Below are positions 1 through 64,000 of a DNA stretch of 64,000 bases, piece after piece. Every line of letters begins with the position of its first letter. The stretch's first letter is position 1. The notes beneath the pieces are model-generated. The model saw only the letters and a list, made by a program, of their open reading frames with translations. It ran no database searches and was not told the DNA's origin. The stretch covers positions 806,001 through 870,000 of the forward strand of contig NZ_JACCFL010000001.1 of NCBI RefSeq assembly GCF_013410375.1, read 5' to 3'. This DNA comes from Leifsonia shinshuensis. GTDB taxonomy: Bacteria > Actinomycetota > Actinomycetes > Actinomycetales > Microbacteriaceae. A program made the translations under genes and the position numbers.

Positions 1-168
1 CTCGTAGCTCTGGCCGGTGGTCATCTCCCCGTCGAGCGGTGCGACGTTGTCGTCGCCCTTGTCGACCCAGTAGCCGACGATCTGCGCGAGCTTCTCGTCG
101 AGAGTCATCCGGGCGTGCAGGTCGCGCACGCGCTCGGAGACGGTGGGGAGGTTGTCAGTCGTAGTCAT
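1..168 (-). CDS. GH3 family beta-glucosidase, N-terminal fragment
   Basis: Only the first 56 codons are in the window; the gene continues past base 1. The translation contains the stretch RMTLDEKLAQIVGYW, the conserved opening of the glycoside hydrolase family 3 N-terminal domain. The ATG at 168 follows a GGAAAG ribosome site. It is the last visible gene of an operon with a sugar-binding lipoprotein and two permeases, which suggests a cytoplasmic enzyme hydrolysing imported oligosaccharides or glycosides. The family assignment rests on this short motif and the context; the substrate (beta-glucoside or beta-xyloside) cannot be told. Confidence 0.8.
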   Translation of the reverse strand, partial: MTTTDNLPTVSERVRDLHARMTLDEKLAQIVGYWVDKGDDNVAPLDGEMTTGQSYE

Positions 169-229
169 GCTTCTTTCCTGCATACGGGTGGTACGGGAAC
201 GTGTCGGGAACGCGAGCGGGGAGCCGGGC

Positions 230-1099
230 TCAGCCCTTGACCGCACCGGTGAGACCGCCGACGATCCGGCGCTCGAACAGGCTGAAGAAGATCAGCGCGG
301 GGATCATCGAGAGCGACGTGAACGCCAGCACCTTGGAGGTGTCGGTGGCGTACTGCGACGAGAACGCCTGCACGCCGAGCGGCAGGGTGAAGGTCGCCTG
401 GTCGTTGAGGATGAACAGCGGCAGCAGGTAGCTGTTCCAGCTCGCGATGAAGGCGAGGATGCCCACCGTGATCACGCCGGGGAGCGAGAGCCGCAGCACC
501 ATCCGGAAGAAGAAGCCGATCCGGCTGCAGCCGTCGATGAAGGCGGCCTCCTGGATCTCGTCCGGGATCGCGCGGAGGAACGGCACCAGGATGATGATCG
601 TCGTCGGCAGCGCGAACGCGATCTGCGGGATGATGACGCCCGCGAGCGAGTTCATCAGGCCGAGGTTGCGCACCACGATGTAGAGCGGCGTGATCGCGAC
701 GGTGATCGGGAACATCAGCCCGGCGGCGAACAGCGCGTAGAGGAAGCCGCTGCCCCGGAAGGTGTACCGGGCGAGCACGTAGCTGGCCATCAGCCCGAGC
801 GCCACCGCGCCGACGGTCGTGACGAGGGCGACGACCGTGGAGTTGAGGACCTGGCCCCAGAAGACGCTTCCGGTGAGCACGTCCAGGTAGTTCGCCGGGT
901 TCCACGGGTTCGGGAAGCCGGCCGGGTCGACGGTGATCTGCGAGTTCGTGCGGAAGCCGCCGATGATGATGTACGCGATCGGCACGATCATCAGCGCGAT
1001 CACGATCAGCGCGACGAAGTAGACGGCCGGCGATCCCCAGGGGAGGCTCTTCCGCTCGGCGCGGCGCGCGGCGCGGGTGGAGACGGTGAGGGTGGTCAT
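230..1099 (-). CDS. Carbohydrate ABC transporter permease (MalG/LacG type)
   Basis: This 289-residue inner-membrane permease has about six transmembrane segments and the MalG-class coupling loop near residues 190-210 (EIQEAAFIDGCSR), which docks the ATPase. The ATG at 1099 is preferred over the GTG at 1102 because AAAGGA lies seven bases before it; the preceding gene's TGA overlaps this ATG as TGATG, so translation is coupled. It pairs with the permease at 1099-2169 and the binding protein at 2181-3470. No ATPase gene is next to it, as is common in actinobacteria that share one MsiK/UgpC-type ATPase. Family is clear, substrate is inferred only from the GH3 neighbour. Confidence 0.93.
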   Translation of the reverse strand: MTTLTVSTRAARRAERKSLPWGSPAVYFVALIVIALMIVPIAYIIIGGFRTNSQITVDPAGFPNPWNPANYLDVLTGSVFWGQVLNSTVVALVTTVGAVALGLMASYVLARYTFRGSGFLYALFAAGLMFPITVAITPLYIVVRNLGLMNSLAGVIIPQIAFALPTTIIILVPFLRAIPDEIQEAAFIDGCSRIGFFFRMVLRLSLPGVITVGILAFIASWNSYLLPLFILNDQATFTLPLGVQAFSSQYATDTSKVLAFTSLSMIPALIFFSLFERRIVGGLTGAVKG

Positions 1100-2169
1100 C
1101 ACGCCGTCCTTTCTGTTGCGGCCCCGTTGCGGCGGCCCGTGCGGCCTTCGGCCTTCTTGGCGGTCGTGACCGCACCGGCGGTGTCACGGCGGAGGACGAA
1201 GCGCTGGTAGATGAGCGCGACGATCAGGGAGATGAGGAAGATCACGACGGCCACGGCGTTGCCGTAGCCGTAGTTGCCGGCGTTGCGGCCGTTCGCGACC
1301 ATGTAGGTGGCCATCGTCGAGGTGCCCGCGGTGGAGGCCACGTACTGGCCCCAGATGATGTAGACGAGGTCGAACAGCTGGAGGGCGCCGATGATCGAGA
1401 GGAACGCCCAGATCCGGAGCGTCGGGCCGAGCAGCGGCAGGGTGATCCTGCGCTGGATCTGCCAGTACGACGCGCCGTCGAGCGCTGCGGCCTCGTAGAG
1501 CTCCTCCGGGATGCCCTGCAGGCCGGCGAGGAAGAGGATGACGGCGAAGCCGACGTACTTCCAGGTCAGGATGCCCATCAGGGTCCAGATGGCGATGTTC
1601 GGGTCGGACAGCCAGTCGTGGGCCATCCAGCCGAGGCCGACATTGTGCAGGAAGCCGTTGAGCGCGCCGTTGGTGGCGAGCATCAGGCTCCAGCCGGTGC
1701 CGACCACGACCTCCGAGATCACGTAGGGCACGAAGATCAGCACGCGGATGAGCGACTGGCCCCTCATGCGCCGGTTGAGGAGGAGCGCGAGGAGGATGGC
1801 GATCGGGCCCTGGATGACGATGGACATCACGACGATGAAGGCGTTGTGCCCGAGCGCCGCCAGGAAGGCCGGGTCGGTGAGGATGACGACGTAGTTCTGG
1901 AGGCCGACGAAGTCGGTGGGGGTGCCGTACCCGGCCCAGCGGAAGAAGCCGTAGTAGGCGGCCATCACGACCGGGAAGATCACGAAGGCCAGGAAGACGA
2001 TGACGGCGGGGCCGGCCAGGAGGAGGATCTCGGCGCGGAGGCCCCAGCCCGCGCCGCGGCGGCGGCGCGGCTGCGACGGGAGCGACGCGGTGGCGCCGCT
2101 CCCGTCGTGCTGCGCGAGATCCGCCGTCGACACGCGCTCGGTCGAGGTTGACTCGCGGGTGTTGCTCAC
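1099..2169 (-). CDS. Carbohydrate ABC transporter permease (MalF/LacF type)
   Basis: A 356-residue permease with a basic Ser/Arg-rich cytoplasmic N terminus (about 45 residues) and six transmembrane segments. The MalF-class loop EELYEAAALDGASYWQ is visible near residue 230. The start chosen is the GTG at 2169, preceded by GAGAGG; frames open further upstream run through the neighbouring gene and look like non-coding translation. It lies 11 bases after the binding-protein gene and overlaps the next permease gene by one base, so the three are one transcript. It forms the heterodimeric channel with the permease at 230-1099. Confidence 0.93.
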   Translation of the reverse strand: MSNTRESTSTERVSTADLAQHDGSGATASLPSQPRRRRGAGWGLRAEILLLAGPAVIVFLAFVIFPVVMAAYYGFFRWAGYGTPTDFVGLQNYVVILTDPAFLAALGHNAFIVVMSIVIQGPIAILLALLLNRRMRGQSLIRVLIFVPYVISEVVVGTGWSLMLATNGALNGFLHNVGLGWMAHDWLSDPNIAIWTLMGILTWKYVGFAVILFLAGLQGIPEELYEAAALDGASYWQIQRRITLPLLGPTLRIWAFLSIIGALQLFDLVYIIWGQYVASTAGTSTMATYMVANGRNAGNYGYGNAVAVVIFLISLIVALIYQRFVLRRDTAGAVTTAKKAEGRTGRRNGAATERTA

Positions 2170-2180
2170 TATCGGGCCTC

Positions 2181-3470
2181 TCAGCCCTTCTTCGCGGCGT
2201 CGTTCGCGGCCTGGATCATGCCCTTGGCGTCGGTCTTGCCGGCGAGCATGTCGACCACGGCGACGTTCAGCGCGTTGCCGATGTTCTGGCCGAGGACGGT
2301 GTCGAGCCACTGCGAGACGTACGGCGCCTTGTTGTAGGCCGCGAGGACCTCCTTCAGGTAGGGCTCGGTGACCTCCTTCTGGGCGTCGGTGTTGACCGGC
2401 GGCGAGTTGAACGCCTTGTAGTAGGCGATCTGCTGCGGGGTCGTCGCGATGAAGTTGAGGAAGTCCACGCACTCCTTCGGCGCCTTCACGGAGCAGGAGT
2501 AGCCGTCGACGCCGCCCATGATCGAGCCGGGCTCGCCCTTACCGCCGGAGAGCTCCGGGAAGGGGTAGAAGCCGAGGTCGGGGAGGGGCTTCTGGTCGGG
2601 GGTGAGCGAGGCGATCACGCCCGGGTCCCACGCGCCCATGAGCTCCATGGCGGCCTTGTGGTTGGCCACCAGGCCGGCGGAGGAGCCGGCGCCCTGCTGG
2701 GCGGAGGTGGTCAGGAAGCCGTCGTTGAAGGGCTTCTGGCCGGCGAAGTTCTCCAGGTCCTGAGCGGCCTTGAGCCAGCAGCCGTCAGAGAAGCTCTTCG
2801 AGTCCGCCGTCTTCTCCATCGTGGTGCCGGAGCACTCGCGGAGCGCGAACCAGTAGAACCAGTGCGCGGCCGGCCAGGCGTCCTTGGCGCCGAGGGCGAT
2901 CGGGGCGACGCCCGTGGCCTTCAGCTTCTGGACGTCGGCGCTGAGGTCGTCGATGGTCTTGGGAGCCTCGGTGATCCCTGCCGCCTTGAAGAGGTTCTGG
3001 CTGTAGAAGAGGCCGCCGGGGAGGACCGCGAGGGGCATCGCGTAGACCTTGTTCTGGTAGGTCTCCGCCTTGAACGAGCCCGAGGAGATGACCTTCTTGG
3101 TGTCGGCGGAGATCTTGTCGGTGATGTCCATGACCTGGCCGGCCTGGACCATCGCGGCCATCTTGCCGCCGCCGCGCTGCAGGAAGATGTCCGGGGCGTC
3201 ACCCGAGTTGAGCGCCGTCTGCAGCTTGCCGTCGAGGTCCTCGTTCTGGATCGACTGCATCTTGATCGTGACGTTCGGGTTGGCCTTCTCGAACGCGGCG
3301 ATCGCGTCCTTCCAGTACTGCTGGCCGGGGCCGGTCGTCGAGTTCTGCCAGAGCGTCATGCTGACTTTGCTGTTGCTGGAGCTGTCGGAGGAGGTGCCGC
3401 TGCACGCGGTCAGCGCGAGCGAGCCGGCGGCCAGGACAGCAGCTCCGATGAGGAGCTTCTTGGCTTTCAT
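2181..3470 (-). CDS. Extracellular sugar-binding lipoprotein (family 1 SBP)
   Basis: A 429-residue solute-binding protein. The first 23 residues are a lipoprotein signal peptide ending in LTAC, with Cys23 as the lipid-anchored residue, followed by a Ser-rich linker. The mature part begins VSMTLWQNSTTGPGQQYW and has the usual length and pattern of family 1 carbohydrate-binding proteins. It is the first gene of the operon that continues with two permeases and a GH3 enzyme, so it delivers an oligosaccharide to the transporter outside the membrane. Its promoter region is shared with the divergent LacI gene. The substrate is not shown by the sequence. Confidence 0.92.
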   Translation of the reverse strand: MKAKKLLIGAAVLAAGSLALTACSGTSSDSSSNSKVSMTLWQNSTTGPGQQYWKDAIAAFEKANPNVTIKMQSIQNEDLDGKLQTALNSGDAPDIFLQRGGGKMAAMVQAGQVMDITDKISADTKKVISSGSFKAETYQNKVYAMPLAVLPGGLFYSQNLFKAAGITEAPKTIDDLSADVQKLKATGVAPIALGAKDAWPAAHWFYWFALRECSGTTMEKTADSKSFSDGCWLKAAQDLENFAGQKPFNDGFLTTSAQQGAGSSAGLVANHKAAMELMGAWDPGVIASLTPDQKPLPDLGFYPFPELSGGKGEPGSIMGGVDGYSCSVKAPKECVDFLNFIATTPQQIAYYKAFNSPPVNTDAQKEVTEPYLKEVLAAYNKAPYVSQWLDTVLGQNIGNALNVAVVDMLAGKTDAKGMIQAANDAAKKG

Positions 3471-3622
3471 GTGATTCCAACCTGTTCTCTTCGTTGAGCG
3501 GCATCCGCGGATTCGCGATGCCTGTGACGGAAGTCCGTGCCGGGGGCTGCCGGCCGGGCGAAGCCTCTCGCCTGGGGCCGGACAAGGACTCGTCGGGTCC
3601 GGGAGGCTGACCGGACCACGTC

Positions 3623-3697
3623 AGTGTCGCAAGCCCACCTGGGAGTGTCAAACGTTTTCGAAATCCTTTTCGAAATCCTTTTCGAGGTTGCTATGCT
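3623..3697. promoter_or_regulatory. Divergent promoter with LacI-type operator and 12-bp repeats
   Basis: Leftward: a perfect -35 (TTGACA, 3646-3651 read on the minus strand) lies 17 bp from a weak -10 (GACACT, 3623-3628) for the ABC operon. Rightward: TATGCT at 3692-3697 lies 8 nt before the lacI start. AAACGTTT (3650-3657) overlaps the leftward -35. TTTTCGAAATCC is repeated in tandem at 3655-3666 and 3667-3678, with a partial third copy (TTTTCGA) from 3679. The palindromic cores suggest one LacI dimer site or a set of sites controlling both directions. The promoter boxes are read directly; binding is inferred. Confidence 0.55.
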
Positions 3698-3705
3698 GCT
3701 CGATC

Positions 3706-4704
3706 ATGGGACGACGTCCAACCATCAACGACGTGGCGGAGGCCGCCGGCGTGTCCGCCGCGACGGTCTCCAAAGCGGTCAACGGCCGCTACGGCGTCGC
3801 CTCGCACACGGCCGAGCGCGTGCTCCAGGTCGTGGAGGAGCTCGGCTACGAGTCCAGTCTCGTCGCGAGCAGCATGCGGTCGCGGCAGACCGGCGTGATC
3901 GGCGTGCTCGTGGCCGACTTCGAGCCGTTCAGCGCCGAGGTGCTCAAGGGCGTCGGGGCCGCGCTGTCCGACTCGCGCTACGACCTCCTCGCCTACAGCG
4001 GCTCGCGCCAGCTCGCGCCCGAGGGCTGGGAGCGCCGCTCGCTCAGCAGGCTCAGCGGCACGCTCATCGACGGCGTCATCATGGTGACGCCGACCGTGGT
4101 GAACGTGAACGCGGACGTCCCGATCGTCGCCGTCGACCCGCACACCGGCCGCGCAGACCTCCCGACCGTGGAGTCGGACAGCTTCGGCGGCGCCCGGAGC
4201 GCTGTCGACTTCCTGATCGGCCTCGGCCACCGCCGCATCGGCTTCGTGGCCGGCCGGCCGGACCTGCGCTCCTCGGCCGCGCGCGACGCGGGCTACCGGC
4301 GTGCGCTCGCGGAGGCCGGCATCCCGTTCGACCCGTCGATCGTCGGCGTCGGCAACTACGAGCAGGAGAGCGCACGGGAGGCCGCGCGCCGGCTCCTCGC
4401 CGCGCCGGAGCGGCCCAGCGCGATCTTCGCCGCCAACGACCTGTCCGCGATCGTGGTCATCGAGGTGGCGCACGAGCTCGGGCTGGAGGTGCCGCGCGAC
4501 CTGTCGGTGGTCGGGTTCGACGACATCCCCGAGGCGTCCCGGTTCTCCACACCGCTGACGACGATCCGGCAGCCGATGGGGCGGCTGGGCGCGGCCGCGG
4601 CGGAGCTGGTCGTGGCGCTGATGGCCGGCGAGGAGCCGGACCCGACGCACATCCGCCTCCCGACGCGGCTCATCCGCCGCGCGAGCACGGCGCCGCCGGC
4701 GTAG
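3706..4704 (+). CDS. LacI family transcriptional repressor
   Basis: A 332-residue regulator with the LacI helix-turn-helix at residues 5-25 (PTINDVAEAAGVSAATVSKA), hinge, and a periplasmic-binding-like effector domain ending in the typical LTTIRQPMGRLG motif near residue 290. The ATG at 3706 is chosen because the HTH begins right after it and a -10 box TATGCT lies 8 nt upstream, which would give a nearly leaderless message. It faces the ABC-GH3 operon and very likely represses it in the absence of an imported sugar, and itself, through sites at 3646-3690. Confidence 0.93.
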   Translation: MGRRPTINDVAEAAGVSAATVSKAVNGRYGVASHTAERVLQVVEELGYESSLVASSMRSRQTGVIGVLVADFEPFSAEVLKGVGAALSDSRYDLLAYSGSRQLAPEGWERRSLSRLSGTLIDGVIMVTPTVVNVNADVPIVAVDPHTGRADLPTVESDSFGGARSAVDFLIGLGHRRIGFVAGRPDLRSSAARDAGYRRALAEAGIPFDPSIVGVGNYEQESAREAARRLLAAPERPSAIFAANDLSAIVVIEVAHELGLEVPRDLSVVGFDDIPEASRFSTPLTTIRQPMGRLGAAAAELVVALMAGEEPDPTHIRLPTRLIRRASTAPPA

Positions 4705-4780
4705 CGCCCGGTCCACGCGGTCTCCGCTTGCGCAGGAGAACGGACCGGGACACGCCGCCCGAGTCCGTTCGGACAGCCTT

Positions 4781-4812
4781 CGGAAGGAGATCCGCGACCG
4801 TGTCTCCTTCCG
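4781..4812. terminator. Hairpin between convergent lacI and tetR genes
   Basis: A perfect 10-bp stem, CGGAAGGAGA paired with TCTCCTTCCG, with a 12-nt loop lies between the convergent genes ending at 4704 and 4834. There is no clear T-run on either side, so it may need Rho or act as a bidirectional hairpin terminator as often seen in actinobacteria. Confidence 0.5.
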
Positions 4813-4833
4813 GGGCGTGGCCTCGAATCCGGC

Positions 4834-5436
4834 TCAGAGGGTGGTCGGGGCGCCCAGTCCGGAGGCGGCGGCGCGCATCGCGGCCTCCGCGCTCGCGACC
4901 GTGATCAGGCTGTTGCCCGCGACGATGTGGAGGCCGTAGGCGTCCTCCAGCGCGACCAGGTTCATCGCCAGCGTCTCGACGGGGAGTGTCGGCGCGAAGA
5001 CGCCCGCGGCGGCGCCGCGCTCCAGGATGCCCGTGTAGGTGGCGAGCTGGCGCCGGTACATCCGCTCGACCAGCTCGTCGTGCAGCGAGGAGGTGCCGGC
5101 GAGCACGTCGAACTCGTAGAGCAGGCGCATGAGGGCGTCGTCCGGGCCGCTCGGCAGGCCCTCCCGGATGGCGGCGGCGAGCTGCAGCTGCGGCTCGGGG
5201 ATGCCGGCGACCACGGCGTCCCTGTGGTCGCAGAACCGCTCGAGGCCGGCCCGGTGGGCCTCCACCAGGAGCTGGTCGAGGTCCTCGTAGTAGTAGAGGA
5301 TCGCGCCGCGGGTGAGCCCCGCCTTCGCCGCGACGTCGGCCAGGGAGAGCGAGCGGAGGCCGCGCTCGCCGACGGCGCTGAGCGCCGCCTCGATGAGATC
5401 GGCGCGGCGCTCGTCCTGCTTCTTCGGCCGTGCCAT
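4834..5436 (-). CDS. TetR family transcriptional regulator
   Basis: A 200-residue regulator whose first 50 residues form a TetR_N DNA-binding domain (ADLIEAALSAVGERGLRSLS, then VAAKAGLTRGAILYYYEDLD). The rest is a helical ligand-binding domain of usual length. The -10-like TAGGGT lies six bases before the ATG, so the message is probably leaderless. It is divergent from the amidohydrolase/permease pair, and the gap holds a 30-bp perfect inverted repeat of TetR type at 5507-5536. The likely role is local repressor relieved by the substrate of those genes. Confidence 0.9.
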   Translation of the reverse strand: MARPKKQDERRADLIEAALSAVGERGLRSLSLADVAAKAGLTRGAILYYYEDLDQLLVEAHRAGLERFCDHRDAVVAGIPEPQLQLAAAIREGLPSGPDDALMRLLYEFDVLAGTSSLHDELVERMYRRQLATYTGILERGAAAGVFAPTLPVETLAMNLVALEDAYGLHIVAGNSLITVASAEAAMRAAASGLGAPTTL

Positions 5437-5472
5437 GAGTCGACCCTACCGGCGCGCGGGCGCGCGGTCCGC

Positions 5473-5536
5473 TTGACACCTCTCGCAGGCTCGTGGCACA
5501 CTCGTGGAATTCTTTGACGCAAGTGTCAAAGAATTC
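5473..5536 (+). promoter_or_regulatory. Promoter and TetR operator before the amidohydrolase gene
   Basis: A perfect -35 TTGACA (5473-5478) is followed after 18 bp by CACACT (5497-5502), a weak -10. Directly downstream, 12-bp perfect arms GAATTCTTTGAC and GTCAAAGAATTC (5507-5518 and 5525-5536) surround a 6-bp centre. The inner part, read leftward as TTGACACTTGCGTCAA, has the form of TetR family operators. A site over the transcription start would block RNA polymerase. Sequence symmetry is observed; the regulator is inferred from adjacency. Confidence 0.7.
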
Positions 5537-5559
5537 TCTTCACCGTCGATGGGACCGTC

Positions 5560-7260
5560 ATGACCGCACCGCAGAACGCCGACCTCCTGCTCACCGGAGC
5601 CCGGGTCAGGACCTTCGACGACGCGCAGCCCTGGGCGGAGGCCATCGGCGTCACGGACGGCCGGATCAGCTATATCGGCCCGGCCGCCGACGCCCCCGCC
5701 GCCCGCGAGACCCGCGACCTCGGCGGCGCCCTTGTCACACCCGGGATCATCGACAGCCACAACCACCTCCTGCTCGGCTTCGATCCCGACGCGGTGAGCC
5801 TGGAGGGCGCCGAGACGCTGGAGGAGGTGCGCCGCCGCATCCGCGACCTCGCCGAGCGCCGTCCCGACCTCGACTGGATCTGCGCGGAGAACGCCGTCTA
5901 CTCGATCGTGCCGGGGCGCCGGCCGAACGCCGCCGACCTCGCCGGGCTCACCGACCGGCCGGTGTTCGTCACCACCTACGACCAGCACTCGGTCTGGCTG
6001 AACGACGCCGCGCTGCGGCTGCTCGGGATCGCCGACGGCCACGACATCCCGTGGGGTCGTCCCGAGCGCGACGATGCCGGCAGGCCGACCGGCTGGGTGA
6101 CCGACTTCTACACCAGCGCCATGACCACCGCGGGGCTGGCCGGCCTGCAGCGCGACATCCCGCTCTACTCGCCCGAGCGCCGCTACCGCCGCCTGCTCGG
6201 CAGTCTCGCCCTCGCCACTGCGTCCGGGATCACCACGGTCGTGGAGCCGCAGGTCCCGCTCGCCGAGCTCGGCCTCCTCGACCGGGCACGCGAGCGCGGG
6301 CTGCTCAGCTCCCGGGTGATCGCGGCGCTGTTCCACCCGATCGACGCGGACGCCGCGTTCCGGCGCGACCTGCGCGAGGCCGTCGACGGCGCGACGACCG
6401 ACGAGCGGCTGCGCTTCGGCCCGGTGAAGCTCTACGCGGACGACGTCATCGAGCCGCACACCGCCTGGATGCTCGACGACTACGCGAACCGCCCCGGCCA
6501 CCGCGGCCACCCCTCCGCCCCGATCGGGGAGCTGACCCGGATCGTCACCGAGCTCGACCGGCTCGGCTTCCAGACGCACACGCACGCCACGGGCGACGGT
6601 GGCATCCGCCTCGCCCTCGACGCGATCGAGGCGGCCGCCCGCGCCAACGGCACCCGCGACCGCCGGCACGGGATCGTGCACGTCGAGTGCCTGCACCCGG
6701 ACGACCTCCCGCGGTTCGCCGCGCTCGGCATCACCGCCGCGATGCAGCCGCGGCACTGCTCGCCCGACCTGGTGGCCGGCACCTGGATGGAGAACGTGGG
6801 CGAGCAACGCTGGGACCGCGCCTGGCGCCTCCGCTCGCTGATGGAGTCGGGCGCGCACGTCGCGCTGTCCAGCGACTGGCAGGTCGGCGAGATGGACCCG
6901 CTCGTCGGGTTCTACTCCGCCCTCACCCGCGCGGGCCTCGACGGCCGGGACGCCTGGACGCCCGCCGAGCGGATCGGCCTGGACGACGCGATCCGCGGCT
7001 ACACCCGCGAGGGGGCGTGGGCGTGGCACGCGGAGGACGACCTCGGCGTGCTGCGCGTCGGGGCGAAAGCGGATGTCGTCGCCTGGTCGGCCGACCTCTA
7101 CGAGCACGAGGGCGACCCGGCCGCGCTGCTGGAGCAGCGGGCGGCGCTGACCGTCGTCGGCGGCGAGATCGTCCACGACGCGGACCGCGACGCGGCCGCG
7201 CCCGAACAGCACGACGCCCTCACCCACTGCTCGGCCGCGCACTCCACCGCGGCCCCCTGA
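5560..7260 (+). CDS. Amidohydrolase family protein, YtcJ-like
   Basis: A 566-residue metal-dependent hydrolase of the amidohydrolase 3 (YtcJ/LAF3) group. The N-terminal metal motif DSHNH is at residues 65-69, THTHATGDGGI near 340 supplies further ligands, and HVECLHP near 375 and SSDWQVGEMDP near 440 complete the TIM-barrel active site. YtcJ-like enzymes hydrolyse C-N bonds in amides or cyclic compounds; the substrate here is unknown. It is followed after a 103-bp gap by an APC permease, which probably imports the substrate or a related amine or amino acid. A TetR operator overlaps its promoter. No signal peptide is visible, so it acts in the cytoplasm. Confidence 0.85.
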   Translation: MTAPQNADLLLTGARVRTFDDAQPWAEAIGVTDGRISYIGPAADAPAARETRDLGGALVTPGIIDSHNHLLLGFDPDAVSLEGAETLEEVRRRIRDLAERRPDLDWICAENAVYSIVPGRRPNAADLAGLTDRPVFVTTYDQHSVWLNDAALRLLGIADGHDIPWGRPERDDAGRPTGWVTDFYTSAMTTAGLAGLQRDIPLYSPERRYRRLLGSLALATASGITTVVEPQVPLAELGLLDRARERGLLSSRVIAALFHPIDADAAFRRDLREAVDGATTDERLRFGPVKLYADDVIEPHTAWMLDDYANRPGHRGHPSAPIGELTRIVTELDRLGFQTHTHATGDGGIRLALDAIEAAARANGTRDRRHGIVHVECLHPDDLPRFAALGITAAMQPRHCSPDLVAGTWMENVGEQRWDRAWRLRSLMESGAHVALSSDWQVGEMDPLVGFYSALTRAGLDGRDAWTPAERIGLDDAIRGYTREGAWAWHAEDDLGVLRVGAKADVVAWSADLYEHEGDPAALLEQRAALTVVGGEIVHDADRDAAAPEQHDALTHCSAAHSTAAP

Positions 7261-7271
7261 CCAGCCGCCGA

Positions 7272-7322
7272 GCACAGGGAAAACGTCGGGTTTCGGGCCC
7301 GATCGCGACGTTTTTCGTGTGC
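7272..7322 (+). terminator. Imperfect hairpin between amidohydrolase and permease
   Basis: Arms of 17 nt, 7272-7288 (GCACAGGGAAAACGTCG) and 7306-7322 (CGACGTTTTTCGTGTGC), pair with about two mismatches around a 17-nt loop. The second arm holds a run of five T. It could end or attenuate transcription between the two genes, or reduce downstream expression. There is no other obvious promoter before the permease. Confidence 0.4.
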
Positions 7323-7363
7323 TCGCGGGCGTGCGCATCACAACGCTGTGAAAGGAAACCGAA

Positions 7364-8755
7364 ATGTCCCAGCTCGACCCCGCCATCTCGCCCGCGCGCT
7401 CGGCGGAGGCGCCCAGCGACCTGCAGGCCGCCGGCCTCCGCCGCAGCCTCACCCTGCGGCACATCGTCTTCCTCGGCCTCGCCTACATGGCGCCGCTCGC
7501 GGTCTTCGACACCTTCGGGATCGTCGCCGACATCACACACGGGCACGTCCCGCTGTCGTACCTGCTGGTGCTGGTCGCCGTACTCATCACCGCGCTCAGC
7601 TACGCCAAGATGGTCCGCTTCTACCCGCGCGCCGGGTCGGCCTACACGTACACGCGGGAGGCGATCAACCCGCACCTCGGCTTCCTGGTCGGCTGGGCCG
7701 CGACGCTCGACTACCTGCTGCTGCCGATGATCAACGCGCTGCTGTCGGCCATCTACATGACGGCGGCGTTCCCCGAGGTGCCGTCGTGGGTGTGGATCCT
7801 CTCCACCATCGTCGTCTGCACCGCGCTCAACCTGATCGGCGTGCGGATCGCGGCCAAGGTCAACGTGATCCTGGTGGTCATCCAGGTGGTCGTCGCCGTG
7901 GCCTTCGTGGCGCTCACGATCAAGAACATCGTCGAGGGCGCGAACGGCGCGCACTTCTCGATGACGCCGTTCTTCTCGCCGGGGATCGACGCGGGCGCGA
8001 TCGCGTCGGGCGCGGCGATCCTGGCGCTGTCGTTCCTCGGCTTCGACGCGGTGAGCACGCTCGCCGAGGAGGCCGAGCACCCGCGCAGGGACATCCCGCG
8101 CGCCATCCTGATCATCGTCGGGGTCGCCGGGCTGTTCTTCGTGAGCGTCACGTACGTCATGCAGGTGCTGTTCCCGGACGTGACGAAGGTGGGGAACATC
8201 GTGGGCGCGTCCCCGGAGATCGCCAAGTACATCGGCGGAGCCGCGTTCCAGGCGCTCTTCATCGGCGGCTACATGGTGGCGGTGCTCGGCTGCGGGATCA
8301 CGCAGCAGATGAGCGCCGCGCGCCTGCTGTTCGCGATGGGCCGCGACGGCGCCCTCCCTCGACGGTTCTTCGGGCGGCTCAACAAGGCGGGCGTCCCGGC
8401 CGGCAACGTGCTGCTGATCGCGGCGCTGGCGTGCTCGGCGGTCTTCCTCGACCTCAGCCGGGCGGCGTCCCTCATCAACTTCGGCGCCTTCGTGGCGTTC
8501 GTCTTCGTCAACCTGTCGGTGATGTTCACCTACGTCCGCTTCGTGAAGGAGCGCGGCTGGCGGCAGGCCCTCGGCTTCGTCGTGCTCCCCGCGCTCGGGG
8601 TGGCGGTCAACGTCGCGCTCTGGTTCAGCCTGGAGCCGAGCGCCATGGTCGTGGGCGGCGTCTGGGTCGCGCTCGGACTCGGCTACCTGCTCTGGCGGAC
8701 TCGGCTGTTCCGCGTCGCGCCGCCGGCGTTGAGCGGGCCGGTCGAGGAGCGCTGA
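7364..8755 (+). CDS. APC family amino acid/amine permease
   Basis: A 463-residue transporter with about twelve transmembrane helices. The first helix region (LRHIVFLGLAYMAPLAVFDT) and the AGSAYTYTREAINPHLGFLVG segment near residue 90 are typical of the amino acid-polyamine-organocation superfamily, as is SFLGFDAVSTLAEEAEHPRR near residue 225. GAAAGGAAA precedes the ATG. It follows the amidohydrolase and is probably co-regulated by the TetR protein at 4834-5436, suggesting import of that enzyme's substrate. Its stop codon lies one base from the stop of the opposite-strand gene at 8757. Confidence 0.9.
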   Translation: MSQLDPAISPARSAEAPSDLQAAGLRRSLTLRHIVFLGLAYMAPLAVFDTFGIVADITHGHVPLSYLLVLVAVLITALSYAKMVRFYPRAGSAYTYTREAINPHLGFLVGWAATLDYLLLPMINALLSAIYMTAAFPEVPSWVWILSTIVVCTALNLIGVRIAAKVNVILVVIQVVVAVAFVALTIKNIVEGANGAHFSMTPFFSPGIDAGAIASGAAILALSFLGFDAVSTLAEEAEHPRRDIPRAILIIVGVAGLFFVSVTYVMQVLFPDVTKVGNIVGASPEIAKYIGGAAFQALFIGGYMVAVLGCGITQQMSAARLLFAMGRDGALPRRFFGRLNKAGVPAGNVLLIAALACSAVFLDLSRAASLINFGAFVAFVFVNLSVMFTYVRFVKERGWRQALGFVVLPALGVAVNVALWFSLEPSAMVVGGVWVALGLGYLLWRTRLFRVAPPALSGPVEER

Positions 8756-8756
8756 G

Positions 8757-9623
8757 TCAGCCGCTCCCGTCGGTCCGCTGCGCCTGGACGCGGTCGCCCT
8801 GGGCGAGGTTCAGCAGGATCTGCTTCCCGATCCGCCACCGGGTGAATACCCGCACCGCCTGGTGGCGCAGCGTCCGGATCCGCGAGGCGACGAGATCGCG
8901 GCCCGTCACCGGCGCGAGCGGCAGCGCGACCTCGAACCGGTCGCCGAGCGCCTCGGGCCGCAGCCGCCAGGCCACGGGATGAACCTCGTTGAGCAGGTTC
9001 GCGCCGTGGACGACGATGATCCAGCACGGCGGCGCGGACACCTGCAGCACGTCCCCGTACTTCGCCGCGTCCGGGTGCGCGGTCGAGGAGAACACGGTGC
9101 GCACCGGCGTGTTCTCGGTGCGGCGCTCGATGAACGACAGGAACGCGTTCGCCGGATGCAGGTAGGAGTACAGGGCGCCGTCGCGCTCGAACTGGAAGCC
9201 GCGCTGGAAGTTGACGTAGAGGCGGTCCTGGCCGTCGAAGGTCGCCTGGACGCGGCCGAGGTAGTCGCGGGCGATCGCGTCGTCGCTGTCGAGCCGGGTC
9301 GTGATGACGTGCGGCGCGGTGGCCCGCTCGGTCACGACCCGGTCGATGCTCGACCAGAAGACGTCGGTCAGCCAGACCACCTCGAAGACGCCGTCGGCGC
9401 CGAGCTCGGCCAGCTCGGCCTCCAGCCACGGCGCCCGGCAGCCCTCGTCGAGCAGCAGCAGCCAGGTGAACTGCGCACCGACCTGGCTCGCGACGCTCGG
9501 CAGGCACACCGCCTCGAACAGGCCGATCCGGTAGCGGAGCCAGGCCTCGTCGGGCGGAGGGTCCTCGGCCCGCCAGCGCACCGCGAACCGCGTGATCACG
9601 AAGTGGTCGAAGTCCTGCGGCAC
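8757..9623 (-). CDS. Putative rhamnosyl/glycosyltransferase
   Basis: A 288-residue protein resembling the putative rhamnosyltransferase family (Pfam Rhamno_transf): an N-terminal HFVITRFAVRW strand, LFEAVCLPSVASQ near residue 37, FTWLLLLDEG near 52, and TRLDSDDAI near 108, where DSDD matches a nucleotide-sugar/metal-binding DxD motif. The GTG at 9623 has GGAGG seven bases upstream. The gene stands alone between a terminator-like palindrome and a convergent permease, so its acceptor glycan is unknown. No membrane segment is evident. The family call is from motif memory, not a search. Confidence 0.65.
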   Translation of the reverse strand: MPQDFDHFVITRFAVRWRAEDPPPDEAWLRYRIGLFEAVCLPSVASQVGAQFTWLLLLDEGCRAPWLEAELAELGADGVFEVVWLTDVFWSSIDRVVTERATAPHVITTRLDSDDAIARDYLGRVQATFDGQDRLYVNFQRGFQFERDGALYSYLHPANAFLSFIERRTENTPVRTVFSSTAHPDAAKYGDVLQVSAPPCWIIVVHGANLLNEVHPVAWRLRPEALGDRFEVALPLAPVTGRDLVASRIRTLRHQAVRVFTRWRIGKQILLNLAQGDRVQAQRTDGSG

Positions 9624-9665
9624 GTGCGCCCCTCCGGGATCGGCGAATGGCTGGCAGGAAGCCTA

Positions 9666-9697
9666 CGGCCGGGCGGGTGGCGCCACCCGCCCGGCCG
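9666..9697. terminator. 32-bp perfect GC palindrome
   Basis: A perfect inverted repeat with arms CGGCCGGGCGGGTGGC and its complement and no unpaired centre lies between the end of the MFS gene (9740) and the start of the glycosyltransferase gene (9623), both leftward. It is best read as a strong hairpin terminator for the efflux gene. No T-run follows. Confidence 0.55.
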
Positions 9698-9739
9698 TCA
9701 CGGCCGCAGCGGACCGACGCGGGAGTTTCACCTGTCTCG

Positions 9740-11212
9740 TCACCCGGGCTGGACCGCGAGCCGCCGCCTCCGGGGAAGCGCCGCGATGAGCAGACCGGCG
9801 AGCGCCAGCCCGGCGCTGAGGTACAGCCCCGGACGGTACTGGGCGAGCTGCTCCGCGAGGCCGGCCGGGTCGTGCCCGCCGACCGCCGCGGGGCCGCCCG
9901 CGATCAGGGCGGTCGTGACCGCCAGCGCGAGCGCGCCGCCGACCTGGGCGCTGGTCTGCACGAGGCCCGCCGCGAGGCCCTGCTCGTCGTCGTGGACGCC
10001 TGTCGTCGCCTGCACCTGGATGGCCGGGAACCCGATGCCGAAGCCGATCCCGAGCAGCACGACGGGCGGCAGCACATCGAGCCAGTAGACCGGCGCCGTG
10101 CCGAGCCGGAGGAACAGCAGGTAGCCGGCCGAGAGCGACCCGAGGCCGACGATGATGAGCACGGTGGGTCCGAAACGGTCGATCAGCCGGTCGGCGAACG
10201 GCGCGCTCGTGACGACGACCAGCCCGGTCGGCAGCAGGGCGAGCGCCATCCCGAGCGGCGACCAGCCGAGGACGTCCTGCAGGTAGAGCGTGAGCACGAA
10301 CTGGAACGAGACGTACGAGCCGAACAGCGTGATCGCGGTGAGGTTCGCCCGCAGCACCGCCGCGACCCGGAAGATCCCGAACCGGATGAGCGGGTGCCGC
10401 ACCCGCAGCTCCAGGATCACGAACGCGGTCAGCAGCGCCCCCGCGACGACGAACCCGAGCACGGTCGGCAGCGAGCCCCAGCCCGCGCCGGGCGCGGACA
10501 CCACCGTGTAGACCAGCAGGAGCATCCCGGCCGCCAGCAGGATCGCGCCGACGACGTCGTGGCCGGCGCCGCGCTCGCGGGCGTCCTTGGGGACGAAGAA
10601 GAAGCCGAGCACCAGCGCGAGGATGGCGAGCGGCACGGAGAAGAGGAAGGTCCAGCGCCAGCTCAGCGACGTCATCAGGCCGCTCATGATGAGGCCGAGC
10701 GAGAAGCCGCTCGCCGCGAACGTGGTGAAGATCGAGATAGCCTTGTTGCGCTCCGGGCCCTCCTCGAAGTTGGTGGTGATGAGCGAGAAGGCCGCCGGTG
10801 CGGTGAACGCGGCCGCCACGCCCTTGACGAACCGGCTCGCGATGAGGAGGCCGGCGTCCATCGAGAGCCCGCCCGCGAGGGAGGCGACGGTGAAGACGCT
10901 CAGCGCCACGAGCAGCACGGTGCGGCGGCCGAGCAGGTCGGCCAGGCGGCCGCCGAGCAGCAGCAGGCTGCCGTAGCCGAGCACGTAGCCCGACACGATC
11001 CACTGCAGCGCCCCGGCTTGGAGCCCGAGGTCCTTGCCGATCGACGGGAGGGCGACCCCCACCATCGAGACGTCGAGCCCGTCGAGGGCGATCACGATGC
11101 AGGTGGCGAAGAGCAGCAGCCAGCGGGCGCGGCTCCAGCGGGCGGCCGGAGCGGCCCCTGTGGTCGGCACAGGCCGGACGGCGGGGCGGGAGGCGGTGTC
11201 GGAGTTCAGCAC
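9740..11212 (-). CDS. MFS transporter, DHA2 (14-TM) multidrug efflux type
   Basis: A 490-residue transporter with about 14 hydrophobic helices. Motif A (GGRLADLLGRRTVLLVAL) is near residue 90 and the DHA2 signature helix with LDGLDVSMVGVALPSIGKDL near residue 40. The family exports drugs by proton antiport. The start chosen is the GTG at 11212: TAGACT lies seven bases upstream with CTGACA 17 bp further, giving a leaderless promoter. The more upstream open frame would include that promoter, so it is rejected. It is divergent from a MarR repressor, and the palindrome at 11226-11247 sits inside its promoter, so expression is probably induced by the exported compound. Confidence 0.9.
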   Translation of the reverse strand: MLNSDTASRPAVRPVPTTGAAPAARWSRARWLLLFATCIVIALDGLDVSMVGVALPSIGKDLGLQAGALQWIVSGYVLGYGSLLLLGGRLADLLGRRTVLLVALSVFTVASLAGGLSMDAGLLIASRFVKGVAAAFTAPAAFSLITTNFEEGPERNKAISIFTTFAASGFSLGLIMSGLMTSLSWRWTFLFSVPLAILALVLGFFFVPKDARERGAGHDVVGAILLAAGMLLLVYTVVSAPGAGWGSLPTVLGFVVAGALLTAFVILELRVRHPLIRFGIFRVAAVLRANLTAITLFGSYVSFQFVLTLYLQDVLGWSPLGMALALLPTGLVVVTSAPFADRLIDRFGPTVLIIVGLGSLSAGYLLFLRLGTAPVYWLDVLPPVVLLGIGFGIGFPAIQVQATTGVHDDEQGLAAGLVQTSAQVGGALALAVTTALIAGGPAAVGGHDPAGLAEQLAQYRPGLYLSAGLALAGLLIAALPRRRRLAVQPG

Positions 11213-11219
11213 GAGCGAA

Positions 11220-11248
11220 AGTCTATGACACGGAATAGATTGTGTCAG
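11220..11248 (-). promoter_or_regulatory. Leaderless promoter of MFS gene with MarR-type operator
   Basis: Read on the minus strand: -35 CTGACA (11243-11248), 17-bp spacer, -10 TAGACT (11220-11225), then seven bases to the GTG start at 11212. The inverted repeat TGACAC-N10-GTGTCA (11226-11231 and 11242-11247) covers the -35 and spacer. This is where a MarR dimer would block polymerase. The match of promoter geometry and symmetry is direct; the binding protein is inferred from the adjacent marR gene. Confidence 0.65.
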
Positions 11249-11301
11249 CAAAATATGCACATTCATGTAGTTCGCAAGAAAGCGAGCGTATCATTGCACT
11301 C

Positions 11302-11691
11302 GTGAACGAACCGGTCGACGTGTCGGCCCGCTGGCGAGAACTGCAGGGCCTCTACCTCAGCACGGCCGCGGAGCTCGAGCGCACCCTCCAGCAGAGCCAC
11401 CACCTGGGCCTAAGCGAGTACGAGGTGCTCGACCTCGTCGCCGGCTACGCGAAAGAGTCGTGCACCATGCGCAACCTCGTCGACCTCACCCCGATGACTC
11501 AGAGCGCCCTCTCCCGCATCGTCGACCGGCTCGTGAAGGCCGGCCTGGTCGAGCGCAGCACCTGCGACTACGACAGGCGGGCCCTCTTCGTGGGCATCAC
11601 CGCGGATGGCGCGCGCGTGCACGACGACGCGAAGCGGGAGTACGACGGTCTGCTCGAGAAGGCGTTCGCGGGAGCGAACCCGAGCGCCTGA
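11302..11691 (+). CDS. MarR family transcriptional regulator
   Basis: A 129-residue winged-helix regulator: NLVDLTPMTQSALSRIVDRL near residues 57-77 is the recognition region, followed by a wing GLVERSTCDYDRRALFVGIT. The GTG at 11302 is chosen because TATCAT (11289-11294) lies seven bases upstream, a leaderless arrangement; there is no ribosome site for this or the upstream ATG. Two cysteines (in SCTMR near residue 55 and STCDYD near 84) could allow oxidant sensing, but that is speculative. It is divergent from the MFS efflux gene and is its likely repressor. Confidence 0.85.
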   Translation: MNEPVDVSARWRELQGLYLSTAAELERTLQQSHHLGLSEYEVLDLVAGYAKESCTMRNLVDLTPMTQSALSRIVDRLVKAGLVERSTCDYDRRALFVGITADGARVHDDAKREYDGLLEKAFAGANPSA

Positions 11692-11711
11692 TACTCGTGG
11701 CGGCACGACGA

Positions 11712-11739
11712 GGGGCGAAGTCCCTTCGGACCCCGCCCC
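11712..11739. terminator. Hairpin between convergent marR and ugpB-like genes
   Basis: GGGGCG (11712-11717) and GTCC (11720-11723) pair with GGAC (11728-11731) and CGCCCC (11734-11739), with a two-base internal loop and a CTTC tetraloop. The stable stem lies between two converging genes, fitting a bidirectional terminator. No long T-run follows. Confidence 0.55.
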
Positions 11740-11757
11740 ATTTCAACGAGTGACGTC

Positions 11758-13134
11758 TCAGTCTCCCGCGAGCTGCTCCTTGTAATCGGAGATCGCCTGG
11801 TTCGCGGCGGTGGTCGCGTCCGCGAGCGCCTGCTTCATCGTCTTCGAGCCGGAGAACGCGGCCTGCATCTGCGGGACCATCGCGGCGCGGATCGCGCTGA
11901 AGGCTCCGGTGAAGCAGCCGTGGCTGGCCGGGACGTCCGCCACATCCTTGACCTGGTCGATCGCGACCTGGGCGACCGGGTGGCTGGCCAGGTAGTCCTT
12001 CCGGGCCGTGGTGTTCTCCAGTGCGGTGTTGGCGGGGACATAGCCGGTCGCCTCGCTGAACTTGGCTTGCGAGGCCGGGGAGGCGAGGAAGGAGATCAGC
12101 TTCCAGCCGGCGACCTGCTGGGCGGGGGTGGCCTGATTGCTCAGCCACATGGCCGAGCCGCCGACGACGGTGCCGGCCTTCGACGACGGCGCCGACAGCG
12201 GGAACGGCAGGGCGCCATAGGGGAACGTGGTGCTGTTGGCGACGGAGGCGGCGGTGGCGGACGAGTTGAACATCATCGCGGTCTTGCCGGCGGCGAAGGC
12301 GGTGACGGCGTTGTTGTTGTCGGTGCCGACGTCGAGCCCGGCATCCGCCTTGTAGAGGTCGGCCATGGTGCTGAACGCCTTGACCTGCGACGCCTGCTGG
12401 AAGCTGACCTTGTCGGCGCTCTTGGTGCCGCGGCCGTTTTCCGGCGTGCAGTACAGGTTGCCGCTGGTGGCGGTGAGCTGCTCGAACCACCAGTCGTCGA
12501 ACGCCTCCGCGATGCCGGGGACGCCGGTGGCCTGCGTGATCTTCGTCGCGGCGGCGGCGAGGCCGTCGAGCGTCTTCAGGGAGGAGGTCTCGACGCCGGC
12601 CTGCTGCAGCAGCTCGGTGTTGACGAACAGCAGCGGGGTGGACATGTTCATCGGGACGGCGACGAGTTCGTCGTTCACGCTGTAGTAGCGCTTTCCGGCG
12701 GGTGCGAGCTGGTCGAGCTTCAGGTCGCCGGGGTTGGCGGCGGCCATCGCCTCGGGGGAGACGCTGCGCTTGACGTCGTGGAGGAAGCCGGAGGAGATGT
12801 CGTTGCTGAGCGTGACGGTCGGGGTCGACTTGTCGCGCAGCGACGCCGTGTACTTGGCGAGGAGGTCGGCGTAGGAGCCCTGCGCGCTGGTGTCGACCTT
12901 GATCTTTCCGGCGTTCTCGGTGTTGAACTCGTCGATCAGCGACTGGAGGGCCTGCGCGTTGATGCCGCCGAGACCGTGCCAGAAGCTGATCTCGGTGACG
13001 CCCTTCGCGTTTGCGAGGGCGGACGGGCCGGGGGCGTCGGACGCCGACGTGGCGGGAGAGTCGGCGCCGGCGCTGCAGCCGGCCAGCGAGAGCAGGAGGA
13101 GCGCGGCGGCTCCCAGGGCGACGGATCTCTTCAT
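11758..13134 (-). CDS. ABC sugar-phosphate-binding lipoprotein, UgpB-like
   Basis: A 458-residue solute-binding protein with a lipoprotein signal ending LAGC (Cys20). The mature start EISFWHGLGGINAQALQSLI and the segment VPMNMSTPLLFVNTELLQQAG near residue 165 match the pattern of UgpB, the glycerol-3-phosphate/glycerophosphodiester binder. It precedes two permease genes read in the opposite order (the permeases are upstream on this strand) and the cluster includes a glycerophosphodiesterase, which supports uptake of glycerol phosphate or glycerophosphodiesters. UgpB-like proteins that bind other sugars exist, so the substrate is a good guess rather than proven. Confidence 0.8.
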   Translation of the reverse strand: MKRSVALGAAALLLLSLAGCSAGADSPATSASDAPGPSALANAKGVTEISFWHGLGGINAQALQSLIDEFNTENAGKIKVDTSAQGSYADLLAKYTASLRDKSTPTVTLSNDISSGFLHDVKRSVSPEAMAAANPGDLKLDQLAPAGKRYYSVNDELVAVPMNMSTPLLFVNTELLQQAGVETSSLKTLDGLAAAATKITQATGVPGIAEAFDDWWFEQLTATSGNLYCTPENGRGTKSADKVSFQQASQVKAFSTMADLYKADAGLDVGTDNNNAVTAFAAGKTAMMFNSSATAASVANSTTFPYGALPFPLSAPSSKAGTVVGGSAMWLSNQATPAQQVAGWKLISFLASPASQAKFSEATGYVPANTALENTTARKDYLASHPVAQVAIDQVKDVADVPASHGCFTGAFSAIRAAMVPQMQAAFSGSKTMKQALADATTAANQAISDYKEQLAGD

Positions 13135-13176
13135 TGCGGTGCGTTCACTTTCTCGTGGTGGGGGCGGTGGTGGGGT

Positions 13177-14073
13177 TCAGCGGAGGACGCCGCGCGACAT
13201 GCCGGAGAGCAGGAACCTCTGGCTGACGATGACGAGGATGACGGTGGGCAGCAGCACGAGCGCGGTTCCGGCGAAGATCGTCGCGGGCGCGGTGGACTCG
13301 GAGGAGACGAGCTGCGAGAGGCCGACCTGCACGGTGCGGTTGACCGGGCTGTCGGTGATCAGCAGCGGCCAGAAGAAGCCGTTCCAGGCGAACAGCGCGC
13401 TCCACATGATCGCGGTGGTGACCTGGCTGCGGCAGGCGGGCAGGACGACCAGCAGCAGCGTGCGGAGGTCGCCGCAGCCGTCCAGCCGGCTGGCCTCCCA
13501 GATCTCGCGCGGCAGCGAGGCGAACGCCTGGCGGAGCAGGAAGATCGGGTAGCCGAACGCCAGGTACGGGATGATGATGCCGAACACGGTGTCCCGCAGT
13601 CCCAGGCTGCTGACGAGCTGGTAGTTCGGCACCACCAGGCTCTCCCCGGGGATGGCGAGCGTCGCGATCACGAGCGCGAAGGCGATCCCGCGTCCGCGCC
13701 ACTTCGGGAAGACCAGCGCGTAGGCGGCGAGGGCGGACGTGACGAGCTGGCCGAGCGTCTGCAGCACCATCACGACGATGCTGGTCAGGTACTGCTGCCC
13801 GAGCGGGATCGCGGTGAGCGCGGCGGTGAAGTTGTCCAGGGTGAAGTCGGCGGGCGGCGGGAAGAGGCCGCTGCGGACGAACGCGCCGGTGCGGAAGAAG
13901 CCGCTCACGAACGTGAGGTAGATCGGGAACGCGATCAGCAACGCGAGCACGACCAGCGCGAGCAGGCGGGGGAGGTCGGCGGCGCGCAGGCGTCGTCGGC
14001 GCGAGCGCGGGCGGGACTGTGCAGGGCGCGATCGAGATGGCTCGGTGCGGGTGACGGTGCCGACGGCGCTCAT
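13177..14073 (-). CDS. ABC transporter permease, UgpE-like
   Basis: A 298-residue MalG-type permease with a basic N terminus of about 30 residues and six membrane helices. The docking loop PREIWEASRLDGCGDLRT is near residue 195. The ATG at 14073 overlaps the stop of the preceding permease gene as ATGA, so the two are translationally coupled. It forms the channel with the permease at 14070-14978 and is followed after 42 bp by the binding-protein gene. No ATPase gene is present in the cluster; a shared UgpC/MsiK-type ATPase elsewhere is presumed. Confidence 0.9.
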   Translation of the reverse strand: MSAVGTVTRTEPSRSRPAQSRPRSRRRRLRAADLPRLLALVVLALLIAFPIYLTFVSGFFRTGAFVRSGLFPPPADFTLDNFTAALTAIPLGQQYLTSIVVMVLQTLGQLVTSALAAYALVFPKWRGRGIAFALVIATLAIPGESLVVPNYQLVSSLGLRDTVFGIIIPYLAFGYPIFLLRQAFASLPREIWEASRLDGCGDLRTLLLVVLPACRSQVTTAIMWSALFAWNGFFWPLLITDSPVNRTVQVGLSQLVSSESTAPATIFAGTALVLLPTVILVIVSQRFLLSGMSRGVLR

Positions 14074-14978
14074 GCGGTGACCCTCCTGTTGAGGAAGCGG
14101 AACTGGAGCCAGGTGATCATCGCGACGATCAGCACGAGGATCACGGCGACCACGGAGGCCCGGCCGTAGTCGGGCGTCCCCTGCCCGAACGCGTACATGT
14201 AGAGCTGGTAGACGAGCGTCGTGGTCCCGCCCGCTGGTCCGCCCCCGGTGAGGATGCGCACCTGGGTGAACGTCTGCAGCCCAGAGATGGTCTGGGTGAC
14301 GAGCAGGAAGAACAGGCTCGGGCTGAGCAGCGGGATGAGGATCGAGCGCACGAACCGGATCCCGGACGCGCCGTCGAGCTCCGCGGCCTCGATGACCTCG
14401 GGCGGGAGAGTGCGCATCGCGGCGGCGAGGACGAGGAAGGCGAAGCCGAGCTCGTACCAGGCGGTGGTCAGCGCGATCGTGAAGATCGCCCAGCCCGGCT
14501 GCTGCAGCCACGGGACCGCGCCGATCCCCACGTGCGCGAGGATCTGGTTCACGACGCCGGCGGCCGGGGCGAACATGCCCGAGAAGATCGCCGACGCGGA
14601 CGCGGCCGAGAACGCGAACGGGAGCGAGAAGATCACCCGGAACACGCCGCGTCCCGGTATCCATGTGCGCAGCAGGATGACCGCGGACAGCGCGACGCCG
14701 ACGGACATCGCCATCGACAGGCACGCGATCAGGAGGGTGGTCCCGATCACCTGCCAGAACGACGGCTGCCCGAGCAGCTTCGCGTAGTTCTGCAGGCCGA
14801 CGAAGCGGGTCGCGTCGCCGAACAGGTCGGTGCCGAACAGGCTCAGGCGCACGCCGGTGACGAGTGGGCCGTAGAGGAAGACGGCGATGAGCACGGCGGC
14901 GGGCAGCAGCATCCAGGGGCCGATGCCCGCCCGGACACCGCTACGGGCGCGGCGCCCGGGTGCTGTGGTCTGTGTCAT
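14070..14978 (-). CDS. ABC transporter permease, UgpA-like
   Basis: A 302-residue MalF-type permease and first gene of the leftward transport operon. The ATG at 14978 is chosen because AGGAG lies five bases upstream; an in-frame ATG six codons earlier lacks this. Six membrane segments and the loop PPEVIEAAELDGASGIRF near residue 195 identify the family. Its promoter, reading leftward at 15090-15118, is covered by operators for the LacI protein encoded at 16285-17292, so transport genes and the divergent diesterase are probably switched together. Confidence 0.9.
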   Translation of the reverse strand: MTQTTAPGRRARSGVRAGIGPWMLLPAAVLIAVFLYGPLVTGVRLSLFGTDLFGDATRFVGLQNYAKLLGQPSFWQVIGTTLLIACLSMAMSVGVALSAVILLRTWIPGRGVFRVIFSLPFAFSAASASAIFSGMFAPAAGVVNQILAHVGIGAVPWLQQPGWAIFTIALTTAWYELGFAFLVLAAAMRTLPPEVIEAAELDGASGIRFVRSILIPLLSPSLFFLLVTQTISGLQTFTQVRILTGGGPAGGTTTLVYQLYMYAFGQGTPDYGRASVVAVILVLIVAMITWLQFRFLNRRVTA

Positions 14979-15001
14979 TCTCACTCCTGCCCGCACTGGT
15001 G

Positions 15002-15123
15002 CGGGAACGTCCCCGGTCGAGGGAATTGCCAGAGCGGACGTGGTGTCCGCACTGCGACCGGGAAGGTTCCCGCCTCGGTGATGTTTGCTAATCTACAGAG
15101 CGCTCGGGAACGTTCCCGAGCGC
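15002..15123. promoter_or_regulatory. Overlapping divergent promoters with three LacI operators
   Basis: Three related 14-bp sites are visible: CGGGAACGTCCCCG (15002-15015), CGGGAAGGTTCCCG (15059-15072) and CGGGAACGTTCCCG (15105-15118). The last is the core of a perfect 24-bp palindrome, 15100-15123. Back-to-back -10 boxes overlap: TAATCT (15089-15094) rightward and TAGATT (15095-15090) leftward. A 17-bp spacer from each lands the -35 positions (15066-15071 and 15118-15113) inside the second and third operators. One repressor could therefore shut both directions. The outer site may support looping. Binding is inferred from the adjacent lacI gene. Confidence 0.75.
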
Positions 15124-15166
15124 GCTGGGTGAAGCCTGGGTGAACAAATCGATCGAGGAGCGTGGG

Positions 15167-16243
15167 ATGCGGCCAGTGACGACCGACTCGGCATCGAGGG
15201 GGAGCAGACCGCGGATCGCCCCGGGCGACCGCCCGCTGCCGGCGATCATCGCCCATCGCGGCGCGAGCGGCTACCGGCCGGAGCACACTGCCGCGGCCTA
15301 CGAGCTCGCCTTCGCCCTCGGTGCGGACGCCGTGGAGCCGGACATCGTCGCGACCAGGGACGGCGTCCTGGTCATCCGGCACGACGTCGAGATCTCGGCG
15401 ACGACCGATGTCGCGTCGCGGCCGGAGTTCGCCGCGCTGCGCACGACCAAAGAAGTCGACGGGGCGGTCCTCACCGGTTGGTTCACCGAGGACTTCACGT
15501 GGGCGCAGCTCGCCACGCTGCGCTGCGTCGAGCGGTTGGCCGCACTGCGGCCGCTGAGCGCGACCTTCGACGGCCGCTATGGAGTCCTCCGCCTGAGCGA
15601 GCTGCTCGACCTCGTCACGGCGGCCTCCGCCCGGCTCGACCGCCCGCTCGGGATCGTCGCCGAGCTCAAGCACGCCACCTACTTCGACTCCCTCGGCCTG
15701 CCGTTGGACGAGCTGTTCCCGGCCGAGCTGGCCGCCGCCGGCTGGGACCGCTCGGCGCCGCTGGCCGTCGAGAGCTTCGAGCAGGACATCCTCGTCTCGC
15801 TGGCCGCAGCCGGCGTCGACGCCGACCTCGTCTACCTCGTGGAGGCGCACGGCGCTCCGGCCGACCGGGTCGCCCGGTCCGGCGCGGCGGCGCGCGCCTA
15901 CGACGACGACGTCACCGACGCCGGACTCGCCGCGCTCGCCGCCTGCGGGCTCACCGGCGTCAGCGTCGACCTGTCCCGGATGCTCAGGACGACCGGGGAC
16001 GGCGCCCTGGTCGCGACCGACATCGCGCGCCGGGCCGCGGCGGCCGGGCTGCAGACGTACTGCTGGACGCTGCGCCCCGAGAACGCGTTCCTGCCGCCGT
16101 CCGCGCGGCTCGGCGGCGGGCCTGGCTCACCGGGCGACTGGCGGCGCGTTTTCGAGCTGGTCCAGCGCAGCGGCGCCGCCGCGGTCTTCGCCGACCATCC
16201 CGACCTCGCGGCGAGCGTGCGGGAGACGCGGGCGCGCGAATAG
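15167..16243 (+). CDS. Glycerophosphodiester phosphodiesterase, UgpQ-like
   Basis: A 358-residue GDPD-family enzyme that cleaves glycerophosphodiesters to glycerol-3-phosphate and an alcohol. The catalytic motif IIAHRGASGYRPEHT is near residues 27-41, VEPDIVATRDGVLVIRHD near 60 supplies the metal-binding Glu and Asp and the second catalytic His, and ELKH near 165 is another conserved acidic site. The ATG at 15167 has GGAG six bases upstream; the GTG at 15140 has only a weak site. At 358 residues it is longer than typical cytosolic UgpQ (about 250), like the longer actinobacterial GDPDs. No signal peptide. It is divergent from a UgpABE-like transporter under shared operators. Confidence 0.9.
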   Translation: MRPVTTDSASRGSRPRIAPGDRPLPAIIAHRGASGYRPEHTAAAYELAFALGADAVEPDIVATRDGVLVIRHDVEISATTDVASRPEFAALRTTKEVDGAVLTGWFTEDFTWAQLATLRCVERLAALRPLSATFDGRYGVLRLSELLDLVTAASARLDRPLGIVAELKHATYFDSLGLPLDELFPAELAAAGWDRSAPLAVESFEQDILVSLAAAGVDADLVYLVEAHGAPADRVARSGAAARAYDDDVTDAGLAALAACGLTGVSVDLSRMLRTTGDGALVATDIARRAAAAGLQTYCWTLRPENAFLPPSARLGGGPGSPGDWRRVFELVQRSGAAAVFADHPDLAASVRETRARE

Positions 16244-16284
16244 GCTGGCGCCGACCCGTCCTCCTCTCCGCCCAGGGAGCCCCC

Positions 16285-17292
16285 GTGCCACGCGAGCGCA
16301 CCAGACCACCCACGATCATCGACGTGGCGAACGCGTCGGGAGTCTCCAAATCCGCTGTCTCCCGCGCGCTCCTCGGCCAGGGCGAGGTGAGCGAGAGCGT
16401 GCGGCAGCGGGTCCTGGAGGCCGCTGACCGGCTCGGCTACGTCGCCAACGCGATGGCGCGCGGCCTGGTCTCCGAGCGCACCAGGACCCTGGGCGTCGTG
16501 CTGCACGACGTGACCGACCCGTTCGCGGGCTATCTCCACGTGGCGATGCAGACCCGCGCGACCGAGCTGGGCTACTCCGTCGTCACGGCGACCAACCCGG
16601 GCGATCTGACGCTCGATAACGCGCTCACGGCGCTGCGGACGCTGATCTCGCTCCAGGTGGACGGCCTCCTGATCTGCTCTGCGCGCTTCCCGTCCGATCG
16701 GGTGCTGCCGTTCGTCGACCGGCTCCCCGTCGTCGCGGCCGGCCGCCACGAGACCGCGCTCTCCAGCGTGTGCGTGGACGACCGCGACGGCGGCGAACGC
16801 CTCGCCGACCACCTGCTCGGACTCGGCCACCGCACGGTCGCCGTGATCCTCGTGGACGGCGCCTACTCCTACAGCCAGCACCTGCGCGGCGTGGCCATGA
16901 TCGGCCGGCTCCGGGAGGGCGGCGCGACCGTGCTCGTGCGGGAGGTCGCCACCAACGCCGACGTGAGCGCCGTGCTGCCCGGCCTCGTCGGCCTGCCGGA
17001 CCTCACCGCCATCATGTGCCCGAATGACCGCACGCAGGTCGCCGTGATGGAGTACTGCCGTGCGGCGGCCGTGGACGTCCCCGGCCGGCTCTCGGTGACC
17101 GGCTTCGACGGGATCGGCCCGCTCACGACCTCGCTGCTGGAGTTGACCACCTTCCGCCAGCCCATCGAGAAGATCGGCCGCGCCTCGGTGGACCTGATGA
17201 TCGACGCGATCGAGCAGGGCGCGGGGGAGCCGGGGCAGCTCCTGATGCGGGGCGAGCTGGTCCCGGGTGGGACGGTCGCCGAGGCGCGCTGA
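16285..17292 (+). CDS. LacI family regulator of the Ugp-like cluster
   Basis: A 335-residue LacI protein: HTH at residues 9-29 (PTIIDVANASGVSKSAVSRA), then an effector domain with VTGFDGIGPLTTSLLELTTFRQP near residue 270. The GTG at 16285 has GGGAG five bases upstream. It lies 41 bp after the diesterase gene and is likely co-transcribed with it, so it is autoregulated through the palindromes at 15002-15123. The central CG of those sites (AACGTT) is the classic LacI/GalR operator core. The inducer is probably a glycerophosphodiester or its product, by context only. Confidence 0.9.
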   Translation: MPRERTRPPTIIDVANASGVSKSAVSRALLGQGEVSESVRQRVLEAADRLGYVANAMARGLVSERTRTLGVVLHDVTDPFAGYLHVAMQTRATELGYSVVTATNPGDLTLDNALTALRTLISLQVDGLLICSARFPSDRVLPFVDRLPVVAAGRHETALSSVCVDDRDGGERLADHLLGLGHRTVAVILVDGAYSYSQHLRGVAMIGRLREGGATVLVREVATNADVSAVLPGLVGLPDLTAIMCPNDRTQVAVMEYCRAAAVDVPGRLSVTGFDGIGPLTTSLLELTTFRQPIEKIGRASVDLMIDAIEQGAGEPGQLLMRGELVPGGTVAEAR

Positions 17293-17333
17293 GTCCTGGC
17301 GGCGCCGACGCCGAGCCGCCTAGCATGGACTCC

Positions 17334-18311
17334 ATGCGCGCGATCGTCCACGACGAGTTCGGCGACCCGGCACGGGTCCTCAGTGTTCAGGAGCGGCCGC
17401 TCCCCGAGCCGGGAGCGGGGCAGGTGCGCGTGCGCACGGTGCTCTCGCCCATCCACAACCACGACCTGTGGACGATCCGCGGCACGTACGGCTTCAAGCC
17501 CGCCCTTCCCGCCGGCGCGGGGACGGAGGCCGTCGGCGTCGTCGACGCGCTCGGCGAGGGCGTCTCGGCGCTCGCCGTCGGGCAGCGCGTGGTCACCGGC
17601 GGCACCTTCGGCGTCTGGGCGGAGGACTTCGTCGCGCCGGCCGGGGCGCTCATCCCGGTGCCGGACGGGCTCACCGACGAGGTGGCCGCCCAGCTCGTCG
17701 CGATGCCGTTCAGTGCGCTAAGCCTGCTCGACTACCTCGACGTGAAGCCGGGGGAGATCATCCTCCAGAACGCGGCGAACGGCGCTGTCGGGCGGCTGCT
17801 CGCGCAGTTCGCGGCGACGCGCGACGAGAGGGTCATCGGACTGATGCGCCGGCAGCACGACGTCGATGTGCTGACGGCTCAGGGCATCCCCGACCTGGTC
17901 GCGACCGGTCACGACGACTGGCGCGACCGCGTCCGCGACCTCGCGGACGGAGCGCGGATCGCGGTGGCGGTCGACTCGGTCGGCGGGGACGCGAGCGGGG
18001 ATCTCACGGGTCTCCTCTCCGACGGCGGCACGCTGGTGTCGTTCGGCTCGACCGGAGGCGAGCCGATGCGGGTGCCCTCCGGCGACGTGATCTTCCGGCA
18101 GATCACCGTGAAGGGCTTCTGGGGCAGCAAAGTGAGCGCGTCGATGGAGCCCGGCAAGCGCGCCGAGCTGTTCGGCGAGCTGATCCGGGCCGCCTCGACC
18201 GGCGCGATCACGCTGCCGGTGCAGGAGGTGTTCGGGTTCGACCAGGTGCGGGAGGCCGTGGAGGTCGCCACCCGTCCCGGCCGGACCGGCAAGGTCCTGC
18301 TGCGCCCGTAG
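17334..18311 (+). CDS. Quinone oxidoreductase-like (MDR family) NADPH dehydrogenase
   Basis: A 325-residue medium-chain dehydrogenase/reductase. The N-terminal GroES-like domain carries the PLPEPGAGQVRVRTVLSPIH segment and AGAGTEAVGVVDALGEGV near residue 60; a Rossmann fold follows with ILQNAANGAVGRLLAQFAA near residue 145. The structural and catalytic zinc cysteines of alcohol dehydrogenases are missing, so it is a zinc-independent reductase of the QOR/enoyl reductase type. The ATG at 17334 is preferred to 17325 because TAGCAT lies seven bases before it and overlaps the earlier ATG. It stands alone; the substrate is unknown. Confidence 0.85.
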   Translation: MRAIVHDEFGDPARVLSVQERPLPEPGAGQVRVRTVLSPIHNHDLWTIRGTYGFKPALPAGAGTEAVGVVDALGEGVSALAVGQRVVTGGTFGVWAEDFVAPAGALIPVPDGLTDEVAAQLVAMPFSALSLLDYLDVKPGEIILQNAANGAVGRLLAQFAATRDERVIGLMRRQHDVDVLTAQGIPDLVATGHDDWRDRVRDLADGARIAVAVDSVGGDASGDLTGLLSDGGTLVSFGSTGGEPMRVPSGDVIFRQITVKGFWGSKVSASMEPGKRAELFGELIRAASTGAITLPVQEVFGFDQVREAVEVATRPGRTGKVLLRP

Positions 18312-18489
18312 CCGGCAGCGGCCGAGCGCGGCGACACGCCGTCGTCGTGTCGCCCGATTTGGGGGACAGATCAATGTCCTCCAAACGACCCACAGAACGG
18401 TCTTTCTGGCTATGCTCGGCCTGACGCACCGACGCGTCGCAGTTCCATCGCCTTTTGCCCCGACCCGAACAAAGCGGAAGGACGCTATC

Positions 18490-19011
18490 GTGAACCCTTC
18501 GTACGGAAACGCCGTCGACCCCGAGAAGGCCGCCGAGCGCGCGCACGTGCTCCTCGAGTCCGAGATCAACTCCCGACTCGACGCAGTCCGCCAGCTCGCC
18601 AAGCGCCTCAACGACCTGGACACCGCCATCGCCGAGTACCTGTCCGCGTGGCAGGTGGCCCAGCGCGCCGGCTGGACGGACAGCACGCTCTCCGACATCG
18701 GCCTGCGCGCACCGGAGTCCCTGCCGGCCCCGAGCGGCCGTCGCTCAGCGGACGCCTCCGACAGCGCCGCTGCGCCCGCCGCGCCGGCCATCCCCTCCTC
18801 GCCCGCGCTCGCCCCGGTCGTCGCCCTGACGCCGCCGCCCGCGCCGGCGCCGGTCGTCTCCGCGCCCGCGTTCGGCCCGGCGCCGACGCTCGGCTCGGTG
18901 TCGTCGTTCCCGCCCACGTCGAGCACCCCGACGTCGAGCACACCGGCGTCCAGCACCACGACGTCGAGCACGCCGAGCGCCCCGGCCGTCGTCACCACGC
19001 CCTCGCACTGA
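18490..19011 (+). CDS. Hypothetical protein with Ala/Pro/Ser/Thr-rich tail
   Basis: A 173-residue protein that I do not recognise. Residues 1-75 are helical and charged (EINSRLDAVRQLAKRLNDLD), followed by AWQVAQRAGWTDSTLSDIGL. From about residue 78 the chain is low complexity, rich in Ala, Pro, Ser and Thr with TSSTPTSSTPASSTTTSSTP near the end. No signal peptide or membrane segment is visible. The GTG at 18490 has GGAAGGA upstream. It lies 71 bp before another small unknown gene. The N-terminal part could be a small DNA- or cell-division-associated helical domain; that is a guess. Confidence 0.7.
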   Translation: MNPSYGNAVDPEKAAERAHVLLESEINSRLDAVRQLAKRLNDLDTAIAEYLSAWQVAQRAGWTDSTLSDIGLRAPESLPAPSGRRSADASDSAAAPAAPAIPSSPALAPVVALTPPPAPAPVVSAPAFGPAPTLGSVSSFPPTSSTPTSSTPASSTTTSSTPSAPAVVTTPSH

Positions 19012-19082
19012 TCCCGGGCGCCGTCCGGCGCGCGTAACCCACACTGACCCGAAGCAGTCACGTTCACCCGAAGGACACGTCT

Positions 19083-19559
19083 GTGAACCACCATTCCGCC
19101 TACGACCGCGCCCACGACGACGCGCAACGGCTCGCCCGCCGTCACGAGCGCGACCTGCACTGGGCCAAGGAGCGCCGCCGCCAGCACGAGCGCGAGGTCG
19201 CCGCGGCCTCCGCGTTGCTCGCCTCGACCCCCTGGGCGCTCGCCCGCCGCACCGTCGCGATCTCCCTCGTCCTGCTCGCAGCGGTCGGCGTGGGCGAGGC
19301 CGTCGCGGCGGCCGCGCACCTGCCGGCCGGCTGGCTGCTGCTCGCCGACGCGGTGGCGATCGCGTTCGCCGTGGTCGTGGTCGTCTGCGCCGCGGTCTCG
19401 CTCGCCGGGATCCGCTCCCGCCGGGCGGCGGCGCGGGCGCTGCTGCGCTCGCACGACGCACGGCTGTCGCACACCCAGTACCACATCCACGAGAGCGTGC
19501 ACTCGTTCATCGACTCGCACGCCGAGGTCGTCAACACGCGCCCTGCCCGCGTCGCCTGA
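19083..19559 (+). CDS. Hypothetical two-TM membrane protein with basic N terminus
   Basis: A 158-residue protein of unknown function. Residues 1-45 form a very charged His/Arg/Glu-rich helix, then two hydrophobic segments (about 56-78 and 86-108) separated by a short turn, and a polar C-terminal helix rich in His and Ser (SHDARLSHTQYHIHESVHSF). The GTG start has GAAGGA nearby. It is likely co-transcribed with the gene at 18490-19011. Histidine richness at both ends is notable but no metal-binding family is recognised. Confidence 0.7.
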   Translation: MNHHSAYDRAHDDAQRLARRHERDLHWAKERRRQHEREVAAASALLASTPWALARRTVAISLVLLAAVGVGEAVAAAAHLPAGWLLLADAVAIAFAVVVVVCAAVSLAGIRSRRAAARALLRSHDARLSHTQYHIHESVHSFIDSHAEVVNTRPARVA

Positions 19560-19674
19560 GCTGCGTCCGGGCGCGGCGTCTGAGAGGGCGCGCACCGATT
19601 CTCCGTGCGCTCTTAGAGGTTGCTGAGCCGAAAAGTGCTTGACTGAGACGTCCGCCCGGAAGGAGACCGTTTTC

Positions 19675-20343
19675 GTGAAGCCCGCTCAGCTCAGCATCCC
19701 TCGGCACTGGATCGTCTGGACCGTGGTCCTGTTCGCTCTGACCTTCGCGCTCGGCTTCGCCGCCAAATGGATCGTCGCGCTGCGCTTCGACTCACTGGAC
19801 GCGACGGTCAACGCCCTGAACTCGCCGCTGCTGGACAAGGTCGCCCTGCTGCTCGACGAGCTCGACCGGCCCACGGTGGTCGCGGTCATCCTCGTCATCG
19901 TCTTCGTCATCCTGTTCTTCGTGAGGGGCTGGCGGCTCGCCCTCGGCACCGTCCTGGTCACCGGCCTCGGCTGGCTCACCACGCTGGTCGTGAAGACGGT
20001 CGTCGCCCAGCCGCGCCCGACGACGGCCGGGCTGACCCACCTGCTGCACGTGAACCCGGCGACGCTGAGCTACCCGAGCGGGCACGTGGTGTTCGCCGCC
20101 GCGCTGGTGACCGCCCTGGTGATGGTCTGCCGTGGCACACTGTCGCGCACGATCGTCATCGTGGTCGGCGCGCTGTTCGTCGCGCTGGTGATGTGGTCGC
20201 GCCTCTACGTCGGCGTCCACTACGGGACGGACGTGGTCGGCGGCGTGCTCAACGGCGTCGCCGGCGTGCTGCTGTTCGCCGGGCTGTGGAACCTCGTCGC
20301 ACGTCGGGTCTTCACCGGCGGCGGCCGCCGCGCCGCCGCCTAG
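19675..20343 (+). CDS. PAP2 family membrane phosphatase
   Basis: A 222-residue integral membrane protein with about six helices and all three PAP2 phosphatase motifs: KTVVAQPRP near residue 107, YPSGH near 131, and SRLYVGVHYGTDVVGG near 178, carrying the catalytic histidines and Asp. Members dephosphorylate phosphatidic acid, undecaprenyl pyrophosphate or related lipids at the outer face of the membrane. The GTG at 19675 is chosen over an upstream TTG because GGAAGGAGA lies nine bases before it. A palindromic repeat array begins 13 bp after the stop. Lipid substrate not determined. Confidence 0.9.
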   Translation: MKPAQLSIPRHWIVWTVVLFALTFALGFAAKWIVALRFDSLDATVNALNSPLLDKVALLLDELDRPTVVAVILVIVFVILFFVRGWRLALGTVLVTGLGWLTTLVVKTVVAQPRPTTAGLTHLLHVNPATLSYPSGHVVFAAALVTALVMVCRGTLSRTIVIVVGALFVALVMWSRLYVGVHYGTDVVGGVLNGVAGVLLFAGLWNLVARRVFTGGGRRAAA

Positions 20344-20355
20344 CACCCCGCGTGC

Positions 20356-20475
20356 ACATTCGTGACGAATGTCGCGAATGCGAGCGCGTAACGCGACATT
20401 CGTGACGAATCGCCGAACGCACATTCGTGACGAATGTCGTGATAGTGCGCGCGTAACGCGACATTCGGCACGAAT
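20356..20475. repeat. REP-like palindromic array A
   Basis: Four copies of a near-palindromic unit, ACATTCGTGACGAATGT or the variant with GGC in the centre, lie at 20356-20372, 20396-20410, 20421-20437 and 20461-20475. Units 1 and 2 repeat as units 3 and 4 with a 65-bp period, and each pair is linked by a GCGCGTAACGCG segment. The same motifs occur at 56168-56338. The array fills the gap between the PAP2 gene and the SfnB-like gene. It could be a REP-type element, a terminator cluster or a protein-binding site. Confidence 0.85.
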
Positions 20476-20578
20476 CGCTCCGGAGGTTACGGCGGGTTTC
20501 GCCGCGGCGACGGGGGCGGTGCGCAGCGCGATAGCGTTCTGCGCGAGAGAACCCGTCCCGACCCTCCCGAGGTGCACC

Positions 20579-21796
20579 ATGCCCAGCGACACCGTCGTCA
20601 GCCCTGCCCGCAGCATCGCGCCCGCCCGCGTGATCTCCTCCGACGCGGAGGCCCGCGCCGCCGCTCGTGCCTTCGCCGAGACCGTGCGCCCGCACGCGGC
20701 GCAGATCGACGCCGACCGGCGCATCCCGATCGAGATCGTCGACGCGTTCAGTGCGACCGGGCTGTGGGCGATCACCATCCCGCGCGAGTACGGCGGAGCG
20801 GAGGTGTCGCACGCGACGCTCGCCGACGTGATCGCCACGGTGTCGGCCGTCGAGCCGTCGCTCGGCCAGATCCCGCAGAACCACTTCTGCCTGGTCGAGG
20901 ACATCCGGCTCTCCGGCACCCCGGAGCAGAAGGCGTTCTTCTTCGAGCTCGTGCTGGCGGGCGCCCGCTTCGCCAACGCGTTCTCGGAGGCCGGCGGCAA
21001 GAACGTCGCCGAGATCCAGACCCGCCTCGTGCGCGACCGCGACGAGGTCGTCGTGACCGGACGCAAGTTCTACTCGACCGGCTCGGCCTACGCGCACTGG
21101 ATCCCGGTGCTCGCGGTGGACGAGGACGGGCTCGAGCAGCTCGTCTTCACCGAGCGCGACTCCGCGGGCCTGACCGTGGTGGACGACTGGTCCGCGTTCG
21201 GCCAGCGGGCGACCTCCAGCGGCTCGGTGGTGCTGGAGGACCTGCGCGTCCCTGCCGACCGGGTGTTCCCGATGCACACCGAGTACGAGAACCCGACGAT
21301 CGCCGGACCCTTCGCCCAGCTGACGACCGCGGCCATCGACCTCGGCATCGCGCGCGGCGCCATCCGGGAGACCCACGACGCCGTCCGCGCGGCACGGCCC
21401 TGGATCGACAGCGGCGTGGACTCCGCCGCCAAGGACCCGCTGACCCTGGAGCGGCTCGGCCGGCTCGACATCGACCTCGCCGCCGCGGAGGCGCTTACCG
21501 AGAAGGCCGGGGAGGCCATCGACGCCGCCAAGCCCGCGGCCGACGAGGCGAACGTGGCCGCGGCCTCCATCGCCGTCGCCCGCGCCAAGGTGCTCACCAC
21601 CGAGCTGTCGCTGGAGGCCTCCACCCGGCTGCTCGAGCTCGGCGGGACCCGCGCGACCCTCGGCGCCAAGGCGCTCGACCGGTACTGGCGGAATGCCCGC
21701 GTCCACACGCTGCACGACCCGGTGCGCTGGAAGCCGGTCATCATCGGCGACTACGCGCTCAACGGCACACTGCCCGCGCGGCACTCCTGGATCTGA
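20579..21796 (+). CDS. SfnB family sulfur-acquisition acyl-CoA dehydrogenase-like oxidoreductase
   Basis: A 405-residue flavoprotein with the acyl-CoA dehydrogenase fold: an all-helical N domain with ATGLWAITIPREYGGAEVSH near residue 60, QNHFCLVEDIRL near 102, a beta domain with VTGRKFYSTGSAYAHWIPVL near 160, and a C-terminal helical domain ending YWRNARVHTLHDPVRWK. That ending is characteristic of the SfnB/DszC monooxygenase branch, which uses reduced flavin and O2 on organosulfur compounds. The ATG at 20579 has GAGG upstream. The next gene starts three bases after its stop and encodes a partner-type FMN monooxygenase, so the pair probably desulfurises sulfones or sulfonates under sulfur limitation. 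Confidence 0.85.
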   Translation: MPSDTVVSPARSIAPARVISSDAEARAAARAFAETVRPHAAQIDADRRIPIEIVDAFSATGLWAITIPREYGGAEVSHATLADVIATVSAVEPSLGQIPQNHFCLVEDIRLSGTPEQKAFFFELVLAGARFANAFSEAGGKNVAEIQTRLVRDRDEVVVTGRKFYSTGSAYAHWIPVLAVDEDGLEQLVFTERDSAGLTVVDDWSAFGQRATSSGSVVLEDLRVPADRVFPMHTEYENPTIAGPFAQLTTAAIDLGIARGAIRETHDAVRAARPWIDSGVDSAAKDPLTLERLGRLDIDLAAAEALTEKAGEAIDAAKPAADEANVAAASIAVARAKVLTTELSLEASTRLLELGGTRATLGAKALDRYWRNARVHTLHDPVRWKPVIIGDYALNGTLPARHSWI

Positions 21797-21799
21797 CCG

Positions 21800-23182
21800 A
21801 TGGCGCAGCAGATCCGGCTCAACGCGTTCACGATGAACTCGGTCGGGCACCTCTCGCCCGGCCTCTGGCGGCATCCCAGGGACGAGTCCCGCCGCTACCT
21901 CGACCTCGACTACTGGATCGAGCTGGCGCAGACGCTCGAGCGCGGGCTGATCGACGCGGTCTTCCTCGCCGACGTCCTCGGCGTGTACGACGTCTACGGC
22001 GGCAGCAGGGATGCGGCGCTGCGCGGCGGCGTGCAGGTGCCGGTCAACGATCCGCTGCAGCTGATCCCGGCGATGGCGGCCGCGACCGAGCACCTCGGTT
22101 TCGGCGTGACCGCGAGTGTCTCGTTCGAGCACCCGTATCCCTTCGCGCGGAGGATGTCGACGCTCGACCACCTGACGAACGGCCGCATCGGCTGGAACAT
22201 CGTCACCTCCTACCTGAACAGCGGAGCGCTGAACCTCGGCGTCAGCGGCCAGGAGGCGCACGACCGCCGGTACGAGATCGCGGAGGAGTACCTGGAGGTC
22301 GTCTACAAGCTCTGGCAGGCGAGCTGGGATGACGACGCTGTGGTCGCGGACGCCGAGTCCGGCGTGTACGCCGACCCCGAGCGGGTGCGGCCGATCCGGC
22401 ACGAAGGCGAGTTCTTCCGGGTGCCCGGCATCCACCTCAGCGAGCCCAGCCCGCAGCGCACGCCCTTCCTGTTCCAGGCCGGCGCCTCGGCGCGCGGGCT
22501 CGCGTTCGCGGCGAAGCACGCCGAGAACGTGTTCGTCGCGGCTCCGAGCAAGGCGGTGCTGGCGCGCCAGGTCGCCGGGCTCAGGGAGGCCGTGTTCGCG
22601 GCCGGCCGCGACGCCGCGTCGGTCGCGGTGATCAACCAGCAAACCGTGATCGTCGCGGAGACGAACGCCGAGGCCCGGCGCAGGCTGGACGAGTACCTGG
22701 AGGTCGCCTCCCGGGTCGGCGCGCTGACGCTGATGTCGGGCTGGACCGGCATCGACTTCAGCGCGCTGGACGACGACGCCGTGCTGCGCGACCAGGACTC
22801 CAACGCCATCCAGTCGGTGGTGAAGGCGTTCAGCGCCGCCGATCCCGACCGGGAGTGGACCGTGCGCGAGATCGCGGAGTACGCGAGGATCGGCGGCGAC
22901 GGCCCGGTGATCGCCGGCTCGCCGGAGACGGTCGCCGACGCACTGGAGGAGTGGGTCGACGAGACCGGCGTCGACGGCTTCAACCTGGCGGCGGCCGCGG
23001 TGCCGGAGACCTTCGAGGGCGTCGTGGACCTGCTCGTGCCTGAGCTGCAGCGCCGCGGGCGCTACCAGACCGCGTACCGGCCGGGCACGCTGCGCGAGAA
23101 GCTGGGCGGTGCGTCGGCACGCCCGAGCGCGCCGCACCCCGCCGCGCTGATCGCGCTCGACGAGCCCGTCCCGGCCGTCTGA
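21800..23182 (+). CDS. FMN-dependent monooxygenase, NtaA/SnaA/DszA/DmoA family
   Basis: A 460-residue luciferase-like flavin monooxygenase. The opening AQQIRLNAFTMNSVGHLSPG, FLADVLGVYDVYGG near residue 55, and RMSTLDHLTNGRIGWNIVTS near 117-136 are hallmarks of the NtaA/SnaA/SoxA/DszA subfamily; FLFQAGASARGLAFAAKHAE near residue 225 is the flavin phosphate region. These enzymes need a separate flavin reductase. It lies three bases after the SfnB-like gene and is surely co-transcribed with it. Members cleave dibenzothiophene sulfone, dimethyl sulfide or nitrilotriacetate; the exact substrate is unknown, sulfur is inferred from the SfnB partner. Confidence 0.88.
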   Translation: MAQQIRLNAFTMNSVGHLSPGLWRHPRDESRRYLDLDYWIELAQTLERGLIDAVFLADVLGVYDVYGGSRDAALRGGVQVPVNDPLQLIPAMAAATEHLGFGVTASVSFEHPYPFARRMSTLDHLTNGRIGWNIVTSYLNSGALNLGVSGQEAHDRRYEIAEEYLEVVYKLWQASWDDDAVVADAESGVYADPERVRPIRHEGEFFRVPGIHLSEPSPQRTPFLFQAGASARGLAFAAKHAENVFVAAPSKAVLARQVAGLREAVFAAGRDAASVAVINQQTVIVAETNAEARRRLDEYLEVASRVGALTLMSGWTGIDFSALDDDAVLRDQDSNAIQSVVKAFSAADPDREWTVREIAEYARIGGDGPVIAGSPETVADALEEWVDETGVDGFNLAAAAVPETFEGVVDLLVPELQRRGRYQTAYRPGTLREKLGGASARPSAPHPAALIALDEPVPAV

Positions 23183-23304
23183 CGCCGCCCGCCGCCGCCC
23201 GCCGGCAACATTCGGTAATCCGCCGCGACACCGCTTCCGCCGGGTCGCTACTGTCTGCTGACACCCGTCCCGCTCCGCTCCTTCTTCCACCCGAAAGAAC
23301 CCTC

Positions 23305-24804
23305 ATGGCCATCGAAGACCAGACCAGCGCCGCGCCCATCCCGACCCCCACCGCCACGACGGCCGCCACGACCTCCGCCCCGGTGCGCTCGCGCCTGCGC
23401 GGCAACCTCGGCGTCGCCTCGATCGTGTTCATGGTCGTCGCCGCGGCCTCCCCGCTCGGCGTGATCGGCGGACCGGTCCCGCTCGGCATCGCGATCGGCA
23501 ACGGCACCGGCTTCCCGTTCACGTTCGTGATCGCGACCGTCGTGCTGCTGCTCTTCGCGGTCGGCTTCACGACCATGACCCCGTACGTGAAGTCGGCCGG
23601 CGCCTTCTACTCCTACGTCGACCGCAGCCTCGGCCGCGCGGCCGGCCTCGGCACCGGGTTCGCCGCCCTGCTCTCGTACATCACGCTGGAGGCCGCGGTC
23701 TTCGGCCTGATCGGCCCGGGCGTGCAGTCGCTGCTCGGCTCCTACGGCGTCCCGAGCATCCCCTGGTGGATCTACGCGGCCGTCGCGTTCGGGGTCGTCG
23801 TCTTCCTCGGCTACCGCAACATCGAGCTGTCCGGCCGCGTGCTCGCGGTGCTGCTCGTCGCCGAGGTGCTGATCGTGCTCGTCCTGGACGCGGTGATCGT
23901 GTTCGGCGGCAACACCCCGGAGGGCCTCTCGACCGGGATCGTGTCGCCGTCGGCGATCCTCTCCGGCGCGCCCGGCATCGGCATCCTGTTCGCCATCTTG
24001 AGCTTCATCGGCTTCGAGGCGACCGCGGTGTTCCGCGACGAGGCCCGCGACCCCGACCGCACCATCCCGCGGGCCACCTACCTGTCCCTGATCCTGATCG
24101 GCGTCTTCTACGCGGTCTCCAGCTGGGCGCTGATCAGCGCGGTCGGCGACTCCAAGGCCGTCAAGACCGCGACCGACCACGGCGGCACGCTGCTCGCGGA
24201 CGTCACCCAGAAGTACCTCGGGACGGTCGGCGAGCACATCATCCAGGTGCTGTTCGTGACCAGCCTGTTCGCCTGCATCCTGTCGTTCCACAACATCGTC
24301 TCGCGCTACGTGTTCACCCTCTCCGGCCGCGCCGCCCTCCCGCAGCGCCTCGGCCACGCGCACGCCCGGCTCGGCTCGCCGCACCGCGCCTCCGTCGCGA
24401 CCGGCGTGGTCGTCGGCGTGCTGCTCCTGGCCGGCGTGGTCACCGGGCTGGACCCGATCAACCAGTTCTACACGTGGCTCGCGGGCTTCTCCTCCGTCGG
24501 CATCGTCCTGCTGCTCGGCATCACGAGCGTGGCGGTGCTGGTCTTCTTCGGCCGCAACCGCGGCACCGGCGTCTCGCTCTGGCGCCGCGCCATCGCCCCG
24601 GCGCTCGGCCTGGCGGGCCTCCTGCTCTTCCTGGTGCTCATCCTGCAGAACCTGCCGACGCTCGTCGGCGGCAGCGTGCCGCTCGCGGTCGGGATCGTGG
24701 TGCTGCTGCTCGCGGCGTTCGCGCTCGGTCCGGTGGTGGCGCGCGTGCGGGCGCACGCGGGGGTGGCGCCGGAGGATGCGGCGGTGGATGACGCGCAGGA
24801 CTGA
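23305..24804 (+). CDS. APC family amino acid permease
   Basis: A 499-residue transporter with a 30-residue Ala/Thr/Pro-rich cytoplasmic N terminus and about twelve membrane helices. LGVASIVFMVVAAASPLGVI near residue 37 and AGAFYSYVDRSLGRAAGLGT near 100 fit the APC superfamily, as does SFIGFEATAVFRDEARDPDR near 233. GAAAGAA precedes the ATG. It follows the sulfur-monooxygenase pair by 122 bp and converges with the PucR gene, ending seven bases from it. It could belong functionally to either neighbour; similarity in kind to the permease at 27611-29059 favours the PucR/alcohol dehydrogenase cluster. Confidence 0.9.
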   Translation: MAIEDQTSAAPIPTPTATTAATTSAPVRSRLRGNLGVASIVFMVVAAASPLGVIGGPVPLGIAIGNGTGFPFTFVIATVVLLLFAVGFTTMTPYVKSAGAFYSYVDRSLGRAAGLGTGFAALLSYITLEAAVFGLIGPGVQSLLGSYGVPSIPWWIYAAVAFGVVVFLGYRNIELSGRVLAVLLVAEVLIVLVLDAVIVFGGNTPEGLSTGIVSPSAILSGAPGIGILFAILSFIGFEATAVFRDEARDPDRTIPRATYLSLILIGVFYAVSSWALISAVGDSKAVKTATDHGGTLLADVTQKYLGTVGEHIIQVLFVTSLFACILSFHNIVSRYVFTLSGRAALPQRLGHAHARLGSPHRASVATGVVVGVLLLAGVVTGLDPINQFYTWLAGFSSVGIVLLLGITSVAVLVFFGRNRGTGVSLWRRAIAPALGLAGLLLFLVLILQNLPTLVGGSVPLAVGIVVLLLAAFALGPVVARVRAHAGVAPEDAAVDDAQD

Positions 24805-24810
24805 GGCCGG

Positions 24811-26244
24811 TCAGGCTCCCGGCCGCCCCAGCGCCCGCAGGGCCAGCCAGGCCGACGCGCGGTCGTCGGCGTCCGCCATCGACAGGCCGGTCAGCTCCTC
24901 CACCCGGTGGATGCGGCCGGTCAGGGTCTGGCGGTGGACGCCGAGCCGTTCGGCGGTGACTCCCCAGGCGCCGTTCTCGGCGAGGTAGACACGGAGCGTC
25001 TCGGTCAGCTCGCCGTGCCGGCCGTCGGCGTCGCGCAGTGGGTCGAGCAGGTGGCCCAGCCGGAGGGCGTCGCCGTCGCTGAGCCGGTCGATCACGTACT
25101 GGACTGTCGGGATGCTGCGATAGCGCACCACGCGGCGGCCCTCCGCGCGCGCCGCCTCGACCGCCAGCCGCGCCTCCGCGGCGCTGCGCGCGAGGGCGTC
25201 CACCGGCGCGGGCAGGCCCAGGCCGAGGAAAAGGGCGGACGAGTAGGCTTCCGCCCGGTCGCCGATCGCGTCGACCTGGTCGTCCCGGAGGAAACCGGTG
25301 ACCGTATTGCGGTCGGCGGTCAGGATGTGGGCGGCGCCGAGCTCGTCCAGCCAGTGGCTCACCAGCCGCTCGACCTCCACCGCCGCCGACCGGGCGGTGA
25401 GGACGAACGCCGTCAGCGTCGTCTCGTGGACGCCCCACTTGCGCAGCAGGTCCGCGGCCGCGTCGCCGCCCGCGAGCAGCGCGTCCACCATGACCGCGCG
25501 GCCCAGCCGTTCGGTGCGGGTGGGGTCGTCGGTGCGCAGCAGCAGGTCCAGGAGCGCCGCCGTCTGCGAGCCGAGCTCGCGCGCCCGGCTGGAGGCCTCG
25601 GTGCGCGAGCTGACGATGAGCCGGGCGGAGAGGTCCTCGCCGGCGCCCACGGCGTGCACCTGCAGTCCGCGGTGGCGGACGCGCACCGGCCGGTCGAGCG
25701 CGACGGCGATCGCGTCCTGGATGTGGAGGCCGCCCGCGCCGGCGGTCGTGATCACCTGGCCGTGCCGGTCGAGGAGGACGGCCCAGCCGTCGATCCGATG
25801 GGCCAGCTCGGCGACCACGCCCGAGACGCCGCCGCGCCGGGCCGCGAGGGTCAGCACCTTCATGGCGGAGGTCACGGCGCGGTCCTCCGCGGCCTGGTCG
25901 ACGGCGAGCAGCGCGGTCAGCGTCGGCGCCAGGAGCTCGTCGGCCGGCTCCGCTGAGACGATGGCGGTCATCCCGGCGGCCTGGACGGCGCGCCGGGTCG
26001 CGGCGCCGCCGCCGTGGGTGACCAGCACCGCCTGCCGCAGAGCCGCCGCGCGGTCGTCGGTCGCCCCGAGCGCCTCCCGCAGCCGGCGGGCGGGGACGAC
26101 GACGAGCGTGGCGTAGGAGGGGTGACCGACGACGGAGAAGTCGTCCAGCCCGACCACCTCGTCCACCGGAGTCCCGCCGTTCCGCGCGCCCTCCACGAGC
26201 TCGCCGCCGAGGGTGCGGGCGATGGAGGCGACGTCGCGGGACAT
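24811..26244 (-). CDS. PucR family transcriptional regulator
   Basis: A 477-residue regulator with a GGDEF-like central region and a C-terminal PucR HTH: VYLAENGAWGVTAERLGVHR then QTLTGRIHRVEELTGL near residues 430-465. The N-terminal part is a sensor-like domain (IARTLGGELVEGARNGGTPV and following). The ATG at 26244 is preceded by TACACT and seven bases, so the mRNA is probably leaderless; no ribosome site exists. PucR proteins often activate purine or amine catabolism. It is divergent from an alcohol dehydrogenase and APC permease, its likely targets. Confidence 0.88.
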   Translation of the reverse strand: MSRDVASIARTLGGELVEGARNGGTPVDEVVGLDDFSVVGHPSYATLVVVPARRLREALGATDDRAAALRQAVLVTHGGGAATRRAVQAAGMTAIVSAEPADELLAPTLTALLAVDQAAEDRAVTSAMKVLTLAARRGGVSGVVAELAHRIDGWAVLLDRHGQVITTAGAGGLHIQDAIAVALDRPVRVRHRGLQVHAVGAGEDLSARLIVSSRTEASSRARELGSQTAALLDLLLRTDDPTRTERLGRAVMVDALLAGGDAAADLLRKWGVHETTLTAFVLTARSAAVEVERLVSHWLDELGAAHILTADRNTVTGFLRDDQVDAIGDRAEAYSSALFLGLGLPAPVDALARSAAEARLAVEAARAEGRRVVRYRSIPTVQYVIDRLSDGDALRLGHLLDPLRDADGRHGELTETLRVYLAENGAWGVTAERLGVHRQTLTGRIHRVEELTGLSMADADDRASAWLALRALGRPGA

Positions 26245-26429
26245 GGAGGTCAGTGTACGAGATGTCGAAGCGAACCGCCGCGATCCACACTTTCGCACAG
26301 TGCTGAGCCGCACCGCCCTCCCTAGCATGGAGCGGAGTTCCCCCGTCGGCCGCCCCCAGCACGGCCCCCGGCCGGTGGGGGAGCGACACCCGCACCGCAG
26401 CGCGTCTGCACCACCCCCGAAGGAGCCCC

Positions 26430-27527
26430 ATGAAGGCCGTCGTCTTCCGAGAGCCGTCCTCCCCGATCGAGTACACCGACGTGGAGCTCGCCGCCCCCGG
26501 ACCGGGCGAGGTCCGCGTCCGCATCGCCGCGGCCGGCGTCTGCCACTCCGACCTGCACGTCAAGCGCGGGGAGTGGGACGCCCCGGCGCCCCTGGTCATG
26601 GGACACGAGGGCTCCGGCGTCGTGACCGAGCTCGGCGAGGGCGTCAGCTCGCTCGCCATCGGCGACCACGTCGTCCTCAGCTGGGTGCCGCCGTGCGGCG
26701 AGTGCCGGTACTGCCGGTCGGGCCACGAGGCCCGCTGCCAGAAGGTCGCGACCGTGGTCGCTCCGCAGGGCGTGCTCTTCGACGGCACCTCCCGGCTCTC
26801 GCGCGACGGCGCGACCGTCCACCACTACCTCGGCGTCTCGTCGTTCGCCGAGGAGGTCGTGGTCCCGGCCTCCGGCGCGGTGAAGGTGCGCGACGACGCC
26901 CCGCTCGACATCATCGCCGTGGTCGGCTGCGCCGTCGCGACCGGCGTCGGCGCCGTGCTCAACACGGCTGCCGTCGAGCCGGGCTCCACCGTCGCCGTGA
27001 TCGGCTGCGGCGGCGTCGGCCTCAACGTCGTGCAGGGCGCGCGCCTGGCCGGAGCGGAGCGGATCGTCGCGATCGACGTGCTCGCGGACAAGACGCAGAC
27101 CGCGCTGCAGTTCGGCGCCACCGACCGCATCGACGCGTCGCAGGCCGACGCAGTGGAGCAGCTCTTCGACCTGATCCCGGACGGTGTCGACTACGCCTTC
27201 GACGCGATCGGTCGCACCTCCACCACCGAGCAGGCGATCCGGATGCTCGGCCTCGGCGGCGCCGCCGTCATCGTCGGCCTCCCGCCGACGGGTGCGAAGG
27301 CCTCGTTCGAGCCGCTCGTGCTCGCGGAGGCCGACCAGCGCATCCTGGGCTCCAACTACGGCTCGGTGCGCCCCTCCATCGACATCCCCGCGCTGGTCGA
27401 CCGCTACATGGACGGCCAGCTCAAGCTCGACCCCCTGATCTCGGGCCGGCGGCCGCTCGCGGAGGCGGCGGAGGCCTTCGACGACCTCGAGAAGGGCTCC
27501 GTGCTCCGCACCCTGCTCATCCCGTAG
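26430..27527 (+). CDS. Zinc-dependent alcohol dehydrogenase
   Basis: A 365-residue medium-chain dehydrogenase with both zinc sites: catalytic residues in AAGVCHSDLH (Cys near 38) and MGHEGSG (His-Glu near 59-60), and the structural four-cysteine lobe CGECRYCRSGHEARC near residues 90-104. The NAD-binding GCGGVGLN is near residue 192. The length and the insertion after the cysteine lobe resemble class III-like or aryl/aliphatic alcohol dehydrogenases. GAAGGAG precedes the ATG. It oxidises an alcohol to an aldehyde; with an amine-type permease 83 bp downstream and a PucR regulator, an amino-alcohol substrate is plausible but unproven. Confidence 0.92.
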   Translation: MKAVVFREPSSPIEYTDVELAAPGPGEVRVRIAAAGVCHSDLHVKRGEWDAPAPLVMGHEGSGVVTELGEGVSSLAIGDHVVLSWVPPCGECRYCRSGHEARCQKVATVVAPQGVLFDGTSRLSRDGATVHHYLGVSSFAEEVVVPASGAVKVRDDAPLDIIAVVGCAVATGVGAVLNTAAVEPGSTVAVIGCGGVGLNVVQGARLAGAERIVAIDVLADKTQTALQFGATDRIDASQADAVEQLFDLIPDGVDYAFDAIGRTSTTEQAIRMLGLGGAAVIVGLPPTGAKASFEPLVLAEADQRILGSNYGSVRPSIDIPALVDRYMDGQLKLDPLISGRRPLAEAAEAFDDLEKGSVLRTLLIP

Positions 27528-27610
27528 CGCCACCCGATCCCCAGCACCGCGCACCCGCACCCGCACCGCCACCCCCTGCACCCCCGAACCCGACTCACTG
27601 GAGAGCCACC

Positions 27611-29059
27611 ATGACCACCAGTTCCGACCCCCGTCTGGCCGCGCGGCCCGGCAGCCCGACCGACGCCGGACTCCGGCACGGCGTCATGAGCGGACCCGAG
27701 CTGGCCGCGCAGGCGATCGCCAACATCGCGCCCAGCGCCGTCATCGCCTTCACCGCGGCGTCCATCTTCATCGGCGCGGGCAACGGCACGATCTACTCGT
27801 TCGTGCTCGCCACCATCGTCATCCTCTGCGTCGGCTACTGCGTGGTGGTCTTCGCCCGCAAGCACGCGTCGGCCGGCTCGCTCTACACGTACGTCGCCAA
27901 GGGCCTCGGCCCGACCGGCGCCTACCTCGCCGGCGTCACGCTGGTCATCGGCTGCTGGGGCATCGCCGCCGGCTCGCTCGGCGGCGCGGTCTCGTACTTC
28001 AACCAGTTCCTGGCGCTGCTCGGCGTCCCGACCGGTGGCGTCGGCTGGTACGTCGGCCTCGCGATCGTGCTCGGCGGCCTGGCGACGCTGTTCACCATCC
28101 GCGGCATCCGGCTGTCGGCCCGCGTCTCGCTCGTGCTGGAGCTCGTCTCCGTCACGATCATCACCATCCTGCTGATCGCGGCGCTCGTCTGGGCCGGCCC
28201 GAAGGCCTGGGACCCGGCGCAGGTCTTCGCGCAGGGCGCTCCGTTCCAGGGCATCGCCGCCGGCATGGTGCTCGGCATCCTCGGCTTCGTCGGCTTCTCC
28301 TCCGCGGACGCGCTCGGCCGCGAGGCCAAGAACCCGTACACCGCCATCCCGCGCGCGATCATGTGGAGCGCGGTCGTCGTCGGCATCCTCTACGTGTTCG
28401 CCGCCTACACGCAGATCGCCGTGCTGCACGAGCACCTCGCCACCAGCGCCAGCCCGCTGGAGGACATCGCGAAGCTGATCGGCATGCCGTCCTGGTTCGC
28501 GCCCATCCTCACCTTCGGCGTCGGCGCCTCGTTCTTCGCGGTCGTCGTGGCCCCGCTCAACGTCGTCGGCCGGGTCATGTACGTGATGGGCAAGGAGGGC
28601 GTCCTCCCCGAGCGCTTCGGCCGCACCCACGAGCGCCACCTGACCCCGCACCGCGTGCTCCTGGTCGCCGGCCCCGCGGCGATCCTGCTCGACGTGATCC
28701 TGCTGCTGGTCGGCTCCGACCCGATGGACATCACGGTCTGGGTGGACACCTACGGCACCTACGGCTACATGGTCGCCTACGCGCTGGTCGCGATCGCGTG
28801 CATCGCCTACACCCGCCACGCGGGCATCCCGAACCGGCTGGTCTGGGTCTGCGCGGTGGTCGCCGTCGCGGCGATGGCGTACGTGTTCTTCGCGAACATC
28901 TGGCCGGTGCCGGCGTTCCCGCTGAACGTCATCCCGTACCTCTTCCTCCTGACGCTGATCGGGGCGGTGGCGTGGTTCGTGTACCTGGCGCGCCGCCGGC
29001 CGGAGGTCATCCGGAACATCGGCAACACCGAGACCGAGTCGCTGGAGGGGGTCGGCTGA
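27611..29059 (+). CDS. APC family permease linked to alcohol dehydrogenase
   Basis: A 482-residue transporter of the APC superfamily with about twelve helices. LAAQAIANIAPSAVIAFTAA near residue 30, ASAGSLYTYVAKGLGPTGAYL near 85-105 and FVGFSSADALGREAKNPYTA near 225 are family-typical. Its ATG at 27611 has GGAG eight bases upstream. It follows the alcohol dehydrogenase gene by 83 bp of CCCGCACC-rich DNA and ends at a strong terminator. The pair probably imports and oxidises one compound, under PucR control. Confidence 0.9.
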   Translation: MTTSSDPRLAARPGSPTDAGLRHGVMSGPELAAQAIANIAPSAVIAFTAASIFIGAGNGTIYSFVLATIVILCVGYCVVVFARKHASAGSLYTYVAKGLGPTGAYLAGVTLVIGCWGIAAGSLGGAVSYFNQFLALLGVPTGGVGWYVGLAIVLGGLATLFTIRGIRLSARVSLVLELVSVTIITILLIAALVWAGPKAWDPAQVFAQGAPFQGIAAGMVLGILGFVGFSSADALGREAKNPYTAIPRAIMWSAVVVGILYVFAAYTQIAVLHEHLATSASPLEDIAKLIGMPSWFAPILTFGVGASFFAVVVAPLNVVGRVMYVMGKEGVLPERFGRTHERHLTPHRVLLVAGPAAILLDVILLLVGSDPMDITVWVDTYGTYGYMVAYALVAIACIAYTRHAGIPNRLVWVCAVVAVAAMAYVFFANIWPVPAFPLNVIPYLFLLTLIGAVAWFVYLARRRPEVIRNIGNTETESLEGVG

Positions 29060-29078
29060 CCTCCTGCGTGGTTGATGG

Positions 29079-29110
29079 AGCCCCGCGGCGATCCCGATCG
29101 CCGCGGGGCT
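29079..29110 (+). terminator. Strong hairpin terminator after the permease
   Basis: Perfect 15-bp arms, AGCCCCGCGGCGATC and its complement (29079-29093 and 29096-29110), with a two-base centre lie 20 bp after the stop of the permease gene. TTCGTCGTTC follows rather than a clean T-run. This closes the alcohol dehydrogenase operon. Confidence 0.75.
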
Positions 29111-29140
29111 TCGTCGTTCATGCCCAATTCATCTATTTCG

Positions 29141-29170
29141 TCACACAGACGATCTAACAGTGGTTACAAT
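29141..29170 (+). promoter_or_regulatory. Promoter before COG4280 membrane protein gene
   Basis: A good -10 box TACAAT (29165-29170) lies 28 bp before the chosen GTG at 29199; TCACAC (29141-29146) at an 18-bp spacing is a poor -35. The AT-rich stretch 29121-29170 stands out in this GC-rich DNA. The box falls downstream of an in-frame GTG at 29160, which argues against that start. Confidence 0.45.
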
Positions 29171-29198
29171 CTGGGGTACCTCCGTGGAAGGACCCTCC

Positions 29199-30272
29199 GT
29201 GAACTCACTCGCCTTGTTCGTCGCTGTCTTCCTGGCGTGCCTGGTCGAAGCCGTCGAGGCGACCACGATCGTGCTCGCCGCCGGCGCCACCCGCAACTGG
29301 CGCTCGGCGCTGACCGGGACCGCGGCCGGCGTGGTCGTGCTCGCCGTCATCGTCGCCGTCGTAGGCCCGGCGATCACGCTCATCCCGATCGGCTTCCTCC
29401 GGCTGGTGGTCGGCGGTCTCCTGCTCGTCTTCGGAATGCAGTGGATCCGCAAGGCCGTGCTGCGCGCGAGCGGCTACAAGGCCCTGCACGACGAGACGCT
29501 GATCTACGAACGGGAGGTGGCGGAGGCGCGCGCCGCCCGCAAGGAGAGCCGCTTCGGTGTCCGCGACTGGTTCGCCTTCACGCTGTCGTTCAAGGCGGTG
29601 CTGCTGGAGGGGCTGGAGGTCGTCTTCATCGTCCTCACCTTCGGCGCGAACCAGAACCAGATCGGCCTGGCCTCCCTCGCCGCCGTCGCCGCGATCGTCG
29701 TGGTCGTCCTGATCGGCGCCGCGGTGCGCGCCCCGCTGTCGCGCGTGCCGGAGAACACCCTGAAGTTCGTCGTCGGCGTGATGCTGACCTCGTTCGGCCT
29801 GTTCTGGGGTGCGGAGGGCGCGGGAGCCGTCTGGCCGGGCGCCGACCTGGCGCTGCTGGTCATCATCCCCGCCGTCGGCGTGTTCTCGCTGCTGCTCGTC
29901 GCGGTGCTCCGCCGCCGGAAGGCCGCTCAGCTGCGCCGCGAGTCGCGGCCGGTCGGTGCGTCCGAGCCGGCGCCGGTCCTCGTCACGACGACGGGCGACG
30001 CCCAGGGGCACGCTGCCGAGACGGCCGCGGCGCCGGCCTCCGCCACAACCGCCTCCGCCCCGCAGCGGCAGAACGCCGTGGTGCGCGGACTGCGCTCGTT
30101 CGGGCTGTTCTGGTGGGACTTCATCGTCGGCGACGACTGGCAGATCGCGGCCGGAACGGCCGTCGGGCTCGCGATCACGTTCGCGGTGAGCGGCTGGTCG
30201 GGAGCGTGGCTGGTCATGCCGGTCGTCGTGGCGCTCCTCATCCCCTACGGAATCATGCGCGCACTGCGCTGA
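29199..30272 (+). CDS. COG4280 family integral membrane protein
   Basis: A 357-residue membrane protein with about eight hydrophobic segments. It opens ALFVAVFLACLVEAVEATTI, an acidic membrane motif (E-A-V-E-A) repeated in related form as VLLEGLEVVFIVLTFGANQN near residue 140; such paired Glu motifs recall cation transporters, but no function is established. A low-complexity Ala/Thr linker (about residues 265-285) precedes the last helices. The GTG at 29199 has GGAAGG seven bases upstream. It is convergent with a ChrB-like gene, an association I recall from other actinobacteria, hinting at metal or oxyanion handling. Confidence 0.75.
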   Translation: MNSLALFVAVFLACLVEAVEATTIVLAAGATRNWRSALTGTAAGVVVLAVIVAVVGPAITLIPIGFLRLVVGGLLLVFGMQWIRKAVLRASGYKALHDETLIYEREVAEARAARKESRFGVRDWFAFTLSFKAVLLEGLEVVFIVLTFGANQNQIGLASLAAVAAIVVVVLIGAAVRAPLSRVPENTLKFVVGVMLTSFGLFWGAEGAGAVWPGADLALLVIIPAVGVFSLLLVAVLRRRKAAQLRRESRPVGASEPAPVLVTTTGDAQGHAAETAAAPASATTASAPQRQNAVVRGLRSFGLFWWDFIVGDDWQIAAGTAVGLAITFAVSGWSGAWLVMPVVVALLIPYGIMRALR

Positions 30273-30305
30273 GCCCGGCCCCGTCGGAGCGCGCGCCCGG
30301 GGGGA

Positions 30306-30869
30306 TCAGTGCCCCTCCGGCTCCTCCGCGTATACGCGGGCCGCGTACTCCTCCAGCGCTGTGGCGCACGACGCCACGGCCTCCTCCGCCTCGGCGCGCT
30401 TCGGCGCCCCGAAGCGGTCGCGGGTCTGCACCTTCTCCAGCCAGTTGACGAGCTTGGTGTAGTCGACCTCGTTCTCCTCCAACTCGGCGTAGCTGAAGTG
30501 CGACTCCGTGTACTCCTTCTCGAGCTCGCGCAGGAAGCCCTGGCACCGGTCGATGATCTCCTCGTACTCGTCGGTGCGGGCGTCCTGGAACGCCGAGACG
30601 ATGCCGGCGTCACCCGCGAGAACCTCCGAGCGGAGAAGGGCGGCCGTGCCGCCGAGCTCCAGGATCTCGTGCCGCAGCTTGCGCAGCGCCCGCTCGCTCG
30701 CGACGTCGTCGGGAAGGGCGGCGACCGAGTTCTGCAGGTAGATCGCGCCGAGCGCCTTCAGCCGGCGCCACACCGTCGCCCGCAGCCGGGTCGGCTCGGA
30801 GGGGACCCGGTAGACGAGCACGTTCCACGCCGTCCCGGGGCGTTCGGCGGTCTCGGCGTCGTCGGTCAT
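30306..30869 (-). CDS. ChrB N-terminal domain-like protein
   Basis: A 187-residue protein resembling the N-terminal domain of the chromate-resistance regulator ChrB: WNVLVYRVPSEPTRLRATVW followed by RRLKALGAIYLQNSVAALPD (residues 15-54) is the signature, followed by a helical part with YEEIIDRCQGFLRELEKEYT near 105. The C-terminal ChrB domain (CHAD/rhodanese-like) is absent. TAGGAT six bases before the ATG indicates a leaderless transcript. The convergent neighbour is a COG4280 membrane protein. A role in chromate response is family-based; no chrA is present in the window. Confidence 0.75.
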   Translation of the reverse strand: MTDDAETAERPGTAWNVLVYRVPSEPTRLRATVWRRLKALGAIYLQNSVAALPDDVASERALRKLRHEILELGGTAALLRSEVLAGDAGIVSAFQDARTDEYEEIIDRCQGFLRELEKEYTESHFSYAELEENEVDYTKLVNWLEKVQTRDRFGAPKRAEAEEAVASCATALEEYAARVYAEEPEGH

Positions 30870-30939
30870 CCACCAATCCTAGGAGGCGGGCGGCACGCGG
30901 TGGGCCTGCAGCGCGGTGCACCGCGACTCGCACAGAAGC

Positions 30940-30990
30940 TGTTCATTCGAACATTGAGTGTGTGCGAATGAACACCATGTGTGTTACAGT
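30940..30990 (+). promoter_or_regulatory. Inverted DeoR-type operator pair and promoter
   Basis: Two 14-bp sites face each other: TGTTCATTCGAACA at 30940-30953 and TGTTCATTCGCACA read on the minus strand at 30961-30974. They form a larger palindrome with 9-bp arms GTTCATTCG/CGAATGAAC (30941-30973). A -10 box TACAGT (30985-30990) follows, with its -35 region inside the second site, 29 bp before the permease start. DeoR-family proteins bind such paired TTCATTCG-like elements; the deoR gene is second in the operon. Confidence 0.65.
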
Positions 30991-31019
30991 GTGGTCACCC
31001 GGTTCAAAGGAGAGCGCAC

Positions 31020-32465
31020 ATGTCAGCAACCCAGTACGAAGCCTCGACGGTGGAGGAGCCCGATCTCCCCTCCGGTCTCAACCGAGGCTCCATCGGGCTC
31101 GGCGGCACCCTGATGCAGTCGATCGCCCAGATCTCGCCGACCCTCGGCATCTTCTACACGATCGCCTTCACGACCGGCCAGGCCGGTGTCACCGCTCCGC
31201 TGACCTACCTCGCGGCCTTCCTCGTCTGCCTCATCATCGCGGTGCCGATGCGCGGGCTCGCCCGCCACCTCCCCTCCGCCGGCGGCTTCTACACCTACGT
31301 CTCGGCGGGGATCGGCCCGAAGGCCGGATTCATGACCGGCTGGCTCTACGCGATCATGGTCACCGTCGTCCCCGCCGCGCTCGCCGCCTTCACCGGCGCC
31401 GTGCTCCAGGACGAGCTGTCCGGCAAGTACGGGTTCGACGTGCCGTGGTGGGTCTATGCGGTCGTCATCCTCGCGATCTGCTTCGCGTGCGCCTACCGCG
31501 GGATCGTCATCTCGATCAAGTTCCTCGTCGTGATGACCTGCTTCGAGATGGTCGTCGGACTCGGGCTAGCGCTTTCCGGCCTCATCCACCCCGGCCCCGG
31601 CGGCGTGAACCTAAAGGGTTTCAACCCGGCCAACATCACCGACGGCTCCGGCTTCTTCCTCGCGATCGTCCTCTCGATCTTCGCGTTCACCGGCTTCGAG
31701 AGCGCCGCCGCCGTCGGCGAGGAGTCGCGCGACCCGAAGCGGATCGTGCCCAAGGCGATCATCGGCTCGCTCACCCTCATCGGCATCTTCTACGTCGTCA
31801 CCGCCTGGGGCCTGCAGATCGGCTGGGGCACCAGCGACCTCGGCAAGCTCGCGTCGTCGCCCACCGCTCCGGCGTTCGTGCTCGCTGACCGCCTGTTCGA
31901 CGGCGCTTCGATCATCATCCTGATCGCACTCGTCAACTCCGGCCTCGGCGTCTGCATCGCCTGCACCACCAGCGCGACCCGCACGATCTTCGGGATCGCC
32001 CGCACCGGTGCCCTCCCGTCCGTGCTCGCGACCGTTCAGCGGAAGCACCGCACGCCGGTCGTCGCGGTCTACGTGCAGTCGATCGTCGCGGTGGTGGTCT
32101 GCCTCGCCGTCGGTCTCCCGCTCGGCCCGTACAACCTCTTCAACCTGCTCGGGACCGCGGGGACCTTCGTCTACATCCCGATCTTCATCCTGATGAACGT
32201 CGCCGCGTTCCTCTTCTTCCGGCGGCACCACCCCGACGAGTTCAGCGTCTGGGCGTACGTGGTCGCGCCGATCGTGTCCACGGTCGCGCTACTGCTGATC
32301 GCCTACTACAGCATCGTTCCGCTCCCGGACTTCCCGGTGCTGCTGGCACCGTTCATCGCCGTCCTCTACGTGGTCATCGGCCTTGCCGTCCTGATCGGCC
32401 GCAACCTGCGTCCGGGGAATCGGGCCTGGATGGCACGCGCAGGGGAGTTGCCTGAGGTTGACTGA
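31020..32465 (+). CDS. APC family permease heading the DeoR-GMC-SIS-ROK operon
   Basis: A 481-residue transporter with about twelve helices. TLMQSIAQISPTLGIFYTIA near residue 30, SAGGFYTYVSAGIGPKAGFM near 84 and FAFTGFESAAAVGEESRDPK near 222 mark the APC superfamily. AAAGGAG precedes the ATG at 31020. It heads a five-gene operon with a DeoR regulator, a GMC flavoenzyme, a SIS-domain protein and a ROK kinase. E. coli FrlA, the fructoselysine transporter, is also an APC permease placed beside a SIS deglycase and a kinase, so import of an Amadori compound or amino-sugar conjugate is an attractive inference. Confidence 0.88.
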   Translation: MSATQYEASTVEEPDLPSGLNRGSIGLGGTLMQSIAQISPTLGIFYTIAFTTGQAGVTAPLTYLAAFLVCLIIAVPMRGLARHLPSAGGFYTYVSAGIGPKAGFMTGWLYAIMVTVVPAALAAFTGAVLQDELSGKYGFDVPWWVYAVVILAICFACAYRGIVISIKFLVVMTCFEMVVGLGLALSGLIHPGPGGVNLKGFNPANITDGSGFFLAIVLSIFAFTGFESAAAVGEESRDPKRIVPKAIIGSLTLIGIFYVVTAWGLQIGWGTSDLGKLASSPTAPAFVLADRLFDGASIIILIALVNSGLGVCIACTTSATRTIFGIARTGALPSVLATVQRKHRTPVVAVYVQSIVAVVVCLAVGLPLGPYNLFNLLGTAGTFVYIPIFILMNVAAFLFFRRHHPDEFSVWAYVVAPIVSTVALLLIAYYSIVPLPDFPVLLAPFIAVLYVVIGLAVLIGRNLRPGNRAWMARAGELPEVD

Positions 32466-32501
32466 TCCCGGACCGCACCACCAGAGCCTCAGGAGACCAC
32501 G

Positions 32502-33260
32502 ATGAACGCCGAAACCCGCCAGCAGCAGATCCTCGAGCAGCTCGCCCGCCGCGGCGAGGCCACGATCGCGGAGCTCAGCGCCCGGTTCGACGTGTCGGAG
32601 ATGACCATCCGCCGCGACCTCAACCAGCTCGCCGCCGCCGGCGTCGTCGTCCGCACCCACGGCGGGGCCGCGCCTGCGGCGAGCGGGAGCTTCGAGCCGC
32701 CGTTCGGTCTGCGCTCGCGCACCAACAGCGAGGCGAAGCGGCAGATCGCCATCGCCGTCGCCAAGCAGGTGCTCGACGGCCAGACCGTCATCCTCGACGG
32801 CGGGACGACCGGCCTGGCCATCGCGGAGGAGCTCGTGGGCAGGAACATCACGGTGTGCGCCCTGAACCTCCGCGTCGCCGACATTCTCTCCGCGGAGTCC
32901 GCCACCCGCGTCATGATCCCGGGCGGGCTCATCCGGACGGGCGAGTCGAGCATTGTCGGCTCCGAGGCGGAACGTGCGCTGCAGAACTTCCGCTACGACC
33001 TCTACGTGATGACGGCCTCCGCCGTCGACGCCGCCGCCGGGTTCACCGAGTGGAATCTCGAGGACGCCGCGATCAAGCGCGCCAGCCTCGCCGCGTCACG
33101 ACGGACCATCGCCGCCGTCGACTCCTCCAAGTTCGGCCGCGAGGCGTTCGCCCGCATCTGCGGCCTCGACCAGGTCGCCGCCGTCGTCACCGACGCGGCG
33201 ATCAGCTCAGAACAGAAGCGCGACTTCTCGGTGTCCGGCACCGAGCTGCTGATCGCCTGA
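32502..33260 (+). CDS. DeoR family transcriptional regulator
   Basis: A 252-residue regulator with a DeoR HTH (residues 6-57: ILEQLARRGEATIAELSARF, then MTIRRDLNQLAAAGVVVRTH) and a DeoRC sugar-phosphate-sensing domain with VILDGGTTGLAIAEEL near residue 92 and DLYVMTASAVDAAAGFTEWN near 166. The family responds to phosphorylated sugars, which matches a kinase in the same operon. It lies 36 bp after the permease gene and 13 bp before the GMC gene. It probably autoregulates the operon through the paired sites at 30940-30974. Confidence 0.92.
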   Translation: MNAETRQQQILEQLARRGEATIAELSARFDVSEMTIRRDLNQLAAAGVVVRTHGGAAPAASGSFEPPFGLRSRTNSEAKRQIAIAVAKQVLDGQTVILDGGTTGLAIAEELVGRNITVCALNLRVADILSAESATRVMIPGGLIRTGESSIVGSEAERALQNFRYDLYVMTASAVDAAAGFTEWNLEDAAIKRASLAASRRTIAAVDSSKFGREAFARICGLDQVAAVVTDAAISSEQKRDFSVSGTELLIA

Positions 33261-33273
33261 CCCAAGGAACACC

Positions 33274-34803
33274 ATGAACACCACACCATCCCTTCCCACC
33301 CGCGTCGATACCCTCGTCATCGGCGGCGGCACCGGGGGCGCCGCGTTCGCGGGGACCCTCGCCGCGCACAGCGACGAGACCGTCCTCCTGGTGGAGGCCG
33401 GCCCCGACTACGGGGCGTTCGACCGGAGCGCATGGCCGGCCGACATGCTCGACGCGCGCTCGATCCCGCTGTCGCACGACTACGACCTCCGGACCGCCCG
33501 GTCGTCCGGCGAGGGGGCGCTCGATCTTCCGCGTGCCCGGATCATCGGCGGCTGCTCGGCGCACAACGGCTGCACCGCCTCGGTCGGGGCGCGGTTCGAG
33601 TACGACGAGTGGGCCGGGCTCGGCAACCCGGGCTGGTCGGCCGACGAGGTCGCTCCGCTGCTCGACGCGGTCCGGGAGCGCTTCCGCGTCCGCCGCTACA
33701 CGATGCCGGAGCTCACGCCGCCGCAGCGCGCATTCGTGGAGGCGGGGGTGGCGGCGGGCCTTCCGTTCGCCGACGACCTGGACGACCTGGAGGCCGCGGA
33801 GGGGATCGGCCCGATGCCGGTCAACATCTCGGACGGCGTGCGCTGGAACAGTGCCTTCGCCTTCCTGGACCCGGTGCGCGACCGCCCCAACCTGACCATC
33901 GCGGGAGGCGTGGCCGTCACCGGACTCAGCTTCGACGGCACGCGGGTCACCGGAGCGTTCGTCACGCACGCGTCCGGCGTCGCCCACATCGACGCGGGGC
34001 GGGTCGTGCTCGCCGCCGGCGCCTACCACTCGCCCGCGATTCTGCTGCGCTCGGGCGTCGGTCCAGCGGCCGAGCTGACGGCGCTCGGCATACCGGTGGT
34101 CGCCGACGTGCCCGGCGTCGGCAAGCACCTGCTCGATCATGAGTGCGTGCAACTCGACTTCGCCGGCCGCCCCGGCCTTGTCGACGAGCTCGCCGCGCTG
34201 GACTGGAACCCGGATGAGCAGACTGTCGGCCGCGCCCGCTCCAGCGTCTGCGACGACGGCCCCTACGACATCCACGTGTTCATGGTCGCCGGCGCCAACA
34301 GTGGCCACCCCGGGCTGCCGCCGATCACCCTTTACGGCGGGGCGATGCGCGCCCGCTCCGAGGGCAGCGTCACGCTCGGCCTCGGCCTCGATGTCACCGA
34401 ACCGGTGATCGACCACCGTTACGGGACGGATCCCGACGGCCACGACCGCACCGTCCTGCGCGAGGCGCTGGACCTGCTCGAGTCGATGGTGTCGCAGCCG
34501 GGGCTGGCCGAGGTGCTCGGCGAGCGCGTCGGGAAGGCCGACCCGCTGGACGACATCGTCAATTACTGCCATCCGGCGGGCACCTGCAAGATGGGGCCGT
34601 CCACCGACCCGCTCGCGGTGGTCGACAACGACGGTGCTGTGCACGGGGTGACCGGGCTCTACGTCGCGGACGCGTCGATCATGCCGACGATCACCCGGGG
34701 CAACATCAACCTGCCGACCGCGATGATCGGGGTGAACGTCGCGAACCGCCTGCTCGGCGCGCGCGTCCTCGACGCCGCGGGCACGACCGCGGACGCGCGC
34801 TGA
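33274..34803 (+). CDS. GMC family FAD-dependent oxidoreductase
   Basis: A 509-residue flavoprotein of the glucose-methanol-choline family. The FAD-binding VIGGGTGGAAFAG is at residues 15-27, ARIIGGCSAHNGCTASVGAR near 88 matches the first GMC signature, GAYHSPAILLRSGVG near 250 the second, and CHPAGTCKMG near 430 contains the catalytic His; RGNINLPTAMIG near 473 closes the FAD pocket. It could oxidise an alcohol or sugar hydroxyl, as choline dehydrogenase or actinobacterial glycoside 3-oxidases do. Its placement between a DeoR regulator and sugar-phosphate genes suggests a sugar-derived substrate. No signal peptide. Confidence 0.9.
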   Translation: MNTTPSLPTRVDTLVIGGGTGGAAFAGTLAAHSDETVLLVEAGPDYGAFDRSAWPADMLDARSIPLSHDYDLRTARSSGEGALDLPRARIIGGCSAHNGCTASVGARFEYDEWAGLGNPGWSADEVAPLLDAVRERFRVRRYTMPELTPPQRAFVEAGVAAGLPFADDLDDLEAAEGIGPMPVNISDGVRWNSAFAFLDPVRDRPNLTIAGGVAVTGLSFDGTRVTGAFVTHASGVAHIDAGRVVLAAGAYHSPAILLRSGVGPAAELTALGIPVVADVPGVGKHLLDHECVQLDFAGRPGLVDELAALDWNPDEQTVGRARSSVCDDGPYDIHVFMVAGANSGHPGLPPITLYGGAMRARSEGSVTLGLGLDVTEPVIDHRYGTDPDGHDRTVLREALDLLESMVSQPGLAEVLGERVGKADPLDDIVNYCHPAGTCKMGPSTDPLAVVDNDGAVHGVTGLYVADASIMPTITRGNINLPTAMIGVNVANRLLGARVLDAAGTTADAR

Positions 34804-34814
34804 GGAGACCGATC

Positions 34815-35852
34815 ATGACGACGCTCACCCCCTTCGAAGAGGACATCCTGGAGCAGCCCGCCGCCCTGCGCCGACTCGTGACGGCGGGCCCGGCGCCGGA
34901 GCTCGCCGCCCTCGGCGGACGCCGCTGGGACCGGATCGTGTTCACCGGCATGGGCAGCTCGCACTTCGCGAGCATCCCGACCTGGCGCAGCGCGGTCAGC
35001 GCCGGCCACGACGCCTGGCGCGTCGACGCCGGGGAGCTGCTCGACGCGCCGGGGCTCCTGACGCCCGGCACGCTGCTCGTCGCGACCTCGCAGTCCGGCG
35101 CCAGCGGTGAGGTGGTCGAGCTGCTCGACCGGCTGGACTCCGGTCGGCTCCGTACCGGCGCCGTGGTCGGGATCGCCGCTGACGCCGCCAGCCCGCTCGC
35201 GCTCCAGTCCGACGTTTACCTTCCGCTCCTCAGCGGGGACGAGGCGACGGTGAGCACGAAGAGCTACCTCAACACCCTGGCCGTGCACCGCCGCCTCGCC
35301 GCCGTGCTCGCCGGCGAGGAGCCGGCAACCGTGGAGGGTGAGATCGCCGCGGCGGCCGACGCCGTCGAGGCCCAGCTCGGGCGCGAAATAGACGCCGGCC
35401 TCGCAGCCCGCGTGCTGGAGCCCGCGCGCCCACGGCTGGCGGCCGTCGCCAAGCGCGACGACGCCGCGACCGCCCTACTCGCCGGGCTTATCACGAAGGA
35501 GTCGTCGAAGGTCGCCATCGAGGCCTACGTCGGTGGCCAGTTCCGGCACGGACCGTTCGAGCTCGCCGGACCCGGGATGACGGCGTTCCTGTACGGCGCC
35601 TACGAGGCCGACGCCGACGAGAGCACCGCCCGGCTGGCCGCCGACCTCGTGGACAGCGGCGCGCACGTGGTCGTCGTCGGCGACCTCCGTGTCGACGGTG
35701 CGACGATCGTCCGAACGCCTGACGGGCCGTCGCTGGCCCGCCTCGCGACGGGAGCAGTCGTGGCCGAGCTCGTCGCCGTCGACCTGGCGCGCACGAACGG
35801 TGTCGTGCCCGGCGCGTTCGCGTTCGGCAGCAAGGTGACGACGACGCTGTGA
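34815..35852 (+). CDS. SIS-domain sugar isomerase/deglycase (FrlB/AgaS-like)
   Basis: A 345-residue cytoplasmic protein made of two SIS folds without the glutaminase domain of GlmS. EEDILEQPAALRRLV opens it; VFTGMGSSHFASIPTWR near residue 43 and LLVATSQSGASGEVVELLDR near 93 form the sugar-phosphate pocket; STKSYLNTLAVHRRL near 146 and FRHGPFELAGPGM near 241 match the GlmS/AgaS/FrlB group. Such proteins isomerise or deaminate amino-sugar phosphates or remove the amine from fructosamine 6-phosphates. The next gene, a ROK kinase, overlaps it by four bases (GTGA), so the kinase and this enzyme are made together. Confidence 0.88.
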   Translation: MTTLTPFEEDILEQPAALRRLVTAGPAPELAALGGRRWDRIVFTGMGSSHFASIPTWRSAVSAGHDAWRVDAGELLDAPGLLTPGTLLVATSQSGASGEVVELLDRLDSGRLRTGAVVGIAADAASPLALQSDVYLPLLSGDEATVSTKSYLNTLAVHRRLAAVLAGEEPATVEGEIAAAADAVEAQLGREIDAGLAARVLEPARPRLAAVAKRDDAATALLAGLITKESSKVAIEAYVGGQFRHGPFELAGPGMTAFLYGAYEADADESTARLAADLVDSGAHVVVVGDLRVDGATIVRTPDGPSLARLATGAVVAELVAVDLARTNGVVPGAFAFGSKVTTTL

Positions 35853-36841
35853 GCGAGGACGTGAGCGCGGAAGCCGCGAGCGTGGACGCGTCAGGGCGCG
35901 GATCCGATATCGCGATCGGGGTGGACCTCGGCGGTACCGGGACCAGGCTGGTCGCTCTCGACGGCTACGGCGACACCGTCGCGCAGCTGGTCGTCCCGAC
36001 GCCCGGCGCGGTCCCCGCGGACGCCGCGGTCGACTTCCTGGTGGAGCGGGTCGCCTCGCTCGCCGGAGAGGCGAACGTCCGCTCGATCGGGATCGGCGCG
36101 AGCGGGCCGATCGACGCGGACGGCGTCATCCGGAACGACGACACCCTCCCCGCCTTCACGGGCGTCGACCTCGCCGGGGCGCTCGCCGCCGCCTTCGGCG
36201 CGCCCGTCGCAGTCGACAACGACGCTGTGACGGCCGCCATCGGGGAGGCGGTCGCGGGCGCCGGCCGGCCGTTCCGGAGCGTGCTCATGCTGACCCTCGG
36301 CACCGGCGTCGGCGTGGCCGCGCTGGTGGAAGGCGGACCGGTCCGCGGCGCCGACGGTGTCCACCCGGAAGCCGGTCACCTCAGCCTGTCCGGCCGGACG
36401 GCGCCCTGTTACTGCGGCCGGAGCGCGTGCTTCGAGCAGGTCGGGTCGCGCACGGCGTTGCAGCGCTCGGCGAGCGCGCTGCTCGCCCGGCCGAGCGGAG
36501 GCCCGCAGGACATCCGGACGGTGTTCGACCGCGCTCTCGACGGAGACGCGGCCGCTGCGGCGCTGTTCGACGACTACGGCAGCGGGATCGCCGACGGCCT
36601 CCTGGATCTGCTCACCGTGCACCGCTCAGCGGGCGTCGTGCTCGGTGGCAGCGCGGCTTCCTACTTCGCCGCGTACGCTCCCGCGCTCCTCGCGCGGCTG
36701 GGCGAGGTCGCGACGTACTCCGCGACGCCGCCGGTGCGGGTGTCGGAGCTCGGCGACCTCGGCGGCGCCCTCGGGGCGGCGATCCTCGGGTCCCGGCGCC
36801 CGGACCGCAGCTCGTGGCTCATGCTCGGCCGTGGGCGGTAG
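35849..36841 (+). CDS. ROK family sugar kinase
   Basis: A 330-residue kinase of the ROK family: the phosphate-binding motif GVDLGGTGTRLVALD is near residues 25-39, VDNDAVTAAIGEA near 124 has the catalytic Asp region, LGTGVGVAALVEGG near 151 is the second phosphate loop, and HPEAGHLS with CYCGRSACFEQ near 171-196 is the ROK zinc motif. No HTH is present, so it is an enzyme rather than a repressor. It starts at a GTG overlapping the SIS gene's stop. It likely phosphorylates the imported sugar or amino sugar at C6 for the SIS enzyme. E. coli fructoselysine kinase is of the unrelated PfkB fold. Confidence 0.9.
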   Translation: MSEDVSAEAASVDASGRGSDIAIGVDLGGTGTRLVALDGYGDTVAQLVVPTPGAVPADAAVDFLVERVASLAGEANVRSIGIGASGPIDADGVIRNDDTLPAFTGVDLAGALAAAFGAPVAVDNDAVTAAIGEAVAGAGRPFRSVLMLTLGTGVGVAALVEGGPVRGADGVHPEAGHLSLSGRTAPCYCGRSACFEQVGSRTALQRSASALLARPSGGPQDIRTVFDRALDGDAAAAALFDDYGSGIADGLLDLLTVHRSAGVVLGGSAASYFAAYAPALLARLGEVATYSATPPVRVSELGDLGGALGAAILGSRRPDRSSWLMLGRGR

Positions 36842-36860
36842 GTGCGCTCCCGCTCCTCTG

Positions 36861-37520
36861 TTACTCCGCGTCGTCCTCCACCACCACCGCCCGCAGCGGC
36901 GCCCCGTCTCTGCCCGCGATCGGCAGCGGCAGCCCCACGAACTGCGGCGCGCTCGCCGTGATCCGGTCGAGCCCGGTCAGGTTCTCGATGATGAGCCCGC
37001 CCGCGCCGAGGAAGACGTCGTGGAACGGGAGGCTCGGGGCCGGGTCGTCGCGTGGCGTCTCGTCCGGGTTGAGCGCGTCGACGCCGACCACGGTGACGCC
37101 CGCATCGAGCAGCGCCGAGGCGACCCCGGCGTCCAGGAACGGGTGGTCGAGGTATCCCGGCTCGTCGAACAGCGCCGACCAGCCCGTGCGGAACAGCACG
37201 ATGGTCCCCGGCTCGACCTCCCGGAGAGCGTCGCGCACGTCCTCCGCCCGGATCCGCGTCCGCGGCGGGAGGCCGTTCACGTCCACCACGAGCGCCGGCC
37301 CGATCAGCCGGCCGAGATCGACGGCGTCGATCGTCGCCCCGCCCTCGACGGTGTGCGACGGCGCGTCCACGTGTGTGCCGGTGTGGCTGCCCAGCTCCAG
37401 GCTCAGCACGCTCACTCCGGCCTCCGCGATCGTCACGGCCGGTTCCACGCGGACCTCCGGGTCGCCGGGGAAGACCGTCATCCCGCCGCGGAGGGGATGG
37501 CTCAGGTCGACCACCCGCAT
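36861..37520 (-). CDS. Cyclase family metal-dependent hydrolase (kynurenine formamidase-like)
   Basis: A 219-residue protein of the cyclase family. RVVDLSHPLRGGMTVFPGDP opens it, and the HTGTHVDAPSH motif near residues 46-56 supplies the metal ligands; FRTGWSALF near 110 and VGVDALNPDE near 145 are also family-typical. Members hydrolyse N-formyl groups, cyclic amides or isatin. The ATG directly follows the TAG stop of the upstream gene, so translation is coupled. It is the last gene of an operon with an agmatinase-type ureohydrolase and NCS1 permease, pointing to breakdown of a cyclic or acylated guanidino or nitrogen compound. Confidence 0.85.
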   Translation of the reverse strand: MRVVDLSHPLRGGMTVFPGDPEVRVEPAVTIAEAGVSVLSLELGSHTGTHVDAPSHTVEGGATIDAVDLGRLIGPALVVDVNGLPPRTRIRAEDVRDALREVEPGTIVLFRTGWSALFDEPGYLDHPFLDAGVASALLDAGVTVVGVDALNPDETPRDDPAPSLPFHDVFLGAGGLIIENLTGLDRITASAPQFVGLPLPIAGRDGAPLRAVVVEDDAE

Positions 37521-37910
37521 CTAGGCCTCCTCCCGCGGGGACAGGTGCTCGTGCACGCAGATCCAGGCGCCGTCGCGGCGCTGCATGACGATGGTCTCGC
37601 GTTCCCGCACGGTCGTGCTGCCGTCGCCGTCGGCGAGTTCGGTCTCGACGTCGTGCGTGAAGATCGCGACGTCGTCGCCCGCGAACTGCACGCGGCGCCC
37701 GGTCGAGCGGCAGCCGAGCACGCGGAAGCCGTCGCGCTCCCAGTCGTCCCACGCCGCCTCGTATTCGGCGCGCGACTCCAGGCGGACCGGGTGCGTGTGC
37801 AGGACGAAGGTGGCGTCGTCGGCGAAGCCCGCGAAGTAGGCGTCGCGGCGGTGGCGGCCGAAGTCGTCGATGATGCGGTCGACGGCGGCGAGGACGTCCT
37901 GCTCGCTCAT
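37521..37910 (-). CDS. SnoaL/NTF2-like protein
   Basis: A 129-residue protein with the small NTF2-like cone fold seen in SnoaL and DUF4440 proteins: a helical start (VLAAVDRIIDDFGRHRRDAY), FADDATFVLHTHPVRLESRA near 30, and beta strands ending IVMQRRDGAWICVHEHLSPR. The ATG at 37910 overlaps the stop of the NCS1 permease gene as ATGA, and its own TAG touches the next ATG, so it is tightly placed in the operon. It may be a small isomerase or hydrolase acting on the same substrate; the fold alone does not tell. Confidence 0.82.
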   Translation of the reverse strand: MSEQDVLAAVDRIIDDFGRHRRDAYFAGFADDATFVLHTHPVRLESRAEYEAAWDDWERDGFRVLGCRSTGRRVQFAGDDVAIFTHDVETELADGDGSTTVRERETIVMQRRDGAWICVHEHLSPREEA

Positions 37911-39508
37911 GCCCCGGCCTCCGGCGCCTCGATGGTGCGGGACTCCAGCAGCTGGGCCTTCGCCCGCCGCGACGCGTGGGCGCGGGCGGCCGCCGAGCGC
38001 TCGTCCAGGTGGATGGGCGGCACGGTCGCGTCCGCGGAGCGCACCCCGCGGGGGCCGTCCGGCCCGAACACGTACCGCGGCTCCGGGAAGATCGCCAGCA
38101 GCACGCCGTAGAGGACGCCGGCTACGACGACGCTCGACAGCAGGCTCAGGTCGATGCCGCCGGCGAGGTCGCTGAACGGTCCGACGATGATCGGCGGGTA
38201 GTTCGCGAACAGCAGGCCCACCACAGCGGCGACGATCCACGCCGTCATCCCGCGCCAGTTCACGCCGGCGGCGAACCAGTACCGGCCGCCGGTCTCGCCG
38301 CGGTTGAACACCTGCAGGTCCGACGGGTCGTAGAAGCCGCGGCGCACGACGTAGCCGATGGTCATGATGACCATCCACGGCGTCGTCGTGACCACGATCG
38401 CGCCGACGAAGGCGTTCACGGTCCCGAGCAGGTCGAACACCAGACGGCCGACCAGGATGAAGAGGAATGCGATGGTCCCGATGAAGATCGTCGCCTGCAC
38501 CCGGCTGAACCGCGGCACGACCGACGAGAAGTCCAGCCCGGTGCCGTAGAGCGACGTCGTGCCGGTCGACAGACCGCCGATGAAGGCCACCACGAGCAGC
38601 AGCAGCGCGTACCAGAGCGGCGAGACGTGGATGAGCGAGACGACGTAGTCCGACTTGCCGAAGACGAGGGTCGCGGTGGCGACGCCGAACAGCAGCGGGA
38701 TGAGTCCGAGGCCCTGGCCGAGGATGGTCGCGCCGATCAGCTTGCGCGGCTTGGTCGCCCGCGGGATGTAGCGGGACCAGTCGCCGAGGAACGCGCCGAA
38801 AGAGATCGGGTTGGCCATCACGATGAGCGCCGCGGCGATGAAGGTCGGCCAGAACGCCCCGCCGATCGCGAGCGCCTTGGGTCCGGGGTCGTAGCCGGCG
38901 TTGAAGACGCCGGAGTAGGCCACGATGGCGAGCAGGATCAGCGCCGTGTTGGCGAAGACGGCGATCTTGTTGACCAGCAGCATGAACTGGAAGCCGTAGA
39001 TCACCACGACGATCACGATCAGGCCGATGACCGCGTAGATCCCCAGCCGCAGCCCGACCGAGTCGGGCACCCCGGCGAGCCGGGTCAGCGCGCCGACGAT
39101 CGCGTCGCCGGACACCCACACGGAGATCGAGTAGAACGCGATCGCGGTGAGCAGCGACAGGAAAGAGCCGACGATCCGGCCGCGGACGCCGAACAGCGCG
39201 CCGGAGGAGACGGCGTTGTTGGTGCCGGTCTTCGGGCCGAACAGTGCCATCGGCGCCAGGAACGCGATGCCGACGGCGACGCCGAGCACCGTGGCGGCCA
39301 CGGCCTGCCAGAACGACAGCCCGAGGGCGATGGGGAAGGTGCCGAGCAGGATGGTGGCGAACGTGTTCACACCGCCGAACTGGATGCGGGCCAGGTCGAG
39401 CCAGTTCGAGGTGCGGTCGGCGTCCGGGATCGTGTCGATCCCGTGGGCCTCCACTTCCGTGATCCTGGGGCGCGGGTTGAGGGCAGCGGTGACGTCGTCG
39501 TCGGACAT
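37907..39508 (-). CDS. NCS1 family permease (cytosine/purine/allantoin type)
   Basis: A 533-residue transporter with about twelve helices. DRTSNWLDLARIQFGGVNTFA near residue 31 and GALFGVRGRIVGSFLSLLTA near 103 are typical of the nucleobase-cation symporter-1 family, as is SFGAFLGDWSRYIPRATKPR near 228. NCS1 members carry cytosine, purines, allantoin, hydantoins or thiamine. It follows the ureohydrolase gene by 46 bp and overlaps the SnoaL-like gene by four bases. With a ureohydrolase and a cyclase alongside, the cargo may be a cyclic ureide or guanidino compound. Confidence 0.9.
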   Translation of the reverse strand: MSDDDVTAALNPRPRITEVEAHGIDTIPDADRTSNWLDLARIQFGGVNTFATILLGTFPIALGLSFWQAVAATVLGVAVGIAFLAPMALFGPKTGTNNAVSSGALFGVRGRIVGSFLSLLTAIAFYSISVWVSGDAIVGALTRLAGVPDSVGLRLGIYAVIGLIVIVVVIYGFQFMLLVNKIAVFANTALILLAIVAYSGVFNAGYDPGPKALAIGGAFWPTFIAAALIVMANPISFGAFLGDWSRYIPRATKPRKLIGATILGQGLGLIPLLFGVATATLVFGKSDYVVSLIHVSPLWYALLLLVVAFIGGLSTGTTSLYGTGLDFSSVVPRFSRVQATIFIGTIAFLFILVGRLVFDLLGTVNAFVGAIVVTTTPWMVIMTIGYVVRRGFYDPSDLQVFNRGETGGRYWFAAGVNWRGMTAWIVAAVVGLLFANYPPIIVGPFSDLAGGIDLSLLSSVVVAGVLYGVLLAIFPEPRYVFGPDGPRGVRSADATVPPIHLDERSAAARAHASRRAKAQLLESRTIEAPEAGA

Positions 39509-39554
39509 GCGGGTTCCCTTCGGGGGCGGGTGGCGGAATCGGGTGGGGGTGTTC

Positions 39555-40544
39555 TCAGCGGGAGAGGGCGGAGGCGTCGGCCGGCTGCCCGGCCGAGGTC
39601 TCCCTGTGCCGCAGCGCGAGCAGCGACACCAGGTCGTAGGCGAGGTGGGAGGCGGCCACGCCGGTGAGCTCGGCGTGGTCGTAGGCGGGCGCGACCTCCA
39701 CGACGTCTGCGCCGATCAGGTTGAGACCCACGAAGCCGCGGATGATCTCCAGCAGCTCCCGGCTGGTGACGCCGCCGGCCTCCGGGGTGCCGGTGCCCGG
39801 AGCGTGGGCCGGGTCCATGACGTCCACGTCGATGGAGATGTAGAGGGGGCGGTCGCCGATCCGGTCGCGGAGCTTGGCGACGACCTCGTCCACGCCCTGC
39901 CGGTAGACGTCGGCGCTGGTGACGATGCCGAAGCCGAAGCGGTGGTCGTCGTCGAGGTCCTTCTTGCCGTAGAGCGGGCCGCGGGTGCCGACGTGGCTGA
40001 GCGCCTCGGTGTCGAGGATGCCCTCCTCGAACGCGCGGCGGAAGGGCGTGCCGTGCGTGAACTCCGCGCCGAAGTAGGTGTCCCAGGTGTCCAGGTGCGC
40101 GTCGAAGTGCAGCAGCGCGACCGGCCCGTGGCGCTCGGCGGCGGCGCGGAGCAGCGGGAGCGAGATGGTGTGGTCGCCGCCGAGAGTGACGAGGCGCGTC
40201 CCGTCGGCGGTCAGGTCGTACGCCGCCGACTGGACGGTCTCGATCGCCTCCGCGATGTCGAACGGGTTGACCGCGATGTCGCCGGCGTCGGCCACCTGGG
40301 TGAGCTCGAACGGGGAGACGTCGAGCGCCGGGTTGTAGGGGCGCAGCAGGCGGGAGGCCTCGCGGATGTGGTTCGGGCCGAAGCGCGCGCCCGGCCGGTA
40401 GGAGACGCCGGTGTCGAACGGGACGCCCGCTACGACGATGTCGGCGCGGCCCACCTGGTCGAGCCGCGGGAGCCGGGCGAAGCCGTCCCGGCCGGCGTAG
40501 CGGGGTGTGCGCGACGAGTCGATGGGGCCGACGTTCTGCGGCAT
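39555..40544 (-). CDS. Agmatinase-type ureohydrolase
   Basis: A 329-residue manganese enzyme of the arginase/agmatinase family. The metal-binding motifs are GGDHTIS near residue 133, HFDAHLDTW near 157 and [14 protein letters not shown] near 240; [20 protein letters not shown] near 40 is the agmatinase-type N-terminal loop. The enzyme releases urea from a guanidino compound. AAGGAGGT precedes the ATG at 40544. The SpeB group also includes guanidinobutyrase, guanidinopropionase and guanidine hydrolase, and the NCS1 permease downstream fits one of those better than agmatine. It heads the leftward operon, divergent from an XRE-cupin regulator. Confidence 0.9.
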
Positions 40545-40703
40545 GCAACCTCCTTGGTGCGGTACTGACGGGTGGTGCTGGTGCGATTCGGGTTGCCTGT
40601 TATGGAACCTTTGTTGCATGAGAGGCTACAACGCGATCCGTCCTCCGTCAACGCGCTCGCGGGATTCGAGAGCGCGGGCGGGCGGAACGGCTACCGTGGA
40701 CCC

Positions 40704-41282
40704 ATGCGCCCGATGCCCCTCGAACCCGCCGACCGCCGCGTGGCGATCGGCCCCCGGCTGCGCGCGGCGCGGCGGGCGCAGCAGCTGACGATCGACGAGG
40801 TGGCGCGGATCACCGGCCTGACCAAGGGGTTCCTGTCGCGGGTCGAGCGCGACATGACCTCCCCGAGCGTGAGCTCGCTGATCAGCCTGTGCGACGTGCT
40901 CTCCATCCCGGTCGGCTCGCTGTTCGAGGAGCCGGAGGTGCAGCTGGTCCCGGCCGGCACCGGCGCGAAGGTCAACCTCGGCGGCGTCGACACCGAGGAG
41001 CGGCTGCTGTCGCCGCGTTCCGAGTCGCGCGTGCAGGTGATCCGCTCGGTCATCCAGTCCGGCGGCCACGGCGGCGAGGAGCTCTACGCGGTGGCGGCGG
41101 ACGTGGACGTACTGCACGTCCTCCGCGGCGAGATCGAGGTCCGCTTCTCCGACCGCGAGTGGCGGCTCGGCCCGGGCGACAGCCTCACCTTCAGCGGCCA
41201 CGAGCCGCACAGCTGGCGTGTGCTCAGCGATGACGGCGCCGAGGTGCTGTGGGTGCTGGTGCCGGCGCTCTGGAGCGCGTGA
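40704..41282 (+). CDS. XRE family regulator with cupin sensor domain
   Basis: A 192-residue regulator: an N-terminal HTH (residues 14-70; LRAARRAQQLTIDEVARITG with LTKGFLSRVERDMTSPSVSS) and a C-terminal cupin_2 barrel (HGGEELYAVAADVDVLHVLR, EWRLGPGDSLTFSGHEPHSW) that would bind a small ligand. TACCGT lies six bases before the ATG at 40704, a leaderless arrangement. It faces the ureohydrolase-NCS1 operon and is its likely regulator; PuuR, the putrescine regulator, has the same layout. TTGCAT-type motifs (ATGCAA at 40542-40547, TTGCAT at 40614-40619) in the gap are weak operator candidates. Confidence 0.88.
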   Translation: MRPMPLEPADRRVAIGPRLRAARRAQQLTIDEVARITGLTKGFLSRVERDMTSPSVSSLISLCDVLSIPVGSLFEEPEVQLVPAGTGAKVNLGGVDTEERLLSPRSESRVQVIRSVIQSGGHGGEELYAVAADVDVLHVLRGEIEVRFSDREWRLGPGDSLTFSGHEPHSWRVLSDDGAEVLWVLVPALWSA

Positions 41283-41292
41283 CGCCCGTGCG

Positions 41293-41892
41293 CTAAGCCT
41301 CCGCTGCGCCGGTCTGATTGAAGAGGTAGTACACGCTCAGCGCGGTGAACCCGACCAGCATCGCCGGGGCGTAGACGATGCCGATGATCGTCAGCAGCGG
41401 GTAGAACACCGTACCCGCCCCGAACCGACGAAGCGCCCCCCTGCGCTCGCGCGGATCGAGCCGGCCCTCGCGCACCTCGATGAGCGTGACCCGGCCGAAG
41501 AGCAGCGTGAAGGCGACCGCGAACCCGGTCGACACGCCGCCGTACAGCACCGCCGCCACACGCACGTCCGCGGCGCTGCCGTCCGCGAGCGCCGCCGACA
41601 GCGTGGCCGTGGTGAAGGGGATCGCGGTGACGAACATCAGCAGGATGAGGTTCCAGAACAAGAGGAGCCGGTCGACGGTGACCACGAGCCGCAGGACGGA
41701 GTGGTGGTTGACCCAGATGACCCCGATCACGAGGAAGCTGACGACGTACGCGGCGAACGACGGCCAGGCGGCCGCCACCTGGGCCAGCAGGCTCGTTCCG
41801 TTTCCCGGTGCGAGGTGGAGGTCGAGCACCAGGAGGGTGATCGCGACGGCGAGCACCCCGTCGCTGAACGCCTCGAGCCTCGCTTTCGACAC
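41293..41892 (-). CDS. TMEM175-family potassium channel-like protein
   Basis: A 199-residue membrane protein with about six helices. RLEAFSDGVLAVAITLLVLD near residues 5-24 is the TMEM175 signature (RxxxFSD), and a second conserved segment NHHSVLRLVVTVDRLLLFWN follows near 62-81. Bacterial members form tetrameric potassium channels. The GTG at 41892 is chosen because GAGGAGGAA precedes it; the open frame 20 codons upstream lacks this. A TTGACA promoter lies at 41923-41952. The gene converges with the XRE-cupin gene with a ten-base gap and is not obviously linked to neighbours. Confidence 0.88.
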   Translation of the reverse strand: MSKARLEAFSDGVLAVAITLLVLDLHLAPGNGTSLLAQVAAAWPSFAAYVVSFLVIGVIWVNHHSVLRLVVTVDRLLLFWNLILLMFVTAIPFTTATLSAALADGSAADVRVAAVLYGGVSTGFAVAFTLLFGRVTLIEVREGRLDPRERRGALRRFGAGTVFYPLLTIIGIVYAPAMLVGFTALSVYYLFNQTGAAEA

Positions 41893-41922
41893 GGTTCCTC
41901 CTCTGGGCTCGCTCAGTGGCTC

Positions 41923-41952
41923 ATCTAAGCCAGGCGGGGTGGCGGCTGTCAA
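41923..41952 (-). promoter_or_regulatory. Promoter of the TMEM175-like gene
   Basis: Read on the minus strand: a perfect -35 TTGACA (41947-41952), an 18-bp spacer and TTAGAT (41923-41928), about 30 bp before the GTG start. The -35 is consensus; the -10 is weak. Confidence 0.5.
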
Positions 41953-42058
41953 CCGATGACGCGGGAGTGCTGGACCTCGGCGCCGCCGCGATGTGCCGTC
42001 CGCGCGCCCCGGGCTCGTCGGGATATCGGCACCGACTTCCGGGACGTTCTCTCCGGTC

Positions 42059-43651
42059 CTACCTCCCCACGCTTGCGGTTTTTGTGGTGGTGTCGAGGGT
42101 GAACCAGTTGGTGTTGTAGCCGGTTTTGGCTCGGAGGGTTCCTGCTTTGTTGGCGAGGACGGTTTGGCCGTTGGCGAGTCCCATGCTGGTGATTGCGGTG
42201 TCGAGTTGGATCCAGTTGGTGTTGATTCCGGTTTTGGCTTTGAGTTCGCCTCCGGTGCGGAGCACGGCGAGGGAGGGTCCGTTGGCGGTGTCGGAGGTGA
42301 CGGCGAGCTGGGTCACGGCGTCCTCGATGTTGATCCATCGTTCGTTGATTCCGGTTTTGGCGAACGCGGTGCCTGCGGTGTTGATGACGGCGAAGGTCGG
42401 GCCGTGGGCGGTGTCGCTGGCGACCGTGACCGCGGCGGCGGGGGTGGGGAAGAAGGCGGTGACCCAGTCGGTGCGGAGGTTGGTTTTGACGCGGACGGTT
42501 CCGTCGTTGAAGAGGGCGATGATGTGTGGTCCGTTGACCGGGTCGATCGCGACGGCGACCTGTTGGACGTTGTGTTCGAGGGGGACCCAGTCGGTGTTGA
42601 GTCCTTCTTTCGCTTTCAGGGTTCCGTCCTCCATGACGGCGGCGACCAGGACGCCGTTGTCGGAGTAGCTGTCCATTGCGAACGAGCGCACTCCCGATGG
42701 CCAGAGGTTCATCCAGGTCCCGTTCAGGCCGGTCTTGGCCTTCAGTGCCCCGGTGGCCGAGAGGGCACCGAAGAGCGGATGACCGGAGCCGGGCGAGGTG
42801 GCGACAGCGACGTATTCGCCGTCATCGGTCAGCTGGACCCAGTCGGTGTTCAACCCCGACTTGCCCCACACCGACCCACCAGCACGCACATTCACAACCG
42901 ACGGGGAGCTCTCGCTTGTCGGGACGTTGAGACTCCGGCTGTTTCCGCGGAAATCGGCGTGCTGATGGTTGCAGCTGTCGTTGAACGCATTGAAGTAGGG
43001 CGAGTCCAGATTGACGGTGCTGCAGTTGTTCTGGCCCATGTTGGCGCCGGAAGGTGAGAAGCCTGCGGCGTTGACACGCGGCACCAGGGCCTTCATGAGG
43101 TTGCGAAGATTCGATGTCGCGGTGTTGTTGTATCCGTCGACTTTGCCGTGCCCCGTCGCGTCGATATCCATGGCCGTCGACGACATGAGCCCGTCGCTGT
43201 CGAGGCTCAGCACGCAGTGCGGAGAAGACGATGGGCATGTGTATTGGCCGTCGTTCGCACAGTGCCGGTTGAGGTCGGTCACCCGTACGCTTCCGGTGAA
43301 TCTGATGATCGCGATCAGGGTCTGCATCGTTCGCTTGTCGACGCGACAGCTTGCGTTGGTGAGGGTGTTGTTGGCGAGCGGCGCGATCTCGTCGCTGATG
43401 ATCGACCCGTGCACGATCGTGGCTTGCGTCAGCTGTCCTGTGGACGCGTACGTCATGAGTTCCCGGGCGGCGGCCTGGGGCGTGTTCGGAAGGTTGCTGG
43501 TCGCGCACGCGATATCGCAGGCAGCCTCGGCTGGGGCGGAGGTGGTGAGAGCGCCGCTGCACACCGCGACCACAACCCCCATCACTAGAACGAATCGGGC
43601 CCAGAAGGCCTTTCGCCGCGTCACGGTACCGTTGATGCTCAGGTGATTCAC
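42059..43651 (-). CDS. Secreted protein with seven C-terminal beta repeats
   Basis: A 530-residue exported protein. Residues 1-43 are a signal peptide with a basic start and a cut after APAEA. Residues 45-245 form a cysteine-containing domain with TAMDIDATGHGKVDGYNN and NHQHADFRGN, recalling the HxxxxxxD/HxH patterns of M15-type peptidases, though I cannot assign it. Residues 255-530 hold seven repeats of 35-45 residues around G-x-L-K-A-K-T-G-I-N-T-x-W-I-x-L, probably a beta-propeller for binding a surface ligand. TATGCT six bases before the GTG indicates a leaderless transcript. The repeat part (42060-42900) has visibly more T on the minus-strand third positions than its neighbours, a possible sign of transfer. 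Confidence 0.75.
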   Translation of the reverse strand: MNHLSINGTVTRRKAFWARFVLVMGVVVAVCSGALTTSAPAEAACDIACATSNLPNTPQAAARELMTYASTGQLTQATIVHGSIISDEIAPLANNTLTNASCRVDKRTMQTLIAIIRFTGSVRVTDLNRHCANDGQYTCPSSSPHCVLSLDSDGLMSSTAMDIDATGHGKVDGYNNTATSNLRNLMKALVPRVNAAGFSPSGANMGQNNCSTVNLDSPYFNAFNDSCNHQHADFRGNSRSLNVPTSESSPSVVNVRAGGSVWGKSGLNTDWVQLTDDGEYVAVATSPGSGHPLFGALSATGALKAKTGLNGTWMNLWPSGVRSFAMDSYSDNGVLVAAVMEDGTLKAKEGLNTDWVPLEHNVQQVAVAIDPVNGPHIIALFNDGTVRVKTNLRTDWVTAFFPTPAAAVTVASDTAHGPTFAVINTAGTAFAKTGINERWINIEDAVTQLAVTSDTANGPSLAVLRTGGELKAKTGINTNWIQLDTAITSMGLANGQTVLANKAGTLRAKTGYNTNWFTLDTTTKTASVGR

Positions 43652-43731
43652 ACAAATAGCATATTGTAGTTTCAGCCGCGCCGAGACGGCTCCGCTGTGA
43701 TCACGACATGACTGGATGAGGTACGCGACCC

Positions 43732-44220
43732 ATGAAGCGACCCGACCCGACCGTGCTGATGCTGCCGTTTGCCGCTCTTGTGGCTGGCGTGCTCGTCCTT
43801 ACGGGCTGCGCGCCAGATCTCGGGGGCGCCACCGCGGGTACCCCGGCCCCGAGTCCCGCGGGTTCCCATCGGACGGGTCCTGCCAGTGCGATCCCTACGG
43901 CGCCGGCGCCCGACGAGACGGCGAGCCTCGGGCAACGGGCCTGCATTCTGTTCGGGAAGACCTTCGAGCAGAAGGTCGCGGCGAAGCTCCTGAACCAGGA
44001 GAGGGCTGCTTCCATCGCGCGGCAAGCGGCTTCTGAGGACGCGAGATGGGAGACCATCGCGCGGGACATGGCACTCATCGCGCGTGTCGGAAAGCGGATC
44101 AACCTCGATCACGACTCGACCGTCACCCCCTCGGAAAGCAACGATGCAAACAGGGCTGTCGACGAGGTGCGGCAGAACTGCGCCGCCGCGGGCGCGGGTT
44201 TCACGCTCCCTGCGGACTGA
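43732..44220 (+). CDS. Hypothetical lipoprotein
   Basis: A 162-residue lipoprotein with a signal peptide ending VLTGC (Cys26), a Pro/Ala/Thr/Ser linker to about residue 62, and a helical C-terminal domain with LGQRACILFGKTFEQKVAAK near 66 and VDEVRQNCAAAGAGF at the end, whose two cysteines could form a disulfide outside the cell. The ATG at 43732 has only GATGAGG upstream. No family is recognised. It is divergent from the secreted repeat protein, so a joint surface role is possible. Confidence 0.7.
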   Translation: MKRPDPTVLMLPFAALVAGVLVLTGCAPDLGGATAGTPAPSPAGSHRTGPASAIPTAPAPDETASLGQRACILFGKTFEQKVAAKLLNQERAASIARQAASEDARWETIARDMALIARVGKRINLDHDSTVTPSESNDANRAVDEVRQNCAAAGAGFTLPAD

Positions 44221-44344
44221 TGGTCTCCTGACGGCGCAAAGTGCTCGCAGTTCTGAGCCCTGCAGGTCGGAGAGCACGCTGGAGGCACGCGTTCACGCGA
44301 TCGCCGAGCGGCTCGGGCTATCGCTTCCGGGAACAACCCACCCG

Positions 44345-44370
44345 GATATATAGTTAACGCATATAAATCA
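44345..44370 (+). promoter_or_regulatory. AT-rich promoter/operator candidate before MFS gene
   Basis: A 26-bp AT-rich block contains the hexamer palindrome GTTAAC (44353-44358) flanked by ATATATA and ATATAAA, with TATAAA (44362-44367) a plausible -10. It is the only such block in the 242-bp gap and lies 93 bp before the TTG start. It may be the target of the MarR protein encoded downstream. Confidence 0.35.
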
Positions 44371-44462
44371 TCAGCGCGCCGACGCGCTTCCCGTCCCGGC
44401 GTGCACCCTCCGCCTGGGCCGGCGACCCACGACACACGACACGAAACGCACGAAGGACTCTC

Positions 44463-46205
44463 TTGGCCCGCACCGGCATCTTCAGCAAGGATCACCCGCA
44501 CTATCGCTGGGTGGCGCTCTCCAACACCACCCTCGGCATGCTCATGGCGACGATCAACTCCTCGATCGTCATCATCTCGCTGCCCGCCATCTTCACCGGC
44601 GTCAAGCTGAACCCGCTCGAGCCGGGCAACGTCTCGTACCTGCTCTGGATGCTGATGGGCTACATGCTCGTCACCGCCGTCCTCGTCGTGATGTTCGGGC
44701 GCATGGGCGACCAGTACGGCCGGGTGCGGATCTACAACCTCGGCTTCGTGATCTTCACGGTCGCGGCCATCGCGCTCTGCCTCGACCCGTTCTCGGGCGG
44801 ACCCGGCGCCATGTGGCTGATCGCGTGGCGGTTCGTCCAGGGCGTCGGCGGCGCCATGCTGTTCGCCAACTCGACCGCGATCCTGACCGACGCGTTCCCG
44901 GCCAACAAGCGCGGGTTCGCACTCGGCCTCAACCAGGTCGCCGCGATCGCCGGCTCCTTCATCGGCCTCATCCTCGGCGGCGTGCTCGCCGAGATCGACT
45001 GGCGCGCGGTGTTCTTCGTGTCCGTCCCGTTCGGGATCATCGGCACCATCTGGTCGTACAAGTCGCTGCACGAGGTCGGCCAGAAGAACCCCGGCAGGAT
45101 CGACTGGCTCGGCAACGTCACCTTCGCGATCGGCCTGATCGCCCTCCTCACCGGCATCACCTACGGCATCCAGCCGTACGGCGGCAGCTCGCAGGGCTGG
45201 GGCAACCCGTGGGTGCTCGGCGCGATCATCGGCGGCATCCTGCTGCTGATCGCGTTCGTGGTCATCGAACTGAAGGTGCCGTCGCCGATGTTCGACATGC
45301 GGCTATTCAAGATCCGCGCGTTCTCGTCGGGCATCTTCGCGGGCTTCCTCGCGGCGATCGGGCGAGGCGGTCTCCAGTTCATGCTCATCATCTGGCTGCA
45401 GGGGATCTGGCTGCCGCTGCACGGCTACAGCTACGAGTCCACGCCGCTCTGGGCCGGCATCTACATGCTCCCGATCACCATCGGCTTCCTCATCGCCGGG
45501 CCGATCTCCGGCGCGCTGTCCGACCGGTTCGGGTCGCGGGCGTTCGCGACCGTCGGACTCGTGCTGGTCGCGGCGACCTTCGTCGGCCTGCTGCTCATCC
45601 CGGTGAACTTCGAGTACTGGCAGTTCGCACTGCTGACCGGCCTGAACGGCATCGGCTCCGGCCTGTTCTCGTCGCCGAACCGCACGGCGATCATGAACAG
45701 CGTGCCGGCGAACGAGCGCGGCTCGGCCTCCGGGATGGCGGGCGTCGCCCTCAACGCGGGAAGCTCGCTCTCCATCGGCATCTTCTTCTCGCTGATGATC
45801 GCGGGCCTCTCGGTCGCGCTGCCGACGGCGCTGACCACCGGGCTCACCTCGCACGGCGTGCCGCAGAACGTGGCGGCGCAGATCGGCGCGACCCCGCCGG
45901 TCGGCAGCCTGTTCGCGGCGTTCCTCGGCTACAACCCGATCGCGAGCCTGCTCGGGCCGACCGGCCTGCTGCAGTCCCCGCACGTGGACGCGGCGACGCT
46001 GACGGGCAAGGAGTTCTTCCCGCAGCTCATCTCCGGACCGTTCCACGACGGCCTGGTGGTGGTGTTCATCGCCGCCGCGGTCATGTCGATCATCGGCGCG
46101 ATCGCCTCGTTCCTCGGCGGATCGAAGTATGTTCATGAGGAGGCCGTCGCAGCCGCGCGGCCGGCCCTTGTGGAAGGCGAGGAAGTCGGTGCAGGGCGAG
46201 CGTGA
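44463..46205 (+). CDS. MFS transporter, DHA2-type drug exporter
   Basis: A 580-residue efflux protein with about 14 helices. ALSNTTLGMLMATINSSIVI near residue 18 is helix 1 with the conserved motif region, and FGRMGDQYGRVRIYNLGFVI near 79 is motif A; VQGVGGAMLFANSTAILTDA near 125 is motif C-like. The start is a TTG with GAAGGA upstream; no ATG or GTG in frame explains the N terminus better. It overlaps the downstream MarR gene by 17 bases, so pump and regulator are coupled. Exported substrate unknown. Confidence 0.88.
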   Translation: MARTGIFSKDHPHYRWVALSNTTLGMLMATINSSIVIISLPAIFTGVKLNPLEPGNVSYLLWMLMGYMLVTAVLVVMFGRMGDQYGRVRIYNLGFVIFTVAAIALCLDPFSGGPGAMWLIAWRFVQGVGGAMLFANSTAILTDAFPANKRGFALGLNQVAAIAGSFIGLILGGVLAEIDWRAVFFVSVPFGIIGTIWSYKSLHEVGQKNPGRIDWLGNVTFAIGLIALLTGITYGIQPYGGSSQGWGNPWVLGAIIGGILLLIAFVVIELKVPSPMFDMRLFKIRAFSSGIFAGFLAAIGRGGLQFMLIIWLQGIWLPLHGYSYESTPLWAGIYMLPITIGFLIAGPISGALSDRFGSRAFATVGLVLVAATFVGLLLIPVNFEYWQFALLTGLNGIGSGLFSSPNRTAIMNSVPANERGSASGMAGVALNAGSSLSIGIFFSLMIAGLSVALPTALTTGLTSHGVPQNVAAQIGATPPVGSLFAAFLGYNPIASLLGPTGLLQSPHVDAATLTGKEFFPQLISGPFHDGLVVVFIAAAVMSIIGAIASFLGGSKYVHEEAVAAARPALVEGEEVGAGRA

Positions 46206-46656
46206 CCATTCCGGACGGCCGACGACCGGTGACGACGATGTCCCCGGCCGCCTGGCCCTGGCCGTCGGGCGGCTGAACCGCCGCATCCGCTCGGCAACGG
46301 GAGGCCTCAGCCACGGCCAGCTCTCGGCGCTCTCCACGATCGTGCGCCGCGGGCCGCTGCGGCCGAGCGAGATCGCCGCGATCGAGATCGTGGCGGCGCC
46401 GACGATCACCCGCGTGGTCTCCGACCTGGAGGCGCGAGGACTCGTCGAGCGCAGCCCCGACCCGGCGGACGGCCGCTCGTTCTTCGTCTCCGGCACGCAG
46501 GCCGGCAACGACCTGCTGCTCGCGGCCCGCTCGGACCGCGCGCGCGCCGTGGCCGCGATCCTCGCCGAACTGTCCCCCGAGGACCTGGCGGCCGTCCAGG
46601 CGGCCCTCCCCGCCCTCGAGCAGGCCGCCCAAACCCACCCCGCCGTCGAGACGTGA
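46189..46656 (+). CDS. MarR family transcriptional regulator
   Basis: A 155-residue winged-helix regulator: GGLSHGQLSALSTIVRRGPL, then IAAIEIVAAPTITRVVSDLE and a wing GLVERSPDPADGRSFFVSGT. The GTG at 46189 is chosen, with GAGGAA just before it, giving a 17-base overlap with the MFS gene; ATG codons at 46129 and 46135 would give a 77-base overlap and a basic extension without ribosome sites. Translational coupling to the pump gene implies it represses that operon. Confidence 0.82.
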   Translation: MQGERDHSGRPTTGDDDVPGRLALAVGRLNRRIRSATGGLSHGQLSALSTIVRRGPLRPSEIAAIEIVAAPTITRVVSDLEARGLVERSPDPADGRSFFVSGTQAGNDLLLAARSDRARAVAAILAELSPEDLAAVQAALPALEQAAQTHPAVET

Positions 46657-46696
46657 GCAATCGCGGAAATCCCGGCCCGGATTTCCGCGATTACTC
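46655..46696. terminator. Bidirectional hairpin spanning both stop codons
   Basis: Perfect 14-bp arms AATCGCGGAAATCC and GGATTTCCGCGATT (46659-46672 and 46679-46692) with a 6-nt loop are extended by GAG/CTC after one mismatch. The outer bases include the last two bases of the marR stop codon on one side and the first two bases of the complement of the permease stop on the other. It terminates the two converging genes. Confidence 0.7.
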
Positions 46697-48251
46697 ACCT
46701 CTCGTTGCGCGGTTGGCGGGGGCGGCGGGCGGCGATGACGGGGTGGGCGCCGGTGTAGCCTTCGCGGGATTGGGCGATGGCCAGGATGCGGGAGCGCTGG
46801 GCGTACCAGCCGAGGATGAGCAGGGGGATGATGATGACCAGCGAGGCGACCGTGTAGGTGCCCGTCGGGTAGTCGAACGCCATCAGCACGATCACGGTCG
46901 CCAGGAACGCGAGCGTCAGATACGCGGTGAACGGCGCCCCGAACAGCCGGAACGACGGCCGCGCCAGCTTGCCCTGCAGCGCCCAGCGGCGCAGCTGCAT
47001 CTGGCAGAGGATGATCATCGCCCAGCTCGTGACGATGCCGAGGGAGGCCACGTTCAGCACGATGTTGAACGCCTCCGCGGGCACGATCAGGTTGAGGAAG
47101 ACGCCGAGGACGCCGATGCACGCGGTCAGGAGGATGCCGCCGTACGGCACGCCGCGCGCGTTCATCCGGGCGGTGAAAGCCGGGGCCGCGCCGGTCTGCG
47201 CCATCGAGTGCAGGATGCGGCCGGTCGAGTACATGCCGGCATTGAGGCTGGAGAGCGCCGCGGTGAGCACGACGAAGTTCATCACCGAGCCGACGATTGC
47301 GCTGAGCTGCGGGCCGCCGAGGTGGCTGAAGAAGGTGACGAACGGGCTCTCGCTCCCGCTGTAGACGCTCGCCGGGAGCAGCAGCGCGAGCAGCAGCACC
47401 GAACCGCAGTAGAACACCGCGATGCGGAACACCACGCTGTTGATCGCACGCGGCATGATCTTCTCCGGGTTCTCGGTCTCGCCGGCCGCGATACCGACCA
47501 GCTCGACGCCCGCGTAGGCGAAGACCACGCCCTGCACGAGCACGATCGCCATCCCGATCGTGGCGACGCCGTGCGGGAGCAGCCAGCCGTTCTGCGCGAG
47601 CATCGCGAGCCCGGTCGGACCCTGATCGGTCGGCCAGCCGGCCGAGAGCACGACGATGCCGACGACGAGGAACGCCACCAGGGCGCCCACCTTGATGATC
47701 GCGAACCAGAACTCCATCTCGCCGAACACCTTCACCGAGATCAGGTTGAGGCTCACGACCACCACCAGCGCGATCAGCGCGAGCAGCCACTGCGGGACCG
47801 AGGAGAACAGCTGCCAGTACTTCACGTAGAGCGCGACCGCGGTGGAGTCCACGATCGCGGTCATCGCCCAGTTGAGGAAGTACATCCAGCCGGCGACGTA
47901 GGCCATCTTCTCGCCGTAGAACTCGCGCGCATACGAGACGAAGGACCCCGACGACGGCCGGTGCAGCACGAGCTCGCCGAGCGCGCGCAGCACCAGGAAG
48001 GCGAAGAACCCGCAGACGGCGTAGACGAGCACGAGGAGCGGGCCGCCCTGCTGGAGCCGGCCGCCCGCGCCGAGGAAGAGGCCGGTGCCGATCGCGCCGC
48101 CGATGGCGATCATCTGGAGCTGCCGCGACGACAGTGCCTTGTGGTAGCCCTCCTGCTCGCTGGAGAAGTCCTGCACCGCCTGCGAGAGGTCGCCCAGGTG
48201 CTCGCGGCGGTTCTCCAGATCGTCGGCGGGGTCGTGCTGTGGTGTGCTCAT
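46695..48251 (-). CDS. Amino acid permease, AnsP-like (L-asparagine type)
   Basis: A 518-residue AAT-family permease with twelve helices. [20 protein letters not shown] then [17 protein letters not shown] (residues 34-70) is the classic opening of AnsP/CycA-type permeases, followed by [20 protein letters not shown] near 87 and [20 protein letters not shown] near 243. The AnsP match ([17 protein letters not shown]) suggests L-asparagine by proton symport, though related members carry other neutral amino acids. GGGAGG precedes the ATG. Stands as its own unit. Confidence 0.88.
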
Positions 48252-48309
48252 CGGGGCCTCCCGTGGTCCGGCGTACCACAGTACCCGGTGTCCGCGGGGC
48301 GGTCCGGCG

Positions 48310-49155
48310 TCAGGCGACGGCGAGGAGGGCGGCGGCGACCACCGCGAGGACGAGCCCGACCCACTGCACGGGGGCGATCCGCTCCCGGAGGACGACCGCC
48401 GCCAGCACGATCGTGCCCGCGGGATACAGCGCCACGAGCACCGACATCGTCGTGAGGTCGCCCGCCCGCAGGCCGAGCAGGATGAGCACGTTGGCCGAGG
48501 CGTCCAGGAGGCCGGAGCCGAGCGCGAGCAGGGCGCCCCGGCGGGGGAGCCGCCTGGTCGCGCCGCGGAGCGCCAGGACGCCGACGATCGTCCACATGAT
48601 CGCCGCGTTGACGGTGCGGTTCGCGACCAGGGGGACGAGCCCGGAGTCGGCGGGCGTCTGGTCCAGGAGGATGAGGAAGACGCCGATGAGCGCGCCGGCG
48701 GCGACCGCCATCCCGAGCGCCCGCGCGCTGGGCCGGACCGCCCCGCGCTCCGGCACGAAGCCGACCAGGACGACGGCGACCAGCGCCAGTCCGAGCGCGA
48801 CGTAGCCGATGGGGGCGAACCGGTCGCCGCCGACGAGTCCCCAGACCATCGGCACGAGCGCCGAGACGAGCGCGGTCAGCGGGGACAGGATGCTCATCGG
48901 GCCGATGGCGAGGCACGCGTAGAGCAGCGCGACCGCGAGGGAGCCCACCGCTCCGGAGACCGCGCCCCAGCCGACCGCCGAGGCGGACCACACGCCGCCG
49001 ACGAACGGCAGCGCCAGCAGCAGCAGGGCCAGGCCGCCGACGGCGCCGAGCGCGGTGGTGCGCAGCGGCCCGATCGCGCGCGCGGCGACACCTCCGACGA
49101 AGTCGGCCGAGCCGTAGACGAGAGCGCTGAGCAGGCCGAGGATCGCGGCCGGCAT
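48310..49155 (-). CDS. EamA/DMT family transporter
   Basis: A 281-residue membrane protein with ten predicted helices in two EamA halves: [20 protein letters not shown] at the start, [20 protein letters not shown] near 80, and in the second half [21 protein letters not shown] near 220 and [21 protein letters not shown] near 243. Members export metabolites or amino acids. The ATG overlaps the stop of a 22-codon leader ORF (TGATG), so its translation is coupled to that ORF. Confidence 0.9.
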
Positions 49156-49223
49156 CAGCCGAGGGCCGAGCGGTCGACGCGGAGCATCCGGGCGCCGGGG
49201 GCCGGCGTGCTGTGCGTCCGCAT
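49155..49223 (-). CDS. 22-residue leader ORF coupled to the EamA gene
   Basis: A very short frame, [20 protein letters not shown] then Leu-Gly, ends in a TGA whose last base is the first base of the transporter ATG (TGATG). A -10 box TACGAT lies six bases before its ATG, with CTGTGG 17 bp further upstream, so the mRNA would begin at this ATG. There is no ribosome site for the EamA ATG other than within this ORF. It is too short for homology to help. It may be a translational-coupling leader or an attenuator peptide; no unusual codon run is seen. Confidence 0.5.
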
Positions 49224-49333
49224 GGGGCGATCGTAGCGGAGGCCGGCGTCCTCCACAGGCCGCTGCCCGGGGATGTTCTCCACGGTTTCCCGGTCCGGGC
49301 TCCGCGGTCGGCGGCGGTCGTTACGATCGAGGG

Positions 49334-51340
<2,007 letters not shown>

Positions 51341-51391
51341 GGCCGACCGTCAGTCCGGCGCGTCCGCGTCGTTCTCGCACACTCACGGCAA

Positions 51392-51417
51392 AAACCAAGC
51401 GGTAGTCGGTTTATGAT
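51392..51417 (+). promoter_or_regulatory. Promoter and imperfect palindrome before GH3 gene
   Basis: A good -10 TATGAT (51412-51417) is preceded by an imperfect inverted repeat AAACCAAGC...TCGGTTT (51392-51412), with AAACC/GGTTT arms. The site lies over the -35 to -10 interval, so a repressor (TetR- or LacI-like) could act here. No regulator gene is adjacent. Confidence 0.4.
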
Positions 51418-51453
51418 CGGAACCGTCAACCCGTGACGCCCGAAGGAGTGCGA

Positions 51454-53246
51454 ATGACCGACACGACCACCGACCCGATCGCCGACGACACCCTCCCCGT
51501 CGACCCCGCCTTCCGCGACGCGAGCCTTCCGCTCGACGAACGCGTGGAGAACCTGCTCGGTCAGATGACCCTCGAGGAGAAGGCCGGGCTCTTCTTCCAG
51601 ACCATGATCACCATCGGTGAGGGCGGCACGGTCGCCGGGCCGATCCCGCAGTTCGGCATCGCCGACAGCGCCGAGATGATCCGCGACCGGCACATGTCGC
51701 ACTTCAACGTCTTCGGCGCCGCCAGCTCGGCCGCCGAGATGGCCGAGTGGCACAACCGCATCCAGGAGGTCGCCGCCGGCACCCGGCTCGGCATCCCGGT
51801 CACGCTCTCCACCGACCCGCGGCACTCGTTCAGCGACAACCCGGGGGCCGCGATCATGGCCGGCCCGTTCTCGCAGTGGCCGGAGACCCTCGGCCTCGCG
51901 GCGATCGGCGACGAGGAGCTGGTCGAAAAGTTCGCCGACATCGCCCGCCAGGAGTACACCGCGGTCGGCATCCGCGTCGCCCTGCACCCGCAGATCGACC
52001 TCGCCACCGAGCCGCGCTGGGCGCGCCAGGTCGCCACCTTCGGCGAGGACCCCGACCTCACCTCGCGGCTCGGCGCCGCCTACATCCGCGGCTTCCAGGG
52101 CGCCGAGCTCGGCCCGACTCCGTCGCGACGATGACCAAGCACTTCCCGGGCGGCGGCCCGCAGAAGGACGGCGAGGACCCGCACTTCCCGTACGGCCGCG
52201 AGCAGATCTACCCGGGCGGCGAGTTCGAGACGCACCTCAAGCCGTTCGAGGCCGCGTTCGAAGCCGGGACGAGCCAGATCATGCCGTACTACGGGATGCC
52301 GGTCGGCACCGAGTACGAGGAGGTCGGCTTCGGCTTCAACAAGTCCGTCGTCACCGGCCTGCTGCGCGAGCGCTACGGCTTCGACGGCATCGTCTGCACC
52401 GACTGGGGACTGCTGTCGGACGCCGAGATCGCCGGCCAGCCGTTCCCCGCCCGCGCCTGGGGCGTCGAGCACCTGAGCACGCGCGAGCGGATGCTGAAGG
52501 TCTTGGACGCCGGAGCCGACCAGTTCGGCGGGGAGGCCATCCCGGACCTCCTGATCGACCTGGTCCGCAGCGGCGAGCTGCCGGAGGAGCGCCTCGACGT
52601 GTCCGCGCGTCGCCTGCTGCGCGAGAAGTTCCGGCTCGGCCTGTTCGACGCGCCGACGGTCGACCCGGCCCGCGCGGCTGCCGTGGTCGGCAACGCCGCG
52701 TTCGTCGCGGCGGGGGAGGCGGCGCAGCGCGCGTCGGTCACCCTGCTGAAGAACGAGGCGGTCCTCCCGCTCGCGCGCGGCGCGAAGGTGTTCGTGCACG
52801 GCTTCGACCCGGAGGCCGTCGCCGCCTACGCGACCGTCGTCGCCACCCCGGAGGAGGCGGACGTCGCGCTCGTGCGCCTGCACGCCCCGTACGAGCAGCG
52901 CTCGACCGTGTTCGAGAACTTCTTCCACGCCGGCTCGCTCGACTTCCCGCAGGAGACGATAGACGAGGTCCTCGCGATCGCCCGCGCCGTGCCGACCGTG
53001 CTGGAGGTGTTCCTCGACCGGCCGGCGATCCTGACGCCGTTCGCGGGCGAGGTGTGCGCGATCGCGGCCGACTTCGGCGCGAGCTCCGCCGCCCTGCTGG
53101 ACGTCCTGTTCGGCGAGGCGGCGCCGCAGGGCCGGCTCCCGATGGACCTGCCCTCGTCGATGGCCGCCGTGATCGCGAACCGCCCGGACGTGCCCTTCGA
53201 CACGGCCGACCCGCTCTACCGCTTCGGCCATGGCCTGAGCTACTAG
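51454..53246 (+). pseudogene. GH3 family glycoside hydrolase, frameshifted into two ORFs
   Basis: The first frame (51454-52134, 226 codons) encodes a GH3 N-terminal barrel: GQMTLEEKAGLFFQTM, then HPQIDLATEPRWAR and AAYIRGFQGAELGP. It shifts at 52111-52118, where the codons expected for GAELGPDSVATMTKHFPGG need one more base in ggcccgac. The second frame carries KHFPGGG, GFDGIVCTDWG (with the catalytic Asp) and the C-terminal domain to 53246. The first frame's TGA overlaps an ATG (52131) as ATGA, so a second polypeptide of 371 residues could be re-initiated. A sequencing error in the C/G run is equally possible. ATG at 51454 has GAAGGAG upstream. Acts in the cytoplasm; no signal peptide. Confidence 0.85.
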
Positions 53247-53404
53247 GCCGCGCGCGCTCAGCATCTTCCGAGCGTTGCCCCTGGTCGCCCCCGGATCGCA
53301 GGCGTACAGTGCCCGTTCCGTGGGGCGATCAGGGAATCTTTTCCCTCCGTCCACGGTTATGTCAGTTGGCATAGTTTCGCGACGATCTCGAAGGAGGGGA
53401 TGAA

Positions 53405-53857
53405 ATGGCACGGAGGATCGAAGAGCTCGAGGACGAGACCGGCGCAATCATCAAGTACAGGCGGCACGCGAACGGCAAGGGACTGGTGTCCCCGTCGGCG
53501 CGCGTGGCCGACTCGGCCCGGGTCGAGCCGAGCGCCTACGTGGAGGCCGACGCCCGCGTCGGGCTCGACGCCTACATCGGCGCGGGCAGCTGGATCGACT
53601 CCGGCGCGACCGTCGGCGACCGGACGTTCGTCGGCGCCAACGTCCACATCGGCAAGGGCTGCGTCATCGGCAGCGGCGTCCGCATCGGCAGCAACGTCAA
53701 GGTGGGCGAGAACGCGATGATCGGCAACGGCTCCCGGGTGGACCGCGACGAGCAGGTCCCGGCCGGAGCGGTGATCGAGCTGCGCGGCGCGACCGCCGCG
53801 CGGATGTCCCTCGCCGCCCCGCTGCACGAGCAGCGGGCGACCCGCCGGGCGGCCTGA
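53405..53857 (+). CDS. Hexapeptide-repeat (left-handed beta-helix) protein
   Basis: A 150-residue protein with about five coils of the hexapeptide repeat ([LIV]-G-x4): RVADSARVEPSAYVEADARV, GLDAYIGAGSWIDSGATVGD, TFVGANVHIGKGCVIGSGVR and KVGENAMIGNGSRV. It resembles the trimeric gamma-carbonic-anhydrase/PaaY fold and small acyltransferases, but the three metal-binding His residues of gamma-carbonic anhydrase are not evident, and no catalytic domain is added. AAGGAGGGG lies before the ATG at 53405. Short N-terminal extension EELEDETGAIIKYRRH. Function not assigned; a rho-independent terminator follows 70 bp later. Confidence 0.75.
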   Translation: MARRIEELEDETGAIIKYRRHANGKGLVSPSARVADSARVEPSAYVEADARVGLDAYIGAGSWIDSGATVGDRTFVGANVHIGKGCVIGSGVRIGSNVKVGENAMIGNGSRVDRDEQVPAGAVIELRGATAARMSLAAPLHEQRATRRAA

Positions 53858-53927
53858 GCCGTACCGGCACACCGCCCGCCTTGTCCACACCCGATGAGGG
53901 TTGCGGCATCGATTTGGAGCTTCCCAC

Positions 53928-53958
53928 AAACGGCCCGCGGACCCCGCGGGCCGTTTTT
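53928..53958 (+). terminator. Rho-independent terminator
   Basis: An 11-bp perfect stem, ACGGCCCGCGG with CCGCGGGCCGT (53930-53940 and 53944-53954), a three-base loop and TTTTT at 53954-53958. An A-run precedes the stem on the other strand, so it may work both ways. It ends transcription of the hexapeptide-repeat gene. Confidence 0.88.
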
Positions 53959-54040
53959 GTCGCCTCCGCACCGACGGTTTCCGTCCCCCGACCGGCCCGT
54001 CGTAGCGTGACGGTGACCCCGAGAGACGAAGAGGAAACTC

Positions 54041-56164
54041 ATGGTTGATACCGCCGAGCGCGCAGCAGAGCAGTCCCGCACGTCCACCCCCGTCGTGGAC
54101 GCCGCAGAGCACGAAGCGGCGGCCGCCGCAGCCGCCACCGCTCCGGCCGGCGCCGCGCCGCACGTCGACGTGGAGGCGCTGGGCCGCCAGCTGCTGGGCA
54201 CCTGGGCGGAGGTCCGGCTGGCCTCGCGGGAGCTCTCCTCGCGACCCGAGCTGCAGAAGGTGGAGGGCCTCTCCGTCGCCGACCACCGCAAGCGCGTCTT
54301 CGAGCAGCTGAAGCTGCTGGTCGACCACGGCCAGGTGCACCGCGCCTTCCCGAAGGCGGTCGGCGGCCTGGAGGACCACGGCGGGAACATCGCCGCGTTC
54401 GAGGAGCTCGTCGCGGCCGACCCGTCGCTCCAGATCAAGTCGGGCGTGCAGTGGGGGCTGTTCGGCGCCGCCGTCCTGCACCTCGGCACCGAGTACCACC
54501 ACACCACCTACCTGCCGGGGATCATGTCGCTCGACGTGCCCGGCGCCTTCGCGATGACGGAGACCGGGCACGGCTCGGACGTCGCCGCGATCGCGACCAC
54601 CGCCACGTACGACCCGGAGAGCCGGGAGTTCGTCCTGGACACCCCGTTCCGCGGCGCGTGGAAGGACTACCTCGGCAACGCGGCGGTCGACGCCACGGCG
54701 GCCGTCGTGTTCGCGCAGCTCGTGACGAAGGGCGTCAACCACGGCGTCCACGCCTTCTACGTGCCGATCCGCGACGCGAACGGCGACTTCCTGCCGGGGA
54801 TCGGCGGCGAGGACGACGGCCAGAAGGGCGGCCTGAACGGCATCGACAACGGGCGGCTGCACTTCACCGGCGTCCGGATCCCGCGCACCGACCTCCTCAA
54901 CCGCTACGGCGACGTCGCGGAGGACGGCACGTACTCCTCGCCGATCGCGAGCCCGGGCCGCCGCTTCTTCACGATGCTCGGCACGCTCGTCCAGGGCCGG
55001 GTCTCGCTCGACGGCTCGGCGACGATCGCGGCCAAGCTCGGCCTGAAGATCGCGCTCACCTACGGCGACCAGCGCCGTCAGTTCACCGCGGGCAGCGACA
55101 CCGACGAGGAGGTCGTGCTCGACTACCAGCGCCACCAGCGCCGGCTGCTGCCGCTGCTGGCCACGACGTACGCGGCGAGCTTCGCGCACGAAATGTTCCT
55201 GCACAAGTTCGACGACGTGTTCAGCGGCAAGACCGACACCGACGCCGACCGGCAGGACCTGGAGACCATCGCGGCCGCGCTCAAGCCGCTGAGCACCTGG
55301 CACGCGCTGGAGACCCTCCAGGAGGCCCGCGAGGCCTGCGGCGGGGCGGGCTTCCTCACCGAGAACCGGATCACCTCGCTGCGCCAGGACCTCGACATCT
55401 GGGTGACCTTCGAGGGCGACAACAACGTCCTCCTTCAGCTCGTCGCCAAGCGGCTGCTGACCGACTACAGCCGCAAGTTCGCGAAGGCCGACGCGGGCGC
55501 GCTCGCCCGGTACGTCGTCGTGCAGGCGGCCGGCAAGGCGTACCACGGCTCCGGCCTCCGCAGCGTGGCCCAGACCGTGCGCGACTTCGGCTCGACGGCG
55601 CGCTCGGTCAACTGGCTGCAGGAGTCCGCGACCCAGCGCGAGCTGCTCACCGACCGTGTGGCGACGATGATCGCCGAGATCGGCGGACGGCTGCGCCCGG
55701 CCTCCAAGCTCGGCAAGAAGGCCGCGGCCGACCTGTTCAACTCGCAGCAGAACGAGCTCATCGAGGCCGCCCGCGCCCACGCCGAGCTGCTGCAGTGGGA
55801 GGCCTTCACCGAGGCGCTGGAGCAGGCGCCGGACGCCGGCACCAAGCAGGTGCTGACCTGGCTGCGCGACCTGTTCGGCTTCGGGCTGATCGAGAAGCAC
55901 CTGGCCTGGTACCTCATCCACGGCCGCCTCTCGCCGCAGCGCGCGCAGGCCGTCTCGGCGTACATCGACCGACTGCTCACCCGCATCCGCCCGCACGCGG
56001 TCGACCTGGTCGACGCGTTCGGCTACGGCCCGGAGCTGGTGCGCGCCAAGATCGCGAGCGGTGCGGAGGCCGAGCGCCAGGCGGAGGCCCGGGCGTACTA
56101 CGCGGCGCGCCGAGCCGACGGCACGCTCCCCACGCCGGAAAAGGCGCCGAGCAAGCACCGCTGA
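54041..56164 (+). CDS. Acyl-CoA oxidase
   Basis: A 707-residue peroxisomal-type acyl-CoA oxidase (ACOX family), which oxidises acyl-CoA to trans-2-enoyl-CoA with O2. After a 40-residue Ala-rich extension, ELSSRPELQKVEGLSVADHR begins the helical domain; FAMTETGHGSDVAAIATTAT near 170 binds the flavin; FTGVRIPRTDLLNRYGDVAE near 275 is the beta domain signature; ACGGAGFLTENRITSLRQDL near 436 and WVTFEGDNNVLLQLVAKRLL near 458 hold the flavin-binding and catalytic Glu region; a second C-terminal helical domain follows. GAGGAAA precedes the ATG. A monocistronic gene whose stop is followed by a palindromic repeat array. Confidence 0.92.
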   Translation: MVDTAERAAEQSRTSTPVVDAAEHEAAAAAAATAPAGAAPHVDVEALGRQLLGTWAEVRLASRELSSRPELQKVEGLSVADHRKRVFEQLKLLVDHGQVHRAFPKAVGGLEDHGGNIAAFEELVAADPSLQIKSGVQWGLFGAAVLHLGTEYHHTTYLPGIMSLDVPGAFAMTETGHGSDVAAIATTATYDPESREFVLDTPFRGAWKDYLGNAAVDATAAVVFAQLVTKGVNHGVHAFYVPIRDANGDFLPGIGGEDDGQKGGLNGIDNGRLHFTGVRIPRTDLLNRYGDVAEDGTYSSPIASPGRRFFTMLGTLVQGRVSLDGSATIAAKLGLKIALTYGDQRRQFTAGSDTDEEVVLDYQRHQRRLLPLLATTYAASFAHEMFLHKFDDVFSGKTDTDADRQDLETIAAALKPLSTWHALETLQEAREACGGAGFLTENRITSLRQDLDIWVTFEGDNNVLLQLVAKRLLTDYSRKFAKADAGALARYVVVQAAGKAYHGSGLRSVAQTVRDFGSTARSVNWLQESATQRELLTDRVATMIAEIGGRLRPASKLGKKAAADLFNSQQNELIEAARAHAELLQWEAFTEALEQAPDAGTKQVLTWLRDLFGFGLIEKHLAWYLIHGRLSPQRAQAVSAYIDRLLTRIRPHAVDLVDAFGYGPELVRAKIASGAEAERQAEARAYYAARRADGTLPTPEKAPSKHR

Positions 56165-56167
56165 CGC

Positions 56168-56338
56168 ACATTCGTGCCGAACGTCGCGGCGGCGCCGCGA
56201 CGCGACATTCGGCACGAAAGTGGAGATTCGGACGTGGTAACGCGACATTCGTGACGAATGTGGGAGCGGCGCCGCGACGGGACATTCGTGACGAATGTGC
56301 GGTTTCGGGCGGTGTAACGCGACATTCGGCACGAATGT
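56168..56338. repeat. REP-like palindromic array B
   Basis: Five units related to array A: 56168-56184 (ACATTCGTGCCGAACGT), 56205-56221, 56245-56261, 56282-56298 (ACATTCGTGACGAATGT) and 56322-56338. The linker GTAACGCGAC precedes two of them, as at 20388-20397 and 20453-20462, and GCGGCGCCGCGACG is itself repeated (56185-56203 and 56265-56280 regions). It fills the gap between convergent acyl-CoA oxidase and mdh genes and could end both. Confidence 0.85.
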
Positions 56339-56367
56339 CGGCCAGGGGCGGGGGCGGGCGCGAGGGG

Positions 56368-57357
<990 letters not shown>

Positions 57358-57361
57358 CTAG

Positions 57362-58624
<1,263 letters not shown>

Positions 58625-58715
58625 CCCGACCGGGCCCCCGCGCCCGGGTCGCCCGGCCGTTCGCCCCCTATTGGGGGGTGAGCGATGACGCCAAATTTGT
58701 GACAATCTCTCAGAT

Positions 58716-61700
58716 ATGAGCAAAGCTCAATCTGTGGGAGTTCGCGCCGGGCACCCGACCCGCCGGCGCAACGCGATGTTCGCGACCGCGTGCGCGCTCG
58801 TCGTGGTGCTGTTCGCGTGGGTCAGCCTCGTGACCAGCCAGCCCGCGCGAGCGGACCAGGGCTGCAACGCCGCGCCGAACCCGATCGTCTGCGAGAACGC
58901 GCTCACCGGCACCGATCCGTCCGTGTGGGACATCAGCGGCGCGGGCGACTCCGACATCCAGGGCTTCTCCACCGACATCAGCGTCAATATCGGCGGCACC
59001 ATCGGCTTCAAGATCAACACGACCGCCAAGGCGTACACGATCCAGATCTTCCGCACCGGCTACTACCAGGGCCTCGGCGCCCGCAAGATCGCCGACGTCA
59101 CGCCCTCCGCCACCCTCCCGCAGACGCAGCCCGCCTGCTATTGGGACCCGACGGTCGAGCTCACCGACTGCGGCAACTGGGCGCAGTCGGCGTCGTGGAC
59201 CGTCCCGCCGTCCGCGGTCTCCGGCGTCTACATCGCACTGCTCACCCGCAACGACAACGGCGACCAGAGCCAGATCACCTTCGTCGTGCGCAACGACGCC
59301 AGCCACTCGGACGTCCTGTACCAGACCTCGGACCCGACCTGGCAGGCCTACAACACCTACGGCGGCTCGGACTTCTACCAGGGCGCCGCGAACGGCCGGG
59401 CCTACAAGGTCAGCTACAACCGCCCGATCACGACCCGCGGCGACAACTCCGGCCGCGACTTCTACTTCAGCGCCGAGTACCCCGAGGTGCGCTTCCTGGA
59501 GAAGAACGGCTACAACATGTCGTACTTCTCCGGTGTCGACACCGACCGCTACGGCTCGGAGCTGCTCAACCACAAGGTCTTCCTCTCGGTCGGCCACGAC
59601 GAGTACTGGTCGGCGAACCAGCGTGCAAACGTCCAGGCCGCGATCAACGCCGGCGTGAACGCGCAGTTCCTCTCCGGCAACGAGATGTACTGGCACACCC
59701 GGTACGAGCCGTCCGTGGCGGGCACCGCGACGAACTACCGGACGCTGGTGACCTACAAGGAGACCTGGGCGAACGCCAAGATCGACCCGAAGCCGGAGTG
59801 GACGGGCACCTGGCGCGACCCGCGCTTCGCCTCTCAGGCCAACGGCGCCGGGCTGCCGGAGAACGGCATCACGGGCACCGAGTACCTGTCCAACTTCTCC
59901 GACCTGCCGATCACGGTCACGGCCGCCCAGGGCAAGACGCGACTGTGGCGCAACACCAGCCTGACCTCGATGTCCGCGGGGACCACGACGGCGCTCGCGG
60001 CGCACACCATCGGCTACGAGTCCGACGAGGACGTCGACAACGGGTTCAGGCCGGCCGGCCTGGTGGACCTCTCCACGACGGTCGGCGCCGTCCCCCAGTA
60101 CCTGCAGGACTTCGGCAACACGGTGGTGCCCGGCACGACCACGCACCACGTGACGCTGTACCGCGCCTCGAGCGGAGCGCTCGTCTTCTCGGCGGGCTCC
60201 GTGCAGTGGTCGTGGGGCCTCGACGCCACCCACGACGGCGCGGGCGCCGCAGCCGACCCGCGGATGCAGCAGGCCCAGGTGAACCTGCTGGCCGACATGA
60301 ACGCGCAGCCCGGGTCGCTCCAGTCCGGGCTGGTCGCGGCGACGGCCAGCACCGACCACACGCCCCCGACCGTCGCGGTCACGTCGCCCGCCGCCGGCGC
60401 GAGCGTCGCGAACGGCGCGTCCGTCACGGTGAGCGGCACGGCCGCGGACGTCGGCGGTGTCGTCGCGGGCGTGGAGGTGTCCACCGACGGCGGCGCCAGC
60501 TGGCACCCGGCGACGGGCACGACCTCCTGGTCGTACACCTACCCGCAGAAGGGCCTCGGAGCGCAGTCGATCATGGTCCGCGCGACCGACGACAGCGTCA
60601 ACACCTCGACGCCCGTCACCCAGCCGATCACGGTGACCGGGCCGGCGACCATCTTCGGCGCGGCGACCCCGGCGGTGGCCGACGCGGGCGACGCGTCCGC
60701 CGTCGAGCTCGGCCTGCAGTTCACGGCGCAGCAGAACGGCTTCATCACCGGCGTCCGCTTCTACAAGAGCTCGGCGAACACCGGCACGCACACCGGCTCG
60801 CTGTGGGACGCCTCGGGCAACCGGCTCGCGACGGTGACCTTCAGCAATGAGACGGCCTCCGGCTGGCAGTCGGCGAACTTCGTCTCGCCGGTGTCGGTGA
60901 CGACGGGGACCAAGTACACGGTCTCCTACTCCGACCCGGCCGGCCACTACACGGCGATCCCGAACACGTTCTCGTACCGCGGCCCGACCGACAACGTGTT
61001 CGCCGTCGCCGGCGGCTTCGGCTCGCCGTCCCCCGGCGTCTACAGCACGAGCGTCGGCTCGTTCCCGCAGAGCAGCTACAACAGCTCCAACTACTTCGTG
61101 GACGCCGTGTTCTCGACCGTGGACAACTCGCCGCTCGTGGCGACGGGACAGTGGCCGCTGCCCGGCTCCTCCAGCGTGCCGCTCTCGACGACCATCGGGA
61201 CGGTCATGTCCAAGGCGGTCGATCCCACCAGCATCGCCTTCACCGTGAAGGACGCGCTCGGCAACACCGTGGCCGGCAGCGTCAGCTACGCCGCCTCGAC
61301 GAGGACCGCGACCTTCACCCCGTCCGCTCCGCTGAACGGCTTCGTGAACTACACGGTCGCCGTGACCGCCAAGGACACCTACGGCACCGCGCTCTCCGGC
61401 GGCGGGTCGTGGAGCTTCCTCACCGCGAAACCGGATCCGGCGCCCGGCGTCTGCCCGTGCAGCCTGTACTCCGACTCGGCCGTCCCGTCCGTCCTCCAGG
61501 TCAGCGACTCGCCCGTCACGCTCGGCGTGAAGTTCGCCAGCTCGGCCGCGGGCGCGGTCACCGGCGTGCGCTTCTACAAGAGCTCCGGCAACACCGGCAC
61601 CCACACCGGCACCCTCTGGAACATGGCGGGCCAGCAGCTGGCGACCGGCACCTTCAGCGGGGAGTCCACCGCGGGCTGGCAGACGCTGACGTTCAGCACG

Positions 61701-63257
61701 CCGGTGAACATCGCCGCCAACACCGACTACGTGGTCTCGTACCGCACGCCGACCGGCAACTACTCGGTGACGCCCGGCGCGTTCTCCGGCTCCGGGATCA
61801 GCAACCCGCCGCTCGTCGCCGGCACCGGCACGGGCATGTACACCTACGGCAGCGGCTTCCCGTCGTCGACCTCGACCACCAGCTACATGGTCGACGTGGT
61901 CTTCAACAAGGCGCCGGCCCCGGTGTCCGTCGTGTCGGAGTCCCCGGCCAACGGCGCGGTCGAGGTCGACCCGTCCGCGACGATCTCGGCGACCCTGTCG
62001 ACCCCGCTCGCGAGCGGGTACTCGCTGACGGCGGCCGTGGGCTCCACGGCGATCGCCGGGACGGTCGCGCTGTCGAGCGACGGGACGACCGTCACCTTCA
62101 CCCCGTCCGCCGCGCTGCCGTCGGGCGCCGTGGTGACCGCGACGCTGTCCGGCATCAAGTCCACGCAGGGGTCGACCCTCGGGACCCAGACCTGGTCGTT
62201 CACGGTGAAGGCCGCGGCGGTGACGAACTACACGCTGCTCGGCAGCGAGTCGCCCGCGACCTCCGACGCCACCAATGACTCGTCCGCTGTCGAGCTCGGC
62301 ATGAAGTTCGTCCCGTCGCAGGACGGGACCGTCTCGGCCATCCGGTTCTTCAAGGGCACGGGCAACATCGGGACCCACGTCGGCTCGATCTGGTCCTCGA
62401 CCGGGACCAAGCTCGCCACGGTGACCTTCGCCAACGAGACCTCGGTGGGCTGGCAGACCGCGCAGCTGGCCACCCCGCTCGCGGTCACGGCCGGGACCAC
62501 CTACGTCGTCTCGTACTTCGCGCCGCAGGGCAACTACGCCTTCACCGGCAACTACTTCGCCCAGCCGAAGGTCAACGGGCCGCTCACCGCGCCCTCCGGA
62601 GCGAACGGCCTCTACCTCTACGGGGCCTCCGGCGGCTTCCCGACCTACTCGTACGGCTCGACCAACTACTTCGTGGACATCGTGTACTCGCCCAACGCGG
62701 GCAGCGGGACCACGACGGGCGGCACGGGCGGAACCGGAGGCACGGGCGGCACCGGAGGCACGGGCGGCACCGGCGGGACCAACCCGGCCGCGGGCGTCTC
62801 GATCTTCCCGAGCACGGCCACCCCGGCCCACACGGCCTGGCCCGACACCGCGGCGGTGCAGCTCGGCGTGCGGTTCACCTCCACGGCCGCCGGGACGATC
62901 ACCGGCATCCGGTTCTACAAGGGAGCGGGCGACACCGGCACCCACACCGTCTACCTGTGGTCGGCGACCGGCACGCAGCTGGCCACCGCGGTCTCCACCG
63001 GCGAGACGGCGAGCGGCTGGCAGGACGTCTTCTTCACCACCCCCGTGACCATCACGGCGGGCACGGAGTACCGGGCGTCGTACTACACCACCAACCTGGC
63101 CTACGCGGTCGACTCGGGAACGCTGGCCAACCCCGTCGTCAACGGACCGCTGTCCACGGTCGCGAACGGCGGCGTCTACACCTACTCGACAGTCTTCCCG
63201 AGCAACACGGTCTCGAACAACTACTGGGCCGACGTCAACTTCGTCGCGAGTCAGTAG
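58716..63257 (+). CDS. Large secreted modular protein (DMFA-like domain, Ig-like and DUF4082 repeats)
   Basis: A 1513-residue exported protein. Residues 1-46 are a signal peptide (TACALVVVLFAWVSLVTSQP, cut after ARA). Residues 50-545 resemble the C-terminal domain of N,N-dimethylformamidase beta subunit (SDVLYQTSDPTWQAYNTYGG, FLSVGHDEYWSANQRANVQA). An Ig-like domain follows (about 548-641), then DUF4082 domains at about 644-803, 915-1068, 1171-1326 and 1361-1513, each with GVRFYKSSxNTGTHTGxLW-like and SGWQ motifs, separated by Big_5-like Ig domains at 808-905 and 1069-1167. A Gly-Thr linker lies at 1328-1356. It is probably a cell-surface or extracellular glycan-active or adhesive protein; the neighbouring sugar dehydrogenase suggests a polysaccharide locus. 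Confidence 0.85.
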   Translation: MSKAQSVGVRAGHPTRRRNAMFATACALVVVLFAWVSLVTSQPARADQGCNAAPNPIVCENALTGTDPSVWDISGAGDSDIQGFSTDISVNIGGTIGFKINTTAKAYTIQIFRTGYYQGLGARKIADVTPSATLPQTQPACYWDPTVELTDCGNWAQSASWTVPPSAVSGVYIALLTRNDNGDQSQITFVVRNDASHSDVLYQTSDPTWQAYNTYGGSDFYQGAANGRAYKVSYNRPITTRGDNSGRDFYFSAEYPEVRFLEKNGYNMSYFSGVDTDRYGSELLNHKVFLSVGHDEYWSANQRANVQAAINAGVNAQFLSGNEMYWHTRYEPSVAGTATNYRTLVTYKETWANAKIDPKPEWTGTWRDPRFASQANGAGLPENGITGTEYLSNFSDLPITVTAAQGKTRLWRNTSLTSMSAGTTTALAAHTIGYESDEDVDNGFRPAGLVDLSTTVGAVPQYLQDFGNTVVPGTTTHHVTLYRASSGALVFSAGSVQWSWGLDATHDGAGAAADPRMQQAQVNLLADMNAQPGSLQSGLVAATASTDHTPPTVAVTSPAAGASVANGASVTVSGTAADVGGVVAGVEVSTDGGASWHPATGTTSWSYTYPQKGLGAQSIMVRATDDSVNTSTPVTQPITVTGPATIFGAATPAVADAGDASAVELGLQFTAQQNGFITGVRFYKSSANTGTHTGSLWDASGNRLATVTFSNETASGWQSANFVSPVSVTTGTKYTVSYSDPAGHYTAIPNTFSYRGPTDNVFAVAGGFGSPSPGVYSTSVGSFPQSSYNSSNYFVDAVFSTVDNSPLVATGQWPLPGSSSVPLSTTIGTVMSKAVDPTSIAFTVKDALGNTVAGSVSYAASTRTATFTPSAPLNGFVNYTVAVTAKDTYGTALSGGGSWSFLTAKPDPAPGVCPCSLYSDSAVPSVLQVSDSPVTLGVKFASSAAGAVTGVRFYKSSGNTGTHTGTLWNMAGQQLATGTFSGESTAGWQTLTFSTPVNIAANTDYVVSYRTPTGNYSVTPGAFSGSGISNPPLVAGTGTGMYTYGSGFPSSTSTTSYMVDVVFNKAPAPVSVVSESPANGAVEVDPSATISATLSTPLASGYSLTAAVGSTAIAGTVALSSDGTTVTFTPSAALPSGAVVTATLSGIKSTQGSTLGTQTWSFTVKAAAVTNYTLLGSESPATSDATNDSSAVELGMKFVPSQDGTVSAIRFFKGTGNIGTHVGSIWSSTGTKLATVTFANETSVGWQTAQLATPLAVTAGTTYVVSYFAPQGNYAFTGNYFAQPKVNGPLTAPSGANGLYLYGASGGFPTYSYGSTNYFVDIVYSPNAGSGTTTGGTGGTGGTGGTGGTGGTGGTNPAAGVSIFPSTATPAHTAWPDTAAVQLGVRFTSTAAGTITGIRFYKGAGDTGTHTVYLWSATGTQLATAVSTGETASGWQDVFFTTPVTITAGTEYRASYYTTNLAYAVDSGTLANPVVNGPLSTVANGGVYTYSTVFPSNTVSNNYWADVNFVASQ
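62718..62780 (+). repeat. Tandem repeat encoding a Gly-Gly-Thr linker
   Basis: Short in-frame repeats of ggcacgggcggaaccgga type encode repeated Gly-Gly-Thr units, a flexible linker between the third and fourth DUF4082 domains. Such repeats change length easily by slippage, in whole codon units here. Confidence 0.85.
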
Positions 63258-63273
63258 CGGTTCCGCACAACCC

Positions 63274-63300
63274 CGGGATCGTCACCCGAAGGCGATCCCG
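63274..63300 (+). terminator. Weak hairpin after the large secreted protein
   Basis: CGGGATCG (63274-63281) pairs with CGATCCCG (63293-63300) around an 11-nt loop. It lacks a T-run and lies only 30 bp before the next start codon, so it may be a partial terminator or attenuator rather than a full stop. Confidence 0.3.
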
Positions 63301-63329
63301 TCGACACAAGAAAGGTGCTGGGGGCACTC

Positions 63330-64000
63330 ATGGAAACACAACTCCGAATCGCGGTGATCGGCGCCGGCTACTGGGGCCCGAACCTGGCCAGGAACTTCTC
63401 GGCCGGCCCGGACTGGCGGCTCGTCGCCATCTGCGACCTGGACCGGGAACGGGCGGAAGGTCTCGCCGCCCGCGTCGGCAACGTCGACGTCGTCACCGAT
63501 GTCGACGACCTGCTCGCCAGGGACGACATCGACGCCGTCGCCATCGCCACACCCGCCAGGACCCACCACGCCCTCGCCCTCAAGGCGCTCGCCGCGGGCA
63601 AGCACGTCATGGTGGAGAAGCCGCTGGCCGACGCCGGCGAGCGGGGACGCGCGATGGTCGACACCGCCGCGGCGAACGGCCTCGTGCTGATGGCCGACCA
63701 CACCTACTGCTACACCCCGGCCGTGCTGAAGATCCGCGAGCTGATCGAGGAGGGCGCGCTCGGCGACATCCTCTTCATCGACTCCACCCGGATCAACCTC
63801 GGCCTCATCCAGCCCGACGTCGACGTGTTCTGGGACCTGGCGCCGCACGACCTGTCGATCATCGACTTCATCCTCCCCGGCGGCCTGCGCCCGCAGACCC
63901 TGGCGGCCCACGGCGCCGACCCGCTCGGCGCGGGCAAGTCGTGCGTCGGCTACCTGGTGCTGCCGCTGCAGGGCGGCGCGATGGCGCACGTGCACGTCAA
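63330..64000 (+). CDS. Gfo/Idh/MocA family sugar dehydrogenase, N-terminal part
   Basis: The first 223 codons of a gene that runs off the window. RIAVIGAGYWGPNLARNFSA near residues 6-25 is the NAD(P)-binding Rossmann loop, and HVMVEKPLADAGERGRAMVD near 93 has the EKP motif of Gfo/Idh/MocA enzymes; a His in the segment FWDLAPHDLSI near 175 matches the substrate-binding region. The family includes WbpB/WlbA-type UDP-sugar 3-dehydrogenases used in surface polysaccharide synthesis, a likely role given the neighbour. AAAGG precedes the ATG at 63330. Confidence 0.88.
   Translation, partial: METQLRIAVIGAGYWGPNLARNFSAGPDWRLVAICDLDRERAEGLAARVGNVDVVTDVDDLLARDDIDAVAIATPARTHHALALKALAAGKHVMVEKPLADAGERGRAMVDTAAANGLVLMADHTYCYTPAVLKIRELIEEGALGDILFIDSTRINLGLIQPDVDVFWDLAPHDLSIIDFILPGGLRPQTLAAHGADPLGAGKSCVGYLVLPLQGGAMAHVHV

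Follow-up and report, generated by a model that had tools for sequence, protein, structure and literature searches.

Closest described systems

The fructoselysine (frl) system of E. coli combines a permease, a SIS protein, a sugar kinase and a regulator of its own, all of which have counterparts in the five-gene operon of Leifsonia shinshuensis described here. The two differ in that FrlB lacks the GlmS lysine, frl includes the epimerase FrlC, and frl has no oxidase. According to the initial annotation of this DNA, the frl kinase FrlD is of the PfkB fold and the frl regulator is of the GntR family, whereas the Leifsonia operon has a ROK kinase and a DeoR regulator. FrlA is annotated as the fructoselysine carrier and, from the same source, is of APC type.

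The E. coli Aga pathway has in common with the operon an AgaR-like DeoR regulator and a SIS protein, with the Aga-type cluster of the source genome also including a ROK protein. The Aga pathway needs a tagatose-6-phosphate kinase and an aldolase; neither was found by Pfam among the five Leifsonia genes. The SIS fold is shared over its whole length with the GlmS isomerase domain and with NagB-II of S. maltophilia (7kqa), the latter also having a TKSY stretch in common with the Leifsonia protein. Identity to these is about 18–24%, the NCBIfam scores are far under the curated cut-offs, and the Leifsonia protein has no glutaminase domain and is the neighbour of a GMC oxidase.

The use of santhopine, an Amadori opine, by Arthrobacter isolates is described as depending on soc genes, a case of sugar-amine conjugate catabolism in related actinobacteria (PMC8262997). 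The soc genes are a separately named set, distinguished here by the terms of that paper rather than by sequence, and a term search of its main text for SIS, ROK and GMC gave no match.

Operon structure

The operon spans 31020–36841 of the window, the 64,000 nucleotide stretch analysed (positions 806,001 to 870,000 of contig NZ_JACCFL010000001.1). Its genes are closely packed on a single strand, with gaps of 36, 13 and 11 bases in gene order followed by an overlap of 4 bases (Table 1). Open reading frames and Pfam agree with the initial annotation on the five families and on the overlap of the last two genes.

Table 1. Features of the Leifsonia operon and its upstream region (window positions).
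Feature	Position	Strand	Length	Evidence and description
Operator-like inverted repeat	30940..30974		35 bases	14-base arms, one mismatch, 7-base spacer
APC-superfamily permease	31020..32465	+	481 aa	Pfam AA_permease E 4.2e-45; predicted role in substrate import
DeoR-family regulator	32502..33260	+	252 aa	Pfam DeoRC E 6.7e-43, HTH_DeoR E 5e-21
GMC-family flavin oxidase/dehydrogenase	33274..34803	+	509 aa	GMC_oxred_N E 1e-28, GMC_oxred_C E 3e-26
SIS protein	34815..35852	+	345 aa	Pfam SIS E 1e-10; GlmS-isomerase-like
ROK-family sugar kinase	35849..36841	+	330 aa	Pfam ROK E 7.1e-48

The permease frame is nested in a longer ORF with a GTG start at 30981, and the alignments of several homologues begin at the first residue of the shorter frame. 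At the other end of the operon, the first 18 or so residues of the kinase are unconserved in most relatives, judging by where the alignments start. No match listed for any of the five proteins reaches its NCBIfam cut-off (for the permease, the best 25 of 27 matches), therefore none has a curated specific name. The matches listed for the permease are to general permeases for amino acids, amines and ethanolamine. The nearest NCBIfam model to the regulator is AgaR, at 183 bits against a cut-off of 260. ROK is the only Pfam match of the kinase, and its closest solved relative is a glucokinase (E 1.6e-27).

The inverted repeat sits 45 bases 5' of the permease start. Of 12 upstream regions taken from orthologous operons, 6 contain the 8-mer ATGTTCGA on either strand; the copy from the same genus (L062) is excluded from this count. 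The most frequent 8-mer in each of 60 shuffled sets was found in 3 regions (36 sets), 4 regions (23 sets) or 5 regions (one set). The repeat is a fair candidate for the DeoR operator. No Rfam match was present across 24000–43000 and no σ70-like promoter was found across 30850–37000.

GlmS-like features of the SIS protein

Comparison of structures and of profiles each places the GlmS isomerase domain nearest to the SIS protein and FrlB far from it, although the scores of some glucosamine-6-phosphate deaminase structures do not exceed that of FrlB. Residues E229, H245 and K340 align with GlmS E488, H504 and K603, the catalytic roles of which are described (PMC9272926). E229 and H245 are also common to FrlB, but the GlmS lysine that corresponds to K340 is absent from FrlB; for the GlmS and deaminase group, the lysine comparison covered GlmS. 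The FrlB-like deglycase first proposed is therefore rejected by structure, profile and active-site residues. On sequence, this is the kind of outcome that the initial annotation named as refuting its proposal.

With hhalign against single E. coli proteins the ranking is unchanged but the contrast is weak (GlmS E 3e-9, AgaS 9e-7, FrlB 4e-6). Scores against NCBIfam are 56.7 of 381 bits for NF001484 and 44.6 of 430 bits for NF046059. By sequence, the protein is related to the GlmS/glucosamine-6-phosphate deaminase II type and lies outside any named equivalog; it is probably an amino-sugar-phosphate deaminase/isomerase. This placement rests on the structure, profile and residue comparisons and not on the tree, which the long branches of the E. 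coli FrlB, GlmS and AgaS outgroups make unsuitable for deciding where the family belongs within the SIS enzymes. Metagenome sources are split on the name, being FrlB-like in some and GlmS-like in others. A term search for FraB catalytic residues in PMC12051030 gave no match.

Membership of AgaS was rejected, the source genome having its Aga-type cluster elsewhere (L061: amidohydrolase, DeoR, class II aldolase, PfkB, ROK and SIS). The genome also has a strong Glucosamine_iso (NagB-I family) homologue. With these two routes already present, the five-gene operon probably serves some other substrate.

The GMC protein

The GMC protein lies far nearer to choline and HMF oxidases than to 7dve, a GMC enzyme with the annotation 6'''-hydroxyparomomycin C oxidase that is distantly related (E 3.8e-8). 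Many GMC relatives have 64–70% identity. H97, at least 90% conserved, aligns with H99 of choline oxidase, the flavin-linking histidine, and H433 and N477 are invariant and match the His-Asn pair of that enzyme. Choline oxidase W61, E312 and W331 bind the trimethylammonium group. In an alignment judged by eye, the first two correspond to M58 and C291 and the third has no aromatic counterpart. An identity as choline oxidase was therefore rejected, and the score against the betA model is 211 of 732 bits. The protein is predicted to oxidise an alcohol group of its substrate. GMC proteins of 41–44% identity have mixed neighbours in the three of five genomes covered (L100–L102), including glutamine synthetase-like proteins, amidohydrolase, amidase and Rieske proteins, and these neighbours give no clue to the substrate.

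Recurrence and distribution

A genome scan that took an alignment of SIS relatives as its seed found 37 loci; with L062, L105 and L107 added, 40 loci were mapped by tblastn (thresholds APC 55%, GMC 60%, ROK 38%, DeoR 30%). Presence was counted in this way because ORF calls missed or mis-framed several genes. In 20 of the 40, every member of the set is found no more than 6.5 kb from the SIS gene; among the other 20, L035, L036 and L046 are on short contigs or contig ends, making absences there partly unsure. Gene order varies, with DeoR ahead of APC in Subtercola and Rathayibacter and the order SIS-ROK-APC-GMC in Arthrobacter and Pseudarthrobacter. Selection has therefore maintained the set, and not just a block frozen in one order. 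The set is more than a chance array. The GMC and SIS proteins of Specibacter cremeus form one polypeptide of 867 residues with no intervening stop.

Across 398 Microbacteriaceae genomes, APC (E 1e-120 or better) is found in 8, GMC (at least 70% identity) in 9 and SIS (E 1e-40 or better) in 10, each set nested within the next; five further genomes have the GMC proteins of 41–44%. Several of the genomes with these genes are evidently strains already represented by named loci and were therefore kept out of the 40. The only GMC genome without APC (G133) has an ABC-type importer adjoining its GMC, and the only SIS genome without GMC (G677) carries an MFS sugar porter. In wider draws, both counting the source genome, GMC occurs in 7 of 297 from the order, with one hit at just 43%, and in 4 of 394 from the class. 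Only 2 of 28 Leifsonia genomes have the high-identity SIS gene; the cassette is therefore patchy and has probably moved between lineages. A Rhodoferax MAG contig (L036) also carries it, although this is one metagenome contig and possibly misbinned.

Oxidoreductase partners and transporter variants

The APC permease is present in 23 of the 40 loci, and in all 23 there is an alcohol oxidoreductase gene nearby, drawn from three unrelated families. In 20 this is a GMC of the Leifsonia type. The others are a choline-dehydrogenase-like GMC after ROK with 32% identity to the Leifsonia protein (L036), a zinc alcohol dehydrogenase in a complete open frame directly before APC (L038) and an Fe-ADH_2 protein before APC (L051). 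Across its 19 kb, L038 shows neither DeoR nor ROK, which leaves the scheme proposed below incomplete at this locus.

Other loci differ in their transporter. GMC and SIS are kept in L033, L034 and L035, where an ABC sugar-type importer replaces APC; the GMC of L034, a locus evidently from the L117 strain, appears as two pieces. In eight loci (L043–L049 and L105) DeoR, SIS and ROK accompany an MFS sugar porter, with GMC absent from all eight, and the SIS proteins of the MFS and APC/GMC types form distinct clades. Five large or flanking proteins by L105 and L045, viewed for a glycosidase clue to the MFS-type substrate, were transposon-type ATPase, zinc-finger domain proteins or had no Pfam match. 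Six distant or odd relatives (L040, L050, L053, L054, L056 and L057) were not used in the substrate argument, apart from the L040 kinase; L057, at 33%, has a sulfatase and a kinase of PfkB type.

Proposed pathway and alternatives

The oxidoreductase at every APC locus suggests import of an amino-polyol followed by its oxidation. Our tentative reading is of a substrate-inducible catabolic operon in which an amino-polyol would be imported, oxidised, phosphorylated and deaminated; we infer the substrate, the oxidised carbon, the order of oxidation and phosphorylation, the product and the inducer. The compound imported by the APC permease would be a cationic amino-alditol, with a 2-amino-2-deoxyhexitol (for example 2-amino-2-deoxy-D-mannitol or -glucitol) the likeliest, and the cytoplasmic GMC flavoenzyme would convert the C1 alcohol beside the C-N carbon to the aldehyde, so that a 2-amino-2-deoxyhexose is formed. 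C6 of this amino sugar would be phosphorylated by the ROK kinase. The SIS protein, like the isomerase half of GlmS, would then carry out the aldose-ketose isomerisation in the deaminating direction, releasing ammonia and fructose 6-phosphate, which would enter glycolysis directly, and DeoR would keep the operon repressed in the absence of substrate or product. The GMC-free MFS type fits this scheme if the oxidised product is an importable amino sugar. 2-Amino-2-deoxy-D-mannitol is described as a natural intermediate of azasugar biosynthesis (PMC10231450; PMC8382821). That natural aminopolyols as a class are degraded by such an oxidase-first route, a flavin oxidase making an amino sugar in the cytoplasm for a GlmS-derived deaminase, is possible but doubtful.

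The oxidised carbon is the weak point of the 2-aminohexitol reading. The dehydrogenase types that replace GMC at L038 and L051 usually act on polyols or secondary alcohols, and oxidation of a secondary alcohol would turn a 1-aminohexitol into a fructosamine. The main rival is thus a 1-amino-1-deoxyhexitol route of glucamine or mannopine type, the closest surviving form of the fructosamine or amino-sugar conjugate pathway initially proposed. That proposal is partly supported overall, but its frl-like reading is not supported. GMC would oxidise C2 of a 1-amino- or 1-(aminoacyl)-hexitol to the fructosamine, ROK would act at C6 and the SIS protein would free the amine, leaving glucose 6-phosphate. 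The substrate annotated for FrlA and the sharing of E229 and H245 with FrlB are consistent with this. It is made unlikely by the nearness of the SIS protein to GlmS and its distance from FrlB, by the sugar transporters of the variant loci and by the handling of santhopine in Arthrobacter isolates by soc genes (PMC8262997). Fructoselysine-type catabolism with no prior alditol step is extremely unlikely. The permease, SIS protein and kinase can fill the three frl roles, as first suggested, but the SIS grouping and K340 are not of FrlB type, the kinase is ROK rather than PfkB, the permease has 26% identity over 150 residues to FrlA (E 5e-7), and GMC is left unexplained.

A plain amino-sugar operon, importing free glucosamine, mannosamine or a close relative for degradation by ROK and SIS, would suit the SIS type and the MFS-type relatives without GMC. 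GMC would then have a side job, such as an alternative alcohol or detoxification, which the oxidoreductase at 23 of 23 APC-type loci and the Specibacter fusion make unlikely; the reading as a whole is rather improbable. Another reading has GMC oxidise a hydroxyl on the ring or a side chain, with the amine lost afterwards, in a sugar with its amine elsewhere (for example kanosamine) or derived from an aminoglycoside; the distant match to 7dve is in its favour. GlmS-type chemistry, by its established mechanism, requires the amine at C1 or C2, and with GMC far nearer to the choline and HMF oxidases this is very improbable.

Significance

Among the open-access papers listed, none was recognised as a description of the five-gene set or of aminohexitol catabolism, a limited absence, and in the annotation sources examined the cassette genes carry generic family names only. 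We read the operon as a variant form of amino-sugar catabolism, a compact and patchy cassette, carried by 8 to 10 of the 398 genomes of its family, with a testable chemistry of oxidation, phosphorylation and deamination. If the substrate is a 1-aminohexitol, opine-like catabolism would be extended. With either substrate, the operon is a caution against the frl-like annotation that the trio of SIS, APC and kinase suggests. If the substrate is an aminopolyol, the operon would be a biological sink for such compounds and its GMC protein a new flavin enzyme for amino alcohols. The 2-amino-2-deoxyhexitols are open-chain azasugar precursors, and were the oxidase-first route correct, soil actinobacteria could feed on azasugar-related compounds.

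Relatives of the SIS protein in other genomes

The SIS protein and GMC oxidase are joined in-frame in Specibacter cremeus as a natural fusion (P0142, 867 aa). At the distantly related locus L054, the SIS-ROK pair is adjoined by an aldo-keto reductase and DeoC, hinting at a different sugar product; this DeoC scores above its own NCBIfam cut-off. At locus L057, the weakest-matching SIS relative (33%) has PfkB kinase, ABC transporter and sulfatase genes as neighbours.

Genes flanking the five-gene operon

Further genes lie on the minus strand of the window, among them one for a 530-residue protein that, as judged by eye, has a hydrophobic, signal-like N-terminus and repeated segments. A Pfam scan of this protein gave no match.

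A divergent gene cluster adjoins the operon and looks like a separate catabolic unit of guanidino or nucleobase type; its ureohydrolase scores above the TIGR01230 cut-off. A short way upstream of the operon lies a further small catabolic unit, of amine or alcohol type.

Coordinates of the features described
Feature	Location	Strand
PucR-type regulator, zinc alcohol dehydrogenase, second APC permease	window 24811-29059	
Cyclase/arylformamidase-like, SnoaL-like, NCS1 permease, agmatinase-family ureohydrolase, XRE-cupin regulator (in order)	window 36861-41282	
TMEM175-family potassium channel	window 41293-41952	-
530-residue protein	window 42059-43651	-
GMC-SIS fusion	L023:7435-10038	
SIS-ROK pair beside aldo-keto reductase and DeoC	L054:9679-10512	
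Weakest-matching SIS relative with ABC transporter, PfkB kinase, sulfatase	L057:7848-12232
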